Source of the DNA: Vicinamibacteraceae bacterium
Lineage (GTDB): Bacteria; Acidobacteriota; Thermoanaerobaculia; Multivoradales; Multivoraceae
Assembly (NCBI GenBank): GCA_012270995.1
Contig: JAAXHG010000060.1
Coordinates: 1 to 64,000 of the forward strand
Length of the DNA stretch: 64,000 bases
Direction of reading: 5' to 3'
Positions 1 to 64,000 of this stretch are shown here, in pieces (position 1 is the first letter of the stretch; each line of letters opens with the position of its first letter). The notes under the pieces were generated by a model, which searched no databases, was not told the DNA's origin, and saw only the letters and a program-made list of their open reading frames with translations. A program made the translations under genes and the position numbers.

Positions 1-21
1 GTCCAAACAACCGGGACCACC

Positions 22-177
22 TCAAGGCCGCTTAGCATCAATCACAACACGGAGCCGCCAGCCACGAACTTCAACAGCGAACGGGACATTCCCCAGAAGA
101 GCCTTGTCCTCTTCCTTGATCTGAAGTCCCTGCGCCGGCTCCCACATGAACGCAAGCTTACGAACCACTTGCAGCAT
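22..177 (-). CDS. small hypothetical protein, 51 aa
   Basis: A short frame reads from ATG at 177 to TGA at 22. Its N-terminus is MLQVVRKLAFMWEP and it ends IDAKRP. An in-frame stop lies five codons upstream of the ATG, so the frame is not the tail of a longer gene. Composition is mixed acidic and basic with several hydrophobic residues, more protein-like than the Arg-rich shadow frames nearby. No family is recognised and no clear Shine-Dalgarno sequence is visible. It ends about 20 bases from the window edge, so its downstream partner, if any, cannot be seen. It could be spurious. Confidence 0.3.
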   Translation of the reverse strand: MLQVVRKLAFMWEPAQGLQIKEEDKALLGNVPFAVEVRGWRLRVVIDAKRP

Positions 178-207
178 TGCCAATCCATGTCAGAGACAGG
201 ACACTAG

Positions 208-1599
208 CTAGCGGCGGATCTGAGCGAGCCGCCTGCGGAGTCCGGCCGCTTCCGGGCTGCCCGCTTCCTCGGCCAGGTCGAGCGCCTTCTCGAACTGCTC
301 GGCGGCGGTTTCCGGCAGGCCGCTGCTGGCCATCGCTTCGCCGACGTTCGTGAGCAACCGGATCAGGCCTTCACGGGTGGGGGGGGCCTGAGGCCGCTCC
401 TGGTAGGCGCGGTCGAGGACCTCGACCGTGCGGACGACGTCGCCCCGCTCCGCGCTGACCAGGGCGACGAGCAGCATCATGCTGACGTTGCCGGCGTCGA
501 GTCGCAGGGCCTCTTCGGCCATGGTGAGCGCGCCGCTCAGGTCGCCGGTCTGGAAGAGTGCCCGCGCCAGAAAGGGCGCGACGCCTTCGAGCTCCGGGTG
601 CAGTTCGTACGCGCGGCGCGCGGCGTTGAGCGAACCCGCTGGATCGCCCGAGGCGGCGAGCACCTCGGCGAGCGCGAAGTGGAGTTCGGGCCTCGAGGCG
701 TCGACCCCGATGCCCGCTCGCAGCTCGCGCTGGGCGAGGCCGAGTTCGCCGTGGACGCGGTGAGCGTTGGCGCGCCGCAGGTAGCTGCGGGCGTCGAGCG
801 CCAGGTCGTGGACGCTCGAACGGACCGGATCGTTCCGGTAGTTGATTCGTCCCAGCGAGCGCGCGGCGTCGGCGACCTGCTGGCCGCGCTCGCGGTCTCC
901 GGCTCGCGCGTACGCCTGGGCAAGGGTGACCGCGAAGGAACGGTTCTCGGCTGCGAGTTCGCGGGCTCGGGACAAATGCCGAACGGCCGCGTCCGCGTCG
1001 CCGGTGGCGAGGGCGAGACGGCCCAGCCCCGCGTGGGCGTGGGCGTTGTCCGGGTCGAGCCGGACCGCTTGCGCGTACTCCTGGTTGGAGGCGTCGAACT
1101 GCCCCGAGCGTTCGAGCGCTTCGGCCAGGCGGACACGGGCGGGCGCGTAGTCCGGGTCGAGGGCGAGGGCCGCACGATAGAGAGGGAGGCTGTCGGCGGC
1201 CGAGCGCTCGTCGACGAGGGCGGCGAGCAGGTAGGGCCAGCGGAACGTCCGGGGCGAGAGTTCGTGCGCCTGGCGGTAGGCGGCGATTGCTTCGCCGGTG
1301 AAGGTGTGTGCCTCGAGCGCCATCCCGTAGCGACCCCAGGCCTCGCCGTTCTCGGGGTCGGCGCGGAGGTCGGCCTGGAGGGAGGCGAGACGCTGCCGGA
1401 CGGCGGGTTCGGCGCCGTCGAGTTGGGGCTCGGGGATCTCCTGAGCGGGAAGGGTGGCAGTTGCGATGAGGAGAAGTGCTGCGAACCTGAGGCGCGGAAA
1501 CCGGCGCTCGCACGCGCCGGATGCGGACCATGGGGTGCGCGCACCAAGAGAACGAGCGTTGCCTTGCTGAAGGTCTCTACGCAATCGTTCGTCCCTCAA
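208..1599 (-). CDS. secreted TPR-repeat protein
   Basis: 463 aa. After an Arg-rich start there is a hydrophobic stretch (about residues 37-51, ending LPAQE) that looks like a signal peptide, so export is likely. The rest is a run of tetratricopeptide helices with the spaced G/A/Y/P pattern, for example around WGRYGMALE, ALALDPDYAPA and AVRLDPDNAHA, which should fold into a protein-binding superhelix. The start ATG overlaps the stop of the upstream CRTAC1 gene as ATGA, indicating translational coupling. CRTAC1-like FG-GAP proteins and TPR proteins are often paired in Acidobacteriota-type genomes, so the two probably act together at the cell envelope. The substrate is unknown. Confidence 0.82.
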   Translation of the reverse strand: MRDERLRRDLQQGNARSLGARTPWSASGACERRFPRLRFAALLLIATATLPAQEIPEPQLDGAEPAVRQRLASLQADLRADPENGEAWGRYGMALEAHTFTGEAIAAYRQAHELSPRTFRWPYLLAALVDERSAADSLPLYRAALALDPDYAPARVRLAEALERSGQFDASNQEYAQAVRLDPDNAHAHAGLGRLALATGDADAAVRHLSRARELAAENRSFAVTLAQAYARAGDRERGQQVADAARSLGRINYRNDPVRSSVHDLALDARSYLRRANAHRVHGELGLAQRELRAGIGVDASRPELHFALAEVLAASGDPAGSLNAARRAYELHPELEGVAPFLARALFQTGDLSGALTMAEEALRLDAGNVSMMLLVALVSAERGDVVRTVEVLDRAYQERPQAPPTREGLIRLLTNVGEAMASSGLPETAAEQFEKALDLAEEAGSPEAAGLRRRLAQIRR

Positions 1600-3380
1600 G
1601 GGGCCTGCCCTTGGCCTCGGACGAGTTCGACGACCTGGTTGGCGGCGACGCCGTCGAACGTCTCGATCAGGCCGTCGGGCCAGACGACGTCGAAGCCGTC
1701 CGTGGCGCCGGCCGTGCCGAGCCCCAGGTGAAGGGTTGCCGGTCCGGCGGAGAGATAGCTGCCGGATGGCAGCGCGTGGAGGAGGCGCGGTCCGCTCGCG
1801 GTATGGACCGTGATCCTCGTGCCGATCGCTTCGCGGTCCTGTCGTGGGTCGATGACGCGGATCCGGAGCCAGTTCGCGGTAGCTGCGCGGTCGGCCGGTG
1901 CCTCCGGGTCGATCGTCAGGTTCCGGAGTATCTGCGGCGGTCCGTCCAGGTTCGCGATCACAAGGTCGAGGTCGCCGTCCCGGTCGAGGTCGGCGGGAAC
2001 GAGTGCCCGGCTGAGGCCGAGTTCGGTCCAGGGCGATGCCGAGGAGGCGTCGAGGAACCGGCCGTCCTCGTTGACCAGGAACAGGTTGGGTTCGACATAG
2101 TCGGACCAGAATCCGGGGGGGCCGCCCGGGCTCCCAGGCGTGGAAGGGCCGGTCGCGTTCTTAACCGGCGCCAGGGCGGACGGCCGCCGCTTGACCGCGC
2201 CGTTGGCGACCGCGAGGTCGAGATCACCGTCGTTGTCGGCGTCGAAGAAGGCGGTGCCGAAACCGGTCAGGTCGAGGCTCGCCGCGCCGAGCTCGGTTTC
2301 GATCGTCGCGTCCTCGAAGCCGGGCAGGAGGAGGTTCCGGTAGTACGTGTTGGTTTCGGTGATCAGGTGGGTGACGAACAGGTCGAGGTCCAGGTCGAGG
2401 TCGGCGTCGCCCGTGGCGATGCCCATTCCCGCCTCGCTGTTGCCCCAACGGTTGAACGCGGAGCCCTGCAGGACGCCGTCGTCGGTGAAGCGGCCGCCAC
2501 GCTGGTGGATCCAGAGGTTGTTCGGGTCGGCGTCGTTGGCGACGTAGATGTCGGCCTCGCCGTCGTGGTCGAAGTCGGCGGCGACGACGCCGAGCCCGGC
2601 GTCGGTGACTGCCGTGATCCCGGCGGCGGCGCTCACGTCCTCGAACCCCCGCCCGCCCAGGTTATGCAGCAGCACGTCGCTCACCCCCTCGAACTCGGTC
2701 GGCCCGCAGAAGTCGCGCCGGCCGCCGTGCTGGGAGCAGACCCGCTCGGGATCGAAGACGACGTAGCGGGCGACGTAGACATCGAGGTAGCCGTCCCGGT
2801 CGTAGTCCAGCAACGCGGCCGAGGAGGACCAGCCCGGCGTGGCGGCGCCCCAGGCAGCACTCCGGTCGGCGAAGACGCCGTTGCCGTCGTTCAGCAGCAA
2901 CCGATCGGGACCGACGCGGGTGACGTAGAGGTCGATGTCGCCGTCGTTGTCCAGGTCGCCGGCGGCCGCGCCCATGCCCATGCCGTCTCCCTCGAGGCCG
3001 GTGATGGCGGTGGCGTCAGTGAAGCGGCCATCGTCTTGCTGGAAGTAGAACCGGTTGCCGCCGGCTGCCGGCGCGATGAAGTACAGATCGAGGTCGCCGT
3101 CGCCGTCAGCGTCGAACACGGCGACGCCGCCGCCCATCACGGCGGGCATCGGATACGTCGAGTCCGTGCCGCTCGGCAGGATGAAGTCGATTCCGAGATC
3201 GGCGGTCACGTCGACGAAACGGACGATCGGAGTGTCGGCCGCGTCGGGTTCGACGATGGCGGCTGTCTGTCCCCGTTCGGCGTCGGGGGGCGACGAGCAA
3301 CCGGTCGCCAGGACGCCGAAGAGCCCGAAGCACAGCCAACTTCGGCGAGCGCGCGAACCCTGACCCGATGCCCGCATCAC
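1596..3380 (-). CDS. CRTAC1-family lipoprotein (FG-GAP/VCBS repeats, ASPIC/UnbV domain)
   Basis: 594 aa. The N-terminus has a basic region, a hydrophobic core and a lipobox LATGC (Cys about residue 28), so it should be an outer-membrane-anchored lipoprotein. From about residue 85 to 480 there are repeated calcium-binding loops of the FG-GAP/VCBS type (DADGDGDLD, DLDNDGDID, DYDRDGYLD, DADNDGDLD, DLDRDGDLD), which predict a beta-propeller. The last 90 residues (NWLRIRV ... GTRI ... YLSAGP ... HLGLG ... WPDG) match the ASPIC/UnbV domain. The TPR gene follows with a 4-base overlap. Known homologues are extracellular and Ca-binding; the biochemical role is not established. Family assignment is firm. 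Confidence 0.9.
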   Translation of the reverse strand: MMRASGQGSRARRSWLCFGLFGVLATGCSSPPDAERGQTAAIVEPDAADTPIVRFVDVTADLGIDFILPSGTDSTYPMPAVMGGGVAVFDADGDGDLDLYFIAPAAGGNRFYFQQDDGRFTDATAITGLEGDGMGMGAAAGDLDNDGDIDLYVTRVGPDRLLLNDGNGVFADRSAAWGAATPGWSSSAALLDYDRDGYLDVYVARYVVFDPERVCSQHGGRRDFCGPTEFEGVSDVLLHNLGGRGFEDVSAAAGITAVTDAGLGVVAADFDHDGEADIYVANDADPNNLWIHQRGGRFTDDGVLQGSAFNRWGNSEAGMGIATGDADLDLDLDLFVTHLITETNTYYRNLLLPGFEDATIETELGAASLDLTGFGTAFFDADNDGDLDLAVANGAVKRRPSALAPVKNATGPSTPGSPGGPPGFWSDYVEPNLFLVNEDGRFLDASSASPWTELGLSRALVPADLDRDGDLDLVIANLDGPPQILRNLTIDPEAPADRAATANWLRIRVIDPRQDREAIGTRITVHTASGPRLLHALPSGSYLSAGPATLHLGLGTAGATDGFDVVWPDGLIETFDGVAANQVVELVRGQGQAP

Positions 3381-3455
3381 CCGATTCTGTCTCAGTGCGG
3401 GCGTCGCGTTGTGTCCTCGACGGCCGCCGTCAGGCGGCGTGAGGGAAGCCGTCTT

Positions 3456-3866
3456 CTACTGCCAGGCTCCCTGGATGCCGCCGACGATGGCGAAGCCGAT
3501 CGTCAGGTGCGCGGCGTTGATCAGCCACAGCTTGAGCGACCGCTGCTCGTGCAGGTAGTTGACGCCCATCATCACCGAGGCGATGCCGAGGCCCAGGAGC
3601 AGTCCGACGTGGATCCCGACCATGTAGCCCTCGCCCATGTCCATCAGCAGCATGCCGACCACGATGGCGGCGATCAACTCGAGCACCAGGGTTCCGCCCA
3701 TGGTCCGGACCATGTTCACCTCGGGCGGGTTCTCCATGTCGATCCCCTGCTCGGCGGCCCACGCCTTGCCGAAGAGGACGGAGTACCACAGCGCGCCGAA
3801 GGCGTAGAAGGCGACGGCGGACACCACCACGGCGAGCCAGTTCAGGTCGGCGAGATGCATGTGCAC
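3456..3866 (-). CDS. DUF1761 family membrane protein
   Basis: 136 aa with four predicted membrane helices (about residues 8-28, 58-78, 82-100, 112-132). The N-terminal helix has the DUF1761 signature pattern AFGALWYS followed by LFGKAW. An AGGAG ribosome site sits just upstream of ATG 3866. It is transcribed alone between the CRTAC1 pair and the 156-aa unknown gene. DUF1761 proteins are small inner-membrane proteins of unknown function. Confidence 0.82.
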   Translation of the reverse strand: MHMHLADLNWLAVVVSAVAFYAFGALWYSVLFGKAWAAEQGIDMENPPEVNMVRTMGGTLVLELIAAIVVGMLLMDMGEGYMVGIHVGLLLGLGIASVMMGVNYLHEQRSLKLWLINAAHLTIGFAIVGGIQGAWQ

Positions 3867-3938
3867 ACTCCTTTCTGCAGTTAGCGGTAGCCAACCAGTG
3901 TAGCGCCTGGCTGGGACGGGGGCGCGGCCCGGAGACCG

Positions 3939-4409
3939 TCATTCTTCCCGGGCGCCGAAGTGCTCGATCATGTAGGCGTCGTAGGGGCCCGCGAGAAAGT
4001 CGAGGAAGATCTCGTTGACCAGCTTGACCGCCCTGGTGGCGGTGTACTCCCAGTCGCCGTCCATGCAGCGCACCTCGATCGACATCTTCCCGTTTCGATT
4101 CCGGCACCGGGCTTTCATCTTTGCTGTGTCCATCCGACGATGGGCCGGCAGGGCGGGACTCCGACGTCCGGCGACGAACTCACGAACCGCCCGGTCCATT
4201 GCCGACGGATATGGAATCCCGGGCAGCAGATCGACGAAGACCAGCAGCCCCGTCTTCCGCTTGAAGCGCAAACGGTGCTGCTCCGGGGCATGCCACAGGA
4301 ACCGGCACACCAAGCCCCCGTCACGGTCCACCCTTGCTCCGAAACCAGTGAAGATCCCTCGGTCCGCGTACTTCTGCAGACAGGAGAGGACGATCTCGCG
4401 GGGAGTCAT
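3939..4409 (-). CDS. conserved hypothetical protein, 156 aa
   Basis: I choose the internal ATG at 4409 (MTPREIVLSCLQKYADRG) because the upstream extension of the frame to 4487 is low-complexity and Pro/Arg-rich. The protein is basic in the middle and ends with a helix-like segment (AVKLVNEIFLDFL) and YMIEHFGAREE. It has no signal peptide and no membrane segment. It looks like one of the small cytosolic conserved hypothetical proteins of Acidobacteriota, but I cannot name a domain. The 217 bases between it and the next gene upstream (4410-4626) show no coding signal. Confidence 0.6.
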   Translation of the reverse strand: MTPREIVLSCLQKYADRGIFTGFGARVDRDGGLVCRFLWHAPEQHRLRFKRKTGLLVFVDLLPGIPYPSAMDRAVREFVAGRRSPALPAHRRMDTAKMKARCRNRNGKMSIEVRCMDGDWEYTATRAVKLVNEIFLDFLAGPYDAYMIEHFGAREE

Positions 4410-4626
4410 CTCAAGGCCCCGCTGCGTCCAGCCTGGGTCGGGTCCGGAGGGGAGGGCCCCAGCGGGCTGTCGGCAAGCGACGGGCAAGAACCGCTCATGA
4501 ACCGATGTCCAGCCGGAGCGCAGCCGACCGCAGCGAACGCTCCCCCTTCACGAACCAGACAAGCGTGAGCGACCGCAGGGACACTCCCCTCCGGACCCGA
4601 CACCGGCGGATGCCGTTCGATGCCGC

Positions 4627-6669
4627 TCAGTGGTAGTAGGCCATGCAGCCGGGCTCGACCTTGCGGGGCAGGCCGGGCGGGTACTCGTTGGTCCAGAACT
4701 CCTTGATCGCCTGGCAGTTGATCAGCGTCGAGACGCCGTCGTTGGCGGCCATCTCGTAGCTTCTCGGCAGGGCCTCCCGGAGTTCCTCCGGGGACGTGAC
4801 GTATTCGCCGCGGGCGCCGAGGCCTTCCGCGATCTTGTCGTAGCGCAGGTTCTCCTGGAACAGGTACATGTGCATCGAGCGGGTGGCGCGGCGCGCCGAG
4901 CCGAACACGCCCCAGGCGTTGTTGTTGTAGACCAGCATGACCGCCGGGATCCGGTACTTGGCCAGCGTCTCGAACTCCATGCCGGAATAGGCGATGCCGC
5001 CGTCGCCCGTGATCCCGAACACGGGCGCGCCGCGGTACGGCTCCTGGGGGCCGACGCCGTTCATCACCGCGGCGCCGGCGCCGACGGTGTAACCGACGTC
5101 GGGTCCGATCGCGCCGTACTGGTAGGCGCCGTTCAGGATCTGGCCGGGACGGTGCGCGCGCAGCCAGCGCCGGGTGTAGCGGGCGATGCCGTAGCCGCCC
5201 GAGACCACTGTCGTCTGCTCCCGCGGCAGCTCGCCGGCGTAGAGGAAGTTCGAGAGCTCCTGCGCGATGACGGCTGGATGGATCGTGTCGGTGGCGGCGC
5301 TGTGCTTGAGACCGAGTTCGTACCACTCCGCGTTCTGCTTCTCGAACGCGTCGCGGGCGGCAGCCAGCTCGGCGCGCCAGGCGGGGCGCGACGCGGACGG
5401 CAGGGCTTCCGCGAGAGCCTCCAGGCCGCCGCGGGCGCTGGCGACCAGCCCGAGGTCGACCGGCAGGTTGCGGCCGATGTCCGCCGCGTCCGGATCGATG
5501 CGGATCACCTTCGCGTCCGGATCGAAGGCGACCTCGCCGACGTTCGGCATCGAGTACTGCCCGGCGAAGATGACGAGATCGGCCGAGAGGAGCGCATCAG
5601 GACCGGTGCTTGCCGACAGCGGATGGCTATCGGGGAAATGCCCGCGCATCGGCCCGGACTCGACGACCGCGATGTCGGCGCGTTCGGCGACGGTGCGCAG
5701 CACGTCCCAGGCCCGGTCGTAGAAGACACCGGTCGAGGCGACGATCATCGGCCGCTCGGAGCGCTGGATCATCTCCGCGGCCTTCGCCGTGTCGGCCTTG
5801 GACGGGTAGGGGTGGGACTCGGTGCGGTAGGTGCTCTTGTCGTGGTAGTAGAGCAGGTCGTCCGGTGCGTCGAACCGGGCTCGGGCGACCTCGCCGGTGA
5901 AGTCCAGGTGGACGGGTCGAGGCACGCCGGTCCGCAGGTGCCGGAAGGCGTAGGCGGCGTACTCGTAGACCCGGTTCGGGGTGATGAGGCGCTTGCCGTA
6001 CTTCTTCATCCCGACCGTCGTCGGCTGCTGGTAGCCGCGCTGGATGCCGCGTTCCGTGTCGTCGCCGCCGACGGTCATGTTGCTGGCGAGAACGAGGAGC
6101 GGGGTACGGGCGGCGTTGGCGGCGCCGATGTTCATGATCATGTTCGTGAAGCCCGGCCCCTCGGTGCCCGAGCAGGCCGCGGCCTCGCCGGTGACGCGGA
6201 CGAAGCCGTCGGCGGCGGCGCACATGCTGCCCTCGGTGCGCCCGCCGTAGGTGGGGATGCCCTCGGCGGCGATCGCGTTGATCACCTGGTAGTTGCCGGG
6301 GGCGCAGAAGAGCGCCTTGAGGCCCTCGTTGGCGCAGGCGCGGGCGAAGACCTAGGCGCCATTCATCGGGAACTCGGCCGGGTCGGGCGCTTCGTTGCGG
6401 GTGCGCGGGATCTCGTCGGGGATGTTGATCGGCCGGGCATCGCGATCGGCCGCGGCCGCCCGGGCCTGGTTCGCGAACAGGGCGGCCGCGCCGACGCCGG
6501 CGGCACCCGACGCGACGAAGCTGCGCCGGGAGAGGCCGGAGTCGGCGCTGGCGGCGGCTTCGGCGACCGGCTGCGCCCCAGGTGTCTGCGTCGCCCGGTC
6601 AGGGCTGGCAGGATCCGCGACCGGTTGCGCCGGAGAGGTCGTGCGGGACGGACGCTGGGGTCTGCTCAT
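4627..6669 (-). pseudogene. Tat-exported TPP-dependent enzyme with an in-frame TAG at codon 106
   Basis: One reading frame runs from ATG 6669 (AGGAGA ribosome site upstream) to 4627, but TAG at 6354-6352 interrupts it. Codons 1-105 give a long linker and a twin-arginine leader (SRRSFVASG, Arg 48-49, then AAALFANQARA), ending FPMNGA. In the same frame after the TAG comes [11 protein letters not shown], the usual start of the TPP Pyr domain. Glu146 in GGRTEGSM is the expected cofactor-activating Glu, and GDGG (about 555-558) followed by NNN (about 582-584) is the Mg-TPP site. The family resembles acetolactate synthase/pyruvate oxidase. The start overlaps the cytochrome c stop as ATGA. The downstream part alone could initiate at GTG 6285 but would lack the leader and the first Pyr strands. 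The TAG could be a GAG-to-TAG mutation, a sequencing error or a readthrough site. Substrate unknown. Confidence 0.82.
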
Positions 6670-7151
6670 GGTCGATTCTCCTCTCTGTCGTCTGCGGCGG
6701 GAGGCGAGGCCGGTTCCGGTTGGGCCGCCGGCCGGTACTCCTCGGGGCCGATGCTGCGCAGGTAGTGGACGAGGTCCCATACCTCCTCGTCGTCGAGCTC
6801 GGCCTCGAACGGCGGCATGTCGAGGCCGGCCCCGAACTTCGTGCTGCGGAAGAGTTCCCCGTCCGAGGTCCCGAACCGCCAGCGCTCGGGATCGGTCAGG
6901 TCGGTCGCCTCGAAGTCGATGTTCTCGAGCGCGCGGCCGTCGAAGCCGTGGCAGATCTGACAGTGCCGCAGGTAGTGCGTGCGGCCCCTCTTCTCGGCGG
7001 CCGGGGTGTATGGCGTCGGATTGACGGCCGCGACCGGCTGGCCGTCTGCCTGATCGGCGCTTGCGGACGGCTCCGACTGGCCGGCCGCCGCGGCGGCCAG
7101 ACCGAGCGAGAGCGACGTCGCAACGCGGAGCGCTCGTGTGGCAACTGTCAT
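6666..7151 (-). CDS. periplasmic c-type cytochrome coupled to the TPP enzyme
   Basis: 161 aa with a Sec-type leader (residues 1-24, ending AAAAAGQS). A single heme motif CQICH is at 64-68 and a likely axial methionine at 112 (LDMPPFE). The C-terminal helix (EEVWDLVHYLRSIGPEEYRP) is typical of class I cytochromes c. The last 25 residues are Pro/Ala/Glu-rich. The stop overlaps the ATG of the Tat-exported TPP enzyme, so both are made together and sent to the periplasm. This suggests the cytochrome accepts electrons from the TPP enzyme. That partnership is inferred from gene order only. Confidence 0.87.
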   Translation of the reverse strand: MTVATRALRVATSLSLGLAAAAAGQSEPSASADQADGQPVAAVNPTPYTPAAEKRGRTHYLRHCQICHGFDGRALENIDFEATDLTDPERWRFGTSDGELFRSTKFGAGLDMPPFEAELDDEEVWDLVHYLRSIGPEEYRPAAQPEPASPPAADDREENRP

Positions 7152-7254
7152 CGGGATGGCCCCGACAGTCTAACCGTGCCGGCCTTCGGCGCGGCAGACG
7201 TCCGGAAGCCGGCGACGAGCCCGGCGTACCCGGTTTCTGCCGCGACGGCTTCGG

Positions 7255-9636
7255 CTACTCCGCCGGAGCGGGAACCAGCTCGATCCGGGCCTCCGCTGCT
7301 TCGAGGATCGCGCCTCGCGAGTAGAGGAGGGGAAACGCCTCGTCATTGGCCCAGGGCTCGAACAGGTCCTTGTAGTGCGGGCTTCTTGGATCGCCGGACT
7401 GGCCGGGATTGTTCATCGCGACGGAGGCGTCCCAGTTGCCGACGTCGATCACCATGCGGAAGGAAGCGCCGGATTGCTGACGAAACTCCGAGTTGTAGCT
7501 GGTGTTGCCGACCGTGTTGCCGGAGCCGCCGCGAGGAGCCGGGCCGACGTTGGCGGCGGCGCGCAACTCGTCCGAAAACCGGCCGGACCAGAGATGGCGG
7601 AGCCCGATCCGGTGCAGATCGCCCCAGCGCCAGTCGGCGGGATCGGGGCCGAGCCTCTTCGTCACGTCTGCGAACGCACTCTGCAGGCTGGTGCGCAGAA
7701 CCTCGTCGCGTGCTTCTCCCGGGGATGCGCCGAGGCGCGGATCCGCCTGTTCAACGATCCGGAGCAGGTGCTCATCGGCGAGAGAGGCGATTCCCCGTGT
7801 CTCGGCGATCCTCCGGCCGACCTCCATCTCCAGGTGATCGCGCCACCAGACCTCGAAGAGAGCGGCGGCGGCGCTGTCTCTTCCGAGCTCTCCGTCCCAG
7901 GGCTTGAGCAGGTTGAGCGCGGGCTCGATCTCCGGTGAGGGTTCGAGATCCCGGAGTACGGCGACCAGCCGGCGAGCCGGAATCGACACGTAGTCCGTCT
8001 GCAGCCGCAGGGAGTCCGCGACCGTCATCGTGTCGTTCGCGGCCAGCACTTCGCCGATCCGCTGGCGGCGGTAGGGCGCCGCCCACTCCAGGCCCAGGGG
8101 CACGTCGTAGCCGGCCGGCAGGTTCATCTCGTTGGCGGTCGCGACCCAGCCGTGCTCCGGGTTGAACTCGACCGGCAGCTCGTCCATGTCCCGGAAGCCC
8201 CGCCACTCGTAGCGGCCGTCGCCGGGCACCGGCAGCAGGCCGTCCCAGTTCGGCCGAATCGGCGCCAGGCCGCCCGGTTTCCAGCCGATGTTGCCGTGGA
8301 TGTCGGCGTAGACCTGGTTTTCGGAGGGCGCGCCCCAGCGGTTCATCGCGGCCAGGAACTGGTCCCAGTTGCGGGCCCGGATGCACTCGATCGAGCCCAA
8401 GTAGGGCGCCATGCCGGGTTCGAGCCAGGCGGCCCTTAGCCCGATCGCGAGGTTGTTCTCGGGATCCCGGTGGAGAACGGGACCGTGGCGCGTGAAGCGA
8501 AGCTCGGCGGTTTGGGATGGCCCGCCGAGGACCGGAATCGACTCCTCGACTACGTCCATCGGCAGCCAGTGGCCGCGGTACTCGTAGAAGTCCGGTTCGC
8601 CGGGCTTGGTCCGGTAGACGTAGATGTCCTCCTGGTCGATGCTGAAGATCGTCAACCCGAAGGCGATCGTGCCGTTGTGGCCGATCGAGACCCCGGGCAG
8701 GGCCGGCTCGCCGGCGCCGATCACGTCGAGGCCGGGCGAGCTGAGGTGGACGATGTAGCGGAGCGAAGGCACGGCCTGGGTGCGGTGGGGGTCGTTGGCG
8801 AGGAGCGGCCGGCCCGTTGCGGTGCGGCCGGGTGAGATCGCCCAGTTGTTGCTGCCCTGTACGCCAGGATCGACGGTGGCCGCGGCAGGTTCGGCCGGGC
8901 CCGAGAGCGTCGTGCGGAAGGGGACCGTCGTGGTGCCCAGGCGGTGCATCCGCTGCGCGGGCTCGGATGGATTCGGTTCCGACCGGAACAGGTCGAGGTC
9001 GAGCCCGGTCGGGATCGCTAGTCGGTGCGGCGGCTCGTAGCGGTCGCGCAGCGACACGCCTTCGGGACCGTGCCGAGCGACCAGTGGTAGGCGGCTCAGC
9101 TCGCCACGGGCATTCCGGATCAGGCCGTGGCTGCGGATCCTGGGCACGGCCTCCGGCGTCCAGTGCGAGGGCTGGTAGCCCACCGCATCGAACTCCGGCG
9201 GCATCAACTCCGGCCTCTCGAGGACCAGGTCGACGTAGGCGTTCACTCCACGCGTCCAGGCGGTGACGATGCGCTTCGTGTCCGAGGCGTAGGCGAGCCA
9301 CTCCGCGTGCATGTCGCCCCGGTAGAGAAAGAGCCGGGCTGCCCGATCCTGCTCGACGTAGTCGGACCCGAACACTTCGGAGAGCGTGCCCTCGCCGCGC
9401 CGCCGCCAGAGGTCGATCTGCCACAGCCGGTCGCGGGCCGCGTTCCAGCCCTGGGCCAGGAACAGGTCGTCCTGGCCGCCGGCGAAGATGTGGGCCACGC
9501 CCCAGCGATCGACCAGGATCTCGACCGGCGCTTCGAGCCCAGAGACCTCGAAGCGGGTCGTCTCGATCTCCTGGGCTGCCGTGGCCGCGGCGACGAGCAG
9601 GGCGATCGCCGGGGCCGTCTGGCGGAGCTTGTTCAT
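7255..9636 (-). CDS. penicillin acylase family hydrolase (Ntn hydrolase)
   Basis: 793 aa from ATG 9636, chosen because it begins a clean signal peptide (MNKLRQTAPAIALLVAAA, then AAQE). Starting farther upstream would run into the divergent TonB receptor leader. Family features: RWGVAHIFA near residue 45, AQGWNAARDRLWQIDLWRR at about 61-79, and the autoprocessing junction GSNNWAISPGR, where Ser262 after Gly261 becomes the N-terminal nucleophile of the beta chain. GNTVGNTSYNSEF and MVIDVGNWDASVAMNNPGQSG near the C-terminus are also typical. Such enzymes are periplasmic amide hydrolases acting on penicillins, N-acyl-homoserine lactones or acylated peptides. The substrate cannot be told from sequence. 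Confidence 0.9.
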   Translation of the reverse strand: MNKLRQTAPAIALLVAAATAAQEIETTRFEVSGLEAPVEILVDRWGVAHIFAGGQDDLFLAQGWNAARDRLWQIDLWRRRGEGTLSEVFGSDYVEQDRAARLFLYRGDMHAEWLAYASDTKRIVTAWTRGVNAYVDLVLERPELMPPEFDAVGYQPSHWTPEAVPRIRSHGLIRNARGELSRLPLVARHGPEGVSLRDRYEPPHRLAIPTGLDLDLFRSEPNPSEPAQRMHRLGTTTVPFRTTLSGPAEPAAATVDPGVQGSNNWAISPGRTATGRPLLANDPHRTQAVPSLRYIVHLSSPGLDVIGAGEPALPGVSIGHNGTIAFGLTIFSIDQEDIYVYRTKPGEPDFYEYRGHWLPMDVVEESIPVLGGPSQTAELRFTRHGPVLHRDPENNLAIGLRAAWLEPGMAPYLGSIECIRARNWDQFLAAMNRWGAPSENQVYADIHGNIGWKPGGLAPIRPNWDGLLPVPGDGRYEWRGFRDMDELPVEFNPEHGWVATANEMNLPAGYDVPLGLEWAAPYRRQRIGEVLAANDTMTVADSLRLQTDYVSIPARRLVAVLRDLEPSPEIEPALNLLKPWDGELGRDSAAAALFEVWWRDHLEMEVGRRIAETRGIASLADEHLLRIVEQADPRLGASPGEARDEVLRTSLQSAFADVTKRLGPDPADWRWGDLHRIGLRHLWSGRFSDELRAAANVGPAPRGGSGNTVGNTSYNSEFRQQSGASFRMVIDVGNWDASVAMNNPGQSGDPRSPHYKDLFEPWANDEAFPLLYSRGAILEAAEARIELVPAPAE

Positions 9637-9712
9637 GGGCGAAAGGGCACGATACCAACGGGTTGCTCGGCTAAGCTCTCGGCCCGTGTCCATCCAGGTC
9701 TGTTCGGTTCCC

Positions 9713-11641
9713 ATGTGCCGGGTCACGGCTTTCGCCGCGCTGCTTCTGGCGGCGCCGGCCGTTCCCGCACAGGACAGCGAGCTGGAGCCGGCGCCGAACG
9801 AGCAGGAAGCAGCCCCCGAAGCCGTCTTCTACGAGACGGCCACCGTGCGCGCCCGGGCAGTCGACGCGGCAACGGCTTCGGTGCAGGTCGTCGAGGCCTC
9901 CGATCTCCGGCACCTGGCGGTACGCGACGCGGCTGAGGCGCTGCGCTTGGTGCCCGGCGCCTGGGTGCTCGGCAACGACTCGAGCGCCGCTCTGGCCGGC
10001 GTATCCCTGCGGGGCGGCGACGCGAATTTCTCGCTCGTCCTGATCGACGGCGTGCCGATGGCCGACAGCACGGACCAGTACGGCGGCGCCTTCCCGCTCG
10101 GCAGCGTCGGAGGGGCCGAGATCGAGCGCCTGGAGGTCGTGCGCGGGCCGCTGTCGTCGTTCTACGGTTCGAGTTCCCTGGCCGGGGCGGTGCAACTGAT
10201 CACCGCGGCGCCGCGCGACGCGGCGCCCTTCCTGGGTTGGAGCGCCGACCTGGGCGACCACGATCACCGGCGCAGCCGGCTTTCCTGGGGCCGCGCCGGC
10301 GAGTCGTCGCACGGCTCGATCAGCGCCGGGTTCCGCGAGGAGCAGGGCCGGGTCGGCGACGATGCGCTGGAACAGCAGACGGTGAGCGGACGCTGGGGCC
10401 GCAACCTGGGCGCCGCCTCGGCGCTCAGCCTGTCCGCGCGCTACGCCGACTGGCAGGCCGACGACTATTCGGACGGATCGGGCGGCCCCACCTTCGGCAG
10501 CGGCGAACTGCGGACATCGGACCACGGAGACCTCGGTCTGGCGGCAACGGCGGAGATCGACGCGGGCAGCCCCTGGAGCCATACCCTGCGATCAACCTTC
10601 TACGAGCACACGCTCGACCGGAACAGTCCGCCGATCGTGCCGCTGGTGCCCCCGATCACTGAGTCGACCGGGTTCAGCGACCTGCGAGTGGCCTGGACCG
10701 CCGCGTTCTCCCCGGCGTCCGGCACGCCGTACGACGTGAGCCTGGGCGTCGAGGGACTGAGCGAGGAGGGCCGGAACCGGAGTCTCCTGTTGCTGCCGCC
10801 GTACTTCGGCGGACCTCTGGCGGGCGACTACCTGATCGAGCGGGAACGCGTGGGCGCGTTCGCCGAGTGGCGCTGGACCAGCGGCGGGCTGGTGGCCGAG
10901 ATCGGCGCACGGGCCGACTTCTTCGAGGGCGAGGGGGAGGAGCTGAGCCCGCGGGTCGGCGTGCGCTACGCGCCGGCAGGCGGTTCGTGGTCCGTTCGGG
11001 CCTCGGCGGGCGAGGCGTTCAAGCTGCCGAGCCTGTATGGCCTGGCCACGCCGCGGGCGATCGGCGGCAATCCGGACCTCGAGCCCGAGACCAGCGTCGG
11101 CGTCGATGTGGGGTTCGAGGCCCAGTCGGCGACGGGCGCGGCCCGGGGCGGCGTGACCGTGTTCTCGAACCGCTACGAGAACCTCGTCGACTTCGACTTC
11201 GACACGTTCCAGATCGTCAACCGGAGCAAGGTCGACGCCGAGGGCGTGGAAGCGTTTCTGGTCTGGAACCCGTCCGCGCGGGTCGGCCTCGATGTGCGCG
11301 TGACGTCCCAGGACACCGAGGACCTGGCCACCGGGCGGACACTGCGGCGCCGGCCGGATCTCTTCGGCGGCGTTGCACTGCGGGTCGACCTGAGCGACGC
11401 GGTCCGGCTTGGCTTCGAAGCGCGGCACACCGGCTCCTACCTGGACGAGCAGATTCCGGCCCCGTTCCAGACTTCGGTTGCCGGCCGCGACGTCGCCGGA
11501 CTCTCGCTGGCCTGGCGGGCCGCGGATCGGTGGCGGCTCACGCTGCGCGCCGACAACGCGCTGGACGAGGACTACGAGACGCAGGTCGGATTCCCCGGCC
11601 CCGAACGGTCGGTGAGGATCGGGATTCGTTATGGGCAGTAG
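9713..11641 (+). CDS. TonB-dependent outer-membrane receptor
   Basis: About 643 aa from ATG 9713, giving the leader MCRVTAFAALLLAAPAVPAQ; an in-frame GTG nine codons upstream is an alternative. The plug follows (about residues 40-165: VVEASDLRHLAVRDAAEAL, LRGGDANFSLVLIDGVPM, IERLEVVRGPLSSFYGSSSLAGAV). The rest is an antiparallel beta-barrel with aromatic-ended strands, closing DNALDEDYETQVGF ... RIGIRYGQ. The size and plug resemble the BtuB/vitamin or siderophore group. No cobalamin-riboswitch-like leader is visible in the short divergent gap with the penicillin acylase gene, so the ligand is left open. The DUF1080 lipoprotein gene starts 12 bases after its stop. Confidence 0.9.
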   Translation: MCRVTAFAALLLAAPAVPAQDSELEPAPNEQEAAPEAVFYETATVRARAVDAATASVQVVEASDLRHLAVRDAAEALRLVPGAWVLGNDSSAALAGVSLRGGDANFSLVLIDGVPMADSTDQYGGAFPLGSVGGAEIERLEVVRGPLSSFYGSSSLAGAVQLITAAPRDAAPFLGWSADLGDHDHRRSRLSWGRAGESSHGSISAGFREEQGRVGDDALEQQTVSGRWGRNLGAASALSLSARYADWQADDYSDGSGGPTFGSGELRTSDHGDLGLAATAEIDAGSPWSHTLRSTFYEHTLDRNSPPIVPLVPPITESTGFSDLRVAWTAAFSPASGTPYDVSLGVEGLSEEGRNRSLLLLPPYFGGPLAGDYLIERERVGAFAEWRWTSGGLVAEIGARADFFEGEGEELSPRVGVRYAPAGGSWSVRASAGEAFKLPSLYGLATPRAIGGNPDLEPETSVGVDVGFEAQSATGAARGGVTVFSNRYENLVDFDFDTFQIVNRSKVDAEGVEAFLVWNPSARVGLDVRVTSQDTEDLATGRTLRRRPDLFGGVALRVDLSDAVRLGFEARHTGSYLDEQIPAPFQTSVAGRDVAGLSLAWRAADRWRLTLRADNALDEDYETQVGFPGPERSVRIGIRYGQ

Positions 11642-11653
11642 GAGGGTGAACGA

Positions 11654-12433
11654 ATGAAGAAGATGTTGACAGTCGTCATTGCCATGCTGCTGGCGGTCGG
11701 AGCGGTCGCCTGCATCGAGGTTCGGGTGGGCAGCGCGGATAGCGCGGAAACCGAAGAGGCCGCTGGCGGTCCGGTCGCGGTCCCGGGTGAACTCAGCGCC
11801 GAAGAGGCGGAGGCGGGATTCCGGTCGCTCTTCGACGGCGAGTCGCTGGAGCACTGGCGCGGCTTCAGGCTGGACCAGGTACCGGCGGGCTGGGCGGTGG
11901 CGGACGGGGTGATCGACTTCGTGCCGCCCACCGGCGACGACGCGGGGCCGCGGGCCGATCTGATGACCCGGGAGCAGTACAGGAACTTCGAGTTTCGCTT
12001 TGACTGGGCGGTGACGCCGGGTGGAAATAGCGGCGTGATGTTCCACGTTTCGGAAGACGCCCCCGCGTCCTACTCGACGGGCCCCGAGTTCCAGATCCTG
12101 GACGACGGCGGGCACCGGGACGGTCAGCGCATGGAAACCTCGGCAGCCTCCAACTACGCCCTCCACGCCCGGCAGGGCGGCGAACTCGTGCCGGTCGGCG
12201 AGTTCAACACGAGCGCGCTGCGCGTCGAGGGCGCCGCCGTCACCCATTGGCTGAACGGCGAGAAGGTCGTGGAGTACACGCTCTGGGACGACGAGTGGAA
12301 GGAACTCGTCGCGGCCAGCAAGTTCGCCTCGATGCCCGGCTACGGGATGATGGAAACCGGCCACATTGCGCTCCAGGACCATGGCAACGAGATCTGGTTC
12401 CGCAACTTGCGCATCCTGATTCTGCCTGACTGA
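11654..12433 (+). CDS. DUF1080 (3-keto-disaccharide hydrolase-like) lipoprotein
   Basis: 259 aa. The leader MKKMLTVVIAMLLAVGAVAC suggests a lipoprotein with Cys20, although the lipobox is imperfect. The body is a concanavalin-like jelly roll of the DUF1080 family: FRSLFDGESLEHWRGF near residue 57, then FEFRFDWAVTPGGNSGVMFHV, GPEFQILDDGGH, and VTHWLNGEKVVEYTLWD, ending HIALQDHGNEIWFRNLRI. Family members bind or cleave sugars (3-keto-glycosides) at the cell surface. Placement directly after the TonB receptor suggests a shared uptake role. A ribosome site (GGAGGG) precedes the ATG. Confidence 0.88.
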   Translation: MKKMLTVVIAMLLAVGAVACIEVRVGSADSAETEEAAGGPVAVPGELSAEEAEAGFRSLFDGESLEHWRGFRLDQVPAGWAVADGVIDFVPPTGDDAGPRADLMTREQYRNFEFRFDWAVTPGGNSGVMFHVSEDAPASYSTGPEFQILDDGGHRDGQRMETSAASNYALHARQGGELVPVGEFNTSALRVEGAAVTHWLNGEKVVEYTLWDDEWKELVAASKFASMPGYGMMETGHIALQDHGNEIWFRNLRILILPD

Positions 12434-12435
12434 CG

Positions 12436-13182
12436 ATGACGATCGGCGGTCGGGAGGATCTCGAGGCGCTGCGCCGGGCAGGGCGGGTGGCGGCCCGCTG
12501 CCTGGCCCGGATGGGCGAAGCGGTCGAGCCGGGCATCACGACCGGTGAGCTCGACCAGATCGGCCGCAGCTACATGGAAGCCCACGGCGCCCGTTCGGCG
12601 CCTGAGTTCTGCTACGACTTCCCGGCCGCCACGTGCATCAGCGTCAACGAGGAAGTGGCGCATGGCATCGCCGGCGACAGGCGCGTCGAGGCCGGCGACC
12701 TTGTTCATATCGACGTGTCGCTGGAGCTCGACGGTTACTTCAGCGACACGGGGGCGGCCTATGCCGTGCCGCCGGTGAGCGAGGAACGGCGGCGCATCAT
12801 CTCGGCCACGCGGCGAGCGCTACGCTCGGCGATGCAGCAGGCCAGGCACGGCCGTCGGCTGCGCAACATCGGCCGCGCCATCGAGGAAACGGCGACCAAG
12901 GCCGGCTTCGGCCTGATCCGCAACCTGGGCTCGCACGGCATCGGCCGCTCACTCCACGAGGAGCCGAAGTTCGTCCCCGGCTTCGACGACCCGAATGACG
13001 ACCGGTTCCTGCACGACGGGATGGTGCTGACGATCGAGCCGTTCCTGACCAACGGCCGCGAGCAGGCGAAGACCGCGAAGGACGGCTGGACGCTGCTCAA
13101 CAGGCCCGGAACGACGACGGTTCAGTTCGAGCACACGATCGTCGTCACGCGCAAGAAGCCCCTGGTGATGACGCTGCCGTAG
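12436..13182 (+). CDS. map: methionine aminopeptidase, type I
   Basis: 248 aa, the usual length for a bacterial type Ia enzyme. It removes the initiator Met from new proteins. All five metal ligands are present: Asp93 (HIDVSLELDGY), Asp104 (FSDTG), His167 (GSHGIGRSLHE), Glu201 (TIEPFL) and Glu232 (FEHTIVV). His76 (VAHGI) matches the substrate-binding His. The start is 3 bases after the DUF1080 stop, so it is probably cotranscribed. It lies outside any ribosomal-protein cluster and may be an extra map copy; I cannot tell from this window. Its stop codon abuts a palindromic repeat. Confidence 0.93.
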   Translation: MTIGGREDLEALRRAGRVAARCLARMGEAVEPGITTGELDQIGRSYMEAHGARSAPEFCYDFPAATCISVNEEVAHGIAGDRRVEAGDLVHIDVSLELDGYFSDTGAAYAVPPVSEERRRIISATRRALRSAMQQARHGRRLRNIGRAIEETATKAGFGLIRNLGSHGIGRSLHEEPKFVPGFDDPNDDRFLHDGMVLTIEPFLTNGREQAKTAKDGWTLLNRPGTTTVQFEHTIVVTRKKPLVMTLP

Positions 13183-13286
13183 CGCCGCCAGATCTGTCGC
13201 AAGCTCCATGTTTGGCCCCAGCCCCCACCTCACCGGCAGCCTGCGCCTGGGAACTCGCTCCACCGCGCTGGACGGCGCACGCTCCC
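13183..13286 (+). repeat. intergenic palindromic repeat, copy A
   Basis: This copy fills nearly the whole gap between map and the next gene. It aligns over about 100 bases with the reverse complement of the copy at 61.2 kb (shared blocks include CATGTTTGGCCCCAGCCCC and GGCGCACGCTCCC/GGCGCAAGCTCCC) and with copies at 28.3 and 55.1 kb. The second half can fold into a stem (AGCCTGCGCC against GGCGCACGCT, one mismatch) around a loop of about 25 bases. The CATGTTTGG core supplies a spurious ATG at 13208, which is not the start of the downstream gene. Confidence 0.78.
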
Positions 13287-13288
13287 GG

Positions 13289-15133
13289 ATGAGCCGTTGT
13301 CGTTGGCAGATCGCAGTCCTCGGGCTTGCGTGCGGGCTTCTCGTACCGTCCGTGTCGTTGGCGCAGGAGCCGGCATCCGCGGAGCCGGAACTCGGGGAGG
13401 GAGTCGCGAAGGTCGTCCTGAAGGCGGTGCCTTACCGCGGAGGACCGGCGAAAGTGACGCTTGTGACCACGAACGCGGAGGGCGTCGAGCAGGAAGTGCC
13501 CCTCACCAGCGATCAGGTCTACGAGGTGTACCTGTTCGAGCCGGGGCCGTGGCGCGTGCGCCCCTCTTCGGGCAGCGGGTTCTGGGGTCGTGCGACCCTG
13601 ATCGATCTCGACTCGGTGGCAAGCGACGGGATCGCGTCCGTCGAGGGCGAGGCGGAGGTTCAGCCGGAGGTGGTTCCCGTGTTCGAGGTACCGGTCTACC
13701 CGGCGGTAGAGGTCAGCGGCCGGGTGGTCGGCGCCTACCGTCCGGGTGGAGTACTGCGGATCGGGCTCGGCGACGTCGATCCGGAGAACACGGACCCGCG
13801 CTTTCACCTTCGCGGCGAGGTGGTTCGGTGCCCGGTCGATGGAGACGGGCGTTGGTCGTGCGACTTGCCGGCCGCGCTCGTTCACCTCGTGTTCTGGCGT
13901 CCCGGACACTCTCCGGAGTACCGGTGGAACGCCTCCCTGGGCGGTCGGCGGCAATTCGCCCTGGGAGATCAGACACTCGTTCCCGGAGCGAGTCTCGCCG
14001 GCTTCGTCGCTGCGGGCCCGGGTTTCACGAGTTTCGTCGACCACTGCGTCGCGCAGGTCTCGGCGGGCGATCCGGCCCTGTGGAGGACCGGTCCCGAGTC
14101 GGTCCTCGCGACGATCGAGGTGGCCGGCGACGGCTTCTTCCAGGCGCGGGGCCTTGAGGCCGGCAGACACTGGATTCAGGTGGACTGCGGCGATCGGGTC
14201 GCGGCCCGGGCGGGACCGTACGAGCTGACCGAGAACGCCGAGACGTTCCCGCGCAGGCGGGTGCGGCTGGCGAGGAGCCACGTCCTGGACGTCTTCGTCC
14301 AGCCTGGCGATCCCCCCTACGGCAGCCACTGGCTCGCCCTGCTGCGGCAGATCAGGGAGAACGACTCGCCGGGCTTCCGGTCCCGCTTCGTCCGGAAGGA
14401 GTACCCGCAACAGACCGCGGTCGTCGAGAACGGCCACGCGCGGTTCCAGGTCCCGGGCGACGGCGCGTTCACCGTCGAGATCCAGGACGCGAACGGCGGG
14501 TTGTTCGGGGCGCTGGACTATCTCGAAGTCGTGGGCGACCAGTCCGCCGTCGTCGAACTCGAGCTGGTGTCGGTCGTCGGGCAGTTGACCCTGGAAGGCG
14601 CTCCGCTCGAGGGTTACGTTTTCTTCGGCGGCCGCGGCGGGTCACCGGATCTGATCTTCAGAAGCGGTGAGGACGGGTGGTTCAGGGGCGCGTTGCCCGG
14701 GCGGGAGGACTGGCGGGTCGACGTGGTTTCGGCGGAGCACCAGGTCTCGCACTCGTTCCACGATGTCGATGTGCCGCCGAACGAAGCCCTCACCCTGGAG
14801 ATCGCCGACACGGTGGTCGAGGGCCGCGTGGTCTTCGCGGAGACCGGGGAGCCGGCCGGCGGCGCCAGGGTGCGTTTCGAGACGGCGGACGAGCGGATTG
14901 TCCATCAGACCGTCACCGGCGACGACGGCACGTTCTCCGCCCGCGGCGTACCGGTCGGCTGGATCCGGATCTCGGCCTCTCCACGGTTTACGCCCACGCC
15001 GGCCGCTAGCGATTCGGTGGAAGCGGTCGTGAGCCGGTCCGCTTCGCTGACCGTGACCCTGCGGTTGCCGAAGTTCGACCTGGACTCCCTGCGCCGGGGC
15101 AGGCCGCGCCTCCCCCAGGTCGTCGAACAGTAG
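13289..15133 (+). CDS. secreted protein with carboxypeptidase-regulatory-like beta domains
   Basis: 614 aa from ATG 13289 (MSRCRWQIAVLGLACGLLVPSVSLAQE), a standard signal peptide. The earlier ATG in this frame lies inside the repeat and is rejected. The mature protein is a chain of Ig-like/transthyretin-like beta modules: segments such as VEVSGRVVGAYRPGG, GDGFFQARGLEAGRHWIQVDC and VVEGRVVFAETGEPAGGARV ... TGDDGTFSARGVPVGWIRI match the carboxypeptidase-D regulatory-like pattern. Cys pairs around residues 185-195 and 245 may form disulfides. It is probably a periplasmic or surface structural or binding protein; I see no catalytic motif. Confidence 0.72.
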   Translation: MSRCRWQIAVLGLACGLLVPSVSLAQEPASAEPELGEGVAKVVLKAVPYRGGPAKVTLVTTNAEGVEQEVPLTSDQVYEVYLFEPGPWRVRPSSGSGFWGRATLIDLDSVASDGIASVEGEAEVQPEVVPVFEVPVYPAVEVSGRVVGAYRPGGVLRIGLGDVDPENTDPRFHLRGEVVRCPVDGDGRWSCDLPAALVHLVFWRPGHSPEYRWNASLGGRRQFALGDQTLVPGASLAGFVAAGPGFTSFVDHCVAQVSAGDPALWRTGPESVLATIEVAGDGFFQARGLEAGRHWIQVDCGDRVAARAGPYELTENAETFPRRRVRLARSHVLDVFVQPGDPPYGSHWLALLRQIRENDSPGFRSRFVRKEYPQQTAVVENGHARFQVPGDGAFTVEIQDANGGLFGALDYLEVVGDQSAVVELELVSVVGQLTLEGAPLEGYVFFGGRGGSPDLIFRSGEDGWFRGALPGREDWRVDVVSAEHQVSHSFHDVDVPPNEALTLEIADTVVEGRVVFAETGEPAGGARVRFETADERIVHQTVTGDDGTFSARGVPVGWIRISASPRFTPTPAASDSVEAVVSRSASLTVTLRLPKFDLDSLRRGRPRLPQVVEQ

Positions 15134-15194
15134 CTCCGGGCGCGGAGAACGGAGGTGGCGACCCCCACCGCGGCCGGTGGTACCCTGCGCCGCC

Positions 15195-16376
15195 ATGGGT
15201 CCGCTGGACGGCTTCCGGGTGATCGAACTGGCGACCATGGTGTCGGCCCCGATCGCGACGATGCTCCTCGCCGACCAGGGCGCCGAGGTGATCAAGGTCG
15301 AGGCCCCCCCCCACGGCGACATCATGCGCCGGCTCGGGCCCCAGAGAGGCGGCGTCACGGCCGGCTTCGCGACGATCAACCGCGGCAAGCGGTCCCTGGC
15401 GCTCGACCTCAAGGAGGAACGGGGCATCCGACTGCTGCTGGACCTGGTCCGGACGGCCGACGTCTTCGTCCAGAACTTCCGGCCGGGCGTGATCGATCGT
15501 CTCGGGCTCGGCGCCGACCGGCTGCGGAAGATCAACGAACGCCTCGTCTACGTGTCGATCAGCGGCTTCGGCCAGGAGGGGCCCTACGCCCAGAAGCGGG
15601 TCTACGACCCGATCATCCAGGCACTGTCCGGCTTTGCCGACATCCAGGCCGACCGGGTCACGGGCGAGCCGAAGATGGTTCGCACGATCATCCCGGACAA
15701 GGTCACCGGACTCACCGCCGCGCAGGCGATCACCGCGGCGCTGCTCGCTCGCGAACGCACGGGCGAAGGCCAGCACATCAAACTGGCGATGCTCGACGCC
15801 ACGATCTCCTTCATCTGGCCGGAGGGCTTCGTACGCCAGATCCTGGTCGGCGGCGAGGTCGCCCACGGCCGGCCAGGGTCGACCAGCGACCTGATCTACG
15901 GCACCGCCGACGGCTACATCACGGCCTCCACGATCTCCGACGCGGAGTGGGAGGGCATGGCCCGGGCCACCGGCCACCTGGAATGGCTGGAGGACGAGCG
16001 CTACAACACGGCGGCGGGCCGCATCTCGAACGCGGACCAGCGGCTCGACATGGTCGGCGACGTGCTGCGGACGCGCACCTCGGCCGAGTGGATCGAGGCG
16101 CTCGAAGCCGAAGACGTTCCCTGCGCGAAGATACTGAGCCGCAACGAGGTGTTGACCGACCCCCAGGTGATCCGCAACGAGCTGCTGCGGGAACTCGACC
16201 ATCCCCAGGTCGGCCGCATGCGTCTTCCGCGCCCGGCGGCGACGTTCTCGGGTACGCCGCCCGAGCCGGTCCCGCCGTCGCCGAGGCTGGGCGAGGGGGC
16301 CGACGATCTGCTGGGCGGTCTCGGTCTGACGGCCGCCGAGATCGACGAACTGCGCCGGGACGGCGTCGTCGGCTAG
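15195..16376 (+). CDS. CaiB/BaiF family (type III) CoA-transferase
   Basis: 393 aa from ATG 15195 (MGPLDGFRVIELATMVSAP). It transfers CoA between carboxylic acids in the cytosol. The hallmark N-terminal pattern is present (ADQGAEVIKVEAP at 26-38, NRGKRSLALDLK at 62-73, QNFRPGV), as is the catalytic Asp168 in IIPDKVTG. Later come ISGFGQEGPY and GEGQHIKLAMLDA. It is a solo gene between the beta-domain protein and ctaA. A run of nine C residues (15304-15312) lies in its coding sequence at EAPPHGD. Substrate unknown; the closest known members act on formate/oxalate, carnitine and C4/C5 dicarboxylic CoA esters. Confidence 0.9.
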   Translation: MGPLDGFRVIELATMVSAPIATMLLADQGAEVIKVEAPPHGDIMRRLGPQRGGVTAGFATINRGKRSLALDLKEERGIRLLLDLVRTADVFVQNFRPGVIDRLGLGADRLRKINERLVYVSISGFGQEGPYAQKRVYDPIIQALSGFADIQADRVTGEPKMVRTIIPDKVTGLTAAQAITAALLARERTGEGQHIKLAMLDATISFIWPEGFVRQILVGGEVAHGRPGSTSDLIYGTADGYITASTISDAEWEGMARATGHLEWLEDERYNTAAGRISNADQRLDMVGDVLRTRTSAEWIEALEAEDVPCAKILSRNEVLTDPQVIRNELLRELDHPQVGRMRLPRPAATFSGTPPEPVPPSPRLGEGADDLLGGLGLTAAEIDELRRDGVVG

Positions 16377-16463
16377 AGCCGGCGCCGTGGTGGAATCGGG
16401 TCCACCACGGCCCGCCGTCAGGGTGTAGAAGGCGGCGGGCTGCGCGGATAGAGTTCGCCGGTC

Positions 16464-17441
16464 GTGCGCTGGCTGCACTACTACCTCCGGCTGCTGGCCG
16501 CGGCGTCCCTGCTGCTGATCGCGGCGGGCGGCCTGGTCACGAGCACCGACTCGGGACTCGCCGTTCCCGACTGGCCGAACACCTACGGCTACTTCATGTT
16601 CGCCTTCCCGTTCTCGAAGATGGTGGGCGGCATCCTCTACGAGCACGGCCACCGACTGATCGCGAGCGTGGTCGGGCTGATGACGATCGGTCTGGCGGTG
16701 TGGGCCTGGCGTGTCGAGACCCGTGCCTGGGTGCGCCGGCTGGCCTGGACGGCGCTCGCCGCGGTCGTCGCCCAGGGACTGCTCGGCGGCATCACCGTGA
16801 TCTACCTGCTGCCGAAGCCGATCTCGATCAGCCATGCCGGACTGGCCCAGCTCTTCTTCGCCCTGGTCGTGAGCCTGGGCGTGTTCACGTCACCGGGCTG
16901 GCGAGCGAGCTTTGGGCGCCCGGAAGCGCTCGACGACCCGCTGCTGGCCCGGCTCGCGCTGGCCGTTCCGACGCTCGTGTATGTCCAGATCCTCCTTGGC
17001 GCGACGATGCGGCACAACGACGCCGGGCTCGCCATCCCGGACTTCCCGCTCGCGTTCGGCCGGTTGCTTCCGCCCGAGTGGAGCCTCGGCATCTCGCTTC
17101 ACTTCGCGCACCGGCTGGGTGCCGTCGCCGTGACCGTAGCGGCGGTGGCCCTGATCGTGCGCGTCCTCAGGGTTCATCGCCACCGGCCGGAACTCGCCCG
17201 CCCGGTCCTGCTCCTGGGCACGGTGCTCCTGGCTCAGATCGGCCTCGGCGCGTGGACGGTCTGGAGCGGCCTGCAGCCGCACATCAACACGGCGCATGTG
17301 GCGACCGGCGGCCTGCTGTGGGTCGTTTCGGTGGCGCTGGCGCTGCGGGTGCACCGAGCCTGGTTCGGCGACGCTTCGGCGATCCGGGCGACCCGCTTCG
17401 CGCCGAGCACCGGTGACGCCCCCGGGCGGGTCCCGGCGTGA
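16464..17441 (+). CDS. ctaA: heme A synthase (COX15/CtaA)
   Basis: 325 aa, start GTG 16464. It is an eight-helix membrane protein that hydroxylates the C8 methyl of heme O to make heme A for aa3-type cytochrome oxidases. Family marks: GGLVTSTDSGLAVPDWP after helix 1, HGHRLIASVVG (heme His), ISISHAGLAQLFFAL, ATMRHNDAGLAIPDFPL and HFAHRLGAVAV, ending with HINTAHVATGGLLW. The last four bases (GTGA) overlap the ctaB start, so the two are translationally coupled. Confidence 0.92.
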   Translation: MRWLHYYLRLLAAASLLLIAAGGLVTSTDSGLAVPDWPNTYGYFMFAFPFSKMVGGILYEHGHRLIASVVGLMTIGLAVWAWRVETRAWVRRLAWTALAAVVAQGLLGGITVIYLLPKPISISHAGLAQLFFALVVSLGVFTSPGWRASFGRPEALDDPLLARLALAVPTLVYVQILLGATMRHNDAGLAIPDFPLAFGRLLPPEWSLGISLHFAHRLGAVAVTVAAVALIVRVLRVHRHRPELARPVLLLGTVLLAQIGLGAWTVWSGLQPHINTAHVATGGLLWVVSVALALRVHRAWFGDASAIRATRFAPSTGDAPGRVPA

Positions 17442-18364
17442 CGCTCGCAGGGTACTGGCCGCGTCGAAGCGGGCGCCGGCCCACCCAGTCTGCGGCCAGT
17501 ACCCTGCGCAACCGCGCCGCCCTGTGGCTGGCGTTGGCCAAGCCGCGGCTCAACGCCCTGGCCGTCGCCACCGTCGGTATCGGCTACTACCTCGGAGCCG
17601 GCGCGCTCGATTTGGGAGTCCTCCTCTCCGTGCTGATCGGCTCCGGTCTCGTCGCCGCGGGCGGGGCCGCGTTCAACCAGGTCGCGGAGCGCGACCTTGA
17701 CGCCCTGATGACCCGTACCCGGTCCAGGCCATTGCCTTTGGGCGGCATTTCGCCGGCGGCGGGCCAGTTCTTCGCCACCGTTCTGAGCATCGCGGGCCTG
17801 ATCGTTCTTGCCCTCGGCGCCAACCTGCTTTCCGCTGTCGTGGCGCTGGCGACCCTCGTCAGCTACGCCTGGATCTACACGCCGCTCAAGCGCCGCACGT
17901 CGTCGGCCGTCCTCGTCGGCGCTGTGCCCGGCGCCCTGCCGCCGGTCATCGGCTGGACCGCCGCGACCGGCGCCTTAACCGTCGAAGCGTGGCTCCTCTT
18001 CGGCATCGTCTTCGCCTGGCAACTCCCGCACTTCCACTCCCTGGCCTGGCTCCACCGCGACGACTACGCCCGAGCGGGCTTCAAGGTGCTGGCCGCAACG
18101 GATCCGGACGGTCGCCGGACGGCGGCGCACTCTCTCCTCTGGGCCCTCCTGCTTGCCGCCCTCTGTGTTCTCGCGTCCGCCGTCGGCCTCACACATGTGG
18201 CCTTCGCCATCGCCGCTACTGGCTTCAGCGCTACCTTCGTCCTGCTCGCCGCCCGCTTTGCCTTGGACCGCAGCCACGCCCGAGCACGGAGCCTCTTCCT
18301 CGGTTCCCTCATTGTGCTGCCGCTGATCTGGACCGCCTTGGTCGCGGGCCACGCGACGCTGTAG
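17438..18364 (+). CDS. ctaB: protoheme IX farnesyltransferase (heme O synthase)
   Basis: 308 aa from GTG 17438. It is a UbiA-superfamily membrane enzyme that adds a farnesyl group to heme B. The Mg/prenyl-diphosphate motif is clear (NQVAERDLDALMTRTRSRPLP, about residues 86-106), followed by YAWIYTPLKRRT, GAVPGALPPVIGW and the second Asp-containing loop WQLPHFHSLAWLHRDDYARAGF. It works directly upstream of CtaA in heme A synthesis, matching the gene overlap. No oxidase subunit genes are in the window. Confidence 0.93.
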   Translation: MTLAGYWPRRSGRRPTQSAASTLRNRAALWLALAKPRLNALAVATVGIGYYLGAGALDLGVLLSVLIGSGLVAAGGAAFNQVAERDLDALMTRTRSRPLPLGGISPAAGQFFATVLSIAGLIVLALGANLLSAVVALATLVSYAWIYTPLKRRTSSAVLVGAVPGALPPVIGWTAATGALTVEAWLLFGIVFAWQLPHFHSLAWLHRDDYARAGFKVLAATDPDGRRTAAHSLLWALLLAALCVLASAVGLTHVAFAIAATGFSATFVLLAARFALDRSHARARSLFLGSLIVLPLIWTALVAGHATL

Positions 18365-18368
18365 CGGG

Positions 18369-18806
18369 CTACCTGAGGAGGACGATTCGGTTGTCGCCAG
18401 CCCCCGGCACCGCGGCAGTCGGAATCGAATCGTCGAAAGTGGTCAGCACGCCGTCGTGGTGAACGGCCAGGGCCAGGAGGTAGACGTCCGTGATCTGGCG
18501 GTAGCCGTGAAGAGCGCCGGCGGTGAAGTGCTCCTGATCGCGGAGCGACAGCGAGTCAGGCCAGAAGACGTGATCGTCGGACTCGTGGCAAGAGCGTCGC
18601 AGGCGCACTGCCGTTTCGGCGACGGTGGTCCGGCGGCCGGGATACCTGGGGCTGGAGACGATGCGAACGAAGCCGTTCTCGGTCAATGGACAAGTGGCCC
18701 AAGGGCCGCGCCCGGTGCTCTCGAACCAGTCGTGTGCTGTCTCGTAGTGGATGTGCTCTGTGTCGAATAGTGCGATCAGCACGTTGACGTCGAGCAGCGC
18801 CGTCAA
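18369..18806 (-). CDS. vapC: VapC-like PIN-domain toxin
   Basis: 145 aa. PIN-domain ribonuclease with the acidic metal-binding set: Asp6 (LLDVNVLIALFD), Glu43 (PLTENGFVRI), Asp107 (ITDVYLLALA) and Asp125/126 (TTFDDSI). PIN toxins of this type cleave tRNA or rRNA and are neutralised by a small DNA-binding partner. The start overlaps the upstream antitoxin gene stop as ATGA. It ends 4 bases from the convergent ctaB stop. Confidence 0.88.
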   Translation of the reverse strand: MTALLDVNVLIALFDTEHIHYETAHDWFESTGRGPWATCPLTENGFVRIVSSPRYPGRRTTVAETAVRLRRSCHESDDHVFWPDSLSLRDQEHFTAGALHGYRQITDVYLLALAVHHDGVLTTFDDSIPTAAVPGAGDNRIVLLR

Positions 18807-19033
18807 GGTTCCTCGTCCCGAAGAGCGTTGACCACCTCGAGCGAGACAGGGCGGGCGCCTTCACGCGGCGGCAGGAGATGTATGCCGTTTCTCGTCACGG
18901 TTCGATCTTCTTTGGGCTTGAGCCCTTTTCTGACCAGTTCCGAAACAACTTGCCCCATGGGTACGCCGCGCTGCGCGGCGAGTTCCTTGGCAGCCCAGAG
19001 GACATCTTCGGCGAGGTTCAACGTGGTGCGCAT
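18803..19033 (-). CDS. vapB: VapB-like ribbon-helix-helix antitoxin
   Basis: 76 aa from MRTTLNLAEDVLWAAKELAAQRG; an upstream in-frame ATG at 19054 would add seven residues. The first 45 residues have the beta strand plus two helices of a ribbon-helix-helix DNA-binding domain (RTTLNL then GVPMGQVVSELVRKGL), and the C-terminal half would wrap the toxin. The 4-base overlap with vapC and co-orientation support an autoregulated toxin-antitoxin operon. Confidence 0.84.
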   Translation of the reverse strand: MRTTLNLAEDVLWAAKELAAQRGVPMGQVVSELVRKGLKPKEDRTVTRNGIHLLPPREGARPVSLEVVNALRDEEP

Positions 19034-19057
19034 GGCGAGAGCATCACGCATCAAGCA

Positions 19058-20188
19058 TCAGATGTCAACCGAGAACTCGGCTCGGATCGCGGCGCCGTGT
19101 CCATCGAGTTCGGGAACCGGTGGCAGGCGTCTCCCCGGTTCGTTGGGGGCGACAGCGGGTGCGACCATGTCGATCTCGGTGCCGTCGGGGAGAGGCTGTC
19201 TGGCCCGGCGGAGTTGTGGATGCCGCGAAAGGGCGGCGACGTCGTTGAGGAAGCCGTAGGCGATGCGGGCCTGGTCCAGGGCGTCCCGGATCGAGGCCCG
19301 GTCGTGGCGCAGGAAGACAGCGCCGATCGCGCCTTCGACCGTGTCGCGGGCATTGGCGCGGTCCACGTTCCGCGGGTAGGCCTCGGCTAGTTCCGGCTGG
19401 TCGAGAACCTCGTTGCACAGCCGCACGAACTCGCGGTCGTTCTGGACGCCGATCAGGACGGAGTCGCCGTCGCCGAGCTGGAACAGGCCGTAGGGCACGA
19501 TCGTCGGATGGCCGAGGCCGACGCGCGGCCAGTCGAGACCCTGCTGCTCGAAGCGGAGCAGGGGCACGGCCATCCAGTCCGACATCGTGTGGAAGAGGGT
19601 GGCCTCGACGTTGCGCCCGGCGCCGGTGCTCTCGCGCTCGATCAGGGCTTCGAGGATGGCGGAGTAGGCGTAGATGCCGGTCGCGAAGTCGCAGATCGAC
19701 ACGCCGACCCGACCGGGCTCCGCCGGCGAACCGGTGATCGATGCGACGCCGCTCTCGGCCTGGACCAGAAGGTCGTAGGCGCGCATGGACCGGTACGGAC
19801 CCTCCTCGCCGTAGCCCGAGATGTCGCAGGTGATCAGCCGCGGATGGCGCTTCCCGAGTTCCTTCGATCCGAAGCCGGCGCGCGCCGCGGCGCCCGGAGC
19901 GAGGTTCTGGATGAAAACGTCCGCGCGCTCGACCATCCGTTCGAGCAGAGTCCGGTCCTCTTTGCCCTTGATGTCGAGAACGATGGACTCCTTGCCGCGG
20001 TTCAGCCAGGCGAAGTAGGCCGAGACGCCGCCGCTGCCGTCGTAGCCGCGGGCGAAGTCGCCGCCTTCGCGCTCGACCTTGATCACCCGAGCCCCGGCGT
20101 CGGCGAGCCGGCAGGTCGCCAGCGGCGCCGCCACCGCCTGCTCGATGGCCACCACGAGGACGCCGTCGAGAGGCCGGCCCGCGGTCAT
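19058..20188 (-). CDS. CaiB/BaiF family CoA-transferase
   Basis: 376 aa, a second, divergent type III CoA-transferase. It has GVLVVAIEQAVAAPLATCRLADAGARVIKVER at the N-terminus, NRGKESIVLDIKG, QNLAPGAAAR, ISGYGEEGPY, and catalytic Asp167 in VSICDFATGIYA. Its shape is closest to the mesaconyl/itaconyl or succinyl-CoA transferase subgroup (ATG start, about 380-400 aa). It is the last gene of a minus-strand set: LLM oxidoreductase, Nudix hydrolase (4-base overlap), then this gene 5 bases later. A shared role in acyl-CoA metabolism is likely but the substrate is not known. Confidence 0.88.
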   Translation of the reverse strand: MTAGRPLDGVLVVAIEQAVAAPLATCRLADAGARVIKVEREGGDFARGYDGSGGVSAYFAWLNRGKESIVLDIKGKEDRTLLERMVERADVFIQNLAPGAAARAGFGSKELGKRHPRLITCDISGYGEEGPYRSMRAYDLLVQAESGVASITGSPAEPGRVGVSICDFATGIYAYSAILEALIERESTGAGRNVEATLFHTMSDWMAVPLLRFEQQGLDWPRVGLGHPTIVPYGLFQLGDGDSVLIGVQNDREFVRLCNEVLDQPELAEAYPRNVDRANARDTVEGAIGAVFLRHDRASIRDALDQARIAYGFLNDVAALSRHPQLRRARQPLPDGTEIDMVAPAVAPNEPGRRLPPVPELDGHGAAIRAEFSVDI

Positions 20189-20193
20189 CGGCG

Positions 20194-20874
20194 TCAGCGC
20201 CAGGCGAAGACGGGCTGCTCGTAGTGGGCCACGCGGACATCGTTGCCGCGGAGCACCACTTCGAGCATCTGGTAGACGATCGCCGCGGTCGGCGAATGGA
20301 CGAGGCCGCCGCGGATCGGCATGGAGAGCACGGGGTTCTCACTCTCCGGTATCTTGCGAAGCACCGGCACGTCCGGGCGGTCCAGATCGATCAGCGGGAT
20401 GCGGTAGGCCCTGTAGACCTCGGCCGGATTCGGGTCCAGTTCGCGGTAGTCGTCGCACCAGAAGACGACCGGTGTGATGACGAACCCCGACCTCGTGCCG
20501 AAGTCGTCGAGTCGCCCGAGAACGGCAGACGAGTCGAGGTCCAGGCCGACCTCTTCGTGGAGCTCGCGGAGCGCCGCCTGCTCGGGTGTCTCCGCTTCGT
20601 CGATCCGTCCGCCGGGCAGCGCCCACTGTCCACGATGCCGCCGCAGCCGGAGAGACCGCCGCGTGAGCAGGAAGCAGCCGCGGCCGCCCTTGTCGGGCAG
20701 CAGCGTCACGGCGACCGCGGCGTGCGCGTTGGCCGGGGCCGCGCCGGTGTGTCCGGAGGCTTCGGCCGCTCGCGCCGCGGCGGCATCCGGGTCCAGGGCG
20801 CGCTGCTCGAAGCGCTCCAGGTTCCGTTCGGCGTGCGCGTGGAGTTCCGGACCGTGCCGCGCCGGGAAGCTCAT
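20194..20874 (-). CDS. Nudix hydrolase, CoA-pyrophosphatase type
   Basis: 226 aa. The Nudix box is complete: Gly89, Glu95, then RELHEEVG with Arg103, Glu104, Glu107 and Glu108. It is preceded by TRRSLRLRRHRGQWALPGG, the pattern of NudL/Nudt7-type CoA pyrophosphatases, which split CoA and acyl-CoAs into phosphopantetheine and 3',5'-ADP. The first 50 residues are Ala-rich and probably helical. The ATG overlaps the LLM gene stop, and the CoA-transferase gene follows 5 bases downstream, consistent with CoA-ester handling. Confidence 0.86.
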   Translation of the reverse strand: MSFPARHGPELHAHAERNLERFEQRALDPDAAAARAAEASGHTGAAPANAHAAVAVTLLPDKGGRGCFLLTRRSLRLRRHRGQWALPGGRIDEAETPEQAALRELHEEVGLDLDSSAVLGRLDDFGTRSGFVITPVVFWCDDYRELDPNPAEVYRAYRIPLIDLDRPDVPVLRKIPESENPVLSMPIRGGLVHSPTAAIVYQMLEVVLRGNDVRVAHYEQPVFAWR

Positions 20875-21926
20875 CCGGCGGGCGGCGCCTCCTCGCGAAC
20901 GAGTTCGAGGAACCGGCCCAGAGTGTCGAGGCGTTCGCGGACCGTGGCTCCGGCCGGGTTGAGGCGCAGCGTCGTGACGCCGGCGTCGCGGTACGCGCGG
21001 ATACGTTCCCGCACGCGGGCTTCGTCGCCGATCAGGGTGTTGCCGAGCACCATCTGGTCGGGAACCCGTGCCGCGGCCTCGTCCCGCTTGCCGGAGATCC
21101 AGAGAGCCTGTACCTCGCGGGCCGCTTCCACGAAGCCGGCCCGCCGGTAGGCGTCGTTGTAGAAGTTGGTCTGCGCCGATCCCATCGCCCCCAGAGTGAA
21201 GGCCATGGCGGGTTTGCGGCGGGCGGCCAGCCGCTCCAGGTCGTCACCGAACTCGACGTCGCCGCCTACCTGGATGTCGATGTCTCCGAACGACCTGCCG
21301 GCGCGCTCGGCGCCGGCGCGCATCGCCGGGAAGAAGGCGTCGGTGTGCTCCGGGATGAAGGACGTGCCGAGCCAGCCGTCGGCGACCTCGCCGGTGTACT
21401 CGAGCGACTTGGGTCCGAGAGTGGCGAGGTAGATCGGCAGTTCGGGTCGCGGGGGTTGCGACATGCGGATCGCCTTGCCCTCGCCTCCGGGCCGCGGCAG
21501 GGTGTAGTGCCTGCCGTCGTACGCGATCTTCTCGCCCGAGAGGGCGATCTTCAGGATGTCGACGTACTCGCGGAGGCGGCCCAGCGGCATGGCGAAGGGC
21601 ACGCCGTGGAGACCTTCGACGACCTGGGGTCCGCTGACGCCGAGACCGAGCACGAAGCGGTCCTTCGAGATGGACGCCAACGACATCGCTGTCATGGCGG
21701 TCATCGACGGCGCCCGCGCCGAGATCTGCATGATGCCGGTGCCGAGGCGGACCCGCTGGGTCCGTCCGGCGAGAAAGGCGAGCGGAGTCACCGCGTCGGT
21801 GCCCCATGCCTCGGCCGACCAAACGTCGTCGATGCCCATGCGGTCCGCCTCGACGACGTATTCCGCCAGGGCATCCCAGTTCGTTCCGGAGGCGTAGGCG
21901 CTCCCTATGCCGATCGCAGTCCGCAT
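20871..21926 (-). CDS. LLM-class flavin/F420-dependent oxidoreductase
   Basis: 351 aa luciferase-like TIM barrel. Marks: MRTAIGIGSAY, EYVVEADRMGIDDVWSAEAWGTDAVTPLAFLAGRT, LGTGIMQISARAPSMTAMTAMSL, RFVLGLGVSGPQVVEG, then PIYLATLGPKSLEYTGEVADGWLG. This subgroup often uses coenzyme F420. It heads an operon with the Nudix hydrolase and CoA-transferase. No F420-biosynthesis gene is in the window, so FMN remains possible. Substrate unknown. Confidence 0.88.
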   Translation of the reverse strand: MRTAIGIGSAYASGTNWDALAEYVVEADRMGIDDVWSAEAWGTDAVTPLAFLAGRTQRVRLGTGIMQISARAPSMTAMTAMSLASISKDRFVLGLGVSGPQVVEGLHGVPFAMPLGRLREYVDILKIALSGEKIAYDGRHYTLPRPGGEGKAIRMSQPPRPELPIYLATLGPKSLEYTGEVADGWLGTSFIPEHTDAFFPAMRAGAERAGRSFGDIDIQVGGDVEFGDDLERLAARRKPAMAFTLGAMGSAQTNFYNDAYRRAGFVEAAREVQALWISGKRDEAAARVPDQMVLGNTLIGDEARVRERIRAYRDAGVTTLRLNPAGATVRERLDTLGRFLELVREEAPPAG

Positions 21927-21956
21927 CGTGTACTTGCTCCTTTGTTCGGGGCGGCG

Positions 21957-22523
21957 CTACTGATCTTCGGTCGCCCGTACGTGGTAGTACTTGCGAATGT
22001 CCGGCCGCTGACCACTGCCCGCCGTACGGCCGAAGGTCGTCTGAATCAGATCCTGGCCGTTCTTGGAGATCTCCCAGACCTCCTGTACATCAGCCTCGAA
22101 CCAGGGCGTCTTGACGGTGTAGGCGATGTTGAGCTTCTTCTTGCGCCACCTGGCGCGCACTTCCCGCTGGCCGCCCAGAAAGTCCGGCGCCTGCTGGGGC
22201 TTGTTGTCGGTGATGTAGTTCGCCGGGACCTGCACGGACGTGTCCCAGTCCGGCGGCCGCAGCGTGAAGACCATCATGACGTCCTCGCCGACCAGGCTGA
22301 TGTCGATCTTGGTCTCCGTCCGTTTCGTCGGCGGACTGCCGGGCGGTCGCCAGGGAGCGTCGCTGCGAGTCTCGTCCCGCTCCCAGGATCCGGCAAAGCG
22401 CTCGTCCTGGGCGGCGGCGGGCGCCGGAATGAGCGAGGCGATGACGATGGCGGCGCCCATTGCGGCGACGATGGGAAGCGAACGATGGGAGGCACTCTGG
22501 CTGGTGCTAGTGGACGGGCTCAT
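21957..22523 (-). CDS. secreted hypothetical protein, lipocalin-like repeat
   Basis: 188 aa from ATG 22523 (MSPSTSTSQ); a start at 22553 would add ten residues. The signal peptide core is residues about 18-38 (IVAAMGAAIVIASLIPAPAAAQ). The mature part begins ERFAGSWERDETRSD, a pattern seen in small secreted beta-barrel proteins of Acidobacteriota, and continues as alternating strands with Trp residues (RARWRKKKLNIAYTV, FEADVQEVWEISKNGQDLI). Function unknown. It lies 30 bases downstream of the LLM gene start on the same strand, upstream in transcription. Confidence 0.68.
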   Translation of the reverse strand: MSPSTSTSQSASHRSLPIVAAMGAAIVIASLIPAPAAAQDERFAGSWERDETRSDAPWRPPGSPPTKRTETKIDISLVGEDVMMVFTLRPPDWDTSVQVPANYITDNKPQQAPDFLGGQREVRARWRKKKLNIAYTVKTPWFEADVQEVWEISKNGQDLIQTTFGRTAGSGQRPDIRKYYHVRATEDQ

Positions 22524-22605
22524 GGACGTCTCCTCGCGGTCGGCGGTGTCCATTTCGGCGGCTTGTCTGAACTGGAGGGACCTCCATGGTAGCGGGAACC
22601 GGGAG

Positions 22606-23546
<941 letters not shown>

Positions 23547-23550
<4 letters not shown>

Positions 23551-24896
23551 GAGGCCTTCACCCCTGAAACGCCCGGTACGGCGACCGGCTTGCTCTCCGG
23601 AACCGCGTCCGCCCGCCCGAGGGAGGAGTACCAGAGCCCCTCGGCGGCAACCCGTTCGGGCTCGTAGAGATTGCGCAGGTCGACGACGCGCGGTTGGCGC
23701 AGCAGTTTTCTCAGCCGGCCGAACTCGAGGGCGCGGAACTGGTTCCATTCCGTGAGAATGGCGAGCAGGTCGGCGCCTTCGGCGGCCTCGTACTGGTCGC
23801 CGCAGTACACGGCTTCGGGGCGGATCCGGCGGGCCTTGTCCATCGCGGCCGGGTCGTAGACGCGGACCTCGGCGCCGCGGGCCAGGAGCTGGTCGAGCAC
23901 GAACAGGGCCGGCGATTCGCGGATGTCGTCGGTGTCGGGCTTGAAGGACAGCCCGAGCAGGGCGACGGTGCGGCCTCGCGGATCCCCGAGCACGGACTCG
24001 ATCTTGCCGAGCATCCGTTCCTGGATCCGGCGGTTGACCGCGAGCGTCGCCTCGACGATCTCGGCGCTGGCGCCCGCTTCCCGGGCCATCGACACCATGG
24101 CCCGGGTGTCCTTCGGAAAGCACGAGCCGCCGAAGCCGGGCCCGGGGCGCAGGAACAGCGGTCCGATGCGCCGGTCGAGCCCCATGCCGTGGGCGACGAC
24201 CTGGACGTCGGCGCCCGTCCGTTCGCAGAGTTCCGCGACCTCGTTGATGAATGAGATGCGGGTAGCGAGGAAGCTGTTTGAAGCGTACTTGATCATCTCC
24301 GCGGTCTCGACGTCGGTGACCACGATCGGTACGCCGCGCGCCCGTAGCGGCGAGTAGATGTCGAGCATGATGTCGGTAGCACGCTGGTCCCGGCTGCCGA
24401 TGACGAGACGGTCCGGGCGCATGAAGTCCTCGATCGCGGATCCCTCGCGCAGGAACTCCGGGTTGCTGACCACGGAAAAGGTACGCCCGTGACCGATGAT
24501 CTCCTCGATCATGCGGCCGGTGCCCACGGGCACCGTGCTCTTGGTGACGATCGCCTTGTAGCTGTTGAGCCGTCCGCCAATTCCCTGGGCCACTTCGCGC
24601 ACGTAGCGTAGGTCCGACGAGCCGTCCTCGCGGGGCGGCGTGCCGACGGCGATGAACACGGCGGCGGCCGCTTCGAGGGCCGGTCCCAGCTCGGTCGTGA
24701 AGCTCAGGCGTCCGGCTTCCTCGTTCTTGGCCACCAGGGTGCCCAGCCCGGGCTCGTAGATCGGAATCCGACCCGCCTGCAACTGGGCGACCTTCGACTC
24801 GTCCTGGTCGACGCAGACGACATCCATGCCGAAGTCGGCGAGGCAGGCCCCCGTGACGAGGCCGACGTAACCGGAACCGACGACGCAGATTCTCAC
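23547..24896 (-). CDS. ugd: UDP-glucose 6-dehydrogenase
   Basis: 449 aa from GTG 24896 ([16 protein letters not shown]), chosen for the AGGAGA ribosome site 8 bases upstream and because the Rossmann motif starts at once. Two-step NAD-dependent oxidation of UDP-glucose to UDP-glucuronate. Marks: GSGYVG 7-12, IYEPGL 46-51, [16 protein letters not shown] and catalytic Cys259 in [11 protein letters not shown]; the third domain has [16 protein letters not shown]. Coupled to the UDP-xylose synthase gene. Confidence 0.93.
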
Positions 24897-25027
24897 GCGA
24901 TTCTCCTCAGATCCGGCAGCGTCCCCTGCACGGTTGGGCTGTAACATAGCAGCAGGTCGAGCGGGCCGCTTCCCCCGCCACGGGCTGCGGCGCGCACGGA
25001 GGACATCTCAGGAACCAGGATGGGTCG

Positions 25028-25264
25028 ATGAAGGGTGGACGAAGGCTGAGCAACGCGATCGCGACCCGGAAGTCCGTGGTCACCGCGCCGCGCCGGTTCA
25101 GCAAGGTGCAGCGCAACGAGCCGTGCCCCTGCGGCAGCGGCCGGAAGTACAAGGACTGTTGCTACAACAAGGGCGAAGCGTTCCTGCGGAAGCTGGAACG
25201 CCAGCGCTTCAAGGAGCAGCAGAAGGCGGACGGCACGCCCTGGTACGTGCGCTGGTTGACCTGA
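25028..25264 (+). CDS. small SEC-C-motif protein
   Basis: 78 aa, strongly basic. Residues 29-47 contain the SEC-C zinc-binding motif (RNEPCPCGSGRKYKDCC), the same C-x-C-x8-C-C pattern found at the SecA C-terminus and in many standalone proteins. The C-terminus is helical (EAFLRKLERQRFKEQQKA) and ends WYVRWLT. It may bind RNA, protein or zinc; the family gives no enzymatic function. It is convergent with the SDR gene, whose stop is the next base. Confidence 0.82.
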   Translation: MKGGRRLSNAIATRKSVVTAPRRFSKVQRNEPCPCGSGRKYKDCCYNKGEAFLRKLERQRFKEQQKADGTPWYVRWLT

Positions 25265-26176
25265 TCAGGCTACCGGCGTCGGCTCGGCCTTCGCGTCGAC
25301 CGCCGCGTCGTGCTCTTGCCTGGCCTTCAGCAGTTGCGGCATGATCAGGTCGATCTCGCGGTTGTTCCACATCCCGTCTTTGCTGAACTTCCGGATCACC
25401 CTGGGCTGCTGCATGATGCCGATCCAGCCCCGCATGACGTCGATGATCTGAGCGGTCATGTCCTGGCCGGCTTCCGAGGCCAGCCAGGCGCACACGGGTG
25501 CGATCTGGTTGGGGCTCTGTTCGGGGGCGTTCTCATCGACCTGCATGCCGCGCGAGGCGCGGAGGTCCGCCGTCATCCGGGTCGTCGCGCCCGGCGAGAT
25601 CGTGTTCACGGTGCAGCCGTACTTGGCGAGTTCCAGCGCCAGCACGCGGGAGAGGCCGGCGATACCGGCCTTGGCGGCCGCGTAGTTCGACTGGCCGAAG
25701 TTGCCGTAGAGGCCGGACACCGAGGAGAAGTTGATGATCCGGCAGCCCGGCCGATTCGTTTCGCGGATGTACCTCGCGAACGGCCGGCTGCAGCAGTAGT
25801 GACCCTTGAGGTGGACCTCCAGCACCGCGTCCCAGTCCGCTTCGTCCAGGTTGAAGATCGTCCGGTCGCGCAGGATGCCGGCGTTGTTGACCAGGATGTC
25901 CAGGCCGCCGAAGGCGTCGATCGCCGTCTGGAAGATGTTCTGCCCGCCCTCGACGGTGGCCACGGAGTCGTAGTTCGGAACCGCCGAGCCGCCGGCGCCG
26001 CGAATCTCCTCCACGACCTCATCGGCGATGGGCGAGCCGCCGGTGCCGTCGGTGGCGCCGCCGAGGTCGTTGACGACCACGTTCGCGCCTTCTTCCGCGA
26101 ACTTGATTGCGATGCCCTTGCCGATGCCGCGGCCGGCGCCGGTGACGATTGCCGTCCTGCCTTCGAGGATTCCCAT
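25265..26176 (-). CDS. SDR-family dehydrogenase (3-hydroxyacyl-CoA dehydrogenase-like)
   Basis: 303 aa. Classical short-chain dehydrogenase: cofactor loop TGAGRGIG 12-19, NNAG 97-100, catalytic Ser about 152-154, Tyr165 and Lys169 (SNYAAAKAG). The insertion NDLGGATDGTGGSP after strand 2 and the SSVSGLYGNFGQSNY segment resemble the dehydrogenase half of peroxisomal-type multifunctional enzyme 2, suggesting NAD-linked oxidation of a 3-hydroxyacyl-CoA. The MaoC-like gene upstream on the same strand would be a natural partner. The C-terminal 70 residues (after RGWIGIMQQPRV) are an extension beyond the core fold. Confidence 0.87.
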   Translation of the reverse strand: MGILEGRTAIVTGAGRGIGKGIAIKFAEEGANVVVNDLGGATDGTGGSPIADEVVEEIRGAGGSAVPNYDSVATVEGGQNIFQTAIDAFGGLDILVNNAGILRDRTIFNLDEADWDAVLEVHLKGHYCCSRPFARYIRETNRPGCRIINFSSVSGLYGNFGQSNYAAAKAGIAGLSRVLALELAKYGCTVNTISPGATTRMTADLRASRGMQVDENAPEQSPNQIAPVCAWLASEAGQDMTAQIIDVMRGWIGIMQQPRVIRKFSKDGMWNNREIDLIMPQLLKARQEHDAAVDAKAEPTPVA

Positions 26177-26253
26177 CTCGTGCTCTCTCCGTCGTAGTTC
26201 CAGTCGGTGTCGGGGCCGCGTACTCTAGCGCCTTCGGCGCTCGTGGCGGAGGC

Positions 26254-27129
26254 TCAGTCGACGACGGCGACGCCCTGGCTCACCGCTTCCGCGCCTTCCT
26301 CGTTCAACACCCGGAAGGCGACCTGCCTGCCGCCGCCGTTCGTCGTGCCCGCCGGTGCGTGCTCCACGACGATTCCCGTGCCAGGAATGACCATCGCCGT
26401 GAACCGGCCGTACAGGCGTTTCAGACGGAGCGGGTCGCCATCGCCGTGGGCGCGCAGCACTTCGCGCCCGGCGAGGGCCCAGGTCGCGGTGCCGTGGAGG
26501 ATGATGTCGGGCAGGCCGGCCCGGAGAGCGACCTCGCGCTCGGTGTGGATCGGGTTCCAGATTCGGGCGCACTCCGTGTAGACGTGTGGCATCTCGCGGG
26601 GCACGAAGATCTCGGCGCGGCTCGAGCCGGCGCCGTTCAGACGGAGCCGGGGCGCCTCGGGCGCCCGTTCGACCGCGGCGCTCCGGCCTTGTGTGGCCAC
26701 GCCGCGAAAGATGGAACGCGACCAGGAGGTGACGACGGGCCGGCCGTCGCCGTCCACCGTCTCCAGACAGGTCGTCAGAAGGGCGCCGGCGCGGGTGGCC
26801 CGGACGGCGGCGTAGCGGCCCTTTGTCGTGAGCGAATCGCCGGGCCGGATCGGCCGGTGGAAGTGGGAGTCCTGGCTGGCATGGACGCCGCGGACCAGTT
26901 CATCCGCCTCACCGCCGAGGAGTTGACTGCCCCGGCCGTTGCTGACCACGGGCCACTCGAGAGACACGCAGTAGGACGGGGGCGCCGCGATGCCTCCACC
27001 TCGGGCATCGTCGAACACGGACTCGCGGGTGTCGCCGATCCCCGCCGCATAGGCGAGCGCGTCGCGCACGGTGATCCTGCGTTCGGAAGGCGGCAGGCGC
27101 CTGCCGGCGGCGGCGGTGGAGATCGGCAT
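26254..27129 (-). CDS. double-hotdog MaoC-like acyl dehydratase
   Basis: 291 aa with two hotdog halves: an N-terminal FAS1-type dehydratase-like half (VHASQDSHFHRPIRPGDSL at about 82-100) and a C-terminal MaoC half (YTECARIWNPIHTEREVALRAGL ... ILHGTATWALAG). The hydratase-2 signature would be G-D-x-N-P-x-H; here the Asp position is Ile, as in some mesaconyl-CoA-hydratase-type relatives, while Asn, Pro and His are kept. A CoA-ester hydratase/dehydratase working with the SDR downstream is likely. The start is taken at ATG 27129; the PhaR gene follows upstream by 29 bases. Confidence 0.8.
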   Translation of the reverse strand: MPISTAAAGRRLPPSERRITVRDALAYAAGIGDTRESVFDDARGGGIAAPPSYCVSLEWPVVSNGRGSQLLGGEADELVRGVHASQDSHFHRPIRPGDSLTTKGRYAAVRATRAGALLTTCLETVDGDGRPVVTSWSRSIFRGVATQGRSAAVERAPEAPRLRLNGAGSSRAEIFVPREMPHVYTECARIWNPIHTEREVALRAGLPDIILHGTATWALAGREVLRAHGDGDPLRLKRLYGRFTAMVIPGTGIVVEHAPAGTTNGGGRQVAFRVLNEEGAEAVSQGVAVVD

Positions 27130-27158
27130 CGAGCTGGCGCCTGCTCCGTCGCGTCGCG

Positions 27159-27770
27159 TCAGTCGCCGGAGCCGCCAAGGCGACGTTCGAGATCGAGGAG
27201 CCGGTTTTTCAGTTCATCGAGTTCGGCCCGGGCGGCGCCGTCGTCCCCTTGCTGCGTTGCGGCAGCCGCTTCCGGGTCGGAAGCGGTCGTGGCGGCTTCC
27301 CGTGGCCCCTGGGCGCCGCCGGGGCTTCGGCCGGCGCCGAACACTCCTTCCATCTGGCGCGTCATCCGCGCGTGCATCTCCTCGGCGATGGAGCGAGGGT
27401 CCCAGAGTCGCATCCAGGACGGGTCGGGCGCAAACGGGCTTCGTCGCATCGTCTTCCGCATACGCGCGTAGACCTCGCCGGCGCTCTTCAGGTACCACTG
27501 GAAGAAGTCCCGGCCCGCCTGGTCCCGCGCCCGCACCAGGTCGCGGAGGAACTCGAGAGGCGGTCCGTGTTCGGAGTCCTTCGCGCCGTCGACGATGATC
27601 TGAGTCAGCACGTGGCGGGTGACGTCCTCACCCGTTTTCGAGTCGACGACCTGAATGTCCCGGCCGCCGCGGACGAGTTCGGCGACGCCGTCGAGGTTGA
27701 CGTAGCGGCTGCCGTGCGTGTCGTACAGCCGCCGGTTCTCGTACTTCTTGATGACGATCGGGTCGGTCAT
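27159..27770 (-). CDS. phaR: PHA synthesis repressor PhaR
   Basis: 203 aa from ATG 27770 (MTDPIVIKKYENRRLYDT), the typical PHB/PHA accumulation regulator N-terminal DNA-binding domain (residues 4-65), followed by a coiled helical region and a Pro/Ala/Glu-rich linker with a final heptad helix (AELDELKNRLLDLERRLG). PhaR binds PHA granules and DNA and represses phasin and its own gene. An alternative GTG start at 27788 would place a run of nine C inside the coding sequence. A palindromic operator lies just upstream, and the phasin gene is divergent. Confidence 0.9.
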   Translation of the reverse strand: MTDPIVIKKYENRRLYDTHGSRYVNLDGVAELVRGGRDIQVVDSKTGEDVTRHVLTQIIVDGAKDSEHGPPLEFLRDLVRARDQAGRDFFQWYLKSAGEVYARMRKTMRRSPFAPDPSWMRLWDPRSIAEEMHARMTRQMEGVFGAGRSPGGAQGPREAATTASDPEAAAATQQGDDGAARAELDELKNRLLDLERRLGGSGD

Positions 27771-27789
27771 GCGGGGGGGGGTTGACACA

Positions 27790-27826
27790 GTGCAGCAAAA
27801 TGTGCAGCATTATTGCTGCACTGCAC
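27790..27826. promoter_or_regulatory. probable PhaR operator (GTGCAGCA inverted repeats)
   Basis: Two direct GTGCAGCA units (27790-27797 and 27802-27809) face an inverted TGCTGCAC (27814-27821) followed by another CTGCAC (27821-27826). The inner pair is a perfect 8-bp dyad with a TTAT centre. TGC/GCA-rich dyads are what PhaR proteins of alphaproteobacteria recognise. A TTGACA hexamer (27782-27787) adjoins it. Its position between phaR and the phasin gene fits repression of both. Confidence 0.72.
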
Positions 27827-27942
27827 AAGACGGGCGCCGTCAACCGAAGCGGCCGTCGCGGGTGCAATCTTCAAACCAGGCTTGCGAGCCGAAACTACGT
27901 GGGCCATCCGAGCTACGGATCGTACCACTCAGGAGACCTAGG

Positions 27943-28278
27943 ATGACGACCAGCACAACCACGGCGACGACCAGCCCGAGCCGCCCTTTCCGCGGAGCGA
28001 TGATCGACGCGAACCGGCGGGCGCTCGACTTCCAGAAGCGCTTCTTCGACACGAGCTTCGACATGGTGGCTTCCATGCAGGAGCGCCGCGAAGAGGCGAT
28101 CACCAAGTGGACCGAGAACGCCGAGCGGCTTCCGGCCGAGGCCAGGAGCCTGGTCCAGGAGTGGATCCGCTTGTTCCAGGACGGCCGCGGCTCCTACCGC
28201 TCCGCGGTCGACGCGAGCTTCGGCCTGGCGAACAGCTACCTCGACTCGCTCACGGCGCAGGCGGAGGAGGCGTCGTAG
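27943..28278 (+). CDS. phasin-like PHA granule protein
   Basis: 111 aa from ATG 27943, with AGGAG eight bases upstream. After a Thr/Ser-rich tip the protein is almost entirely amphipathic helix (ANRRALDFQKRFFDTSFDMV, ERREEAITKWTENAERLPAE, VQEWIRLFQDGRGSYRSAV), the expected make-up of a phasin that coats polyester granules. No strict signature exists, so the call rests on helix pattern, the PhaR operator upstream and PhaE/PhaC downstream. Confidence 0.75.
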   Translation: MTTSTTTATTSPSRPFRGAMIDANRRALDFQKRFFDTSFDMVASMQERREEAITKWTENAERLPAEARSLVQEWIRLFQDGRGSYRSAVDASFGLANSYLDSLTAQAEEAS

Positions 28279-28283
28279 GCTCG

Positions 28284-28380
28284 CGCCGCCAAACGCGGGT
28301 TCCATGTTTGCCTTGAGCCCCGACCTCACCGGGACGCTGCGTCGTAGAACGCGCTAAGCTCCGTCCTACGGCGCAGCCTT
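28284..28380 (+). repeat. intergenic palindromic repeat, copy B
   Basis: Between the phasin and phaE genes. It aligns with copy A from CGCCGCCAAAC through CCATGTTTG, CCCCGACCTCACCGG and GGCGCAGCC. Its stem is GCTGCGTCGTAG against CTACGGCGCAGC, paired throughout if one G-U wobble is allowed, although the bases differ from the other copies. That pattern suggests structure is kept at the RNA level. The 64 bases after it, up to 28444, show no coding signal. Confidence 0.76.
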
Positions 28381-28444
28381 TCCATGGAACCGCCGTTCCC
28401 CGCGCTACACCGCAGCGGCCACGCTGCGAACGCACCTAGCCGCC

Positions 28445-28861
28445 ATGGCCGACGACCGCCCATCCCCGAAGCCGCCTCTCGACCCCTTCGCCGCCTGGCG
28501 TGAATGGGTCACCCAGTCAGAACGCCAGATGAACAAGGTGTTCAACGACATGATGGGCACCGAGCAGTTCGCCCGCGCCTCGGGCGGCTGGATCGAGGCG
28601 ATGACCTTGTTCCAGCAGACGATGAACGAGGGGATGCAACGTTACTTCCAGGCGGTGAACCTCCCGACGCGCAACGATCTCAGCGAACTGGCGGAGCGCT
28701 TGACCGCGGTCGAGGAGAGGTTGCTGCGGATCGAGGGGCTGCTGGCCCAGGCGATCGGCCGGAGAGGCGACGCGACGCCGGCGCCCCGGCCGGCCCGCAC
28801 TCGCCGGCCGCCAACCGAGCAGAAGGCGGAAGCTCCGGGAGAGGGGCCGGCATCGAAGTGA
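28445..28861 (+). CDS. phaE: class III PHA synthase subunit PhaE-like protein
   Basis: 138 aa, shorter than the about 360 aa of classical PhaE. It has an N-terminal region with Trp and Phe residues (DPFAAWREWVTQSERQMNKVF), helical middle parts and a coiled-coil segment typical of PhaE C-termini (LPTRNDLSELAERLTAVEERLLRIEGLL), then a basic Pro/Ala tail. It would partner and activate PhaC. Its stop overlaps the phaC GTG start (GTGA). Confidence 0.78.
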   Translation: MADDRPSPKPPLDPFAAWREWVTQSERQMNKVFNDMMGTEQFARASGGWIEAMTLFQQTMNEGMQRYFQAVNLPTRNDLSELAERLTAVEERLLRIEGLLAQAIGRRGDATPAPRPARTRRPPTEQKAEAPGEGPASK

Positions 28862-29985
28862 CGACGAGGTCCACCGGTCCTTCGGCCCGCGGAGCAACGC
28901 CTGTACTGGACGTGACCGCCGGAGTGTCGGAGAGCGTACGGCGCGAAGTGGAGCGTGTGTTCCGGAGGAGCGTCAAGGGCCTCGAGTACATCGCCACGGG
29001 CGATCCGGGAGTCGGCCTGACGCCGAAGGACACGGTCCACAGTCGGGGCACGCTCCGCCTGTACCACTACCGGGTCCGGGTGGACGAGGTGTACCGGACG
29101 CCAATCCTGCTGGTCATGTCCCTGGTCAGCAAGCCCTACATCCTCGACCTGGCGCCGGGCCACAGCCTGATCGAGTTTCTGCTCGACCGGGGCTTCGACG
29201 TCTACATGATCGACTGGGGCACGCCTCGGCCCGAGGACAGCCGCCTGCGGCTCGAGGACTACGCGCTCGACTTCATTCCCGAGTGCGTTGAGTTCGTTCA
29301 CGAGCGGAGCGGCGAGCCCGACGTGTCGATCGTGGGCTACTGCATGGGCGGGCTCCTGAGCGCGCTGTACGCGGCGCTTCATCCCGACGCGTCGTCCGGC
29401 GGGCGGCTGCGCAATCTGGCCTGCTTCACGACGCCGGTCAACTACGAAGGGATGGGGTTGTTCAGGACCTGGACGGATCCGTCCCACTTTGACGTCGACC
29501 GGATCGTCGACCGGCTGGGCAACGTCCCGCCTCAGGTGCTTTACGCCTCCTTCAGCGCCCTGCGTCCGGCGTCCCAGGTCGCGGGCCGCGTGCGGCTCTG
29601 GGACAACATGTGGAACGACGAGTTCGTCACCTCGTACCGCCGCCTCCAGCGGTGGGCGGAGGACCAAATCCCGTTCCCGGGGGAGTGCTTTCGGCAGATG
29701 ACCAAGCAACTGCAGCAACAGAACCAGCTGATGAAGGGCGAGTTCCGGCTTGCGGGCCGGCTCGTCGACCTTTCGAACATCCGGGTTCCCTTCATCCACG
29801 TCGTCGCCGAGCACGACCACATCGTGCCCTACGAGGCGGCGCGGGACCTGATCGGCATGGTCGCCTCCGAGGACAAGCAGGAGATCATGCTCAAGGGCGG
29901 TCATGTCAGTCTGGTCGCGGGCGGCAACGCGGTCCGGCGGCTGTGGCCGCGGCTCGAGCGGTGGCTCGCCGGGCGGTCCGTATGA
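28858..29985 (+). CDS. phaC: poly(R)-hydroxyalkanoate synthase, class III catalytic subunit
   Basis: 375 aa from GTG 28858, fixed by the 4-base overlap with phaE and close to the about 355-aa class III size. Alpha/beta hydrolase fold with the PHA-synthase lipase-like box GYCMGG; nucleophile Cys162, Asp320 in VAEHDHIVP and His349 in KGGHVSL. It polymerises 3-hydroxyacyl-CoA into polyester. YIDW-type strand FDVYMIDWGTPRPEDSRL and LWDNMWNDEF are also typical. It overlaps the next gene (acetyltransferase) by ATGA. Confidence 0.92.
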   Translation: MTTRSTGPSARGATPVLDVTAGVSESVRREVERVFRRSVKGLEYIATGDPGVGLTPKDTVHSRGTLRLYHYRVRVDEVYRTPILLVMSLVSKPYILDLAPGHSLIEFLLDRGFDVYMIDWGTPRPEDSRLRLEDYALDFIPECVEFVHERSGEPDVSIVGYCMGGLLSALYAALHPDASSGGRLRNLACFTTPVNYEGMGLFRTWTDPSHFDVDRIVDRLGNVPPQVLYASFSALRPASQVAGRVRLWDNMWNDEFVTSYRRLQRWAEDQIPFPGECFRQMTKQLQQQNQLMKGEFRLAGRLVDLSNIRVPFIHVVAEHDHIVPYEAARDLIGMVASEDKQEIMLKGGHVSLVAGGNAVRRLWPRLERWLAGRSV

Positions 29986-30587
29986 GCAGCTTGGGACAAG
30001 TGGCGAGCCGGCTCGGCGCGATCGACCTGACGGTGCGACCGATGAACGCGGGCGACCGCGCCGCCGTGCTGTCGTTCGCCGACGGCCTGCCGGACCACGA
30101 TCTCCTGTTCCTGCGGCGCGACATCCGGGACGCCGAGGTCGTCGACGAGTGGATCGGCGAGATCGAATCGGGGCAGGTCGTGACCCTGCTGGCGACGGTG
30201 GAGGACGAGATGGTCGGCTATGCCTCGATCGACCGCAGCCGGTTGCGGTGGTCCTCCCATGTCGCCGAGATCCGGGTCGTGATCTCGGAGTCGGCGCGCG
30301 CAAAGGGCCTCGGCCGGCTGCTCGTCGAGCAGGCGTTCCAGGCGGCGGTCGCGGCCGGCATCGAGAAGCTCGTGGCAAGGATGACGCCAGACCAGAAGGG
30401 CGCCGTGGCGGCCTTCGAGGGACTTGGCTTCCGTCCCGAGGGGCTGCTGCGGAATCACGTCCGCGACCTCTCCGGCGAGAAGCACGACCTCCTCGTCATG
30501 GGGCTCGACATCGTCGCCCTGCACGGGACGCTCGAGGGCTACGGTCTGGGAGCGCTCGACGAGGCGGTGCCCGCCGCCGGCGAGTAG
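29982..30587 (+). CDS. GNAT-family N-acetyltransferase
   Basis: 201 aa from ATG 29982, overlapping the phaC stop. Core GNAT features: LTVRPMNAGDRAAVLSF at the start, strand 4 AEIRVVISESARAKGLGRLLVEQAFQAA (acetyl-CoA pyrophosphate loop ARAKGLGR) and GLGFRPEGLLRNHVRD near the end. The partner substrate is unknown. Translational coupling to phaC is unusual for a GNAT enzyme and hints at a role in PHA metabolism, for example modifying a PHA-related protein, but this is inference. Confidence 0.87.
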   Translation: MSSLGQVASRLGAIDLTVRPMNAGDRAAVLSFADGLPDHDLLFLRRDIRDAEVVDEWIGEIESGQVVTLLATVEDEMVGYASIDRSRLRWSSHVAEIRVVISESARAKGLGRLLVEQAFQAAVAAGIEKLVARMTPDQKGAVAAFEGLGFRPEGLLRNHVRDLSGEKHDLLVMGLDIVALHGTLEGYGLGALDEAVPAAGE

Positions 30588-30603
30588 GCTGCCGCGTCGG
30601 CGC

Positions 30604-30621
30604 GCGGGCCTTCTGGCCCGC
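30604..30621. other. GC-rich hairpin between acetyltransferase and acyl-CoA synthetase genes
   Basis: A perfect 7-bp stem (GCGGGCC / GGCCCGC) with a TTCT tetraloop lies 17 bases after the acetyltransferase stop. No T-run follows, so it does not meet the usual intrinsic-terminator pattern. It may attenuate or stabilise the upstream mRNA. Confidence 0.45.
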
Positions 30622-30712
30622 ACCGGGCGCGATGCCGCGAAGCGGCGAGCCCGAGCTATCAGAGGCGTTACGATCCACTGCTGCGCCTGAACGCCTGAGG
30701 AGATACGAACCC

Positions 30713-32251
30713 ATGCGCGACAACGCCGGACTCATCCTGACCAAGCGCGCCTCCCTGTCGCCGGACATGGAGGGCTTCGTCGACGTCGAGAGCGAGCGCC
30801 GCTTCTCGTTCGCGGAGTGGAACCTGCGCTCGAACCGGACCGCCAACGCACTCCGGGAACTCGGCGTGGGCAAGGGCGACCGCGTGGCGCTGCTGCTGAT
30901 GAACGGCGTCGAGTACATGGAGACCTTTTTCGCCATCGCCAAGATCGGCGCCGCCTGCGTGCCGCTCAACTGGCGGCTGACGCCCGAGGAACTCTCCTTC
31001 ATCATCCGCGACGCCGGCGCCGGGACGCTCGTCTTCGGCGACGAGTTCCAGGTCCAGGTGCTGGACCTGATCGCGCGCGGCGGCGGCGAGAACGGCACGA
31101 AGGTCACGAGATGGGTCCACGTCGGGCCGGACGAGCAGCGGCCCGACGGTTGCCTCTCGTACCTCGACGCGACGACGGCGGCGAGCGACGCAGAACCCGC
31201 GATCGCGGCCGCGGACAGCGACCTCCTCTACATCATGTACACGTCGGGGACGACCGGTCTGCCCAAGGGCGCGGTCCACACCCACGAGTCCGCCCTGTGG
31301 GCTTCTCTCACGATCATGGCGACCGCCGACTTCCGCTACGGCGACCGCTTTCTGGTCTCCCTGCCGCTCTTCCACGTCGGCGCCCTGACCCCCGCGACCT
31401 GCAACGTGCACGCCGGCAGCACCAGCGTCGTGATGCGCTCCTTCGATCCCGTCCGGGTCTGGCGGTTGGTCGCCGAAGAGAAGATCGACATCATGCTGAA
31501 GGTCCCGGCGATGCTCAACTTCATGCTCCAGGTCTACGACCCGGAGCGCTGCCAGCACGAGCGGCTCCGCTGGTGCATGAGCGGCGCGGCGCCGGTTCCG
31601 GTCAGCCTGATCGAGGCCTACGACAAGCTGGGCATCGAGATCCACCAGGTCTACGGCCTGACCGAGACCTGCGGCCCGGCCTGCGTGATCTCGCCCGAAG
31701 ACGCGATCCGCAAGGCCGGCTCGACCGGCAAGGCCTTCTTTCACACCTCCGTGCGGGTCGTAGGCGCCGACGGCGCCGACTGCGCTCCCGGCGAGGCGGG
31801 CGAGGTCCTGGTCGCCGGCCGCCACCTGATGAAGGAGTACTGGAACCGTCCGGAGGCCACCGCCGAGACGATCAAGGACGGCTGGCTCTACACCGGCGAC
31901 GGCGCGGTGATGGACGAGGACGGCTTCGTCTACATCCAGGACCGGCTCAAGGACATGATCATCTCCGGCGGCGAGAACGTCTATCCCGCGGAGCTCGAAG
32001 AGGTCATCGGCCGCCACCCGAAGGTGCTCGAAGTCGGCGTCATCGGTCGCGAGAGCGAGAAGTGGGGCGAGTCGCCGGTGGCGATCGTCGTCCGCTCCGA
32101 CGAGAGCCTCGAAGGCGAGGAGATCCTCGACTTCTGCCAGGACAAGCTGGCCCGCTTCAAGCAACCGGTCGCGGTCCACTTCATCGACCAGTTGCCGCGC
32201 AACCCTTCGGGGAAGATCCTGAAGCGGTTGCTGCGCGAGCAGTTCAACTGA
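30713..32251 (+). CDS. AMP-forming acyl-CoA synthetase
   Basis: 512 aa from ATG 30713 with an AGGAG site upstream. ANL-superfamily enzyme that activates a carboxylic acid to its CoA thioester in the cytosol. Motifs: P-loop YTSGTTGLPKG, the gate region PLFHVGAL, A5 YGLTETCGP, A7 YTGDGAVMDEDGFVYIQDRLKDMI, A8 ISGGENVYPAELEE, and the catalytic Lys in PSGKILKR at the C-terminus. Length and motifs fit medium/long-chain fatty-acyl-CoA ligases. Placed after the PHA genes, it may supply acyl-CoA for polymer or beta-oxidation. Confidence 0.92.
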   Translation: MRDNAGLILTKRASLSPDMEGFVDVESERRFSFAEWNLRSNRTANALRELGVGKGDRVALLLMNGVEYMETFFAIAKIGAACVPLNWRLTPEELSFIIRDAGAGTLVFGDEFQVQVLDLIARGGGENGTKVTRWVHVGPDEQRPDGCLSYLDATTAASDAEPAIAAADSDLLYIMYTSGTTGLPKGAVHTHESALWASLTIMATADFRYGDRFLVSLPLFHVGALTPATCNVHAGSTSVVMRSFDPVRVWRLVAEEKIDIMLKVPAMLNFMLQVYDPERCQHERLRWCMSGAAPVPVSLIEAYDKLGIEIHQVYGLTETCGPACVISPEDAIRKAGSTGKAFFHTSVRVVGADGADCAPGEAGEVLVAGRHLMKEYWNRPEATAETIKDGWLYTGDGAVMDEDGFVYIQDRLKDMIISGGENVYPAELEEVIGRHPKVLEVGVIGRESEKWGESPVAIVVRSDESLEGEEILDFCQDKLARFKQPVAVHFIDQLPRNPSGKILKRLLREQFN

Positions 32252-32268
32252 TCACCAGGGAGGAGTGC

Positions 32269-33123
32269 ATGACGATGTTCCGTCTTCAGACCGCGGGCAC
32301 TGGTTTCCGGACCATCATGGGCAGCCTTCTGGCGGTCTTCGCCGCCGGCGTCGCCGCGGCCCGGACGGAGCCTCCCACCTACTACCGGGACGTGGCCCCG
32401 CTGTTGCAGAAGCACTGCCAGGACTGCCATCGTCCGGGCGGCGCGAACCTGGGCGGCATGGTGGCGCCGATGGCCTTGACGACTTACGAGGAGACCAGGC
32501 CTTGGGCTCGCTCCATCTCGCGGTTGGCGGCGGCGCGAATGATGCCGCCCTGGCACGCCTCGGAGGCTCAGCACGGCGTGTTCGAGAACGAGCGACCGGA
32601 GTACGACTTCAACTGGCAGACCACCTACATCTACGGGGAACGCAAGAAGATCCCTCAAGGCACGAAGGTGGTTCTGACGACCACGTACGACAACTCGGCC
32701 GGCAACATCCACAACCCCGATCCGGACGCCACCGTCCGTTGGGGCGAGGAAACGACCTACGAGATGAGCTACGGCTTCGTTGCCTACATCAACGAGTCGA
32801 ACCAGGGGCCAGCCGGCATCACGACCGCCCGTCAGGGGGGAATGACCGCCGTCGTCGCCTACTCCGACGCCCTCTCGGAGCATCGGGACGGCAAGATGCA
32901 ACTCGAGGAACTGAAGCGCGCTTCGAAGACCTCTCCCTCGATCGGCTCCGCCTCCAGAGTAGGCGCGGCGCCGCCGGAGCTGCTCGAGCGCTTCTTCGAG
33001 AGGCTTGACGCCAACGACGACGGCGCGGTCGACATGGACGAAGCGAGGGCCGCGGCGGGCCTGCTCCGCGCGTTCGCTTCCCAGGCCGGCGACGCTGGCG
33101 AACGCCGGCCGCGCCTCCCCTGA
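32269..33123 (+). CDS. heme-domain / copper-monooxygenase-like protein with internal deletion
   Basis: 284 aa from ATG 32269 (GGGAGGAG upstream). Residues about 35-95 form a planctomycete-type cytochrome c domain with CQDCH and a MMPPWHA segment. Directly after HGVFENERPEY it continues DFNWQTTYIYGERKKIPQGTKV ... DNSAGNIHNPDPDATVRWGEET, which in full-length relatives is the C-terminal part of an ascorbate-dependent monooxygenase-like region normally several hundred residues further on. The two copper-binding halves in between are absent, so this looks like an in-frame internal deletion. A C-terminal EF-hand-like loop (FERLDANDDGAVDMDEA) follows. It is probably exported and still binds heme but cannot be a working monooxygenase. 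Confidence 0.7.
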   Translation: MTMFRLQTAGTGFRTIMGSLLAVFAAGVAAARTEPPTYYRDVAPLLQKHCQDCHRPGGANLGGMVAPMALTTYEETRPWARSISRLAAARMMPPWHASEAQHGVFENERPEYDFNWQTTYIYGERKKIPQGTKVVLTTTYDNSAGNIHNPDPDATVRWGEETTYEMSYGFVAYINESNQGPAGITTARQGGMTAVVAYSDALSEHRDGKMQLEELKRASKTSPSIGSASRVGAAPPELLERFFERLDANDDGAVDMDEARAAAGLLRAFASQAGDAGERRPRLP

Positions 33124-33322
33124 TCTGACTCCCCCGACTCCGCCCCGTGCCTCCTCGGCGGAGCCGTAGGGCGGCCTCGTCCCTGCGTGAGCGCCGGCAT
33201 GCCCGCTTGTCTGGACGTTCGTGCCCATCACTCGGCCGAGCGGGCGGAACGATGATGCCGACGTGGGCGTCGCCGTCAGCCACAGCCGTCCGGGACCCTG
33301 GGGTACGCTCCCACCGGCCGTC

Positions 33323-34507
33323 ATGCTCACGCCCGAGGCACTCCACGACCTGATCGCGGCTCACGAGTCGGAACGGGTTGAACTCACCGTCTCGACGAAC
33401 GACACGGACAAGTTCGCCCAGGCGGTGTGCGCCTTCGCGAACGACTTCCCGAACCACCGTCGCCCGGGTTACATCCTGATTGGCGTGGACGACCGGAAGC
33501 AGGTGAGCGGCCTGACGGTCGACGACCTGCTGCTTCGCCGGCTCGGGGATCTGCGCTCCAACGTGAACATCGAACCTCTACCGGCGATCACGGTGCAGAA
33601 GCTCACGTTGCCCCAGGGCGACGTGGCGATCATCGAGGTCATGCCTTCCGACCTGCCTCCGGTTCGCTACAAGGGCACGATCTGGATCCGGACGGGTCCT
33701 TCCCGGCGAAGGGCGAATCGGCAGGAAGAGAGATTGCTGATCGAGAAGCGAGCCGCCAGCGCCAGCACGTTCGATGCAAGTCCGTGCCCGGGATCGAGCC
33801 TTCGAGACCTCACCCGCGACCTGTTCCTCGTCTCCTACCTGCCCGCCGCCGTCGAGCGCGCCGTTCTCGAGGAGAACGACCGACCCGTCGAGGAGCAGAT
33901 GGCGTCGCTCCGGTTGTACGACCTCGACGGCGACTGTCCGACGAACGCGGCGGTCCTGCTCTTCGGCAGGAACCCTCTGCGCTGGCTGCCCGGCGCCTGG
34001 ATTCAGTTCGTTCGTTGGGCGGGAACAACGATGGCGGCCGACCCGATCAACGAGAAGCGGTTCAGCGGCGACATGCTTACCGTCCTGCGCGAGCTGCAAG
34101 CGTTCCTCTCGTCCTCCACGCAAAGCCGGCCGGTCGCGCGATCGTCGCTCCGGGAACGATCGCTTGCCGACTATCCCGCCGTCGCCCTGCGTGAGCTGCT
34201 GCTGAACGCCATCATGCACCGCACCTACGAGTCGAACGCTCCGGTGCGGTTCTCCTGGTACGACGATCGCATTGAGATTCAGAGCACGGGCGGCCTTTAC
34301 GGATCGGTGTCGCCCGAGAACTTCCCGCGGCAAACGGATTACCGGAACCCGGTGCTTTCGGAAGCACTCGCGACTCTCGGTTACGTCAATCAGTTCGGGC
34401 GCGGCGTCATCCGTGCCCAGAACGCTCTCCGTGGCAACGGCAATCCGGATGCGGAGTTCACGTTCGAGCCTCACCATGTGCTGGTAACGATACGGGAACG
34501 ACAGTGA
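33323..34507 (+). CDS. AlbA_2/Schlafen-type DNA-binding protein with HATPase domain
   Basis: 394 aa from ATG 33323. N-terminal AlbA_2-like domain (SERVELTVSTND, FANDFPNHRRPGYILIGVDD, RYKGTIWIRTGPSRRRANRQEE at about 10-140), a winged-helix-like centre, and a C-terminal GHKL-type ATP-binding half (ALRELLLNAIMHRTYE, DDRIEIQSTGGLYG, GYVNQFGRGVIRAQNAL). Such proteins are annotated as putative transcriptional regulators and recur in mobile and defence regions. Its stop overlaps the parA start as GTGA. The 199 bases upstream (33124-33322) hold no evident gene. Confidence 0.83.
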   Translation: MLTPEALHDLIAAHESERVELTVSTNDTDKFAQAVCAFANDFPNHRRPGYILIGVDDRKQVSGLTVDDLLLRRLGDLRSNVNIEPLPAITVQKLTLPQGDVAIIEVMPSDLPPVRYKGTIWIRTGPSRRRANRQEERLLIEKRAASASTFDASPCPGSSLRDLTRDLFLVSYLPAAVERAVLEENDRPVEEQMASLRLYDLDGDCPTNAAVLLFGRNPLRWLPGAWIQFVRWAGTTMAADPINEKRFSGDMLTVLRELQAFLSSSTQSRPVARSSLRERSLADYPAVALRELLLNAIMHRTYESNAPVRFSWYDDRIEIQSTGGLYGSVSPENFPRQTDYRNPVLSEALATLGYVNQFGRGVIRAQNALRGNGNPDAEFTFEPHHVLVTIRERQ

Positions 34508-35484
34508 AGACCATCGCCTTCTTCAACAACAAGGGAGGCGTCGGCAAGACCACGCTCGTCTATCACTTGGCGTGGATGTACTCGGAGATAGGCTTTTCGG
34601 TTCTGGCCGCGGATCTTGACCCGCAGGCGAATCTGAGTACGTACCTGCTCGTTGAAGAACGGCTGGAAGAGCTGTGGCCGGACGAAGAGCACCACGACAG
34701 CGTGCTGGGCGCGGTCTCGCCGATACTGAAGGGCCTTGGAGACATCCGGGATCCGCACGTCGAGCGAATCGCGGACAATTTCGGTTTGCTGGTAGGCGAC
34801 CTGGGGTTGTCCCGGTTCGAGAAGAGACTGTCCGCGGCCTGGCCTGACTGTCTGGACGGAGATGAGTCAGCTTTCCGGGCCGAGTCGGCGTTTCACCGGC
34901 TGACGCTAAGGGCGGCCGAGAGCCTGGACGCCGACCTGGTACTGGTTGACGTTGGGCCCAACCTGGGTTCGATGAACCGTGCAGCGATCATTGCCGCGGA
35001 CCATGTCGTTCTACCCCTTGCGCCGGATCTGTTTTCGATCCAGGCGCTGCGGAACGTCGGTTCGATGCTGCACGAGTGGCGCGAAGGTTGGCGGGCTCGG
35101 TTGAAGAAGGCGCCGGATACCGATGAACTCCCCCTACCCCGAGGTGAGATGAAACCGCTTGGCTACATCCTGATGCAGCACGCCGTTTACGCGAATCGGC
35201 CGGTGAAGGCTTACCAGAAGTGGGCTGATCGCATTCCGGACGCCTATCGCGAGGAGGTAATGGACCATGACGGAGACACGGGATGCCTAGCGACGTTGAA
35301 GCACTATCGTAGCCTGATGGCGATGGCTCACGAGGCACGCAAGCCAATGTTCCATCTGCGCGCCGCCGACGGCGCTTTGGGAGGCCACTTGTACGCCGTG
35401 CAGGACTGCTATCGGGACTTCGAGGACCTGGCCAGGACCATCGCCGATCGTTGCGGCGTGACGGCGGCTCGGCCGTCCAAGTGA
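34504..35484 (+). CDS. parA: ParA/MinD-family ATPase
   Basis: 326 aa from GTG 34504. Deviant Walker A KGGVGKTT (10-17), Asp-rich switch (LAADLDPQANLSTYL), Walker B-like LVLVDVGPNLGSMNRAAI and PLAPDLFSIQAL. It is longer than MinD because of an insertion around residues 60-120. No ParB gene accompanies it; instead the coupled upstream AlbA_2 protein and the 16-bp-period repeat array just downstream could replace ParB and its centromere. A signalling role in a defence module is an alternative. Confidence 0.85.
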   Translation: MKTIAFFNNKGGVGKTTLVYHLAWMYSEIGFSVLAADLDPQANLSTYLLVEERLEELWPDEEHHDSVLGAVSPILKGLGDIRDPHVERIADNFGLLVGDLGLSRFEKRLSAAWPDCLDGDESAFRAESAFHRLTLRAAESLDADLVLVDVGPNLGSMNRAAIIAADHVVLPLAPDLFSIQALRNVGSMLHEWREGWRARLKKAPDTDELPLPRGEMKPLGYILMQHAVYANRPVKAYQKWADRIPDAYREEVMDHDGDTGCLATLKHYRSLMAMAHEARKPMFHLRAADGALGGHLYAVQDCYRDFEDLARTIADRCGVTAARPSK

Positions 35485-35616
35485 CGGCGTTGGACGGCAG
35501 TCGCCACCCGGCTTCACGGGTGCGGCTGCGTCAGCACCATTCCGCGGCGCCGCCCGGGAATCGCCACAAGGAAGAAGCACCCCCGGAACGCCGACATCAC
35601 CCGCTTCGCCCGCCTC

Positions 35617-35713
35617 TTGACAACATAGTGTATTGCAACACGGACATTTCACAACATCGGTTCTTGACGACATGGACATCTCACAGCAGGCGCACTTGAC
35701 AACATGACAACAT
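35617..35713. repeat. iteron-like array, 16-bp period, downstream of parA
   Basis: Units begin at 35617, 35632, 35648, 35664, 35680 and 35696 (spacing 15,16,16,16,16), with an extra half-unit at 35704. The conserved core is TTGACAACA or close variants (TTCACAACA, TTGACGACA, CTCACAGCA). The period is not a multiple of three, so coding is unlikely, and the stretch is more AT-rich than its surroundings. It lies in a 370-bp gap between parA and the convergent helicase gene. The rest of that gap (35485-35616 and 35714-35854) shows no gene. It could be a centromere-like, operator or replication iteron site. Confidence 0.75.
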
Positions 35714-35854
35714 GGATGCTGCCAGCAGTCCATCGGTTCGGCGCCTTCCGCGCTGGGCCGAACAGGAGGTCGCCGAGCCGGTAGACGCACCGCTCTTCGT
35801 CTCTTCTGGTCGGTTGGCTGGCGGCGATCTTCGGGTGAGCGAGCCCCTGCACCG

Positions 35855-38800
35855 TCACCCAGCGTCCAGAAGGTCTCGGAGGGAGGCCGGCGGCTGGGCT
35901 TCGGCAGGGGCGTCGTCTTCGTCGACGTCCCTGGGCGGCTGGAACAGCGGGCTGCCGGGGGACCAGAGCTCCAGACTCTCGGAATGCTCCTCGTAGTACT
36001 CCGGGTCGGTCGTCACGCGGAGCGTTTCCTTCATTCCGGGGGCGAGCAGACCGTACTCGCGAGCGCCCAGCGGGCGGATCTCGACGCCGGGCGGCATGAG
36101 GTCCGACCTTGAGATGACGCGGTCGAGGCCGGCCATGGTCAGGGGCGATTCGGGGAGTACCGGCATCTCCAGGTCTTCTTCGAGCACTTCGTCGAGGTCG
36201 AAGCCGGCGTCCTCGGCTTCGTCGAGCCGCCCTTCCAGGCGGTGGGCGAGGGAATGAGTGGAGGTCCGACCGGCGAGAATTTCCGCCGTGATCGAGCGCG
36301 GCAACTCCGCCAGGATCGGTTGCAGCCGTCCGACGACGGCCTGGAACAGGCCGATGCGTTGCCGCAACGCCTGGTACACGTCCGTCTCCACCGTGTCCTC
36401 GTAGTGCAGGTTGACGATCTGGATCGCCGGACTGCGCTGGCCCAGGCGGTCGATACGTCCGATGCGCTGTTCGACCCGCATCGGGTTCCACGGCATGTCG
36501 TAGTTGACGAGAGCGCCGCAGAACTGGAAGTTGAGGCCTTCCGAAGCCGCGTCGGTGCAGAGCAGGACGTCCGCGTCTCCATGGCGGAAACGTCGTTTGA
36601 CTTCGTCGCGGTCGATCGAGTCCCAGCCGCCGTCGGCGGTCGGCGCTTCGCCGCCGCGGCCCGAGTAGCACATCAGCTTGACGCCGGCGGCGTCGGCGCT
36701 CAGCGATTCCCGGAGGAAGTCCATCGTGTCGGTGTACTGGGTGAACACCATGACCTGGGCGTAGCCCTCGTCGCGCAGGCGGCCCAGTTCGGCCTTGAGC
36801 GCGGCCAGCTTGCTGTCGGGCGGCAGCCGCCGCGTTCGGTCGAGAAGCTCGGCGATCACGGTCTGCTCTTCCGCCTTCAGGACGGCGCGCTCGTTCTCGG
36901 CCAGGTCTTCGGCGTCCCAGTTCTGGGCGCGAATCTCGTCCTCGAAGATGTCTTCGTCGAGGTCGGTCCGGCGCTCGCGTTCGGGTTCGGCGAAGGCCTC
37001 CAGCCGATCCTGGAGCGTGTTGCGGAGCGCCTGGAAGCTGCTTGCCAGGCGCCGTCGGTAGGTAGTCATCACGAATCCCACCGCGTTGCGGTCGCGGGCT
37101 TCGGCCTTGTTGTAGGCGCCGGAGATGTACGTTCCGACGGCTTCGTAGAGCCGCCGTTCCTCCGCGCTCATGGGCACGAGGCGATCCGCGACGCTCCGTT
37201 CCGCGATGGACGCGTCCACCATTCCGCGCTCGCGGTAGGCGCGCAGCAGCTTGCGAGTATGGCGCGACACGAGGCGGCGAATCGGCGTGTTGGCCCGCGC
37301 GACGGCGACGGCCGCTCTCCGTTCCGGCGCCTCCAGCCGCCTCCGGGCGATGGAGGAGGGGCTTCTCAGTGCGCGCAGCACCTTGCCGGTTCCCAATGAC
37401 GACAATCCGGCAGCGCGTTGGGCCACGACCCTCGCGGTTTCTCCGTAGCGGACTTCGGTGGCCCGGAACATCTCCGCGATCCGGTCCAGCGCCTCGTGCG
37501 AGGGGTTCGGTTCTTCGATGTCCTCGAAGAACTTCAGGAACCGCTCCTGGGTCCACTCGGCCGGCAGGCCGAGGGGGGCCAGCAGATCCCAGACCTCGAC
37601 CGGGTGGACCTGCATCGGCGTCGCGGTCAACAGGACCAGTCCTTGGGTTCTCCGCGAGATGCCCTGGAGCAACCGGAGCATGGCGTTGGGTCGCTGCTTC
37701 CGCCGGCTGCCCCCGACTTCGCGTCGGCGGGCGTGGTGGGCCTCGTCGACGACGATCAGGTCCCAAGGTTCGGCGTCCTCGAGCAAGCTCCGGGATCGGT
37801 CGGAGCGTCGCATCAGATGGCTCGACGCGATGACGGCGGACGCCTTGTGCCAGTCGTCCCCGCCAACTTCGCGTTCGTTGGCGCCGCGAAGCGCCGGCGA
37901 CGGATAGCGCGCGAGCCTGCGACCGTCGTAGATCGGCCAGTTCAGGTTGAACTTCTCGCGCAACTCGATCTGCCACTGTCGGCACACCGCCTTGGGCGCG
38001 AGAACGAGGATGCGCCTGGCGCGTCCGGCCAGCCACGCTTGCCGAAGGAGCATCCCGGCCTGGATCGTCTTGCCCAGGCCCACCTCGTCGGCGATCAGCA
38101 ACCTCGGCGGCCATTCGGCGTAGAGCCGCTCGAAGGCCCGGATCTGGTGCGGCCAGGGAACGACGGCCGCGGTGGCTTCGCCGACCCGCCGGCCGCCGCC
38201 CGGAAGCGTCGGCGCCATTTGGATGAAGGACCACGCGCGGCTTCGGAGGTCCGGCTCGGCCCTGGCTGGCGGGGCGGGCGGCGGGGCGACGGGCGGTGGC
38301 GGCTCGTCGGTTGTCGCCGTCGGCTCGGCGGGCTTCAGCCGGGCGGGCTGGTCGCTTTCCGGCATGAAGCGCAGCAGATCCCGGCGCGCGGCCGCCGGCG
38401 CGTCGAGCACGACGACACGGGGCGACTCGTCGGCCCACAGGCGATCGAAGTTGGTCTGTTCGTGGGTCACCCGCTCGGGTTCCGACCCTTCTCCCCAGCT
38501 CTTGAAGACGCTGATGCTCTCCCAGTTCCGGCGCCACCCCGCCGCGGTCTCGTTGAGGCTGCCGGTCCAGGCGATCCGGTCGCCGATCCGATCTTCGATC
38601 ACGCCTGACTTCTCGTGGAAGATACCGTTCGCGGGGATGGGCTGTCGGTTCGCATCGCAAGGCACCGCGACCTTCACTTCGAGGTAGCCGCGCGCGACCA
38701 TCCAGGCCAGCAGTTCCAGGGCGTCGGCCGACTCCTGGTCCGCGGGTTCGAGCGGGATGGTCCCCAGGTGTTGCTCGACGGCGTCTCGAAGGTTCTCGCC

Positions 38801-39040
38801 TCGCTCGATCGCGTCGATTTCGGGCTGGTCCAGAGTACAGCCCACGAGCAGCCTCATCCGCCCCGCGTTGCGGACCAGCCCCTCGATGCCGCGCGCCGCC
38901 AGGGTCAGCGCTCCGGCCTTGAAGTACCCGGTCAGCCGGTCGTAGCGTTCCGCGTCGTCAAGCGCCGGGAGATAGAAGACCCGCACCAGGTCGCCGTCCT
39001 CCGGCGTGTACTTCAGGCGCCAGTCGTGGTCGCTCAACAT
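35855..39040 (-). CDS. PLD-domain SNF2-type helicase of a helicase-methylase-ATPase defence system
   Basis: 1061 aa. Residues 1-220 form a phospholipase D-like domain with one HKD set (His142, Lys144, Asp150 in FHEKSGVIED). A Pro-rich linker (about 240-265) leads to an SF2 helicase: Walker A DEVGLGKT 318-325, DEAH 432-435, LLTATPMQV, and the C-terminal RecA half with VMVFTQYTDTMDFL, LLCTDAASEGLNFQ and QRIGRIDRLGQ. This PLD-plus-SNF2 architecture accompanies DUF1156 methylase and DUF499 ATPase genes in defence islands. It is the only one of the three core genes that is intact here. Downstream of the Phd/RelE pair on the same strand. Confidence 0.88.
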   Translation of the reverse strand: MLSDHDWRLKYTPEDGDLVRVFYLPALDDAERYDRLTGYFKAGALTLAARGIEGLVRNAGRMRLLVGCTLDQPEIDAIERGENLRDAVEQHLGTIPLEPADQESADALELLAWMVARGYLEVKVAVPCDANRQPIPANGIFHEKSGVIEDRIGDRIAWTGSLNETAAGWRRNWESISVFKSWGEGSEPERVTHEQTNFDRLWADESPRVVVLDAPAAARRDLLRFMPESDQPARLKPAEPTATTDEPPPPVAPPPAPPARAEPDLRSRAWSFIQMAPTLPGGGRRVGEATAAVVPWPHQIRAFERLYAEWPPRLLIADEVGLGKTIQAGMLLRQAWLAGRARRILVLAPKAVCRQWQIELREKFNLNWPIYDGRRLARYPSPALRGANEREVGGDDWHKASAVIASSHLMRRSDRSRSLLEDAEPWDLIVVDEAHHARRREVGGSRRKQRPNAMLRLLQGISRRTQGLVLLTATPMQVHPVEVWDLLAPLGLPAEWTQERFLKFFEDIEEPNPSHEALDRIAEMFRATEVRYGETARVVAQRAAGLSSLGTGKVLRALRSPSSIARRRLEAPERRAAVAVARANTPIRRLVSRHTRKLLRAYRERGMVDASIAERSVADRLVPMSAEERRLYEAVGTYISGAYNKAEARDRNAVGFVMTTYRRRLASSFQALRNTLQDRLEAFAEPERERRTDLDEDIFEDEIRAQNWDAEDLAENERAVLKAEEQTVIAELLDRTRRLPPDSKLAALKAELGRLRDEGYAQVMVFTQYTDTMDFLRESLSADAAGVKLMCYSGRGGEAPTADGGWDSIDRDEVKRRFRHGDADVLLCTDAASEGLNFQFCGALVNYDMPWNPMRVEQRIGRIDRLGQRSPAIQIVNLHYEDTVETDVYQALRQRIGLFQAVVGRLQPILAELPRSITAEILAGRTSTHSLAHRLEGRLDEAEDAGFDLDEVLEEDLEMPVLPESPLTMAGLDRVISRSDLMPPGVEIRPLGAREYGLLAPGMKETLRVTTDPEYYEEHSESLELWSPGSPLFQPPRDVDEDDAPAEAQPPASLRDLLDAG

Positions 39041-39056
39041 CGGGAACTCCGGCGGC

Positions 39057-39338
39057 TCACGTCCGGCGGCGTCGCAGCCGTTCGTACACGTCGCCGCGCG
39101 ACGCGACGACGAGCACGACGACGATCAGCCGATTCTCTTCCACGGAGTAGCAAACCCGCCATTCACGAACCCGGATCCGCCAGGCGTTCCGCACGGCCTT
39201 GAGCTTGGCGGCCCCGGCAGGACGGGGGTTGACCGCCAATCGGGCGATGGCGTCCGAGATCTCTCGAAGCGCTCGCCGATCACGGATCCGCCGGAGATCC
39301 CTCCTGGCGGCCTGTGCGAACTCGATCCGATAGGTCAA
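39057..39338 (-). CDS. relE: RelE/ParE-family toxin
   Basis: 93 aa, basic. MTYRIEFAQAARRDLRRIRDRR, AIARLAVNPRPAGAAKLKAVRNAWRIRVREWRVCYSV and the final strand IVVVLVVASRGDVYERL are the RelE/ParE fold. RelE toxins cut ribosome-bound mRNA and ParE toxins poison gyrase; family-level sequence alone does not decide. The start overlaps the antitoxin stop (ATGA). The helicase gene begins 16 bases downstream, so the pair is embedded in the defence operon. Confidence 0.88.
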   Translation of the reverse strand: MTYRIEFAQAARRDLRRIRDRRALREISDAIARLAVNPRPAGAAKLKAVRNAWRIRVREWRVCYSVEENRLIVVVLVVASRGDVYERLRRRRT

Positions 39339-39655
39339 AGCCCGAGCTCGGACCTGACCTCCTCGAAGCTGACGCCGCCGTTCGCCCGGTAGTCCGCAAG
39401 GGCGTCGCGGGCGTCCAGTTCATCCAGCAGATCTTCAAGAGACCCAAGCGCCGTCAGATCGCTTGCGGAGACCAGCCCGGCAATCGTCCTGCCGTTCTTG
39501 CGGATGGCGATGCGCTTCCCCTCGGCTTCGACGATCCGGCTGACCTCATCGAAGTTCTCCAGCAACGCGGCCGAGGAGAGAACCGTTGGCGCCGCCGCCT
39601 CCCGAGGCTTGGCGGGGGCGTTCGTCCGTTCGGATGCTGGTTCGGGATTCGTCAC
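39335..39655 (-). CDS. Phd/YefM-type antitoxin
   Basis: 106 aa. After a Pro/Ala-rich tip the Phd/YefM fold is visible (VLSSAALLENFDEVSRIVEAEGKRIAIRKNGRTIAGLVSASDLTAL, about residues 25-70), with an acidic C-terminal helix pair (LEDLLDELDARDALADY) that would cover the toxin. It is cotranscribed and 4-base overlapped with the RelE/ParE toxin. The 139 bases upstream (39656-39794) contain no gene. Confidence 0.84.
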   Translation of the reverse strand: MTNPEPASERTNAPAKPREAAAPTVLSSAALLENFDEVSRIVEAEGKRIAIRKNGRTIAGLVSASDLTALGSLEDLLDELDARDALADYRANGGVSFEEVRSELGL

Positions 39656-39794
39656 CGGGGGAGTATAGCCCCGCAGAGCGACAGGCCCGCTCGTCTCGCG
39701 GTGGCGCCCGCCGTTGCCCGAACCGGCGATGCGCCGGCTGCGGGCCGGGCCGCCGTCTCCGGGCCCGCGCTTCAGCGGTCCGAGCGCATGGCGC

Positions 39795-42700
39795 TCAGTC
39801 GGCGTCCTGCCGCCAGATCGCGAGTTGCTCCGGTTCGTCGATCCGGTCGGCGAAGGCGAAGCGCCGCAGGTTGTAGAGGGCCTCGAAGTCGTTGCTGGAA
39901 GCGGCGATCTCGCCCTTGAGCGCGACGCCGGTGAAGGCCGAGGACACGGGGAGCACTTCGAGGACCGCCTCGAAGGCGGCGAGGAAGAGCGGGTCCTCGG
40001 CGATGTCGATGCGCGCGAGCAGGTCGCGGGCCTCCTCCAGCGAGCGGTTGCGCGCCATGTGCGCCGCGTGATGGAGGGCGTCGATCATGCCGCGGGAACC
40101 GTCCGCCGACCCGAGGGCGCCGCGGGCCGCCCTGCGTTCGCTGTCCCAGAGCTGCAGGGCGCCGCTCTTCTTGAGTGCGAGCCGACCCACGACGTCGCGG
40201 TCCAGATCGACGCCCGTGGCCCGGGCGAGGCGGAGCGCCTCGTCGTAGGAGAACGCCGGCGCCTTGAACGCGTCCCAGGCCAGCACGAAGAAGGCGGTCG
40301 CCGGATCGAGGTCGACGTTGGCCTTGAGATGGGTCAGTTGCTCCAGCCGCCAGCGCTTCACTTCCCGGCGGGCCACGTCCAGCGCATCCTCGGGGGTCAC
40401 GGCGTAGGGGTCCGGCTCTTCGAGTTGCAGCCTTGCCTGGCGGCCTCGCCGCTTGGCGTTGGCGGGCGGTTCCCGGGGCGTGCCGCGCCGCAGCGGCCAG
40501 TGCTCGGAGAACCGCTGGAGCGCGGGGCCGAAGCAGGCGAGGTAGAGGTCCACGCCGCCGATGCCGGCCTCCTGGAACTCGCCGACGCGGGCGCGGACCG
40601 CCCCGGCGACTTCCGGCTCCACGTCTTCCCAGTACGTCGCGCCGTCGCGCAGTTCGGCCGCGCCGCGGTCGTCGGGCGGCCGGCAGACGAGGAAGATCGT
40701 GCTCTTGGCGGCCGCCTTGTCCTTGATGTGCAGGCTGCCGGCCGCCTCCGTGTTGATCGGCCAGGAGGCGGTGATCCGGAAGCCCGCTTCCATGAGTCCC
40801 GTCGTCAGCGCGTCCCAGGCGCCGGAGGCCTTGTGGGTGAACATCAGGGTCATGACGCCGTCGGGCCTCAGCACCCGGGCGCACTCGCGGAAGATCGCCG
40901 CCATCCGCTCCTGGTAGTCCCGCCCGGCCAGCGCCTTCGCGCCCTTCTCTCCCTTGAACCGGGCCGGGTTGGCGACCGCCTCGTTCTCCTTGTCCGTCAG
41001 GCGGCGTCGGAAGAGCTCGGGGAAGACGTGCCCGGCCGTGCGCTTGAGCCAGACGTAGAAGAAGTCAGCCAGCTCGGCGTACATCACGTTGTCGTAGTAG
41101 GGCGGGTCCATGACGACGACGTCGATGGAGGCGTCCTCGATGTGGTCGAGGCTGTCGGCGGGCTTGCAGGTGATGGTGACCGGGGGCCATGCCGGGCCGC
41201 CGGCGCCGGGCGCCGGGGAAGCCGCCGCCGCGGGAGCGGCGGGTCCCTGAGTCCCGCCGGCGACTTCGCCGTCATCGCCGCGGCGGCGCGAGACTCGGGC
41301 GGCATCGGCGGGACCGCCGGAGGTCGGCGATCCGTCGTTCGGGGCGGCGAGACGGAGCTGGTTCGCGGGCGCGGCTCCGTTGGGAGCAGCGTCGTCGCCG
41401 CGGACGAGTTGGACGAGTTCCTTGATGCACTTGGCGGTCTGGCCGATCGCCCAGTCGTAGCCGAGGCCGGTGATGAGCGGCGCCATTTCGCCGTAGGACC
41501 ACTTGAAGGAGAAGTCGTGCCGGTCGAACGTGCCCGCGAGGACCTCGCGACCGGCATGCCACCGTGTCATTCGCGCGCTGTAGTTCAGGAGCTTGTCCAG
41601 TGCGAGAGCGAGATAGCCGTAAGCCGCCTGCCGAACCTCGTCCAGCCGCCCCGCCGACCGGTCCGCTTCGAGCATCTCGCGGAAGACCTCGACGCTCGTG
41701 CCGTGGCAGAGCAGTTGCCGGGGCGAGAACAGGTCGCGCCACGCGGTCATGCCGTAGCGGATCGGCTCGGCGGTCTTGGCACCCTCGGGAAGCCGTTCAT
41801 TCGGCACGATGTCGAACGCCTCCCAGGCCGGCAGCTTCCCGGCGAGGCGCTCGGCGATCTTCGCCGAGTTGTCGTCTTCGGGCCGCGGCGCCCGGTAGCC
41901 CCGCACCCACTTGTCCTTGCCCCGTTTGCCGGACTTGAGCATCCTGCCCGGCACGCGCCGCTTGTAGACCACCGCGTAGAGCTGCTCGCCCATCCCGCCC
42001 GCCTGGGCCTGACGCTTGATCTCGTCGCCGTCGATCACCCGCCCGCAGTCCGGGAAGGGGCACGTCCCGTCGCTGCGCGCGACCGTCCCGGCGGACTGTT
42101 CGTGAGCCGACTCGACGATCTCGAACGAGCACGTTCGGCCTGCGGTTCCGGGACCGCCCGCGACCTCCGGCTGCAAGCGGACGCCCGTTCCGCCCGGCGC
42201 GAGCCGCCAGTTCGGCGACAGCGGCACGAGGCCCTCGCAGTACGGGCAGGTCACGGTGCGCGCCCAGAGATAGCCGTCCGGTCGGCAGTCGTCCTCGGGC
42301 TCGGACGAGAACACGCCCTTGAGCCGCTTCCGTACCTCGGCGGCAAGCCGCTGCCCGACCTGCTCGAAGCGCCTTTCCACTTCATACCCGTGCATGGCGG
42401 GCCACTCCAGAGTAGCCCGCTCGATCAGGGCCGCGACGGTGTTCAGGTCGTTGGCGACGGTGGCGAATCCCAACCGAACCGCCTCGAACGGAACGCTGCC
42501 GCCGCCTGCGGTGGGATCGAGCACCACAGGCCGTCACGGCGCCGACTCGTCGTCTATCCACCCTTTCCGCCCCGACGCCGCAGTCCGGTCCCTGGTCGGG
42601 GCCACTCCTCGTCGAGCCACCGTTCCCGCTCCTGTTGGCCCGTTCCTCCAGAGCTTCTGCTCGGCCTTCGACGGCGTGTAGCCGAAGGCCCGCGGGTAAC

Positions 42701-42995
42701 CGTAGGCGTTGGCGCCAAGTCGTTCACCCGTCCGGTTCGCCGCGGCGATGCGTTTCTTCGCCGCCACCGGATCCCCGTGAATCCCCAGCGCGTGCAGGAA
42801 CCGCCCGCGGTCCGCGTCCTCCGGCAGCAGCGAGGCGAGCACGGCGGCGCGGGAAGCGACCAGCGGCCGCCGCGCCCACCACACGTGCAGCCGGTTCGGC
42901 GCCGGAAACGGCGTCATCGGCGTCCGCTCCCGGACGCTCTCGATCCCCAGCTCGGCGATCGGCAGCCAGCGTTCGATGAGGCGGGTGTCGGTCAT
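39795..42995 (-). pseudogene. DUF1156 adenine-specific DNA methylase split by an in-frame TGA
   Basis: A single frame of 1067 codons from ATG 42995 carries TGA at codon 154 (42536-42534). Before it is the DUF1156 N-terminus (TDTRLIERWLPIAELG, PAPNRLHVWWARRPLVASRAAVLASLLP), then three codons after the TGA comes VLDPTAGGGSVPFEA (methylase motif I, codons 158-172). Zn-ribbon cysteines follow (CPYC near 250, CPFPDC near 312), and the catalytic motif DPPYYDN near 630. A GTG at 42527 could restart translation but would lack DUF1156. In the family this methylase pairs with a DUF499 ATPase and SNF2 helicase. A Pro/Ala-rich insert of about 60 residues (codons about 530-600) precedes motif IV. Confidence 0.85.
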
Positions 42996-43039
42996 CGTTC
43001 GGATTCAGGTCCACGGAAGCTCTGCAAGGGCGCGTCTCC

Positions 43040-43990
43040 TCAGCGCCGTGTGAGTTTCTGCCCGATGTACACGACGTAGATGGGAGTTTCGGGCCACGAG
43101 AAGTGAATGCGGAGCTGTTGGATCTTGACCTTGCCGTGCCACGGACAGAAGAGGGTCTCGCCGGGTTTGTCGGGATGCCGGAAGGTCATCTTCTGGCCGA
43201 ACTTCACCTTCTCATCGTCGGAGGAGTCGGAGAACCATGCCTTCCGGCCGACGAAGTGCTTCTCGCGCAGTTGCCGCTTCTTGCGCGTCCCATCCCGCAG
43301 GCCCGCGAAGCGATTCAGAACGTCGAGCCGCCTCAGCAACTCGCGGACCGCGCCGTCGCTGAAAGGAAGACCGTCCAGGGGATCCATGCAGCCGGGAGCG
43401 AAGCGCAGGTTCGGGTAGCGGCGGATCTCGCGCTGGAAATCCCACCACGTGCGGACGCTGGGTGGAATCGCCCGGAGACCCTCCGCAAGACTCTCCGGGT
43501 CTCTCCAGTTCGGCAAGTCCGCGCGTTCCGCGGGTGGTTCTTCGTCCCCGTGCCGGCGAAAGACGCGGACCGGCGTGTAGTCCCAGTTCGACGGCTTCAG
43601 GCTGACCAGCCCGCAACCGGACCCGCTGAGAGAGCGGAAGGCGGCTTCACCCACCGACGAGTCCGTGACCACTTCCCCGCGGCACTGCAGCCACTCGTCG
43701 GGACCATGACGGCGGGAATCGTCCCAGAAGGGGCCGCCCTTGTTCAGCCAGGAGAGGAACAGACGCCGCTCGTCCGGCGGGACTGCGCGCAGGGCTGGTT
43801 CAAGACGGACGCCGGGTCGAGGCTCGACGTTGCGAAAGCCGCGCGCACAGTGGATCATGTTGCAGTGGCGTTGTGCGACGTTCCACATCCTCATCAGTCG
43901 GCTGATCGCGTCCCGAAAGGACCAATCGTCGTGGAACTGCCCGTGAACCGAAAGTTCGTTCGCCAGGAGATCCACCGCCGTCAGTCCCAT
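43040..43990 (-). CDS. unknown protein of the DUF262-DUF3696 operon, 316 aa
   Basis: Soluble, mixed charge, many Trp and Arg. No enzyme motif is recognised. Visible pieces: a helical N-terminus (DLLANELSVHGQFHDDWSF, SRLMRMWNVAQRHCNMIHCARGF), a middle with repeated Trp (WLNKGGPFWDD, GPDEWLQC, WDYTP, RTWWDFQREIRR), and a strand-rich C-terminus (FCPWHGKVKIQQLRIHFSW, IYVVYIGQKLTRR). That tail resembles the C-terminal strand of small proteins found beside ATPase genes in defence regions, but I cannot name it. It starts inside the last 10 bases of the DUF3696 ATPase gene. It could be the effector or specificity subunit. Confidence 0.72.
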   Translation of the reverse strand: MGLTAVDLLANELSVHGQFHDDWSFRDAISRLMRMWNVAQRHCNMIHCARGFRNVEPRPGVRLEPALRAVPPDERRLFLSWLNKGGPFWDDSRRHGPDEWLQCRGEVVTDSSVGEAAFRSLSGSGCGLVSLKPSNWDYTPVRVFRRHGDEEPPAERADLPNWRDPESLAEGLRAIPPSVRTWWDFQREIRRYPNLRFAPGCMDPLDGLPFSDGAVRELLRRLDVLNRFAGLRDGTRKKRQLREKHFVGRKAWFSDSSDDEKVKFGQKMTFRHPDKPGETLFCPWHGKVKIQQLRIHFSWPETPIYVVYIGQKLTRR

Positions 43991-45255
43991 CCCGCCAGGG
44001 CGCTCAGGTCCTTGTCGAACTGGTCGAAGAAGCCGCCGGGCCAGAAGTCCAGCCCCCCTTCGGCGTCCATCGTCGGCGTCTGAACCTGCGGCGCGTCTTC
44101 GGAACGCGGCGAGAAGAAGTGGAGCGCGGCCCGGTCCGGCGCCAGGATCCCGGCCTTGACGGCGCGGCGGATGCCGTTCAGCACATGGTCGCTGTGGCTC
44201 TCCACGAGCACCTGAACGCCCGCCGCCGCGACCTCGGCCAGAAAATGGCCCATGCGGGCCTGGCCCGAAGGGTGAAGGTGAACTTCGGGATTCTCGATGA
44301 GGAGCAGGGCATCGTGCCCGGCGGACAACGCGGCGATGACGATCGGAAGTACCTGGGTCAGCCCGAAACCCGTGTGAACGGGGCGGTGGAACTCGGTGTC
44401 GTCCGATGTCCTGATGCCGAGCATGACGACGCCTGCCGCCGGCAGTTGTTGCACGTCCAGGACGCAGCCGGGGAAGAACGACGCCATTCGCGCCTCGATC
44501 TGCCGGAAGCGGGTGGGCGGTGCGTCGCCCAAGACCAGACCGGGGAGGACCTTGTCGCTTCCGCCTGCTTCCAGCAGCGCGGCCGCGTTCTCGCCGGCGG
44601 GGCCGATGGCGAAGTCCTCTTCCGAGTCGCGGAGCCGATAGGAGTCGCGCGGCCCCAGGCGCTCGGCCGTGAGGTAGTGAAGCCGTTCCAGTCGGTCGCG
44701 GAAGCCGGGATCCTCCTCGAGCGAGAGCAACACCGGGCCTTCTCCGTCCGGGCCCACCGAACGGCTCGTGACTTCGTCCTCATAGCGCAAGCACGCGAGT
44801 CGCAACGACCGGTCGGCCGGTTCGCCCTCGAAGTCCCATGAGTAGCTAGCCGTGCCCCTGGCCGCGCGGCGGGCTTCGATGTCTCGCGCGAGTTCTTCCA
44901 GCGTGGGTGCCGAGCCGGAACGCCCGGCGCGCGACTTTTCCCGGACGATTCGGAGATCAGGTCGCCCGGCGGGTCTCTTGACGAAGGAATCCAGAATGGT
45001 GATGGAGCAGGATCGCCTCCCGTGAACCTGGTCGATCACGTCGGCGGCCCTGCCCAACCTCAGCACCGGCCCGTTGAGCAGCAGTCGGCTCTCCCAAGGC
45101 GAGACATTCACCGACTGATGGAGCAGCCCGATCGCTTGCAGAACCGTGCTCTTGCCGGACGCGTTGGCACCCGCGAGCAGCGTCAGGGGCGCGAGCGGCA
45201 GCTTGAGCAACTCGAAGCACTTGAAGTGCCGGAGCTCAATCTGCGTCAGCACCAA
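43981..45255 (-). CDS. DUF3696 AAA ATPase
   Basis: 424 aa. ABC/OLD-like ATPase: N-terminal LTQIELRHFKCFELLKLPL, Walker A GANASGKST (29-37), Walker B-type LLLIENPEVHLHPSGQ near 315-330, VESHSDHVLNGIRRAV, and the C-terminal DUF3696-like tail with FFDQFDKDL. No TOPRIM nuclease part is seen. The start (TTG 45255, or GTG 45252) lies 20 bases inside the end of the DUF262 gene, and its own stop lies 10 bases inside the 316-aa gene. This tight nesting indicates a three-gene operon that likely acts as one complex. Confidence 0.85.
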   Translation of the reverse strand: MVLTQIELRHFKCFELLKLPLAPLTLLAGANASGKSTVLQAIGLLHQSVNVSPWESRLLLNGPVLRLGRAADVIDQVHGRRSCSITILDSFVKRPAGRPDLRIVREKSRAGRSGSAPTLEELARDIEARRAARGTASYSWDFEGEPADRSLRLACLRYEDEVTSRSVGPDGEGPVLLSLEEDPGFRDRLERLHYLTAERLGPRDSYRLRDSEEDFAIGPAGENAAALLEAGGSDKVLPGLVLGDAPPTRFRQIEARMASFFPGCVLDVQQLPAAGVVMLGIRTSDDTEFHRPVHTGFGLTQVLPIVIAALSAGHDALLLIENPEVHLHPSGQARMGHFLAEVAAAGVQVLVESHSDHVLNGIRRAVKAGILAPDRAALHFFSPRSEDAPQVQTPTMDAEGGLDFWPGGFFDQFDKDLSALAGWD

Positions 45256-46478
45256 GCGTCTCCCGGAACATGCGGCCGGCCATCTTGAACCGGCGCCGGA
45301 CCTTCCTCGCGTCGTTCGGGCCGTACGTAATCGCTTCGTTGAACTTCTCGTCCTGGAGCAGTGCGAAGAATGCGGCCCTGAAGGCCTCGGCTCGTTCCAG
45401 CACGCGCATCACGTCGTAGGGGGCCAGACCGGTCGACATCACGTCCCACAGCGATGCGTTGATGACGCCCCTCCGATCCTGGTCGGGCTCGTGTTTCCTG
45501 AAGGCCTGCCTTTGAAACAACATGTGGTTGTTCGTCAACGTTCGGTGGAAAACCTCGCGGACTTCGTCGAGCGCCTCGTCGCCTGCCCGATTCATGCGGC
45601 CAAGCGCTCTGGCGAGGAAGCGGTCCATGTCTCCGTCGTAGTCCTCGATGGGCAGCAGATGAAAGGCGCAGAAGCGGTTCACGAACTCCCGGTCCCGCAT
45701 CGTCTTCTGCTTGAGACTGCCGCCCGTGGCCTTCATGAACAGGTCCGTGGCGGCTTCTTTCGCCAGGAACCGCGTGGCCGGCCCCATGTAGAGGCAGTTC
45801 CGCATCTGCTGCCGCGTGAGCGGTACGCCGCTGTTCACGCGGTCGAAGATGTCCAGCCGTGCCCGCTCCGGCACCTTCGAGTCGATGGAGTAGAGCGTCA
45901 GGCTGCAGTCTTCGACCCGGTTCTGGAGCTTCTCCGGGAGATCGGCGAACCGTTTTCCGTCCAGGTCCGGCCGGTCGGGAAGCCGGAGCTTCAACTTGTC
46001 GGCCAGAAAGTGCTGGAAGGTCGTGAGGCGTTGCAGACCGTCCACGACGACGACCTTCCCGTCATCGTTCTCCGCCAGGTAGAGAACGGGAAGGGGAATC
46101 CGCATCAGGATGGACTCGATCAACTTGCTCTGGGTGGGCACGTCCCAGAGAAAGTCGCGTTGGAAGTCCGGATTCAGGATGTATGTGCCGCGATCGATGC
46201 GCCGAACCACGTCGAGGACGGTGCGGGGCTCCTGCCGGATCAGGATGGAGTCGATCGGATAGTCGCCCCAGGGAGCGCCCTTCTCGTCGAGGCCCTCGAT
46301 CTCCTCATCCGCCGATCGGGCGCTGGCGGCGGCCTTCTCGTCGTCCGGAGCGGGTTCGGGCGTCCGGCAGAGCCTCGGAAGCGCTGTCCGGGTCGAGATT
46401 CGACGCCGTCCTTGTTTCTTCCACGAGTGACGCCGGCTCGGGACGCTGCCGGGCCTCTGACGGCTCGCTGTCGGACAT
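45236..46478 (-). pseudogene. DUF262 (ParB-like) protein with probable 1-nt frameshift
   Basis: The body is clear DUF262: RRIDRGTYILNPDFQRDFLWD, SKLIESILMRIPLPVLYLAEND, VVVDGLQRLTTFQHFL, RVNSGVPLTRQQMRNCLY. DUF262 proteins are ParB-like nucleases or NTP-dependent regulators and partner with ATPases in defence. The natural N-terminus (MSDSEPSEARQRPEPASLVEETR from ATG 46478) is in another frame from the body; the switch sits near 46350-46380 where PDARTR changes to PEPAPDDEK. The total length is 3n+1, so one base is inserted (or two lost). Without correction the body has no obvious start before GTG codons near VLDVVRR. Confidence 0.72.
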
Positions 46479-46688
46479 CGGCGGGAGCCTAGCGCACCGG
46501 TCAGATTTGGCGACCGGTTGCAACGACCTTGACGAGGTCGGCCCGTGCATGGACGCGAGCAGCGTGCTTCGACGCCTTGACCGACGCCCGGGCAGGCAGT
46601 CCGGCACGTCCAGTGTGCGGCCGGTTCCATTCCAGTGCCATGCGCGAGAGCACGGCGGAACCGCTGCGAATGCTAGGGTCGGAGCGCT

Positions 46689-46940
46689 ATGGCGGTGACG
46701 ACGTTCGACACCCACGCTGCCGTGCGCGCCCTGGAGAAGGCGGGCTTGGAGTCCGCGCAAGCCGAGGCGATCACGGCGACGATCCGCGGCGCCGTCACGG
46801 AGGGCGTGGCGACACAGGCGGACCTGGCGGCGCTGGAGACCCGGTTGACGGAGAGGATCAACGCTCAGACGTGGCGGGTTCTCGGGGGTGTCTTCGCGCT
46901 GTTGGCGCCATGGACGGCGGTGGACCGGCTGCTTGGTTAG
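46689..46940 (+). CDS. small coiled-coil membrane protein, DUF1640-like
   Basis: 83 aa on the opposite strand to its neighbours. The N-terminal part resembles the DUF1640/CCDC90-like pattern (FDTHAAVRALEKAGLESAQAEAI), followed by a short coiled coil (ADLAALETRLTERINAQ) and a single C-terminal membrane segment (RVLGGVFALLAPWTAVDRLL). Such proteins often lie beside mobile or defence genes in bacteria. Function unknown. The 210 bases between 46479 and 46688 hold no other gene. Confidence 0.62.
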   Translation: MAVTTFDTHAAVRALEKAGLESAQAEAITATIRGAVTEGVATQADLAALETRLTERINAQTWRVLGGVFALLAPWTAVDRLLG

Positions 46941-47015
46941 CGTTAGCCGTCCCATGCGGCGCTTTCGAGGGCCGAGGCGGTTCCGTTCGCTTGCGCCGGC
47001 AGCCGCCGGTCGGCT

Positions 47016-47603
47016 TCAGCGGTCCGGCTCCGTCAACAACATCCGGAGCGCCGCCAGCACTCGCCGCGGCCGCCGCCGGTGCATCGCCATGCCGAGCCAG
47101 TACGCGGCCTCCTCGCGGTCCATTCTCTCGATGCCCTCGGCGACCGCGCGCATCCGTTCCCGGCTTCGCATCGGTGCGATGGCGCGGAACATGAGGCCCA
47201 GGTGGAGGGCGAGATCTTCGCTGAGAGCGAGTCCGGTCATCGGCTGATTCGCGGGATGTGCGAGCTTGATGCCGGCTTGAGAGAGTCGCCGGAGGACGCG
47301 GTGTTCGACCAGTTCCAGGTTGCGGCCCTTGAGGCCGGCTACGCGGGTGGGCGCGGTGATCTGCGGCGTCGAGGCCGCGGGGAGTTGCCAGACCTCGTAG
47401 CTGGTGAGCGCCGCGCTCAGCGGGCGGACTCGCAGTTCGTAGCTGGGCGCCGAGTGTCGGCGGTCGGTCGAAGCCAACCCAGCCGCTCGCCGGGTGCGCT
47501 GGGCTTCCGACCCGCCCGAGTCCGCGGCCTTTCCGACGGGCCCGGGTACGCGCGGCCTCCTGCGCGCCGCCCGCGACGCCGCGGCTTGCGAGCGCGGCGT
47601 CAT
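47016..47603 (-). CDS. small partner protein following the DUF499 ATPase
   Basis: 195 aa. The ATG overlaps the DUF499 stop (ATGA), so it is coupled to it. The N-terminal 50 residues are Arg/Ala-rich. Then come SYELRVRPLSAALTSYEVWQLP, and a helical basic C-terminus (LVEHRVLRRLSQAGIKLAH, YWLGMAMHRRRPRRVLAALRMLL). DUF499 ATPases in helicase-methylase-ATPase loci are usually followed by a small protein like this. I do not recognise an enzymatic motif. Likely an accessory subunit. Confidence 0.68.
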   Translation of the reverse strand: MTPRSQAAASRAARRRPRVPGPVGKAADSGGSEAQRTRRAAGLASTDRRHSAPSYELRVRPLSAALTSYEVWQLPAASTPQITAPTRVAGLKGRNLELVEHRVLRRLSQAGIKLAHPANQPMTGLALSEDLALHLGLMFRAIAPMRSRERMRAVAEGIERMDREEAAYWLGMAMHRRRPRRVLAALRMLLTEPDR

Positions 47604-50600
47604 GGCGTGCCTCCTTCGCTGTCGGGCCCGTCGTCTTCCGATGCCTGGTTCGCCGGCCGGGCCCGCGCGGACCCTGAGACGTGCGCGGCGCCGCCGGCGA
47701 ACCGGGTCAGTTGGTCGGCAAGCTGCTCAGGCGCGTCGCCGTGAAGCGGCAGGCCGTCCGGGAACTCCAGGCGGAACGAGGCCTCGATCGTCGATTCGCG
47801 GGCGTCCCGGAACTGTGGCTGGAGGAACTCGCGCACCGGTTGCGCGTCGGACGGCGGGCCGTTGAACACGAGTTCGAAGGAACCGCCGTCGCGGGTCTCG
47901 TAGCTGCCTTCGAACCGGATCGTCTTGGCCGCTCCGGCCACGGCGCCTATCGCGTTTACCATGGGGAAGGCGTCGCGCGGCTCGAACAGTCGGATCGTGA
48001 GCGTTCCGAGCGCCTCCCGCCTGTCGCGCCTGTTCCCAGAGCTTGATCAGCGCTTCGCTAAGCGGCCCCTCGGCGGAGAACTCGGCGCGCGGGCTCGGCG
48101 GAAGCCAGGGTCCTTGGCCGCTCCCCTTGTCGCGGAGCTCGCTCGGAGACTGGTCATCCCGTTCCTCCTCGCTCGGCCGGGGCCAGATCCGCTCGTTTCT
48201 GGCGTAGGACATGGTGAAGATCATCGACTGTTCGTCGATCTCGATCGTCGGGGCCGGGTCGCCGGGACCGTAGAGGAGATCGCCGCGCTGGTAGACGTAC
48301 TCGCCGAGTTCGACGCCCCGGCGGATTCCCCGTACGAAGACATTGTTCCCCGAGAGCATGGGGAGTCCAGGGTCGCGACGGAACTCGTCGCGAAGGGCGC
48401 CGGTCGAGATTTGTCCCTTCTTCAGCGGCGTTCGGTCGCGAATGTAGGCCGGCGAGTCCGGTTGATCCTCCGGAAGCCGCAGCTTGCCGAGGTCGCGCAG
48501 CGCGCGCACGACCTGCTGCTGGCCGGCGCCCGGCCGCTCGGACGACGAGTGCATGTCGATGGCCGTGTGCGCCAGGTCCACCAGGCGGCTTCCGAGCCGG
48601 TTTCGGGACGGGTAGAAGACGTGCCGGTACGCCTGCTGGATGGCGACCGCCAGTTCCTGCACGGAACGCCGGTGCTGTTCGCGCACCTGATCCTGCTGGT
48701 GTTGGGCCAGCTCCGCCAGGCGCTCCGGCTTCTTCAACTCGCGCAGTGCCAGCCGCCGCCGGCTGCGGTCCCGCATGTTCGACTTGCGCGCTTCCTCGGC
48801 CGCGACGAAGACCAGGTGATTGCGAAGGGCTCGCAGCGAGAGGCTCTCCGCGCCCTTCCGCGAGTAGATCCGCTCCACCAGGTCGGGCGCTTCGTCGACC
48901 GTCGCCCCAACGGATACCGCGTCGTAGGAGACGACGACGAGCTTGGGGCGGCCGTCGCCTACTTCGTCCGGCACGTCGAAGGGGCCGCCCGGGAAGGCGA
49001 TCGCGTCGAAGACCGGGCCGTCGAAGATCCGGCGGATACGGTCGTTCAGTTCGGCGCGGGCCTCGCCGCTGTCGATGTGCTGCTCCTCGCGCCGGATGAT
49101 CTGGCTCAGGTTCGCCTCGGCCAGGAAGCGCAGCGGCGCGGCGGGCCGGTCGTCCAGGTAGGCGGACTCGGCGACGAACTTCTTGCGCCCTTCCTCGATG
49201 AAGCTGATGTCCAGCGCCGGACCGAGCATGGAATAGCGCAGTTGGTCGGCAGCCAGCCCCTTGAGCGGCTCGTTGAACGCGAGCGTATGCATGAAGATGG
49301 TCCGCGCCGCGTACTCCGCGTACGGCGGCAGCCGCCGTGGTGGGCGGCGTCGATTTCCTGGGCGAGCGATCTTCTGCCGGCCGGGCCCGCAATGTCGTTG
49401 GCTATGGCGGGTGCGTAGGCGTCCTGGCCGAGTCGCGTGAGGATCTCCTGACGAATCGGCTCGTGCCCGGGGTCGATGTGGTGCAGGTGGATCGCCGCGG
49501 CGTCGTCCGGCGGCTCTTCCCACAACTGGCCGACCGTGCGCGCCAGGAGCCGCAACATGCCGCGCACGCGCTGGAAGGTTGCGAGGGTCGCCGTTTTGCC
49601 GGTCAGGGTCTCCAGGACTTCGGGGTGCAGCGGGTAGCTGGCGGCGAAGGTCTCCGCGTTGGAGGACGGGTTGGCCGAAGTCGGAAGGGAGTCGGCGTGA
49701 GCGGACCAGAGCTTGCGGTAGTCGCCGGCGACTTCGGCCGCCGCGTCAGGATCGATGCTCTCGAAGAGCCGCCGCCGGAGCACCTGGATCGTCTCGTCGT
49801 CCGCGGTCGGATTGAGGAGCGTCGCCTTGCGGGCGGAGACGCTCTCGGCCTCGGCCATCTGGTCGGCGATGAAGCGGTTCTCCTCGCTGTAGGCATCCGG
49901 CGCGCCGCCGTCCCCCTTGCCGATCGCCAGGGTGTAGACGAGCGCCGCGTTCGGCGCGTTCTCGATCGCCTTGAACAGCGAAGTCAGAAAGGTGGTCAGC
50001 TGGTCCCGTGCATCGTCGAGCCGCCGGACCTTGCGCAGATACACGGAGAGCTCGTCGAGCAGGATGAGGGTCGGCTCGCCGCCGAAGAGCTCCTGGAGCG
50101 TTCCGGCCCCAGGCGCCGCCCGCATCTCGTCGCTCTTGCGCACGCGCTCGTAACCCGGTACGCCGGCGAGGGCGTAGGCGATCTGGCGCCACGGCGTGTA
50201 GGCCAGAACGCCGTCGCCCAACGCGCGCCCGTTGGCGGGGTCGGCGTTCTCGCCGTCGAACGCCGCGACGCGCACTTTGCCCGCGGGCGGCAGCGACGGG
50301 TCGAGGAACTCGGAGGCGTCGGCAACGCCCCTTATGCCGCGCGCCGCGTGGACCAGCGCGATCAGGCCGTGCGTCTTGCCGCCGCCGCCGTAGGAGGTGT
50401 CGAGCCGGAAGATGGCGGCGGCCTCGCCGCCGGCGCCGCCGAGGCGGCGGCAGACGTTCGCGAGCAGGTTCCGCAGGCCGCGCGTGGGGTAGGTGTTGGC
50501 GAAGAACCGGGCGGGGTCGGCGTAGGCCGGACTGCCGGCGCCGCTCAGGACCGACGCGAGATCGGCGGCGAAGTCGGCGTCGGTCACCGCTCCGCGGAGG

Positions 50601-50647
50601 ATGTCCTCGCGGGGTTGGCAGGTCTCGAAAATCGTAGGGGCGGCCAC
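47600..50647 (-). pseudogene. DUF499 AAA+ ATPase with two compensating frameshifts
   Basis: From GTG 50647 the frame gives an N-terminal ATPase: SYGGGGKTHG (Walker A, about 85-94), LILLDELSVYL (Walker B) and VARKATLLNPTADDE-like helices. At about 49330 the frame breaks (HHGG should continue LPPYAEYAARTIFMHTLAFNEP, seen one frame over): one base is missing. The second frame runs to about 48025, where it breaks again; TLTIRLFEPRDAFPMVNAIG then continues in the third frame to the stop at 47600, needing one base removed. Length is 3n because the two lesions cancel. The ATPase is about 1015 aa when restored. A methylase/helicase system cannot work without it, unless these are sequencing errors. 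Confidence 0.83.
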
Positions 50648-50720
50648 TTCGGCGGAAGGATAGCGCCGTTGCCGGGCCTGGCCGCCGTGACGGGTGATTC
50701 GCCGTTGGATGCGGGCTCGT

Positions 50721-51008
50721 TCAATCGTCCTTCCGCGCCGGGAACTCCTCCAGAAACCAGAACTCTCCCTCGACCGCGCCAGCCTCCTCGCCGACCGCGG
50801 CCGCCTCGGGCGTCGCCATGTAGGCCTCCGCCCTCGCCCGGTCCTCGACGCCGAGGATGAAGAACACCTCGTCGGCCCTGTCGGCCGAGCGCCAGACGCG
50901 CTGGACCGACAGGCCGGCGGCCAGGCCCGCGGCCTTCTGCTTGTCGAAGACGCGCTTCCAGTGGTCGATGTCCTTCACGCGATTACGAACGAGCAGAACC
51001 ACGGGCAT
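50721..51008 (-). CDS. small ferredoxin-fold protein (ABM/DUF1330-like)
   Basis: 95 aa. PVVLLVRNRVKDIDHWKRVFDK, SVQRVWRSADRADEVFFILGVEDRARAEAYM and a C-terminal strand (EGEFWFLEEFP) suit a dimeric alpha/beta ferredoxin-like barrel of the antibiotic-biosynthesis-monooxygenase superfamily. Catalytic activity cannot be predicted. It is a single gene between the DUF499 gene start and the MazEF pair. Confidence 0.72.
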   Translation of the reverse strand: MPVVLLVRNRVKDIDHWKRVFDKQKAAGLAAGLSVQRVWRSADRADEVFFILGVEDRARAEAYMATPEAAAVGEEAGAVEGEFWFLEEFPARKDD

Positions 51009-51074
51009 CTCCTTGTCAGTTGGTGCGCGTCGCCACGACAGCGGCTTAGGGGCTGGACGACCGGCGGTGCGCCA

Positions 51075-51419
51075 CTAGCGACCGAGGACGGTATCGATCC
51101 CGGAGAGGATGAGGTCGATCTTGGCCCGCGGAATGCGGGCGACGGCGGGTTCGAGCAGCGCCCGGTCCAGAGCGTAGACTTGCGAGACGTTGGCGACCGA
51201 GTCCTTCGGCAGTCCGGTCAGCCGCGTGATCAGCCGGACGTTGCCGGGAGCGTCAGCCCAGCGTAGATTGCCGGTCAGGGGTACGCAGACGACCGTCTTG
51301 ACCCGGCTTCGGTTCAGGGCGTCCCCTTGGACGACGACCACCGGCCGGCGGTAACCCGGTCCGGAACCCCTCGGCTCTGGCAAGTCTGCCCAGCAGACGT
51401 CGCCCTGGCTGATCACCAC
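51075..51419 (-). CDS. mazF: MazF/PemK-type endoribonuclease toxin
   Basis: 114 aa from GTG 51419. Signature motifs: QGDVCWADLPEPRGSGPGYRRPVVVVQ, VVCVPLTGNLRWADAPGNV, TGLPKDSVANVSQ. The Arg in GYRRP and the Ser/Thr in VPLT are part of the cleavage centre. It cleaves single-stranded mRNA at short sequence motifs; specificity is unpredictable. It overlaps the antitoxin gene by 7 bases. Confidence 0.9.
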   Translation of the reverse strand: MVISQGDVCWADLPEPRGSGPGYRRPVVVVQGDALNRSRVKTVVCVPLTGNLRWADAPGNVRLITRLTGLPKDSVANVSQVYALDRALLEPAVARIPRAKIDLILSGIDTVLGR

Positions 51420-51655
51420 TCGACGCGCCGGAGGGCGCGGTAGGCCGCGGCGGCCAGGAAACCATCCTCCTCCTTGTCCTCCCCCACGGCATCGCAGACT
51501 CGGTTCATCTCGTCCGTGATTTCGTCGGGTGCGTGGCGTGCGACGTATTCGTCGAGGGCGGCGGCGTACACGTCGCTTCGCGACCGGCCAGCCTGGCGGG
51601 CAAGAAGCTCGGCTCGGGCGTAGATGTCGTCAGGGATGGAAACTGCGGTCTTCAT
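51413..51655 (-). CDS. mazE: MazE-like ribbon-helix-helix antitoxin
   Basis: 80 aa from ATG 51655 (MKTAVSIPDDIYARAELLARQAGRSRSDVYAAALDEYVARH), a classic ribbon-helix-helix DNA-binding domain with the exposed acidic C-terminal tail (EDKEEDGF) that blocks the toxin. Its end overlaps mazF. The upstream 113 bases (51656-51768) contain no gene. Confidence 0.88.
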   Translation of the reverse strand: MKTAVSIPDDIYARAELLARQAGRSRSDVYAAALDEYVARHAPDEITDEMNRVCDAVGEDKEEDGFLAAAAYRALRRVEW

Positions 51656-51768
51656 ACCGGGAGTATAACCGCGGCGTCGAGCAAGTGGATCCGGGCCGTG
51701 TGCGCCGGATGCCGGCGGGATGCCGGCGTCCCGGAGACGGCGCTGGGCCGACCGGCCCGGTCGGCCGC

Positions 51769-53511
51769 CTACTCCTCCCGCTCCACCCACCACGCCCGCG
51801 TACCGGGGACGAACGCGGTGACTCCCGCCGGGCCGAGTTCGACGCCGCGCATCCTCTTGCTGAAGCCCCAGGTCGTGCTGTAGTTCCACAGGAACAGGGC
51901 CGGCTGGTCGGCCTGGACGTGGGCCTGCAGTTCGCGCAGCAGTTCGGCGCGGCGGTCGCGATCGAGTTCCATGCGGGAGCGGTCGAACAGTTCGTCGATC
52001 TTGGGGTTGCCGTAGCTGTCGTAGTTGCGGCCGTTGTCGATCGCTTCGCTGTGGAAGAAGTTGCGCCAGATGTCCGGGTCGGCGAAGACCTGGTAGGTGT
52101 CGACGTGGGCGATCATCTCGTGCTGGATCAGCAGCGGCGAGCGGCTCGCGTTCTCCTGGATCTCGGTGTCGAAGGAGACGCCGATGCGGCGCAGGTCGTC
52201 GCGGTAGATGTCGACCATGCGCCGGGCGTCGACGAAGGACTGGGGCAGGTTCATCATGAAGTGGAAGCGGACCTGCTCGCCGTCGATCTCCTTGTAGCGC
52301 CAGCCGTCGTCGGGGCTGGTCAGCCAGCCGGCTTCGTCGAGCAGCGCGGCGGCCTTCCCGAGGTCGTACTCGATCGGCTCGACATCGGGATTGTGGCTCC
52401 AGTGGGTCGGCGGGAACATCCCGTTCGAGCGGGTGTAGACGTTCCAGCTCACCTGCCGCAGCACGCGCTCGGCGTCGTAGGCGTGGGCCATCGCCCGCCG
52501 CACCCGGACGTCGCCGAAGAAGTGGTTGTTGCCGCCCTGCTGCCAGCCGATGTAGGCCTGCATCCAGCGCGGCCCCCAGGCCTTGACGCCGGCGGCGTGG
52601 AACTCCTCGTCGTTGGTCTGGCTGCCGTGCTGCTGGACGGTCAGCCAGATGTCGTCGAGCTGTCCCTTGCGGAACTGGAGCAGGGCGGCGTTGCGGTCGC
52701 TGTGGGTAGTGATCGCCTGGCGGCGGATGGGCGGCTTCTCGTGGTGGTAGCCATCCCAGCGCTCGACGACCACGCGGTCGGCGTGGATCCACTCGACGAA
52801 GCGGAAGGGCCCGTTGCCGATGCCGAGTTCACGCAGGTAGCGGTTGTAGTAGGCGCTCGTGCGCAGGGTCGGATCGGCCGCGCGCTCTTGCGGGTTGTTC
52901 AGGATGTGCGCCGGGACGATAGGGAAGTAGAGGTTGTCGATGCGGAGCGCGGAGACCTGCCGGTGGACGACGTCGAAGGTGACGTCGTCGATGATGCGAA
53001 TGTCCTCGATCTCAGCGGCCTTGTACTTGTAGTCGACCGCCGGCACGTTGTCGTCGGCGATCGCCTCCCAACTGAAGCGGACATCCTCGGAGGTGACCGG
53101 CGCGCCGTCGTGCCAGCGCATGCCGGCATGGAGCTTGATGCGGTGGACGAGGCCGCCCTCCAGCTCCTCGACCTCGTCCACCATCGCCGGGTTCCACTCC
53201 GCGGTGAGGTCCGGGGCGCGGTGCGCGATCGGGTCGAACAGCAGGCGGTAGAGGAAGCCGTCGGTCCAGGCGCGGATGAAGAGAGGGTTGAGCGACGTCG
53301 GCTGATCGAGCGAGTAGCGGTTGATCGTGGCCTCGGTATCGGCCCGCTCCGGGTCGAACGGCGCGAACAGCGAATCGGGGTTGGTGATCGGGTCCGCGCC
53401 CGGGTCGTAGTCGAACATCGCGCTGCGGGCCGGCGCGGCGGGGTGGCCCAGGCAGCCCGTCAGGAGCAGGGCGGCGAGCCCGGCTGCGGCGAGTCGCCTG
53501 GTCACATGCAT
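51769..53511 (-). CDS. ABC transporter substrate-binding lipoprotein, family 5
   Basis: 580 aa from ATG 53511 (or GTG 53505, giving MTRRLAAAG). Lipobox LLTGC follows a short leader. SBP_bac_5 (peptide/nickel-type) features: LHAGMRWHDGAPVTSEDVRFSWEAI, the middle DIWLTV, HNPDVEPIEYDLGKAAALLDEAGW, and YDSYGNPKIDELFDRSRMELDRDRRAELLRELQ at the end. It binds oligopeptides or related solutes outside the inner membrane. No permease or ATPase genes are near. Its start overlaps the thiolase-like gene stop, so both are on one mRNA. Confidence 0.87.
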   Translation of the reverse strand: MHVTRRLAAAGLAALLLTGCLGHPAAPARSAMFDYDPGADPITNPDSLFAPFDPERADTEATINRYSLDQPTSLNPLFIRAWTDGFLYRLLFDPIAHRAPDLTAEWNPAMVDEVEELEGGLVHRIKLHAGMRWHDGAPVTSEDVRFSWEAIADDNVPAVDYKYKAAEIEDIRIIDDVTFDVVHRQVSALRIDNLYFPIVPAHILNNPQERAADPTLRTSAYYNRYLRELGIGNGPFRFVEWIHADRVVVERWDGYHHEKPPIRRQAITTHSDRNAALLQFRKGQLDDIWLTVQQHGSQTNDEEFHAAGVKAWGPRWMQAYIGWQQGGNNHFFGDVRVRRAMAHAYDAERVLRQVSWNVYTRSNGMFPPTHWSHNPDVEPIEYDLGKAAALLDEAGWLTSPDDGWRYKEIDGEQVRFHFMMNLPQSFVDARRMVDIYRDDLRRIGVSFDTEIQENASRSPLLIQHEMIAHVDTYQVFADPDIWRNFFHSEAIDNGRNYDSYGNPKIDELFDRSRMELDRDRRAELLRELQAHVQADQPALFLWNYSTTWGFSKRMRGVELGPAGVTAFVPGTRAWWVEREE

Positions 53512-55034
53512 TCGGCGGTTCCGGTTCCGTCCAGCTTGACCGGACGCCCGCTGAACTCCTGCGCGCACATGTCGCGCAGCGTGTCCCGATCTTCGACGTT
53601 GGCCCAGCTCCTCCGGCCGTCCGGCAGCCGGCAGGCCAGGTGAGCGACGGTGGGTTCGAAGCTCGGCGCTTCGCGCTCGCCGTAGGTCGAACGGTACGAG
53701 GTCGACTTCGCGCTGCCGCCGCCGAACATGACGGTGTAGGACTCGATCTCGGCCGGCCCCGAGTGGTCGGCCACGGCTTCGCGCTTGGGGAGCGCGTGGA
53801 CTTCGGCGGTCAGGTCCTCGTGCCGGTAGGGTCGATCCGGTTCCCCGGCGCTGTAGACACCGAAGGAGTGCTTGGTCAGCATGCCTCCGTTCGCGGTGAC
53901 GAGCGCGCGGCCTCCGTCCGTTTCGCGCAGGAGTTCGGCCGTGCGGGCGATCGAGTGCATCACGTAGCTGTTGAGCGGTCCGCCGCCGAAAGTGAGACCG
54001 CCGGTGACGGTGAGCGGGCGCTGCGGATCGAGACCGAGTTCCCTCGCCGCCACCTGCACGGAACTCGGGAAGCAGCTGTAGACATCGACGAAGTCGAGAT
54101 CGGCCGCTTCGACGCCGGCGAGTTCAAGCGCCCGCTTGCCCGCCAGCCGGATCGCCGGCGACGAGTGGAGGTTGTCGCGCTCGGAGACGAAGTAGTGGTC
54201 GACGGCGTCGGCGCCGCTGACGGGAAAGACCATCTTCGACCGGGGTACGCCCAAAGCGAGCGCCATATCGAGCGAGCAGAGCACGAGCGCCGCCGCCATG
54301 TCGACGCGCATGTTCGCGTTCATCAGCTTCGTGTAGGGGTAGGTCACGGCGCGGTTGGCCGGCGACACCGTGCCGATCTCGGCAGCGGTCAGAGGCGTCC
54401 GGATCCAGGCGTTGGGATTCTCCTGAGCCACCCGGTTGAATCCCGCCCAGAGTTCGGCGATCCGGGCCAGGTGGCCCTCCACCGTTTCGCCGCCCTGCTT
54501 CCGCAGTGCGATGTCGAACAGGGAGTAGTACTGGACGGCCTGCTGGATGCCGCGGTCCATCTCCATTTCGTGCCGCGTCCAGCGGGTGTCGCCGTAGCTC
54601 ATGTCCGGGAGTCTGGGAGGGTCGTCGTCCTGCAGCCAGTCGAGGTCCATCCCCATCTTGCGCGCCCGGCCCATCGTGCGGCCGCACTCGGCCCCGCAGA
54701 GCACGATCGCCTCGCGGCGGCCGCTCTGGATGTCCAGGGCGCTCTGGTTGAACACCGTCTGCACCTGGTTGCCGCCCACCACGGAGAGTCCCGTCTCGAC
54801 CCCCGCGAGGCGGAGGGCCTCGCTCACCATGAGCGCCGGATTCCGGTAGCCCCAGACGCCCTTCATCGCCCGCACCGAATCGATCCTGTCGCGCAGGCCG
54901 GGCGCCTCGGCGTCGTCGAGGCCGGTCTTGACCGCCTCGATCATCAGGTCGATCGGCGGCCGCGCCCCGGCCGGGTCGTCGGCCCGTTGGAGCACCTGGG
55001 CCAGACCGACGAGAACGGGCGTCTGTTGGGTCAT
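53502..55034 (-). CDS. thiolase-like acyl-CoA enzyme with type 1 C-terminal extension
   Basis: 510 aa from ATG 55034. The thiolase fold is present but lacks the usual N-terminal active Cys (the equivalent region reads LSVVGGNQVQTVFNQ). A Cys is at VYSCFPSSV and a His at SYVMHSIA. The last 90 residues (MFGGGSAKSTSYRSTYG ... EPTVAHLACRLPDGRR) match the thiolase-like-protein type 1 C-terminal domain. These proteins act on acyl-CoA esters but are not typical degradative thiolases. It is coupled to the family 5 binding lipoprotein, an odd pairing. Confidence 0.82.
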   Translation of the reverse strand: MTQQTPVLVGLAQVLQRADDPAGARPPIDLMIEAVKTGLDDAEAPGLRDRIDSVRAMKGVWGYRNPALMVSEALRLAGVETGLSVVGGNQVQTVFNQSALDIQSGRREAIVLCGAECGRTMGRARKMGMDLDWLQDDDPPRLPDMSYGDTRWTRHEMEMDRGIQQAVQYYSLFDIALRKQGGETVEGHLARIAELWAGFNRVAQENPNAWIRTPLTAAEIGTVSPANRAVTYPYTKLMNANMRVDMAAALVLCSLDMALALGVPRSKMVFPVSGADAVDHYFVSERDNLHSSPAIRLAGKRALELAGVEAADLDFVDVYSCFPSSVQVAARELGLDPQRPLTVTGGLTFGGGPLNSYVMHSIARTAELLRETDGGRALVTANGGMLTKHSFGVYSAGEPDRPYRHEDLTAEVHALPKREAVADHSGPAEIESYTVMFGGGSAKSTSYRSTYGEREAPSFEPTVAHLACRLPDGRRSWANVEDRDTLRDMCAQEFSGRPVKLDGTGTAECM

Positions 55035-55096
55035 TGCACGTTGCCTTTCAGGGCTCGTAGGACGGTGCCGAGTGAGTGCCGCGAGCGGCAAGTCTA

Positions 55097-55197
55097 GGAA
55101 CTTGCGCCGCAGAACGCTACGGGTGGGTTTCTCGGCGCAAGCTCCTGGGCGAGGACGGGATGGACCGAAACTCCGAACCTGCGAGGGGTTTCGGGGC
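55097..55197 (-). repeat. intergenic palindromic repeat, copy C
   Basis: Lies in the divergent gap (55035-55275) between the thiolase-like gene and the OLD-like ATPase gene. Read on the minus strand it aligns with copy D: CGCAGGTTC, GGAGTTTCGG, CGTCCTCGCC, then GGAGCTTGCGCCG ... CGGCGCAAGTTCC, a hairpin of about 11-12 bp around a 22-base loop. It is more diverged in the central part than copies A and D. The rest of the gap holds no gene. Confidence 0.74.
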
Positions 55198-55275
55198 ACC
55201 TGGCTTGCCCGGCGCTCTCCGTAGGCCGCCGACCGCTGCGCTAACGTAGCCCGGTCTCGTCACCGAACCCGGCGC

Positions 55276-57018
55276 ATGCTCACCAAGCTCACGATCCGCA
55301 ACTTCAAGCGCTTCGAGGAGGTCGAGATCGAACTCGGCAATCCGGTCGTGTTCGTCGGGCCGAACAACTCGGGCAAGACGTCCGCTCTTCAGGCGCTCGG
55401 GCTTTGGGATCTCGGTCTGAAGCGCTGGAACGAGAAGAGGGAGGGTCAAAAGGCGCCGGAGAGGCGGCCCGGCGTGGCCGTCAACCGGCGTGATCTCACC
55501 GCGACCCCAGTGCCGGTGGCGAATTTGCTCTGGCGAGACCTTCACACTCGCAACGTGCGGGTGGAGAACGGCCGCCAGCGAACGGAGAACGTCCGCGTCG
55601 ATGTGGTTGTCGAAGGGCACGACTGCCAGAGCGTCTGGTCGTGCGGCCTGGAGTTCGACTACGCGAACGCGGAGTCGTTCTACTGTCGTCCGCTGAGGTT
55701 GGGGGCCGGGCGCACTCCCAAGCGGATGCCCGTGCCGGGGCAGGCGAGTTCGGTGCGTCTGGCCTACTTGCCGTCCATGTCCGGGCTGGCAGCCAACGAG
55801 GCGCGAATCGATCCTGGGGCGGTCAACGTCCGGTTGGGCGAAGGGCGTACTTCCGAAGTGCTGCGCAACATCTGTCATCGCTTGCATACGGAGCAACCCG
55901 ACGCATGGAATTCCGTCGTTCGGACCATGGAGCGCTTGTTCGGAGTCGAGATCGACGAGCCGCGCTACGTCGCGGACCGGGGTGAAGTGGCGATGGAGTA
56001 CCGGGAGGGGAGAGTGCTGCTCGATCTTTCGTCAAGCGGCAGGGGGCTCCAGCAGACCCTCCTGCTCTTTTCGTATCTTGCCTTGAATCCGAGGACGGTT
56101 CTCTTGCTCGACGAACCGGATGCTCATCTGGAGACCTTGCGTCAACGCGAGATCTACCGCTTGATCCGCGAGGCCGCTGAGGAACACGACAGTCAGCTTC
56201 TGGTTGCGAGTCATTCCGAGGTGCTGTTGGACGAGGCCGCGGGGGTCGACACGGTCATCGCGTTCATCGGAGAGCCTCATCGGATCGACGCCGGTCCCAG
56301 CCAGGTGACGAAGGCGCTCCGCAGCATCGGATTCGACCAGTTCCTCCAGGCTCGACAGACGGGCTGGGCTCTCTATCTGGAGGGGGCCACCGATCTGGCG
56401 ATCCTCAGGGCCTTCGCCCGGCGTCTTGGTCACGAAGCTGCCGCGAGAGCGTTGGAGCGTCCTCTCGTGAACTACATCGGGAATCGAATCTCCGCGGCGG
56501 AATCCCATTTCTTCGGTTTGCGGGAGGCATCGCCACAACTCCGCGGCATCGCGCTCATGGACGAGGCGGATGAAGGAAGAGAGCCGGCCGGCGGACTCGC
56601 GCGAATACTGTGGCGGCGCCGGGAAGTCGAGAACTACCTCTGCACGCGGTCCACTCTTGAGTCCTTTGCGGCCGGGCTTGCGAGGGAAACCGCGCCCGGA
56701 CCTCTGTTCGCGGAGGCCGAAGTCGCCGGAAGGGTCGAACTGATGCGCCGGATGATCTCGGAGGTCGAGGACGCGCTGCTTCGACTCGGCCGGCCGCCGC
56801 CGTGGAGCGAGGAGTGCAAGGTCAGTGACGACTTCCTGGCGCCGCTGTTCGAAGGGTACTTCCGGGAGTTGGGGGAAGCGAACAGCATGACGAAGGCGAA
56901 CTTTCGTCGGCTGGTCGAGTTCATGCCGGAAGAGGAGATCGATCCCGAGGTGGTGGAGAAACTCGACGCGATCGCGCGCGTCGCGGCGGCCGCCGAGGCC
57001 GTTCGCGAAGAGTCGTGA
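55276..57018 (+). CDS. OLD-like ATP-dependent nuclease candidate
   Basis: 580 aa from ATG 55276. ABC-type ATPase half: LTKLTIRNFKRFEEVEIEL, Walker A GPNNSGKT (28-35), LSSSGRGLQQTLLLFSYL signature near 250-265, Walker B LLLDEPDAHLE near 275-285, and LLVASHSEVLLDEA. It is followed by a TOPRIM-like part (LYLEGATDLAILRAFARRL with Glu, then GIALMDEADEG), the overall order of OLD family nucleases. Solo OLD genes are common phage-defence factors. Its stop overlaps the sulfatase GTG start (GTGA), which would couple a defence-type gene to a hydrolase. Confidence 0.82.
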   Translation: MLTKLTIRNFKRFEEVEIELGNPVVFVGPNNSGKTSALQALGLWDLGLKRWNEKREGQKAPERRPGVAVNRRDLTATPVPVANLLWRDLHTRNVRVENGRQRTENVRVDVVVEGHDCQSVWSCGLEFDYANAESFYCRPLRLGAGRTPKRMPVPGQASSVRLAYLPSMSGLAANEARIDPGAVNVRLGEGRTSEVLRNICHRLHTEQPDAWNSVVRTMERLFGVEIDEPRYVADRGEVAMEYREGRVLLDLSSSGRGLQQTLLLFSYLALNPRTVLLLDEPDAHLETLRQREIYRLIREAAEEHDSQLLVASHSEVLLDEAAGVDTVIAFIGEPHRIDAGPSQVTKALRSIGFDQFLQARQTGWALYLEGATDLAILRAFARRLGHEAAARALERPLVNYIGNRISAAESHFFGLREASPQLRGIALMDEADEGREPAGGLARILWRRREVENYLCTRSTLESFAAGLARETAPGPLFAEAEVAGRVELMRRMISEVEDALLRLGRPPPWSEECKVSDDFLAPLFEGYFRELGEANSMTKANFRRLVEFMPEEEIDPEVVEKLDAIARVAAAAEAVREES

Positions 57019-58529
57019 ACGGATACGCCGCGTTGAGCGGGAGATCCCCGACGCTGGCGGCCGCGGCCCTGGCGTTTCTCTCGTGTCTGCCCCGGGCGGC
57101 CGACGAGCCCGCGGGTGTCCCGGGGCCGCAGCCGCCGCAGCCGAACATCCTGTTCCTGTTCGCCGACGACCAGCGCGCCGACACGATCCGCGCCTGGGGC
57201 AACGAGCTGATCGACACGCCGAACCTGGATCGCCTGGTGGCCGACGGGTGGAGCTTCCGGCGGAACTACGTGTTCGGCTCGAACAGCGGCGCGGTCTGCG
57301 TCCCGAGCCGGGCGATGGTGCTGACCGGCCGGAGCTGGATGCGCTCGCCGAACGACATGGAGGGCGTGCCGACGCTGCCGCGCCTACTGGAGGCAGCGGG
57401 CTACCGGACCTTCATCACCGGCAAGTGGCACAACGGCGAGGAGGCGCTGCTCCGCGCATTCGACCGCGGCACGGCGATCTACCTGGGCGGCATGGCCGAT
57501 CACATTCAAACAGAGGTGCAGGACATCGACAACGGCGGCATGGTGCGCCGGCGCGTGGGGGAGAGGTTCTCGAGCGAGCTGTTCGCGGACGCGGTGATCG
57601 AGTTCCTCGACGAGCAGGCCGGGGCGGAGGCGAGCGGTGAGTCGGCCCAGCCGTTCTTCGCCTACGTTCCCTTCACGGCGCCCCACGATCCGCGCCAGCC
57701 GCCGCCCGAGTATCGCGAGCGCTACTACGAGCGCAACCTGCCGCTGCCGCCGAACTACATGCCGCAGCACCCTTTCGATAACGGCGCGCTCATCCTCCGC
57801 GACGAGAACCTGGCAGCGTGGCCGCGGACCGAGGACGTGATCCGCGACCAGGTCGCCGAGTACTACGGCCTGATCACCCACCTCGACGAACAGGTGGGCC
57901 GGATCCTCGACGCATTGGACGAGAACGGCCAGGCGCAGAACACGATCGTCGTTTACGCCGCCGACCACGGCCTCGCCGTCGGCAGCCACGGCCTGCTGGG
58001 CAAGCAGAACCTCTACGAGCACTCCATGCGCTGCCCGCTGATCGTCCGCGGCCCGGGCATCCCCCACGGCACGACCTATGCCTTCACCTACCTCTACGAC
58101 CTGTTCCCGACCCTGCTCACCGCCGGTCGCGTCGAGATGCCGCCTGGGATCGACGGCCGGGATCTGGCGCCCCTCTGGTCCGGCGGCGCTCAAACCTGGC
58201 GCCGGAGCGTCTTCCTGCCGTACCGAGACGTGATGCGCGCGGTGCGCGACGACCGCTACAAGCTGATCGTCTACCCGCTGGTCAACCACCGCCAGTTGTT
58301 CGACCTCTCCGAAGACCCCGACGAACTCGAGAACCTCATCGCCGATCCCGACCACGCGGAAACCGCAGCCCGCCTCGAAGCCCTCCTGGAAGGCTGGCAG
58401 ACCGCCATGGGCGACACCGTCCCCCTCTCGGTCTCCGACCCGGCGCCGCTGCACCGCGACCTCACCGCCACCGAGCGCGAACCCGACCGCTGGCAGCCGG
58501 ACTGGATCGTCAAGAAGTACTTCGACTAG
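57015..58529 (+). CDS. sulfatase of the formylglycine type
   Basis: 504 aa from GTG 57015. After a probable signal peptide (residues about 12-29) comes the sulfatase fold: metal-binding Asp51/Asp52 in NILFLFADDQRADT, CVPSRAMVLTGR where Cys95 becomes formylglycine, FITGKWHNGEEAL and VVYAADHGLAVGSHGLLGKQNLYEHSMRCPLIVRGPG (second metal site and conserved His). It hydrolyses a sulfate ester in the periplasm; the substrate is unknown. Its stop shares the palindrome CTAG with the convergent enoyl-CoA hydratase stop. Confidence 0.92.
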   Translation: MNGYAALSGRSPTLAAAALAFLSCLPRAADEPAGVPGPQPPQPNILFLFADDQRADTIRAWGNELIDTPNLDRLVADGWSFRRNYVFGSNSGAVCVPSRAMVLTGRSWMRSPNDMEGVPTLPRLLEAAGYRTFITGKWHNGEEALLRAFDRGTAIYLGGMADHIQTEVQDIDNGGMVRRRVGERFSSELFADAVIEFLDEQAGAEASGESAQPFFAYVPFTAPHDPRQPPPEYRERYYERNLPLPPNYMPQHPFDNGALILRDENLAAWPRTEDVIRDQVAEYYGLITHLDEQVGRILDALDENGQAQNTIVVYAADHGLAVGSHGLLGKQNLYEHSMRCPLIVRGPGIPHGTTYAFTYLYDLFPTLLTAGRVEMPPGIDGRDLAPLWSGGAQTWRRSVFLPYRDVMRAVRDDRYKLIVYPLVNHRQLFDLSEDPDELENLIADPDHAETAARLEALLEGWQTAMGDTVPLSVSDPAPLHRDLTATEREPDRWQPDWIVKKYFD

Positions 58530-59299
58530 CGGGCGTCTTCGGCCTGCGCGCGGCCGCGGGCGCGGATGCCGGCGAGGCGTTCGCCGACTTCTTCGGGCTT
58601 GGGCCCCCGGTACATGCGGTTGACCTCGACCTCGTAGTCCATCGCGTCGCCGAGGGTCAGGTCGAAGCCGCGGTCGATCATCCGCTTGTACTGGAACATC
58701 ACGTCGCGCTGGCAGGTGAGCATATCCGTGGCCAGGGCTCGGCAGGTGGGCAGGAGGTCCTCCCGCGGGACGACGCGGTTGACCAGGCCCCACTCGCAGG
58801 CGCGTTCGGCCGACAGGTAGTTGCCGGTCAGCGAGAGTTCCTTGGCCCGGCCGGGGCCGATCGTCCGCGGCAGCCGTGCGGAAAGACCCCAGCCGGAGAG
58901 CAGGCCGACGCGGGCGTGGGTGTCGGCGAAGCGCGCCTCCGGCGACGCGATCAGGAGGTCGCAGGAGAGCGCGATCTCGAAGCCGCCTGTCACCGCGATG
59001 CCGTTGATCGCGCCGATTACCGGTTGGTGGAGCGAACGGAGCAGCTTCGGCGGGTCGGCGATGGACTGGTGCTTCCGGTTCGGATCGCTCATCTCCTTCA
59101 GGTCGAGGCCGGCGCAGAAGGCTCGGCCTGCGCCCGTGAGAATCACGACGGCGATGTCAGGGTCGTTCCGCAGATCGTCGATCTCCTCCGCGAGCCGGTT
59201 ACGCAACTCCTCAGACAGGGCGTTCAGTACGCCTGGACGGTTCAGGGTAAGGGTCGCGATCCCTTCTGACTTGTCGACCAACAGCACGGGTTCCGACAT
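58526..59299 (-). CDS. enoyl-CoA hydratase/isomerase family protein
   Basis: 257 aa from ATG 59299. Crotonase fold: GIATLTLNRPGVLNALSEEL, VVILTGAGRAFCAGLDLKEM (oxyanion Gly), and AVIGAINGIAVTGGFEIALSCDLLIASPEARFADTHARVGLLSGWG. The second catalytic Glu position (ARVGLLSGWG) is not the typical Glu of crotonases (often GxEAxxGxxPG), so it may be a hydrolase or isomerase instead. It is convergent with the sulfatase and divergent from the gamma-glutamyltransferase-like gene. Confidence 0.88.
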   Translation of the reverse strand: MSEPVLLVDKSEGIATLTLNRPGVLNALSEELRNRLAEEIDDLRNDPDIAVVILTGAGRAFCAGLDLKEMSDPNRKHQSIADPPKLLRSLHQPVIGAINGIAVTGGFEIALSCDLLIASPEARFADTHARVGLLSGWGLSARLPRTIGPGRAKELSLTGNYLSAERACEWGLVNRVVPREDLLPTCRALATDMLTCQRDVMFQYKRMIDRGFDLTLGDAMDYEVEVNRMYRGPKPEEVGERLAGIRARGRAQAEDAR

Positions 59300-59381
59300 C
59301 CTCGGCTCTCCTTGTCTTGTGGAACGGGTGCGGCATCTTACGCGGTAACCTCTTCCCCTACCTGTGCGAGGGGAGGAAGCG

Positions 59382-61166
59382 ATGGGAAGAGCACTCGTTG
59401 AAACGGCGGACCTGACTCTGAATCGCCGGACCCTGCTGGCCGCGGCGGCCGGTGGCGCGGCCATGGCCATGGGTTGCGCCCCAGGGTCGGAATCCACAGG
59501 CTCCGCGCCGGCGGCCGTCAACGGCTGGACGCCCCCGGACGATGAGCGGCGGCGCGCTCTCGTGGCGACGGCGCGGTTCGGACCCAAGCAGGCGGTCCGA
59601 AGCGCCAACGGCCTGGCGATTTGCACCCATCCCCTGGCGTCGGCAGCCGCGGCCGACATGCTCGCCCTGGGTGGCAACGCCTGCGACGGCGTGCTCGCCG
59701 CCAGCATCGCCCAGGCCGTCGTCGAGCCCCACATGACGACCCTGTCGGGCTGCCTTTCGATGCTCTACTACGACGCCGCGTTCGGCGAGTACACCTACGT
59801 CAACGGCATGATGGCGGCGCCCGAGGCGGTGCCGGACGTGCGGAACATGGACGTGGCCGAGTTCGGGGCGCTGATGACGAAGACCGACGGCACCCTCTGC
59901 TTCGTGCCGGGGTTCTGGGGCGGCTTTGAGGCCGGGCACGAGCGCCACGGACTGCTGCGGCGGGCCACCGTGATGGCGCCGGCCATCCACTACGCCCGCG
60001 ACGGCTTCGAGATCCACCCCTTCCTGTGGGGCGAGATGTTCGTCGAGTCGGCGGTGCTGGGCCGGGAGCCGTTCAGCCGGGAGCTCTACTTCAACGGCAG
60101 CACGCTGCGCGACATCGGCGACAAGCTGGTGCAGAGCGCCCTCGCCGACACGCTGGATCGGCTTGCCGAAGAAGGCGGCGACCACTTCTACCGGGGCGAC
60201 TTCGGCCGCCGGTACGCCGAGACGGTGCAGGGCAGGGGAGGCCTGATCACCGCCGAGGACATGGCGGCCTACGAGGCGTTCTGGGATGAGCCTGTGAAGG
60301 GCACGTACCGCGACCACGGCGTCGTCGGTTCGCCGGCGCCGGACTTCGGCGGCCAGGCCCTGGTCGAGATCATGAACATGGTCGAGCTGCTCGATCTCCA
60401 GCAGGCGGGCCCGGCGTTCGAGTCCGGCGAGACGACGCTGAAGATGATGCAGATCATCGGTCGGGTCTACGCCGATGCGGTGGGCGGCCGATTCGACGGC
60501 ACATTGCCCGACGTCGAGCGGGCGATCTCGAAGGAGTACGCGGCGGAGCGGTTCGCGGCGCTCGAGGGCAAGCCGGCCAGCCCGAACGACCGGTACGAGG
60601 CACTGGGCGTGGCGCCGCCGCCTCCACCGGGCTCGAACCACGTCACGGTGGTCGACGCCGCGGGGAACGTCGCCACCGTCCTGCACTCGGTCATGTCGAT
60701 GCCGTTCAGGACCGGCATCTACGTCGACGGCGTTTACGCCTGCGCTTCCGGCGTCCACCTCGGCTCCGGTCCGGTCGAACCCGGCGGACGGGCGCACGCG
60801 CGCATCTGCCCGAACATCTTCACGCGCGACGGCAAGCCCGTGCTCGCGTCCGGCTCGCCGAGCGTGTCGCTGACGGAGAACATCGTCCAGAACACGACCA
60901 ACCTGCTCGACTTCGGCCTCGACCTCGAGAGTTCGGTCCACAAGCCGCGGTTCGGCGGCTCGTCGATGAGCGTGCCCGGGGCGTTGATCGTCGAAGCGGA
61001 TCTGGCCGGCGAGCCGGTCGGGCGGCTCGAGGAGGCGGGTGCTACTGTCGAAATCGTGAATCCCTGGAACTGGCTCTGCGGCTCCTTCGAGGGCGTCCTG
61101 ATCGAGGAGGACGGCGCCGTCGCCTGCGGCGACCCGAGGCGGACGGCGCAGGCGGTCGCCGTTTGA
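59382..61166 (+). CDS. gamma-glutamyltransferase-like Ntn hydrolase, Tat lipoprotein leader
   Basis: 594 aa from ATG 59382 with GGGGAGGAAG upstream. Leader: twin Arg 15-16 (LNRRTLLAAAAGG) and a Cys32 lipobox (AMAMGC), suggesting a Tat-exported lipoprotein. GGT fold: ANGLAICTHPLASAAAADMLALGGNACDGVLAASIAQAVVEPHMTTLSGCLSMLYY and YGSP-like loops later. The autocleavage/nucleophile region reads PPPPGSNHVTVVDAAGN, so the usual nucleophilic Thr appears as Ser418. GSPSVSLTENIVQNTTNLLDFGLDLE completes it. Likely a peptide or gamma-glutamyl hydrolase; the exact activity is unknown. Confidence 0.88.
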   Translation: MGRALVETADLTLNRRTLLAAAAGGAAMAMGCAPGSESTGSAPAAVNGWTPPDDERRRALVATARFGPKQAVRSANGLAICTHPLASAAAADMLALGGNACDGVLAASIAQAVVEPHMTTLSGCLSMLYYDAAFGEYTYVNGMMAAPEAVPDVRNMDVAEFGALMTKTDGTLCFVPGFWGGFEAGHERHGLLRRATVMAPAIHYARDGFEIHPFLWGEMFVESAVLGREPFSRELYFNGSTLRDIGDKLVQSALADTLDRLAEEGGDHFYRGDFGRRYAETVQGRGGLITAEDMAAYEAFWDEPVKGTYRDHGVVGSPAPDFGGQALVEIMNMVELLDLQQAGPAFESGETTLKMMQIIGRVYADAVGGRFDGTLPDVERAISKEYAAERFAALEGKPASPNDRYEALGVAPPPPPGSNHVTVVDAAGNVATVLHSVMSMPFRTGIYVDGVYACASGVHLGSGPVEPGGRAHARICPNIFTRDGKPVLASGSPSVSLTENIVQNTTNLLDFGLDLESSVHKPRFGGSSMSVPGALIVEADLAGEPVGRLEEAGATVEIVNPWNWLCGSFEGVLIEEDGAVACGDPRRTAQAVAV

Positions 61167-61181
61167 GGCGAGTTCTTCGGC

Positions 61182-61286
61182 CGGGAGCTTGCGCCGCGAA
61201 AGCGCAACGGGAGTGAGTTGTGCGGCGCAAGCTCATGGCGAGGTGGGGGCTGGGGCCAAACATGAAGCCTGCGACAGGTTTGGCGG
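61182..61286 (-). repeat. intergenic palindromic repeat, copy D
   Basis: Contains a perfect 13-bp inverted repeat: GAGCTTGCGCCGC at 61185-61197 and GCGGCGCAAGCTC at 61222-61234 with a 24-base loop. The remaining part (CGAGGTGGGGGCTGGGG, CCAAACATGAAG, CTGCGACAGGTTTGGCGG) is shared with copy A in reverse. It extends about 25 bases into the downstream gene, so its CCAAACATGAAG segment supplies that gene's ATG at 61262. Confidence 0.78.
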
Positions 61287-62053
61287 CTCTCGCGCCGGCG
61301 CTACTCCTGGCGGCAACCGGGGCCTCCGCCGGTGAGGTCACGGTCGCGGTAGCGGCGAACGCCGCCGAAGCGGTCGAGGCGCTCGCGGCCGGCTTCGAGG
61401 AGCGGACCGGTCATCGAGTCGCGGTCACCGTCGGCTCGACGGGCAAGCTCTACGCCCAGATCCTCCACGGCGCGCCCTTTGACGTGTTCCTCGCCGCGGA
61501 CCAGGAGCGTCCACGGTTACTGGTGGAGCAGGGGTTGGCTGTCGCGGACTCCCGGCGGACCTATGCAATCGGTCGATTAGTACTGTGGAGTTCCGATCCG
61601 ACGCTTGAAGCCTCCGCTGAGACGCTGCGCGAGGGCGCGTTCCGCCGACTCGCGATCGCGAACCCGGATCTGGCACCCTACGGTGCTGCGGCCCAGGACC
61701 TCCTGCGCGAGCTTGGCCTGTGGGAGAGTCTCCGCTCGAAGATCGTCGTGGGAGAAAACGTGGGGCAGAGCTTCACCATGGCCGCCTCTGGGAACGCGGA
61801 ACTCGGCTTCATGGCCCTCTCGTCCGTGCGCAGTCCGCGCACCGTTCGTGCGGGGAGTCTCTGGGAGGTCCCGGCGCATCTTCACAGGCCGATCCGCCAG
61901 GACGCGGTCTTGCTTGAGCGAGGCCGAGGCAACAAGGCCGCCCGCCACTTCCACCGCTTCCTCGTCACTCCAGAGTCCCGAAACGTCATCGAGTCGTTCG
62001 GCTTCACCGTAGACGGAGCAGACGGGCCGTACCGCGGTGCTCGTCAGAGGTGA
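61262..62053 (+). CDS. modA: molybdate-type ABC substrate-binding protein
   Basis: 263 aa from ATG 61262, giving a clean signal peptide (MKPATGLAALAPALLLAATGASA); upstream starts lie inside the repeat. ModA pattern: VTVAVAANAAEAVEALAAGFEERTGHRVAVTVGSTGKLYAQILHGAPFDVFLAADQERP, then IANPDLAPYGAAAQDLLREL and GQSFTMAASGNAELGFMALSSV. It binds molybdate or tungstate in the periplasm. No modB or modC follows; the next gene is on the other strand, so this is an orphan receptor in this window. Confidence 0.86.
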   Translation: MKPATGLAALAPALLLAATGASAGEVTVAVAANAAEAVEALAAGFEERTGHRVAVTVGSTGKLYAQILHGAPFDVFLAADQERPRLLVEQGLAVADSRRTYAIGRLVLWSSDPTLEASAETLREGAFRRLAIANPDLAPYGAAAQDLLRELGLWESLRSKIVVGENVGQSFTMAASGNAELGFMALSSVRSPRTVRAGSLWEVPAHLHRPIRQDAVLLERGRGNKAARHFHRFLVTPESRNVIESFGFTVDGADGPYRGARQR

Positions 62054-62111
62054 CTCTTCCTGTCCGGTCCTTGCGACGGGGACTGGCGCGCGCAACGTGA
62101 GAATGGAGCAG

Positions 62112-63062
62112 CTACGGCGCCCGCGCCGGTGTGCCTTCCGGAGCTTGCTGAACCGCGAGGTTCTTCGCCCAGAGTTGGCCGGTGCTGCTCAACACCGACT
62201 TGAGGGCGGGGCCCTGGTCGTACAGGATCGTTGACAGGTGGTAGAGCGTCAGGGCCTCGTCCTGCAGGGACTGATCCTCTTCGAGATCCACGACTGACAG
62301 GTTCTGGTTCCTGGCTTCATCCCGGTCGATGCGCCGGCCGTGGCTTCGGTGTTGCTGCCCGCCGAAGTACTCGGCGGCGCCTTCAGACAGTTCCAGGGCA
62401 TCGGGGCGACCGGCAAACATGTACCGTTGGAGCCATCCTTGGACGAGGTCCTGGCCGTAGGCCAGGGCCTGCCGCGCCTCCTCGAGTAGCGCGGGCCCGA
62501 AGGAACGCAAGACGGGCGCCCACGCATGGGCCAGCACCGGATTCCCCGTGATCTCGCGCTTGGCTTCGTCGAACTGCGCCACGATGGAGTGCGCGGAGAA
62601 GGCGCGGTCGGCGACGATGAGCTGAGGATCGGTAGGTCCCAACTGGCTCTGTCGCCCCATGATCACGCGGTCGCAGCCAAGCGCGATCATCGTTCCGGCC
62701 GACATCGCGTAGGTGGGGATCAGGACATCGATCTGGCGGAACTTGCTGCGAAGGTAGTCGACGATCGTCTGGGCGGCTTCTGCCAGACCGCCCGGCGTAT
62801 GCAGGATCAGCAGGAGGTCCTTCGAGAAGTCGCAGCCGTGAACGCCGGCCATGAATCCGTTGACGTCCTCCCGGTTGATCGCCGTGAACAGGCCTGGGAC
62901 TTGCGGTTTCTGGAGGAACGCGGAGGAGTAGTAGAGCACGTTGCGGTCACACCGTTCCGCGATGCGCCGCGCCGACGCGCGCGACCTCTCGGTGATGAAG
63001 CGACCTCTTTCCGCGACTGGAGTGCCGTTCAGCTCATCCAGTAGGTCAGCCCACGTCGCCAT
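62112..63062 (-). CDS. SDH-family Clp-like serine protease
   Basis: 316 aa. Serine dehydrogenase proteinase family (SDH_sah), a ClpP/SppA-type fold: LLLILHTPGGLAEAAQTIVDYLR (HTPGG 88-92), VLIPTYAMSAGTMIALGCDRVIMGRQSQLGPTDPQL with nucleophile Ser121 and the GPTDPQ segment 142-147. No signal peptide or membrane anchor is visible, so it is probably a cytosolic protease. Its start lies inside the end of the 80-aa gene (17-base overlap), so the two are coupled. Such proteases recur near defence genes. Confidence 0.86.
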   Translation of the reverse strand: MATWADLLDELNGTPVAERGRFITERSRASARRIAERCDRNVLYYSSAFLQKPQVPGLFTAINREDVNGFMAGVHGCDFSKDLLLILHTPGGLAEAAQTIVDYLRSKFRQIDVLIPTYAMSAGTMIALGCDRVIMGRQSQLGPTDPQLIVADRAFSAHSIVAQFDEAKREITGNPVLAHAWAPVLRSFGPALLEEARQALAYGQDLVQGWLQRYMFAGRPDALELSEGAAEYFGGQQHRSHGRRIDRDEARNQNLSVVDLEEDQSLQDEALTLYHLSTILYDQGPALKSVLSSTGQLWAKNLAVQQAPEGTPARAP

Positions 63063-63288
63063 CGGAACTCCCCGTGACCACGTAGCCGATGGGGTTGTCC
63101 CATGAGTAGGCCGGTCGTGTCTCTGGCGCCGCGGCCCTCCGGTCAGGCAGGTCGGCCAGGTCGGCCAGCCGCATGACCTCCTCGTACTGCCGCCGCGCTT
63201 CGTCGAGGAGTTCGATGACCTTGGCGTCGCTCGGCTTCAGTCGCGCCTCCGGGTCGGCCGATCGACGAGAGGCGGCTGATCGCGTCAT
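63046..63288 (-). CDS. small helical protein coupled to the SDH protease
   Basis: 80 aa from ATG 63288, chosen for the AAGGAG site 9 bases upstream; the frame continues upstream to 63387 but that extension is Arg/Ser-rich. Residues 1-15 are basic, then a helical region (DAKVIELLDEARRQYEEVMRLADLADLPD) and a short tail (YSWDNPIGYVVTGSSDGD). No domain recognised. The 17-base overlap suggests it is made in step with the protease, possibly as its inhibitor or adaptor. Confidence 0.62.
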   Translation of the reverse strand: MTRSAASRRSADPEARLKPSDAKVIELLDEARRQYEEVMRLADLADLPDRRAAAPETRPAYSWDNPIGYVVTGSSDGDVG

Positions 63289-63727
63289 GGGCGCTGCTCC
63301 TTCCCGACTGCTCGTTCGGTCGACCCAGTTGGAGGCTTGCGGCAGGGCAGATGGTTCATTCGCGGGTCTCCAGGTTCTGGTGTTCACAGTCGCTGGGGCC
63401 GAGGCTTCGGGTTCAGGCCTCCCTTCTGCGCTCTCTTCGGCGCGAACCGTCTCGCCGTGCCTGATCGCACCGAGTTCAGACCTCGAAGTCTACGGCCAGT
63501 GTTCGGCGGTGGCAAGCCGTCGGATCATCGTCGAGCCCCGCGAGGTGGGCCCGCGCTGGCCTGATCCTTGCCGCCGGTCGCCCGAGTGTGAGATTGGCGC
63601 CCGCGGCAAGCGGCGCGGGCTGCGGCGCCCGTTGCGGAAACCCGTGGCTTCCGGACCGCCCCTTGCTCCGCGCAACGCAGGCCGCTGCCTGGGGCGTCTC
63701 AACGGTCAGGGAAGGCTGACGTTCCGC
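63289..63727. other. 440-bp gap with no supported gene
   Basis: Between the 80-aa gene and the partial restriction-methylase gene. Both strands give only short, Arg-rich frames (for example one of 70 codons at 63490-63702 on the minus strand), none with a convincing ribosome site. I see no tRNA, repeat copy or terminator. It may hold promoters or decayed sequence. Confidence 0.5.
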
Positions 63728-64000
63728 TCAGGCACCGGTCGACTCCTCGATTGCGGCACGTTCGTCTGCCGTGAGGCCGTAGAGGTCGTAGACAAGCCGG
63801 TCGATCCTGGCTTCCTCGGCAGAGACGTCGCCGTCCGGGTCGTCGCCCTTGATGGCGAGGATGTGGTCGGCGACGTGAACGAGGGTTTCCTGGAGGTCGT
63901 CGGGGATGCGAGGAATCGGGATGGTCTCGACGACGAACTTCTGCCAGCGGATCAAACCCATGCCGGTCGTTCGGGCGGTCGCGTGTACGTACCAGTTGAC
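63728..64000 (-). CDS. C-terminal tail of an Eco57I/TaqI-like restriction-methylase (partial)
   Basis: The frame is open from the window edge (VNWYVHATARTTGMGLIRWQKFVVETIPIPRIP) to the stop at 63728. The sequence ETIPIPRIPDDLQETLVHVADHIL, then DVSAEEARIDRLVYDLYGLTADERAAIEE is the typical end of type IIG and Eco57I-type N6-adenine methylases with a TaqI-like specificity domain. At least 90 residues are in the window. The rest of the gene, and whether it is intact, cannot be seen. It adds another defence-type gene to this end of the segment. Confidence 0.78.
   Translation of the reverse strand, partial: VNWYVHATARTTGMGLIRWQKFVVETIPIPRIPDDLQETLVHVADHILAIKGDDPDGDVSAEEARIDRLVYDLYGLTADERAAIEESTGA

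Follow-up and report, generated by a model that had tools for sequence, protein, structure and literature searches.

The 64,000-nucleotide stretch of DNA that we analyzed (the window) contains a gene for a cytochrome c/PHM-like monooxygenase protein from which the middle is missing (Table 1). The internal deletion is real, neat, and in frame, and the gene is probably a decaying, displaced extra copy whose reading frame remains open. Most likely, it represents a type of gene that is already known, not a novel type of protein. The open reading frame encodes, in order, a signal-like start, CQDCH, MPPW, the stretch beginning PEYDFNWQTTY, and an EF-hand-like tail, i.e., the 284-aa frame is as an earlier note on this DNA had described it, with an N-terminal CQDCH domain joined to the last monooxygenase-like strands. 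The frame is open throughout its 284 codons, so that a broken reading frame, one mark of a pseudogene, is lacking; another such mark, clear sequence loss, is present, with 228 residues absent versus relatives of about 515 aa.

Table 1. Features of the internally deleted gene and its surroundings (positions in the window)
Feature	Position	Strand	Remarks
Acyl-CoA ligase, conserved left neighbor	30713..32251	+	
Shine-Dalgarno-like stretch AGGGAGGAG	32257..32265	+	Directly 5′ of the ATG, judged by eye
Internally deleted cytochrome c/PHM-like monooxygenase gene	32269..33123	+	284 aa plus stop
Signal-peptide-like start, residues 1-31	32269..32361	+	By eye; helix 12-28 in the model
Heme domain, residues 33-109	32365..32595	+	CQDCH at 50-54, MPPW at 92-95
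Deletion join, R109/P110	32594..32596	+	684 bp (228 codons) absent versus full-length genus relatives
PHM-like C-terminal domain remnant, residues 110-175	32596..32793	+	Keeps M166
EF-hand-like tail, residues 192-284	32842..33120	+	Second loop DANDDGAVDMDE canonical by eye
Variable island beside the reduced gene	33302..50730		AlbA_2/Schlafen-type protein, ParA-like ATPase, Hma-like and Nsn-like defense genes

A single full-length gene on contig C106 of the same genome (L002, 514 aa) matches both halves of the reduced protein and has 228 residues between the matching regions. Alignment with this gene and three genus orthologs (60 to 62% identity), a comparison that the earlier note had proposed, gave a single large gap between R109 (32593-32595) and P110 (32596-32598), and the best DNA matches break off at 32594 and continue from 32596. 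This gap amounts to 228 codons, i.e., 684 bp, in frame, versus all 18 measured genus members of the nearest full-length subfamily (one gene per genome, 18 genus genomes), which bears out the claim that several hundred residues are absent. The join had been placed after HGVFENERPEY; that it is in frame still stands, and its position is to be corrected, since PEY corresponds to the PNY, PEY, PRY, or PKY directly before the D(F/Y) of DFNWQ in full-length relatives and thus belongs to the 3′ part, with the true join three codons upstream.

The short direct repeat that was to be looked for at the join was not found in any of eight full-length family members, from which the actual parent of the reduced gene may differ: across the break points 7 to 11 of 30 bases are alike, and the longest shared word is 5 to 8 bases within 40 bp. 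We infer that the deletion was repeat-free (illegitimate), and the data put no date on it within the branch of the reduced gene. These short words also bear on the alternative that a mis-join in the assembly dropped the middle of a full-length gene, an error that the fragmentation of the genome (201 contigs) would favor, as would the still greater fragmentation of G012 (490 contigs), the holder of another internal deletion described below. However, an assembly mis-join usually needs a long shared word, and nothing longer than these 5 to 8 bases is shared by the relatives at both break points; in addition, the other matches to either half in the assembly have at most 68% amino-acid identity, and so there is no near-identical copy that was collapsed. 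We judge an assembly error improbable.

A CxxCH heme-binding motif is present in the reduced protein (CQDCH, residues 50-54), and we take the Met of MPPW to be a possible distal heme ligand. Pfam matches to Cytochrome_CBB3-like (residues 42-98), the end of Cu2_monoox_C (107-177), and EF-hand (239-262) were all under the curated cut-offs. PF13442 scored 19.9 bits against a cut-off of 27, and Cu2_monoox_C (PF03712) scored 12.6 bits against a cut-off of 23 that is a weak test, with a full-length relative scoring 22.6 and thus itself just under it. The EF-hand-like tail that had been noted is indeed present, and it is weak: one loop is canonical by eye and one is disturbed, with three additional residues at the first loop and 20 between the loops when compared with relatives, and every Pfam EF-hand match lies under its cut-off. 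Since full-length relatives have the same kind of tail, it is not an addition to the reduced gene. The NCBIfam match to the XopAW model is a weak EF-hand one (19.4 bits versus a cut-off of 120) and offers no lead. The third-position GC of the gene is 0.87; a promoter scan found no promoter-like sites, and a terminator scan found 1 terminator-like site versus 0.6 in shuffles.

The lost middle includes most of the residues equivalent to copper ligands. In 39 full-length relatives, drawn from several phyla, the columns HH, HY, HxH, and EM do not vary. A profile built from them hits solved PHM/DBH chains with E values of 4.7e-13 to 1.2e-9, and these columns align on HH, HY, HTH, and EM of PHM. When the residues that we take to be the PHM copper ligands are mapped on this alignment, five of the six ligand-equivalent columns (H210, H211, H248, H319, and H321 in the full-length relative L050) fall in the deleted part, and the sixth is kept, M401 of L050 being M166 of the reduced protein, aligned with the CuM Met column. 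The CuB ligand columns (HH and H) are therefore all deleted, and the CuM set (HxH and Met) has lost HxH and keeps the Met column alone. Copper chemistry is not expected once the PHM copper ligands are lost, and with five of the six deleted, copper monooxygenase activity is, judging from the sequence, not expected of the reduced protein. A model of L050 (mean pLDDT 87) has DBH/PHM as its best PDB matches, at E values down to 1.7e-12 and with modest TM-scores of about 0.4-0.6. PHM is described in PMC8812541 as a double jelly-roll protein.

An AlphaFold model of the reduced protein (50 alignment rows; mean pLDDT 70.7, pTM 0.42) contains helices in the heme domain and the tail; those at 38-49 and 73-88, in the heme domain, belong to blocks with a pLDDT of 85-93. 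In residues 110-175 this model has no strand of at least three residues, and its 10-residue blocks there span pLDDT 56-87, some of them at 79-87, although the gapped full-length rows in the input may undervalue the remnant; the matching region of the full-length model forms four strands (355-363, 368-375, 391-393, and 402-409). A Foldseek search of the reduced-protein model against the PDB gave no match at E ≤ 0.001, and the first ones listed were EF-hand proteins.

The reduced gene is located in a variable spot, displaced from its full-length counterparts. DNA similarity to the loci of relatives stops at the stop codon of the acyl-CoA ligase, a close ortholog of which is present in 11 of the 12 genus relatives searched (20 relatives in the set). 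Directly 3′ of this stop codon, a BCCT transporter frame is present in 9 of these 11 (in L129, the contig end truncates it), L138 (G009) has a decayed BCCT remnant from 2330 with pieces missing and frame changes, and L136 (G003) has around 30 bp and then the right-hand neighbor. A tblastn search with the reduced protein at this locus matched none of the 11 relatives (the L129 stretch shows about 0.75 kb only), and the genome under study contains no close BCCT copy, the best being 31% identical. Part of the island is present at the equivalent place in G001 and G004. It is these variable neighbors, and the absence of the gene in the 11 relatives, that place it in a variable spot.

The island itself contains a defense region (35858-50647), in which the best PADLOC models are HmaB for a methyltransferase (39798-42527) and HmaC for 49109-50647. 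The SNF2/PLD helicase at 35858-39040 scores best with BrxHI/II and only fifth with HmaA, and the Hma label thus rests on context. Nsn-like genes (NsnA, B, and C) are present at 43043-46630, and the HmaC/DUF499 gene is divided between two frames at about 49310-49340, with profile positions 8-429 matching the frame 49109-50647 and 440-695 matching the frame 47730-49523.

The nearest rows for both halves belong to the C106 subfamily, in agreement with the neat deletion that had been proposed, and in a joint quick tree the reduced gene is sister to 14 genus rows of that subfamily (SH-aLRT 90). Trees of the separate halves, built on 79 and 81 columns, place the C-terminal half inside the ortholog group, with G013 as its neighbor (99/83; flagged for a long branch), and the heme half beside that group, without resolution. 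This difference, and the presence of 15 other places with both halves of the family in the same genome, would suit a chimeric gene that arose when two distinct paralogs recombined; given the shared nearest subfamily and the joint tree, such an origin is highly improbable, and the separate half trees do not favor it. The reduced gene has an end branch of 0.29 for the heme half and of 0.69 for the remnant.

Mean dN/dS of the reduced gene versus 16 orthologs is raised in each of its parts: 0.18 in the heme half (bootstrap 0.07-0.33; mean among orthologs 0.08), 0.45 in the remnant (0.23-0.76; 0.15 among orthologs), and 0.40 in the tail (0.20-0.72; 0.20 among orthologs), values obtained by a simple counting method from 65 to 77 codons per part, on a branch part of which predates the deletion. 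On average, this is two to three times the dN/dS among orthologs, yet below 1, and single ortholog pairs reach 0.21, 0.49, and 0.81 in the heme half, remnant, and tail, i.e., the means of the reduced gene are within the range of pairs. Constraint on the reduced gene therefore looks weaker, not gone. Both the heme half and the remnant half keep all 12 of the 12 columns with at least 90% conservation among 99 relatives, full retention that is itself seen in 72 of these 99 relatives for the heme half and in 64 for the remnant half.

We searched for other reduced forms using the reduced protein (P0001) in 60 relatives (E ≤ 1e-20, with at most the best 41 candidates per genome scored, among the matches listed), 21 genus genomes (E ≤ 1e-46, all candidates scored), 148 class genomes (E ≤ 1e-34, at most the best 16 scored), and 396 phylum genomes (E ≤ 1e-22, at most the best 6 scored), and using a profile of the two halves joined in silico (A2) in the 21 genus genomes (E ≤ 1e-25, all candidates scored) and 148 class genomes (E ≤ 1e-22, at most the best 31 scored, among the matches listed). 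At E ≤ 1e-46, the reduced protein was matched in 1 of the 21 genus genomes, its own, and no second intact joined form occurred among the scored candidates and matches listed in the genus, class, and phylum searches, which weaker joined forms could escape. Among the A2 matches listed, three rows crossed the join, those of the reduced gene, G012:C290, and G006:C15. The last was rejected as a reduced form, being a full-length gene with a frameshift, and so was G022:C23, where a P0001 row crossed the join over 48 residues, yet the gene is full-length; other P0001 rows extend 20-28 residues beyond the join, within frames of 440 aa or more. A contig search with patterns from the reduced protein, one of them spanning the join, gave 84 stretches in 67 loci, and the ORFs of the collected loci (single-half ORFs dropped) included 99 with both halves besides the reduced gene, none of them joined. 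The viral contigs searched contained no relative of the reduced protein, and the plasmids searched gave no match to it at E 1e-5.

Damaged copies do recur in the family, and three, including the reduced gene, are internally deleted. G012:C290 (L151), which belongs to another paralog, has a 687-bp internal deletion at about 1925 versus all four relatives compared, with a 1-base overlap at the join, and after the join it has one base fewer than its relatives, giving a frameshift and early stop. In the genome under study, G000:C58 (L154, about 4999-5840) is also damaged: over 230 residues it shares 93% identity with a relative, but roughly 110 residues are absent after the heme motif and the frame changes. 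G016:C207 is a frameshifted copy. The reduced gene differs from these other damaged copies by keeping its frame. Recurrence of reduced forms, which the earlier note had asked about, thus comes down to one other joined form in the 21 genus genomes, G012:C290, which is broken. As a side observation, its 687-bp deletion and the 684-bp one in the reduced gene are nearly equal in length, and no repeat accounts for this.

The idea of a naturally reduced heme protein is not supported by this survey, with no intact reduced homolog among the scored candidates and listed matches and the two other internally deleted copies broken. If functional, the reduced protein would be a monoheme cytochrome c that is exported, has a calcium-binding tail, and transfers electrons without the copper domains. 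The open frame with its start signals, CQDCH and MPPW, the fully retained conserved columns, the dN/dS below 1, and the confidently modeled heme-domain helices all speak for it, and the frame, columns, and dN/dS are points against decay, as are the third-position GC and the fair pLDDT of parts of the remnant. Its match in a single genus genome at E ≤ 1e-46, the lack of a second intact form among the scored candidates and listed matches, the remnant modeled without strands, and a first EF loop disturbed by inserted residues speak against it, and we judge a functional protein unlikely. It is more doubtful still that the deletion created a new, selected cytochrome of this kind from a PHM-like oxygenase; we keep a functional cytochrome in view because the frame and conserved columns are intact. 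Such a selected cytochrome would, if real, be a redox protein that arose from an enzyme whose catalytic core was lost.

Decay of an extra copy is the reading we prefer. The parent would have been a member of a multi-copy exported family with a monoheme cytochrome c domain, a two-domain PHM-like copper monooxygenase, and an EF-hand-like tail, from which one 684-bp in-frame deletion would have taken the first copper domain together with the beginning of the second. The displaced copy, in its variable spot adjoining a phage-defense island, would then be decaying, presumably in that order of events and without function. Its product, if translated, could still undergo export and bind one heme covalently, and without the residues for the CuB/CuM pair it should have no monooxygenase activity. 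Alone, the reduced gene matters little: it exemplifies the loss of a core by clean internal deletion with the frame still open, and an automatic pipeline would annotate it as a small heme protein. Of greater use is the side result that this lineage holds many full-length cytochrome c-PHM-like proteins, including those at the 15 other places in the same genome, with a family profile significantly related to animal PHM/DBH and with all six copper-ligand columns invariant in the 39 relatives. Our literature search found no description of this family in the lineage, which is not proof of its absence from print.

Compared with known systems, the closest is the C106 protein, which is 61% identical to the reduced protein over shared columns and, like it, has a signal-like start, a heme domain, the last PHM-like strands, and an EF-hand-like tail; unlike the reduced protein, it has the 228 residues with five copper-ligand-equivalent His, and its gene is on a different contig. 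The remnant resembles PHM/DBH in aligning with the end of the C-terminal domain (Cu2_monoox_C), including the CuM Met column, whereas the reduced protein lacks the first domain, the CuB ligands, and the CuM His ligands. G012:C290 is similar to the reduced gene in its in-frame loss of the middle, in another paralog, and differs from it in break points that are 22 and 24 codons earlier, in the loss of MPPW, and in its frameshift and early stop.

Follow-up and report, generated by a model that had tools for sequence, protein, structure and literature searches.

A ParA-family ATPase and a Schlafen-type AlbA_2 protein predicted to form a two-gene effector-regulator module beside a bacterial defense island

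Introduction

A parA gene is usually taken to serve partition and to point to a plasmid origin. The 64-kb stretch of DNA analyzed here (the window) carries a parA gene that overlaps the gene of an AlbA_2-domain protein and is followed by a short repeat array, which raises the question of what a ParA ATPase does in such company. An earlier note on this DNA had treated the two genes and the array as one locus. It proposed an unusual partition or segregation module in which the AlbA_2 protein may bind DNA, or else a ParA-based defense system.

Results

The AlbA_2 open reading frame (ORF) starts with an ATG at position 33323 and ends at 34507 on the + strand (394 aa); parA runs on the same strand from a GTG at 34504 to 35484 (326 aa), and the four-base overlap described by the earlier note was thus confirmed. 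Pfam matched the first protein to SLFN_AlbA_2 (PF04326; 2.4e-18), with the full domain covered, and to HATPase_c_4 (5.3e-15), and detected no C-terminal wHTH in it. The second protein, a predicted effector regulator, matched AAA_31 (3.1e-24) and has intact Walker motifs (FNNKGGVGKTT, DLDPQAN, and D149). Residues E15, E20, and D57 (protein numbering) are invariant or almost invariant across the AlbA_2 proteins. The active site of SLFN13 consists of E205, E210, and D248 (PMC5862951), and the spacing of 5 between E15 and E20 equals that between E205 and E210. The triad was compared by spacing, and the putative RNase site rests on this motif spacing because the structure model of the AlbA_2 protein was poor (pLDDT 61) and unfit for superposition. 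The AlbA_2 (Schlafen) protein is a predicted effector, most likely of the RNase type, and we read it in this way rather than as the DNA- or centromere-binding partner of ParA that the earlier note had suggested.

The pairing of the two genes is conserved. At every one of the 15 ParA-clade loci an AlbA_2 gene lies immediately upstream of parA, in agreement with the co-occurrence that the earlier note had called for, and the 4-nt overlap is found at 11 of them. These loci come from class-level relatives, Vicinamibacterales metagenome-assembled genomes (MAGs), and two IMG/VR contigs; two are partial (L042, at a contig end, and L045, truncated). ParA relatives with 70 to 73% identity occur in three MAGs, and a second copy is present in the same genome as the window, on contig C108. 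The distribution is sporadic, with ParA relatives in 10 of the 149 genomes of the class. At L003 to L005 the pair lies amid ordinary chromosomal genes. At L061 (positions 559 to 10348 of an IMG/VR contig) it is part of a BREX operon with the order pglX, AlbA_2, parA, pglZ, brxL. No clear defense system adjoins the pair at two acidobacterial loci (L040 and L044), where one kinase-domain match was obtained. At L045 (G006:C20), from the same genus, ParA is intact and the upstream AlbA_2 gene is short and seemingly degraded. AlbA_2 genes also exist without ParA: the host genome has 10, of which two, both of the present subfamily, are next to parA and eight are not, and L265 is a further case without ParA.

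By the sequence comparisons made here, the window ParA is not a partition ParA, because ParB is absent nearby, its score falls far under the partition cut-off, and its place in the tree is apart from the ParAs linked to ParB. ParB was found neither in the 64-kb window nor on contig C120, and none adjoins the AlbA_2-parA pair; the PF02195 matches of the genome are confined to C124 and C28, and the host's own chromosomal ParA-ParB is located on C124, apart from the pair. The NCBIfam model ParA_partition (NF041546) gives the window ParA 69.3 bits, where the cut-off is 180. In a tree of 120 ParA rows (IQ-TREE quick method, LG+G4), a 114-row clade with a support of 99 excludes both the chromosomal Soj and the rows linked to ParB. 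The type Ia/Ib ParABS partition systems share with the window pair a ParA-fold ATPase, but the pair has neither ParB nor a conserved centromere and its ParA belongs to another clade. PADLOC 2.0 returned only partial matches of the AlbA_2 protein to pAgo-related models and a weak match of ParA to PDC-M28B, and no single system among its models matches both genes.

The repeat array described in the earlier note is real. It starts 132 bp after the end of parA and comprises about 6.5 TTGACAACATGGACAT-like units of ~16 bp on the + strand (35617..~35719), with a higher-order period of 32 bp and a consensus of approximately that sequence. TTGACAACA-like cores with at most one mismatch start at 35617, 35648, 35664, 35696, and 35704, and weaker units are found at ~35632 and ~35680. 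These five cores, which span 35617-35712, are the only ones in the window when both strands are searched. When the 370-bp intergenic region was shuffled 2,000 times with dinucleotides preserved, no cluster had more than two cores versus five observed, and a cluster of five for any 9-mer was obtained in 0 of 100 shuffles. The G+C content of the array is 45% versus 69% for the window. As the array sits between convergent genes, the helicase gene on the - strand ending at 35855, it is downstream of both its neighbors.

The array does not accompany the pair elsewhere, an absence that the earlier note had itself named as speaking against a common locus. At 12 homologous loci of the pair, the 900 bp that follow parA contain no cluster of the TTGACAACA motif; one of these loci (L016) offered only 154 bp. 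In a periodicity test, periods of 12 and 45 were significant against shuffles after parA at some homologous loci, where the sequence is mostly coding, and the core motif was clustered at none of them. None of 23 same-family relatives has the array. In the host genome, the sole other array-like place is the 3′ end of a copy of an IS110-family transposase gene on C77; the remaining genome-wide matches are chance matches. Window positions 35553-35626 align to C77:63651-63735 with 72% identity (E = 6.6e-7), and to the right of the array, 35705-35746 matches the sequence that comes next on C77, so that both flanks resemble this IS110-family end. A single TTGACAACATGGAT unit is present at C77 versus ~6.5 in the window array. 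We consider the segment 35516..35626 (+), which includes the stretch matching C77, to be an IS110-family 3′-end remnant, probably distinct from the pair, and the array is probably a local expansion inside such a remnant, with one homologue as the basis. The ends of IS110-type elements may contain a TTGACA promoter box. The array and the gene pair, both real, thus probably do not belong together: of the single locus proposed earlier, the two co-occurring genes stand and the array falls away.

The pair flanks an Hma plus Menshen defense island on the - strand. The neighbor convergent with parA (35855..39040; Pfam and PADLOC) encodes a PLD-SNF2 helicase of the HmaA or BREX-related type. It is followed by genes for a ParE-type toxin and a Phd/YefM-like antitoxin (39057-39655; Pfam), an HmaB-like methyltransferase (39795-42995), Menshen-type NsnA, NsnB, and NsnC, set between parts of the Hma system (43040-46630; PADLOC E-values of 4.6e-113, 1.6e-95, and 6.8e-93, respectively), and an HmaC-like ATPase (47727-50647). 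The HmaB-like and the HmaC-like genes each appear as a pair of ORFs that overlap or abut, a pattern suggestive of frameshifts, pseudogenes, or assembly errors in both. Outside the Hma block, PADLOC identified an ABC-type ATPase like AriA/NsnB (PARIS, Menshen, and related systems) on the + strand (55276-57018).

More distant ParA relatives form tight operons with other partners in proviruses and plasmids. We assembled 121 non-redundant ParA loci, including those from IMG/VR scans, and a first pass assigned the partners to SIR2 (26 loci), RelA_SpoT (19), AlbA_2 (15), HEPN (5), and ParB (3). The other 53, a few of which lie at contig ends, had no recognized partner, so that a link to an effector is not uniform across the ParA superclade. 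Four of these 53 (L227, L239, L242, and L244) then proved to share an ORF directly after parA, without a Pfam match and with two conserved Asp residues, the structure model of which (pLDDT 84) gave matches to adenylyl and guanylyl cyclases of class III. AlbA_2 is encoded upstream of ParA, whereas the SIR2, RelA_SpoT, HEPN, and cyclase-like partners are encoded downstream. On annotated plasmids, ParA homologues with 27 to 33% identity are followed by a partner gene with an overlap of 1 to 4 nt, SIR2 in Vibrio ponticus, Salmonella, and Spirosoma and HEPN in Burkholderia glumae; the V. ponticus plasmid also has a separate ParA-ParB. An unannotated HEPN ORF also comes after the Soj-like Orf317 of phage Pf1. 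As a separate observation, no operon partner was recognized for L114 to L124 and related ParA clades of this family, which occur in proviruses.

Partner type is largely one per ParA clade in the tree, several clades being without a recognized partner. All 15 AlbA-linked rows group together (SH-aLRT 100), and the corresponding figures are 25 of 26 for the SIR2 clade and 19 of 21 for the RelA/SpoT clade, the odd rows lying at contig ends, and 4 of 4 for the cyclase-like partners. Partner labels change 13 times on the tree versus 64.5 times with shuffled labels, and none of 200 shuffles gave a value as low. HEPN-linked and AlbA-linked ParAs belong to one large clade (99) with the ParB-linked ones outside, in a tree whose deep order is weak and unsure, as it was built by the quick method and the program flagged long branches. 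Nearly all of the 66 effector-linked ParAs retain the residues of Walker A, A′, and B. Key residues are also preserved in the partners: the catalytic N116 and H159 in 24 of 24 SIR2 proteins, the core synthetase motifs in 16 to 17 of 17 RelA_SpoT proteins, and an R-x4/x5-H motif in the HEPN proteins, which match HEPN_RiboL-PSP.

Discussion

The explanation that we regard as probable is that the pair constitutes a two-gene effector-regulator module of the toxin-antitoxin or abortive-infection type, in which a Schlafen effector is associated with a dedicated ParA. A ParA-based defense system, the other proposal of the earlier note, is better supported than partition, with a function that we deduce from the observed operon conservation, clade-partner correspondence, conserved motifs, and context. 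Speaking against this explanation are the many ParA relatives with no recognized partner, the AlbA_2 genes that occur apart from ParA, the gene order opposite to that of the other effector pairs, the poor AlbA_2 structure model, and the two acidobacterial loci with no clear defense system beside the pair. In the proposed mechanism, the AlbA_2 (Schlafen)-GHKL protein would be a toxic effector, most likely an RNase, that ParA would hold inactive in an ATP-dependent manner. Infection or DNA damage would alter the state of ParA, possibly through its ATP/ADP state, its binding to DNA, or a phage product, and the effector would be released or activated. Toxicity, RNase activity, the antitoxin role of ParA, the trigger, and the defense phenotype are all parts of the scheme that we infer. 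The pair would then represent an extra layer at the edge of the Hma and Menshen island. It may also be one branch of a wider ParA family whose clades differ in effector. We lean slightly toward the broader reading that this is an immunity family of related non-partition ParAs serving as the common sensor or antitoxin, in which each ParA has a single kind of effector, out of at least five unrelated kinds (Schlafen RNase-GHKL, SIR2 NADase, RelA/SpoT synthetase, HEPN RNase, and class III cyclase-like), and that the modules are spread by proviruses, plasmids, and defense islands.

Three other readings have to be weighed against this one. A partition module of a mobile island, with ParA as the motor, the AlbA_2 protein in place of ParB, and the array as the centromere, would agree with the ParA fold, the intact Walker motifs, and the presence of a non-random array downstream. 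We consider it highly improbable, since the array is missing at the 12 homologous loci and is accounted for by the IS110-end match, the host keeps its chromosomal ParA-ParB elsewhere with no ParB on C120, the partition score is 69 against 180 bits with the ParB-linked ParAs outside the clade, and several genomes carry the pair in chromosomal sequence.

An accessory or regulatory role, in which the two proteins would support or modulate the Hma or BREX genes beside them and would not form an autonomous module, is unlikely, despite the Hma genes adjoining the pair in the window, its position within the BREX operon at L061, and the wide occurrence of Schlafen-kinase proteins in BREX-type loci (PMC12839542). 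Several homologous loci are outside such systems, as at L003 to L005, and the sister ParA clades have unrelated partners in proviruses and plasmids. Those partners also bear on the last reading. The ParA/MinD family includes known positioning ATPases, and AlbA_2 proteins of the COG2865 type are commonly annotated as regulators. ParA might position its partner on the nucleoid in the manner of McdA or MipZ, the partner being a housekeeping enzyme or transcription regulator and no toxin. This is distinctly unlikely, as the sister partners (SIR2, HEPN, and RelA/SpoT) are typical conflict effectors and the distribution of the pair is sporadic.

The preferred reading, an effector held in check by ParA, has a precedent. 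The dyad of a ParA and an RNase toxin has already been predicted as a kind for HEPN: a 2013 survey (Anantharaman et al., PMC3710099) predicted ParA/Soj-HEPN (MAE_18760) pairs to be toxin-antitoxin systems. Our proposed restraint of the effector by ParA follows that proposal, which likewise concerns a two-gene operon of a ParA/Soj-like ATPase, the proposed antitoxin, and a predicted RNase toxin. In contrast, the partner in the window is a Schlafen AlbA_2-GHKL protein encoded upstream, those of its relatives include SIR2, RelA/SpoT, and cyclase-like proteins, and the HEPN proteins found here match HEPN_RiboL-PSP. An article whose text does not mention ParA (PMC12839542) lists, among the auxiliary effectors of BREX and BREX-related systems, proteins that join a Schlafen RNase to a minimal histidine kinase. 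These proteins resemble the window protein in combining Schlafen with a GHKL ATPase and in their kind of genomic place (the window and L061), but the type described here has a constant ParA partner, also away from BREX, and Pfam found no wHTH at the C-terminus of the window protein. CapRel/toxSAS and SIR2-based defense systems (DSR and Thoeris) share effector domain classes with the sister ParA modules; they are controlled by a fused antitoxin, sensor repeats, or a second messenger, whereas control in the ParA modules would fall to a separate ParA ATPase. Apart from PMC3710099 and PMC12839542, the literature yielded nothing relevant. We found no published pairing of ParA with Schlafen, SIR2, RelA/SpoT, or cyclase, a weak negative, as bioRxiv preprints and many subscription papers lay outside the search, and the PADLOC 2.0 models gave no such system.

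Should these ParAs prove to be immune switches, many prophage, plasmid, and island genes annotated as "orphan parA" would have been misread, and a cytoskeletal-type ATPase would be added to the few known restraints on SIR2, alarmone-synthetase, HEPN, and Schlafen effectors. The loci would also provide a ready set of two-gene modules on which to try the idea. One variant has three genes: at L049, L106, L108, and L109, for which an E. coli relative was sought by megablast with no match, a DNA methyltransferase gene located ~10 nt before ParA-SIR2 makes up a methyltransferase-ParA-SIR2 cassette.
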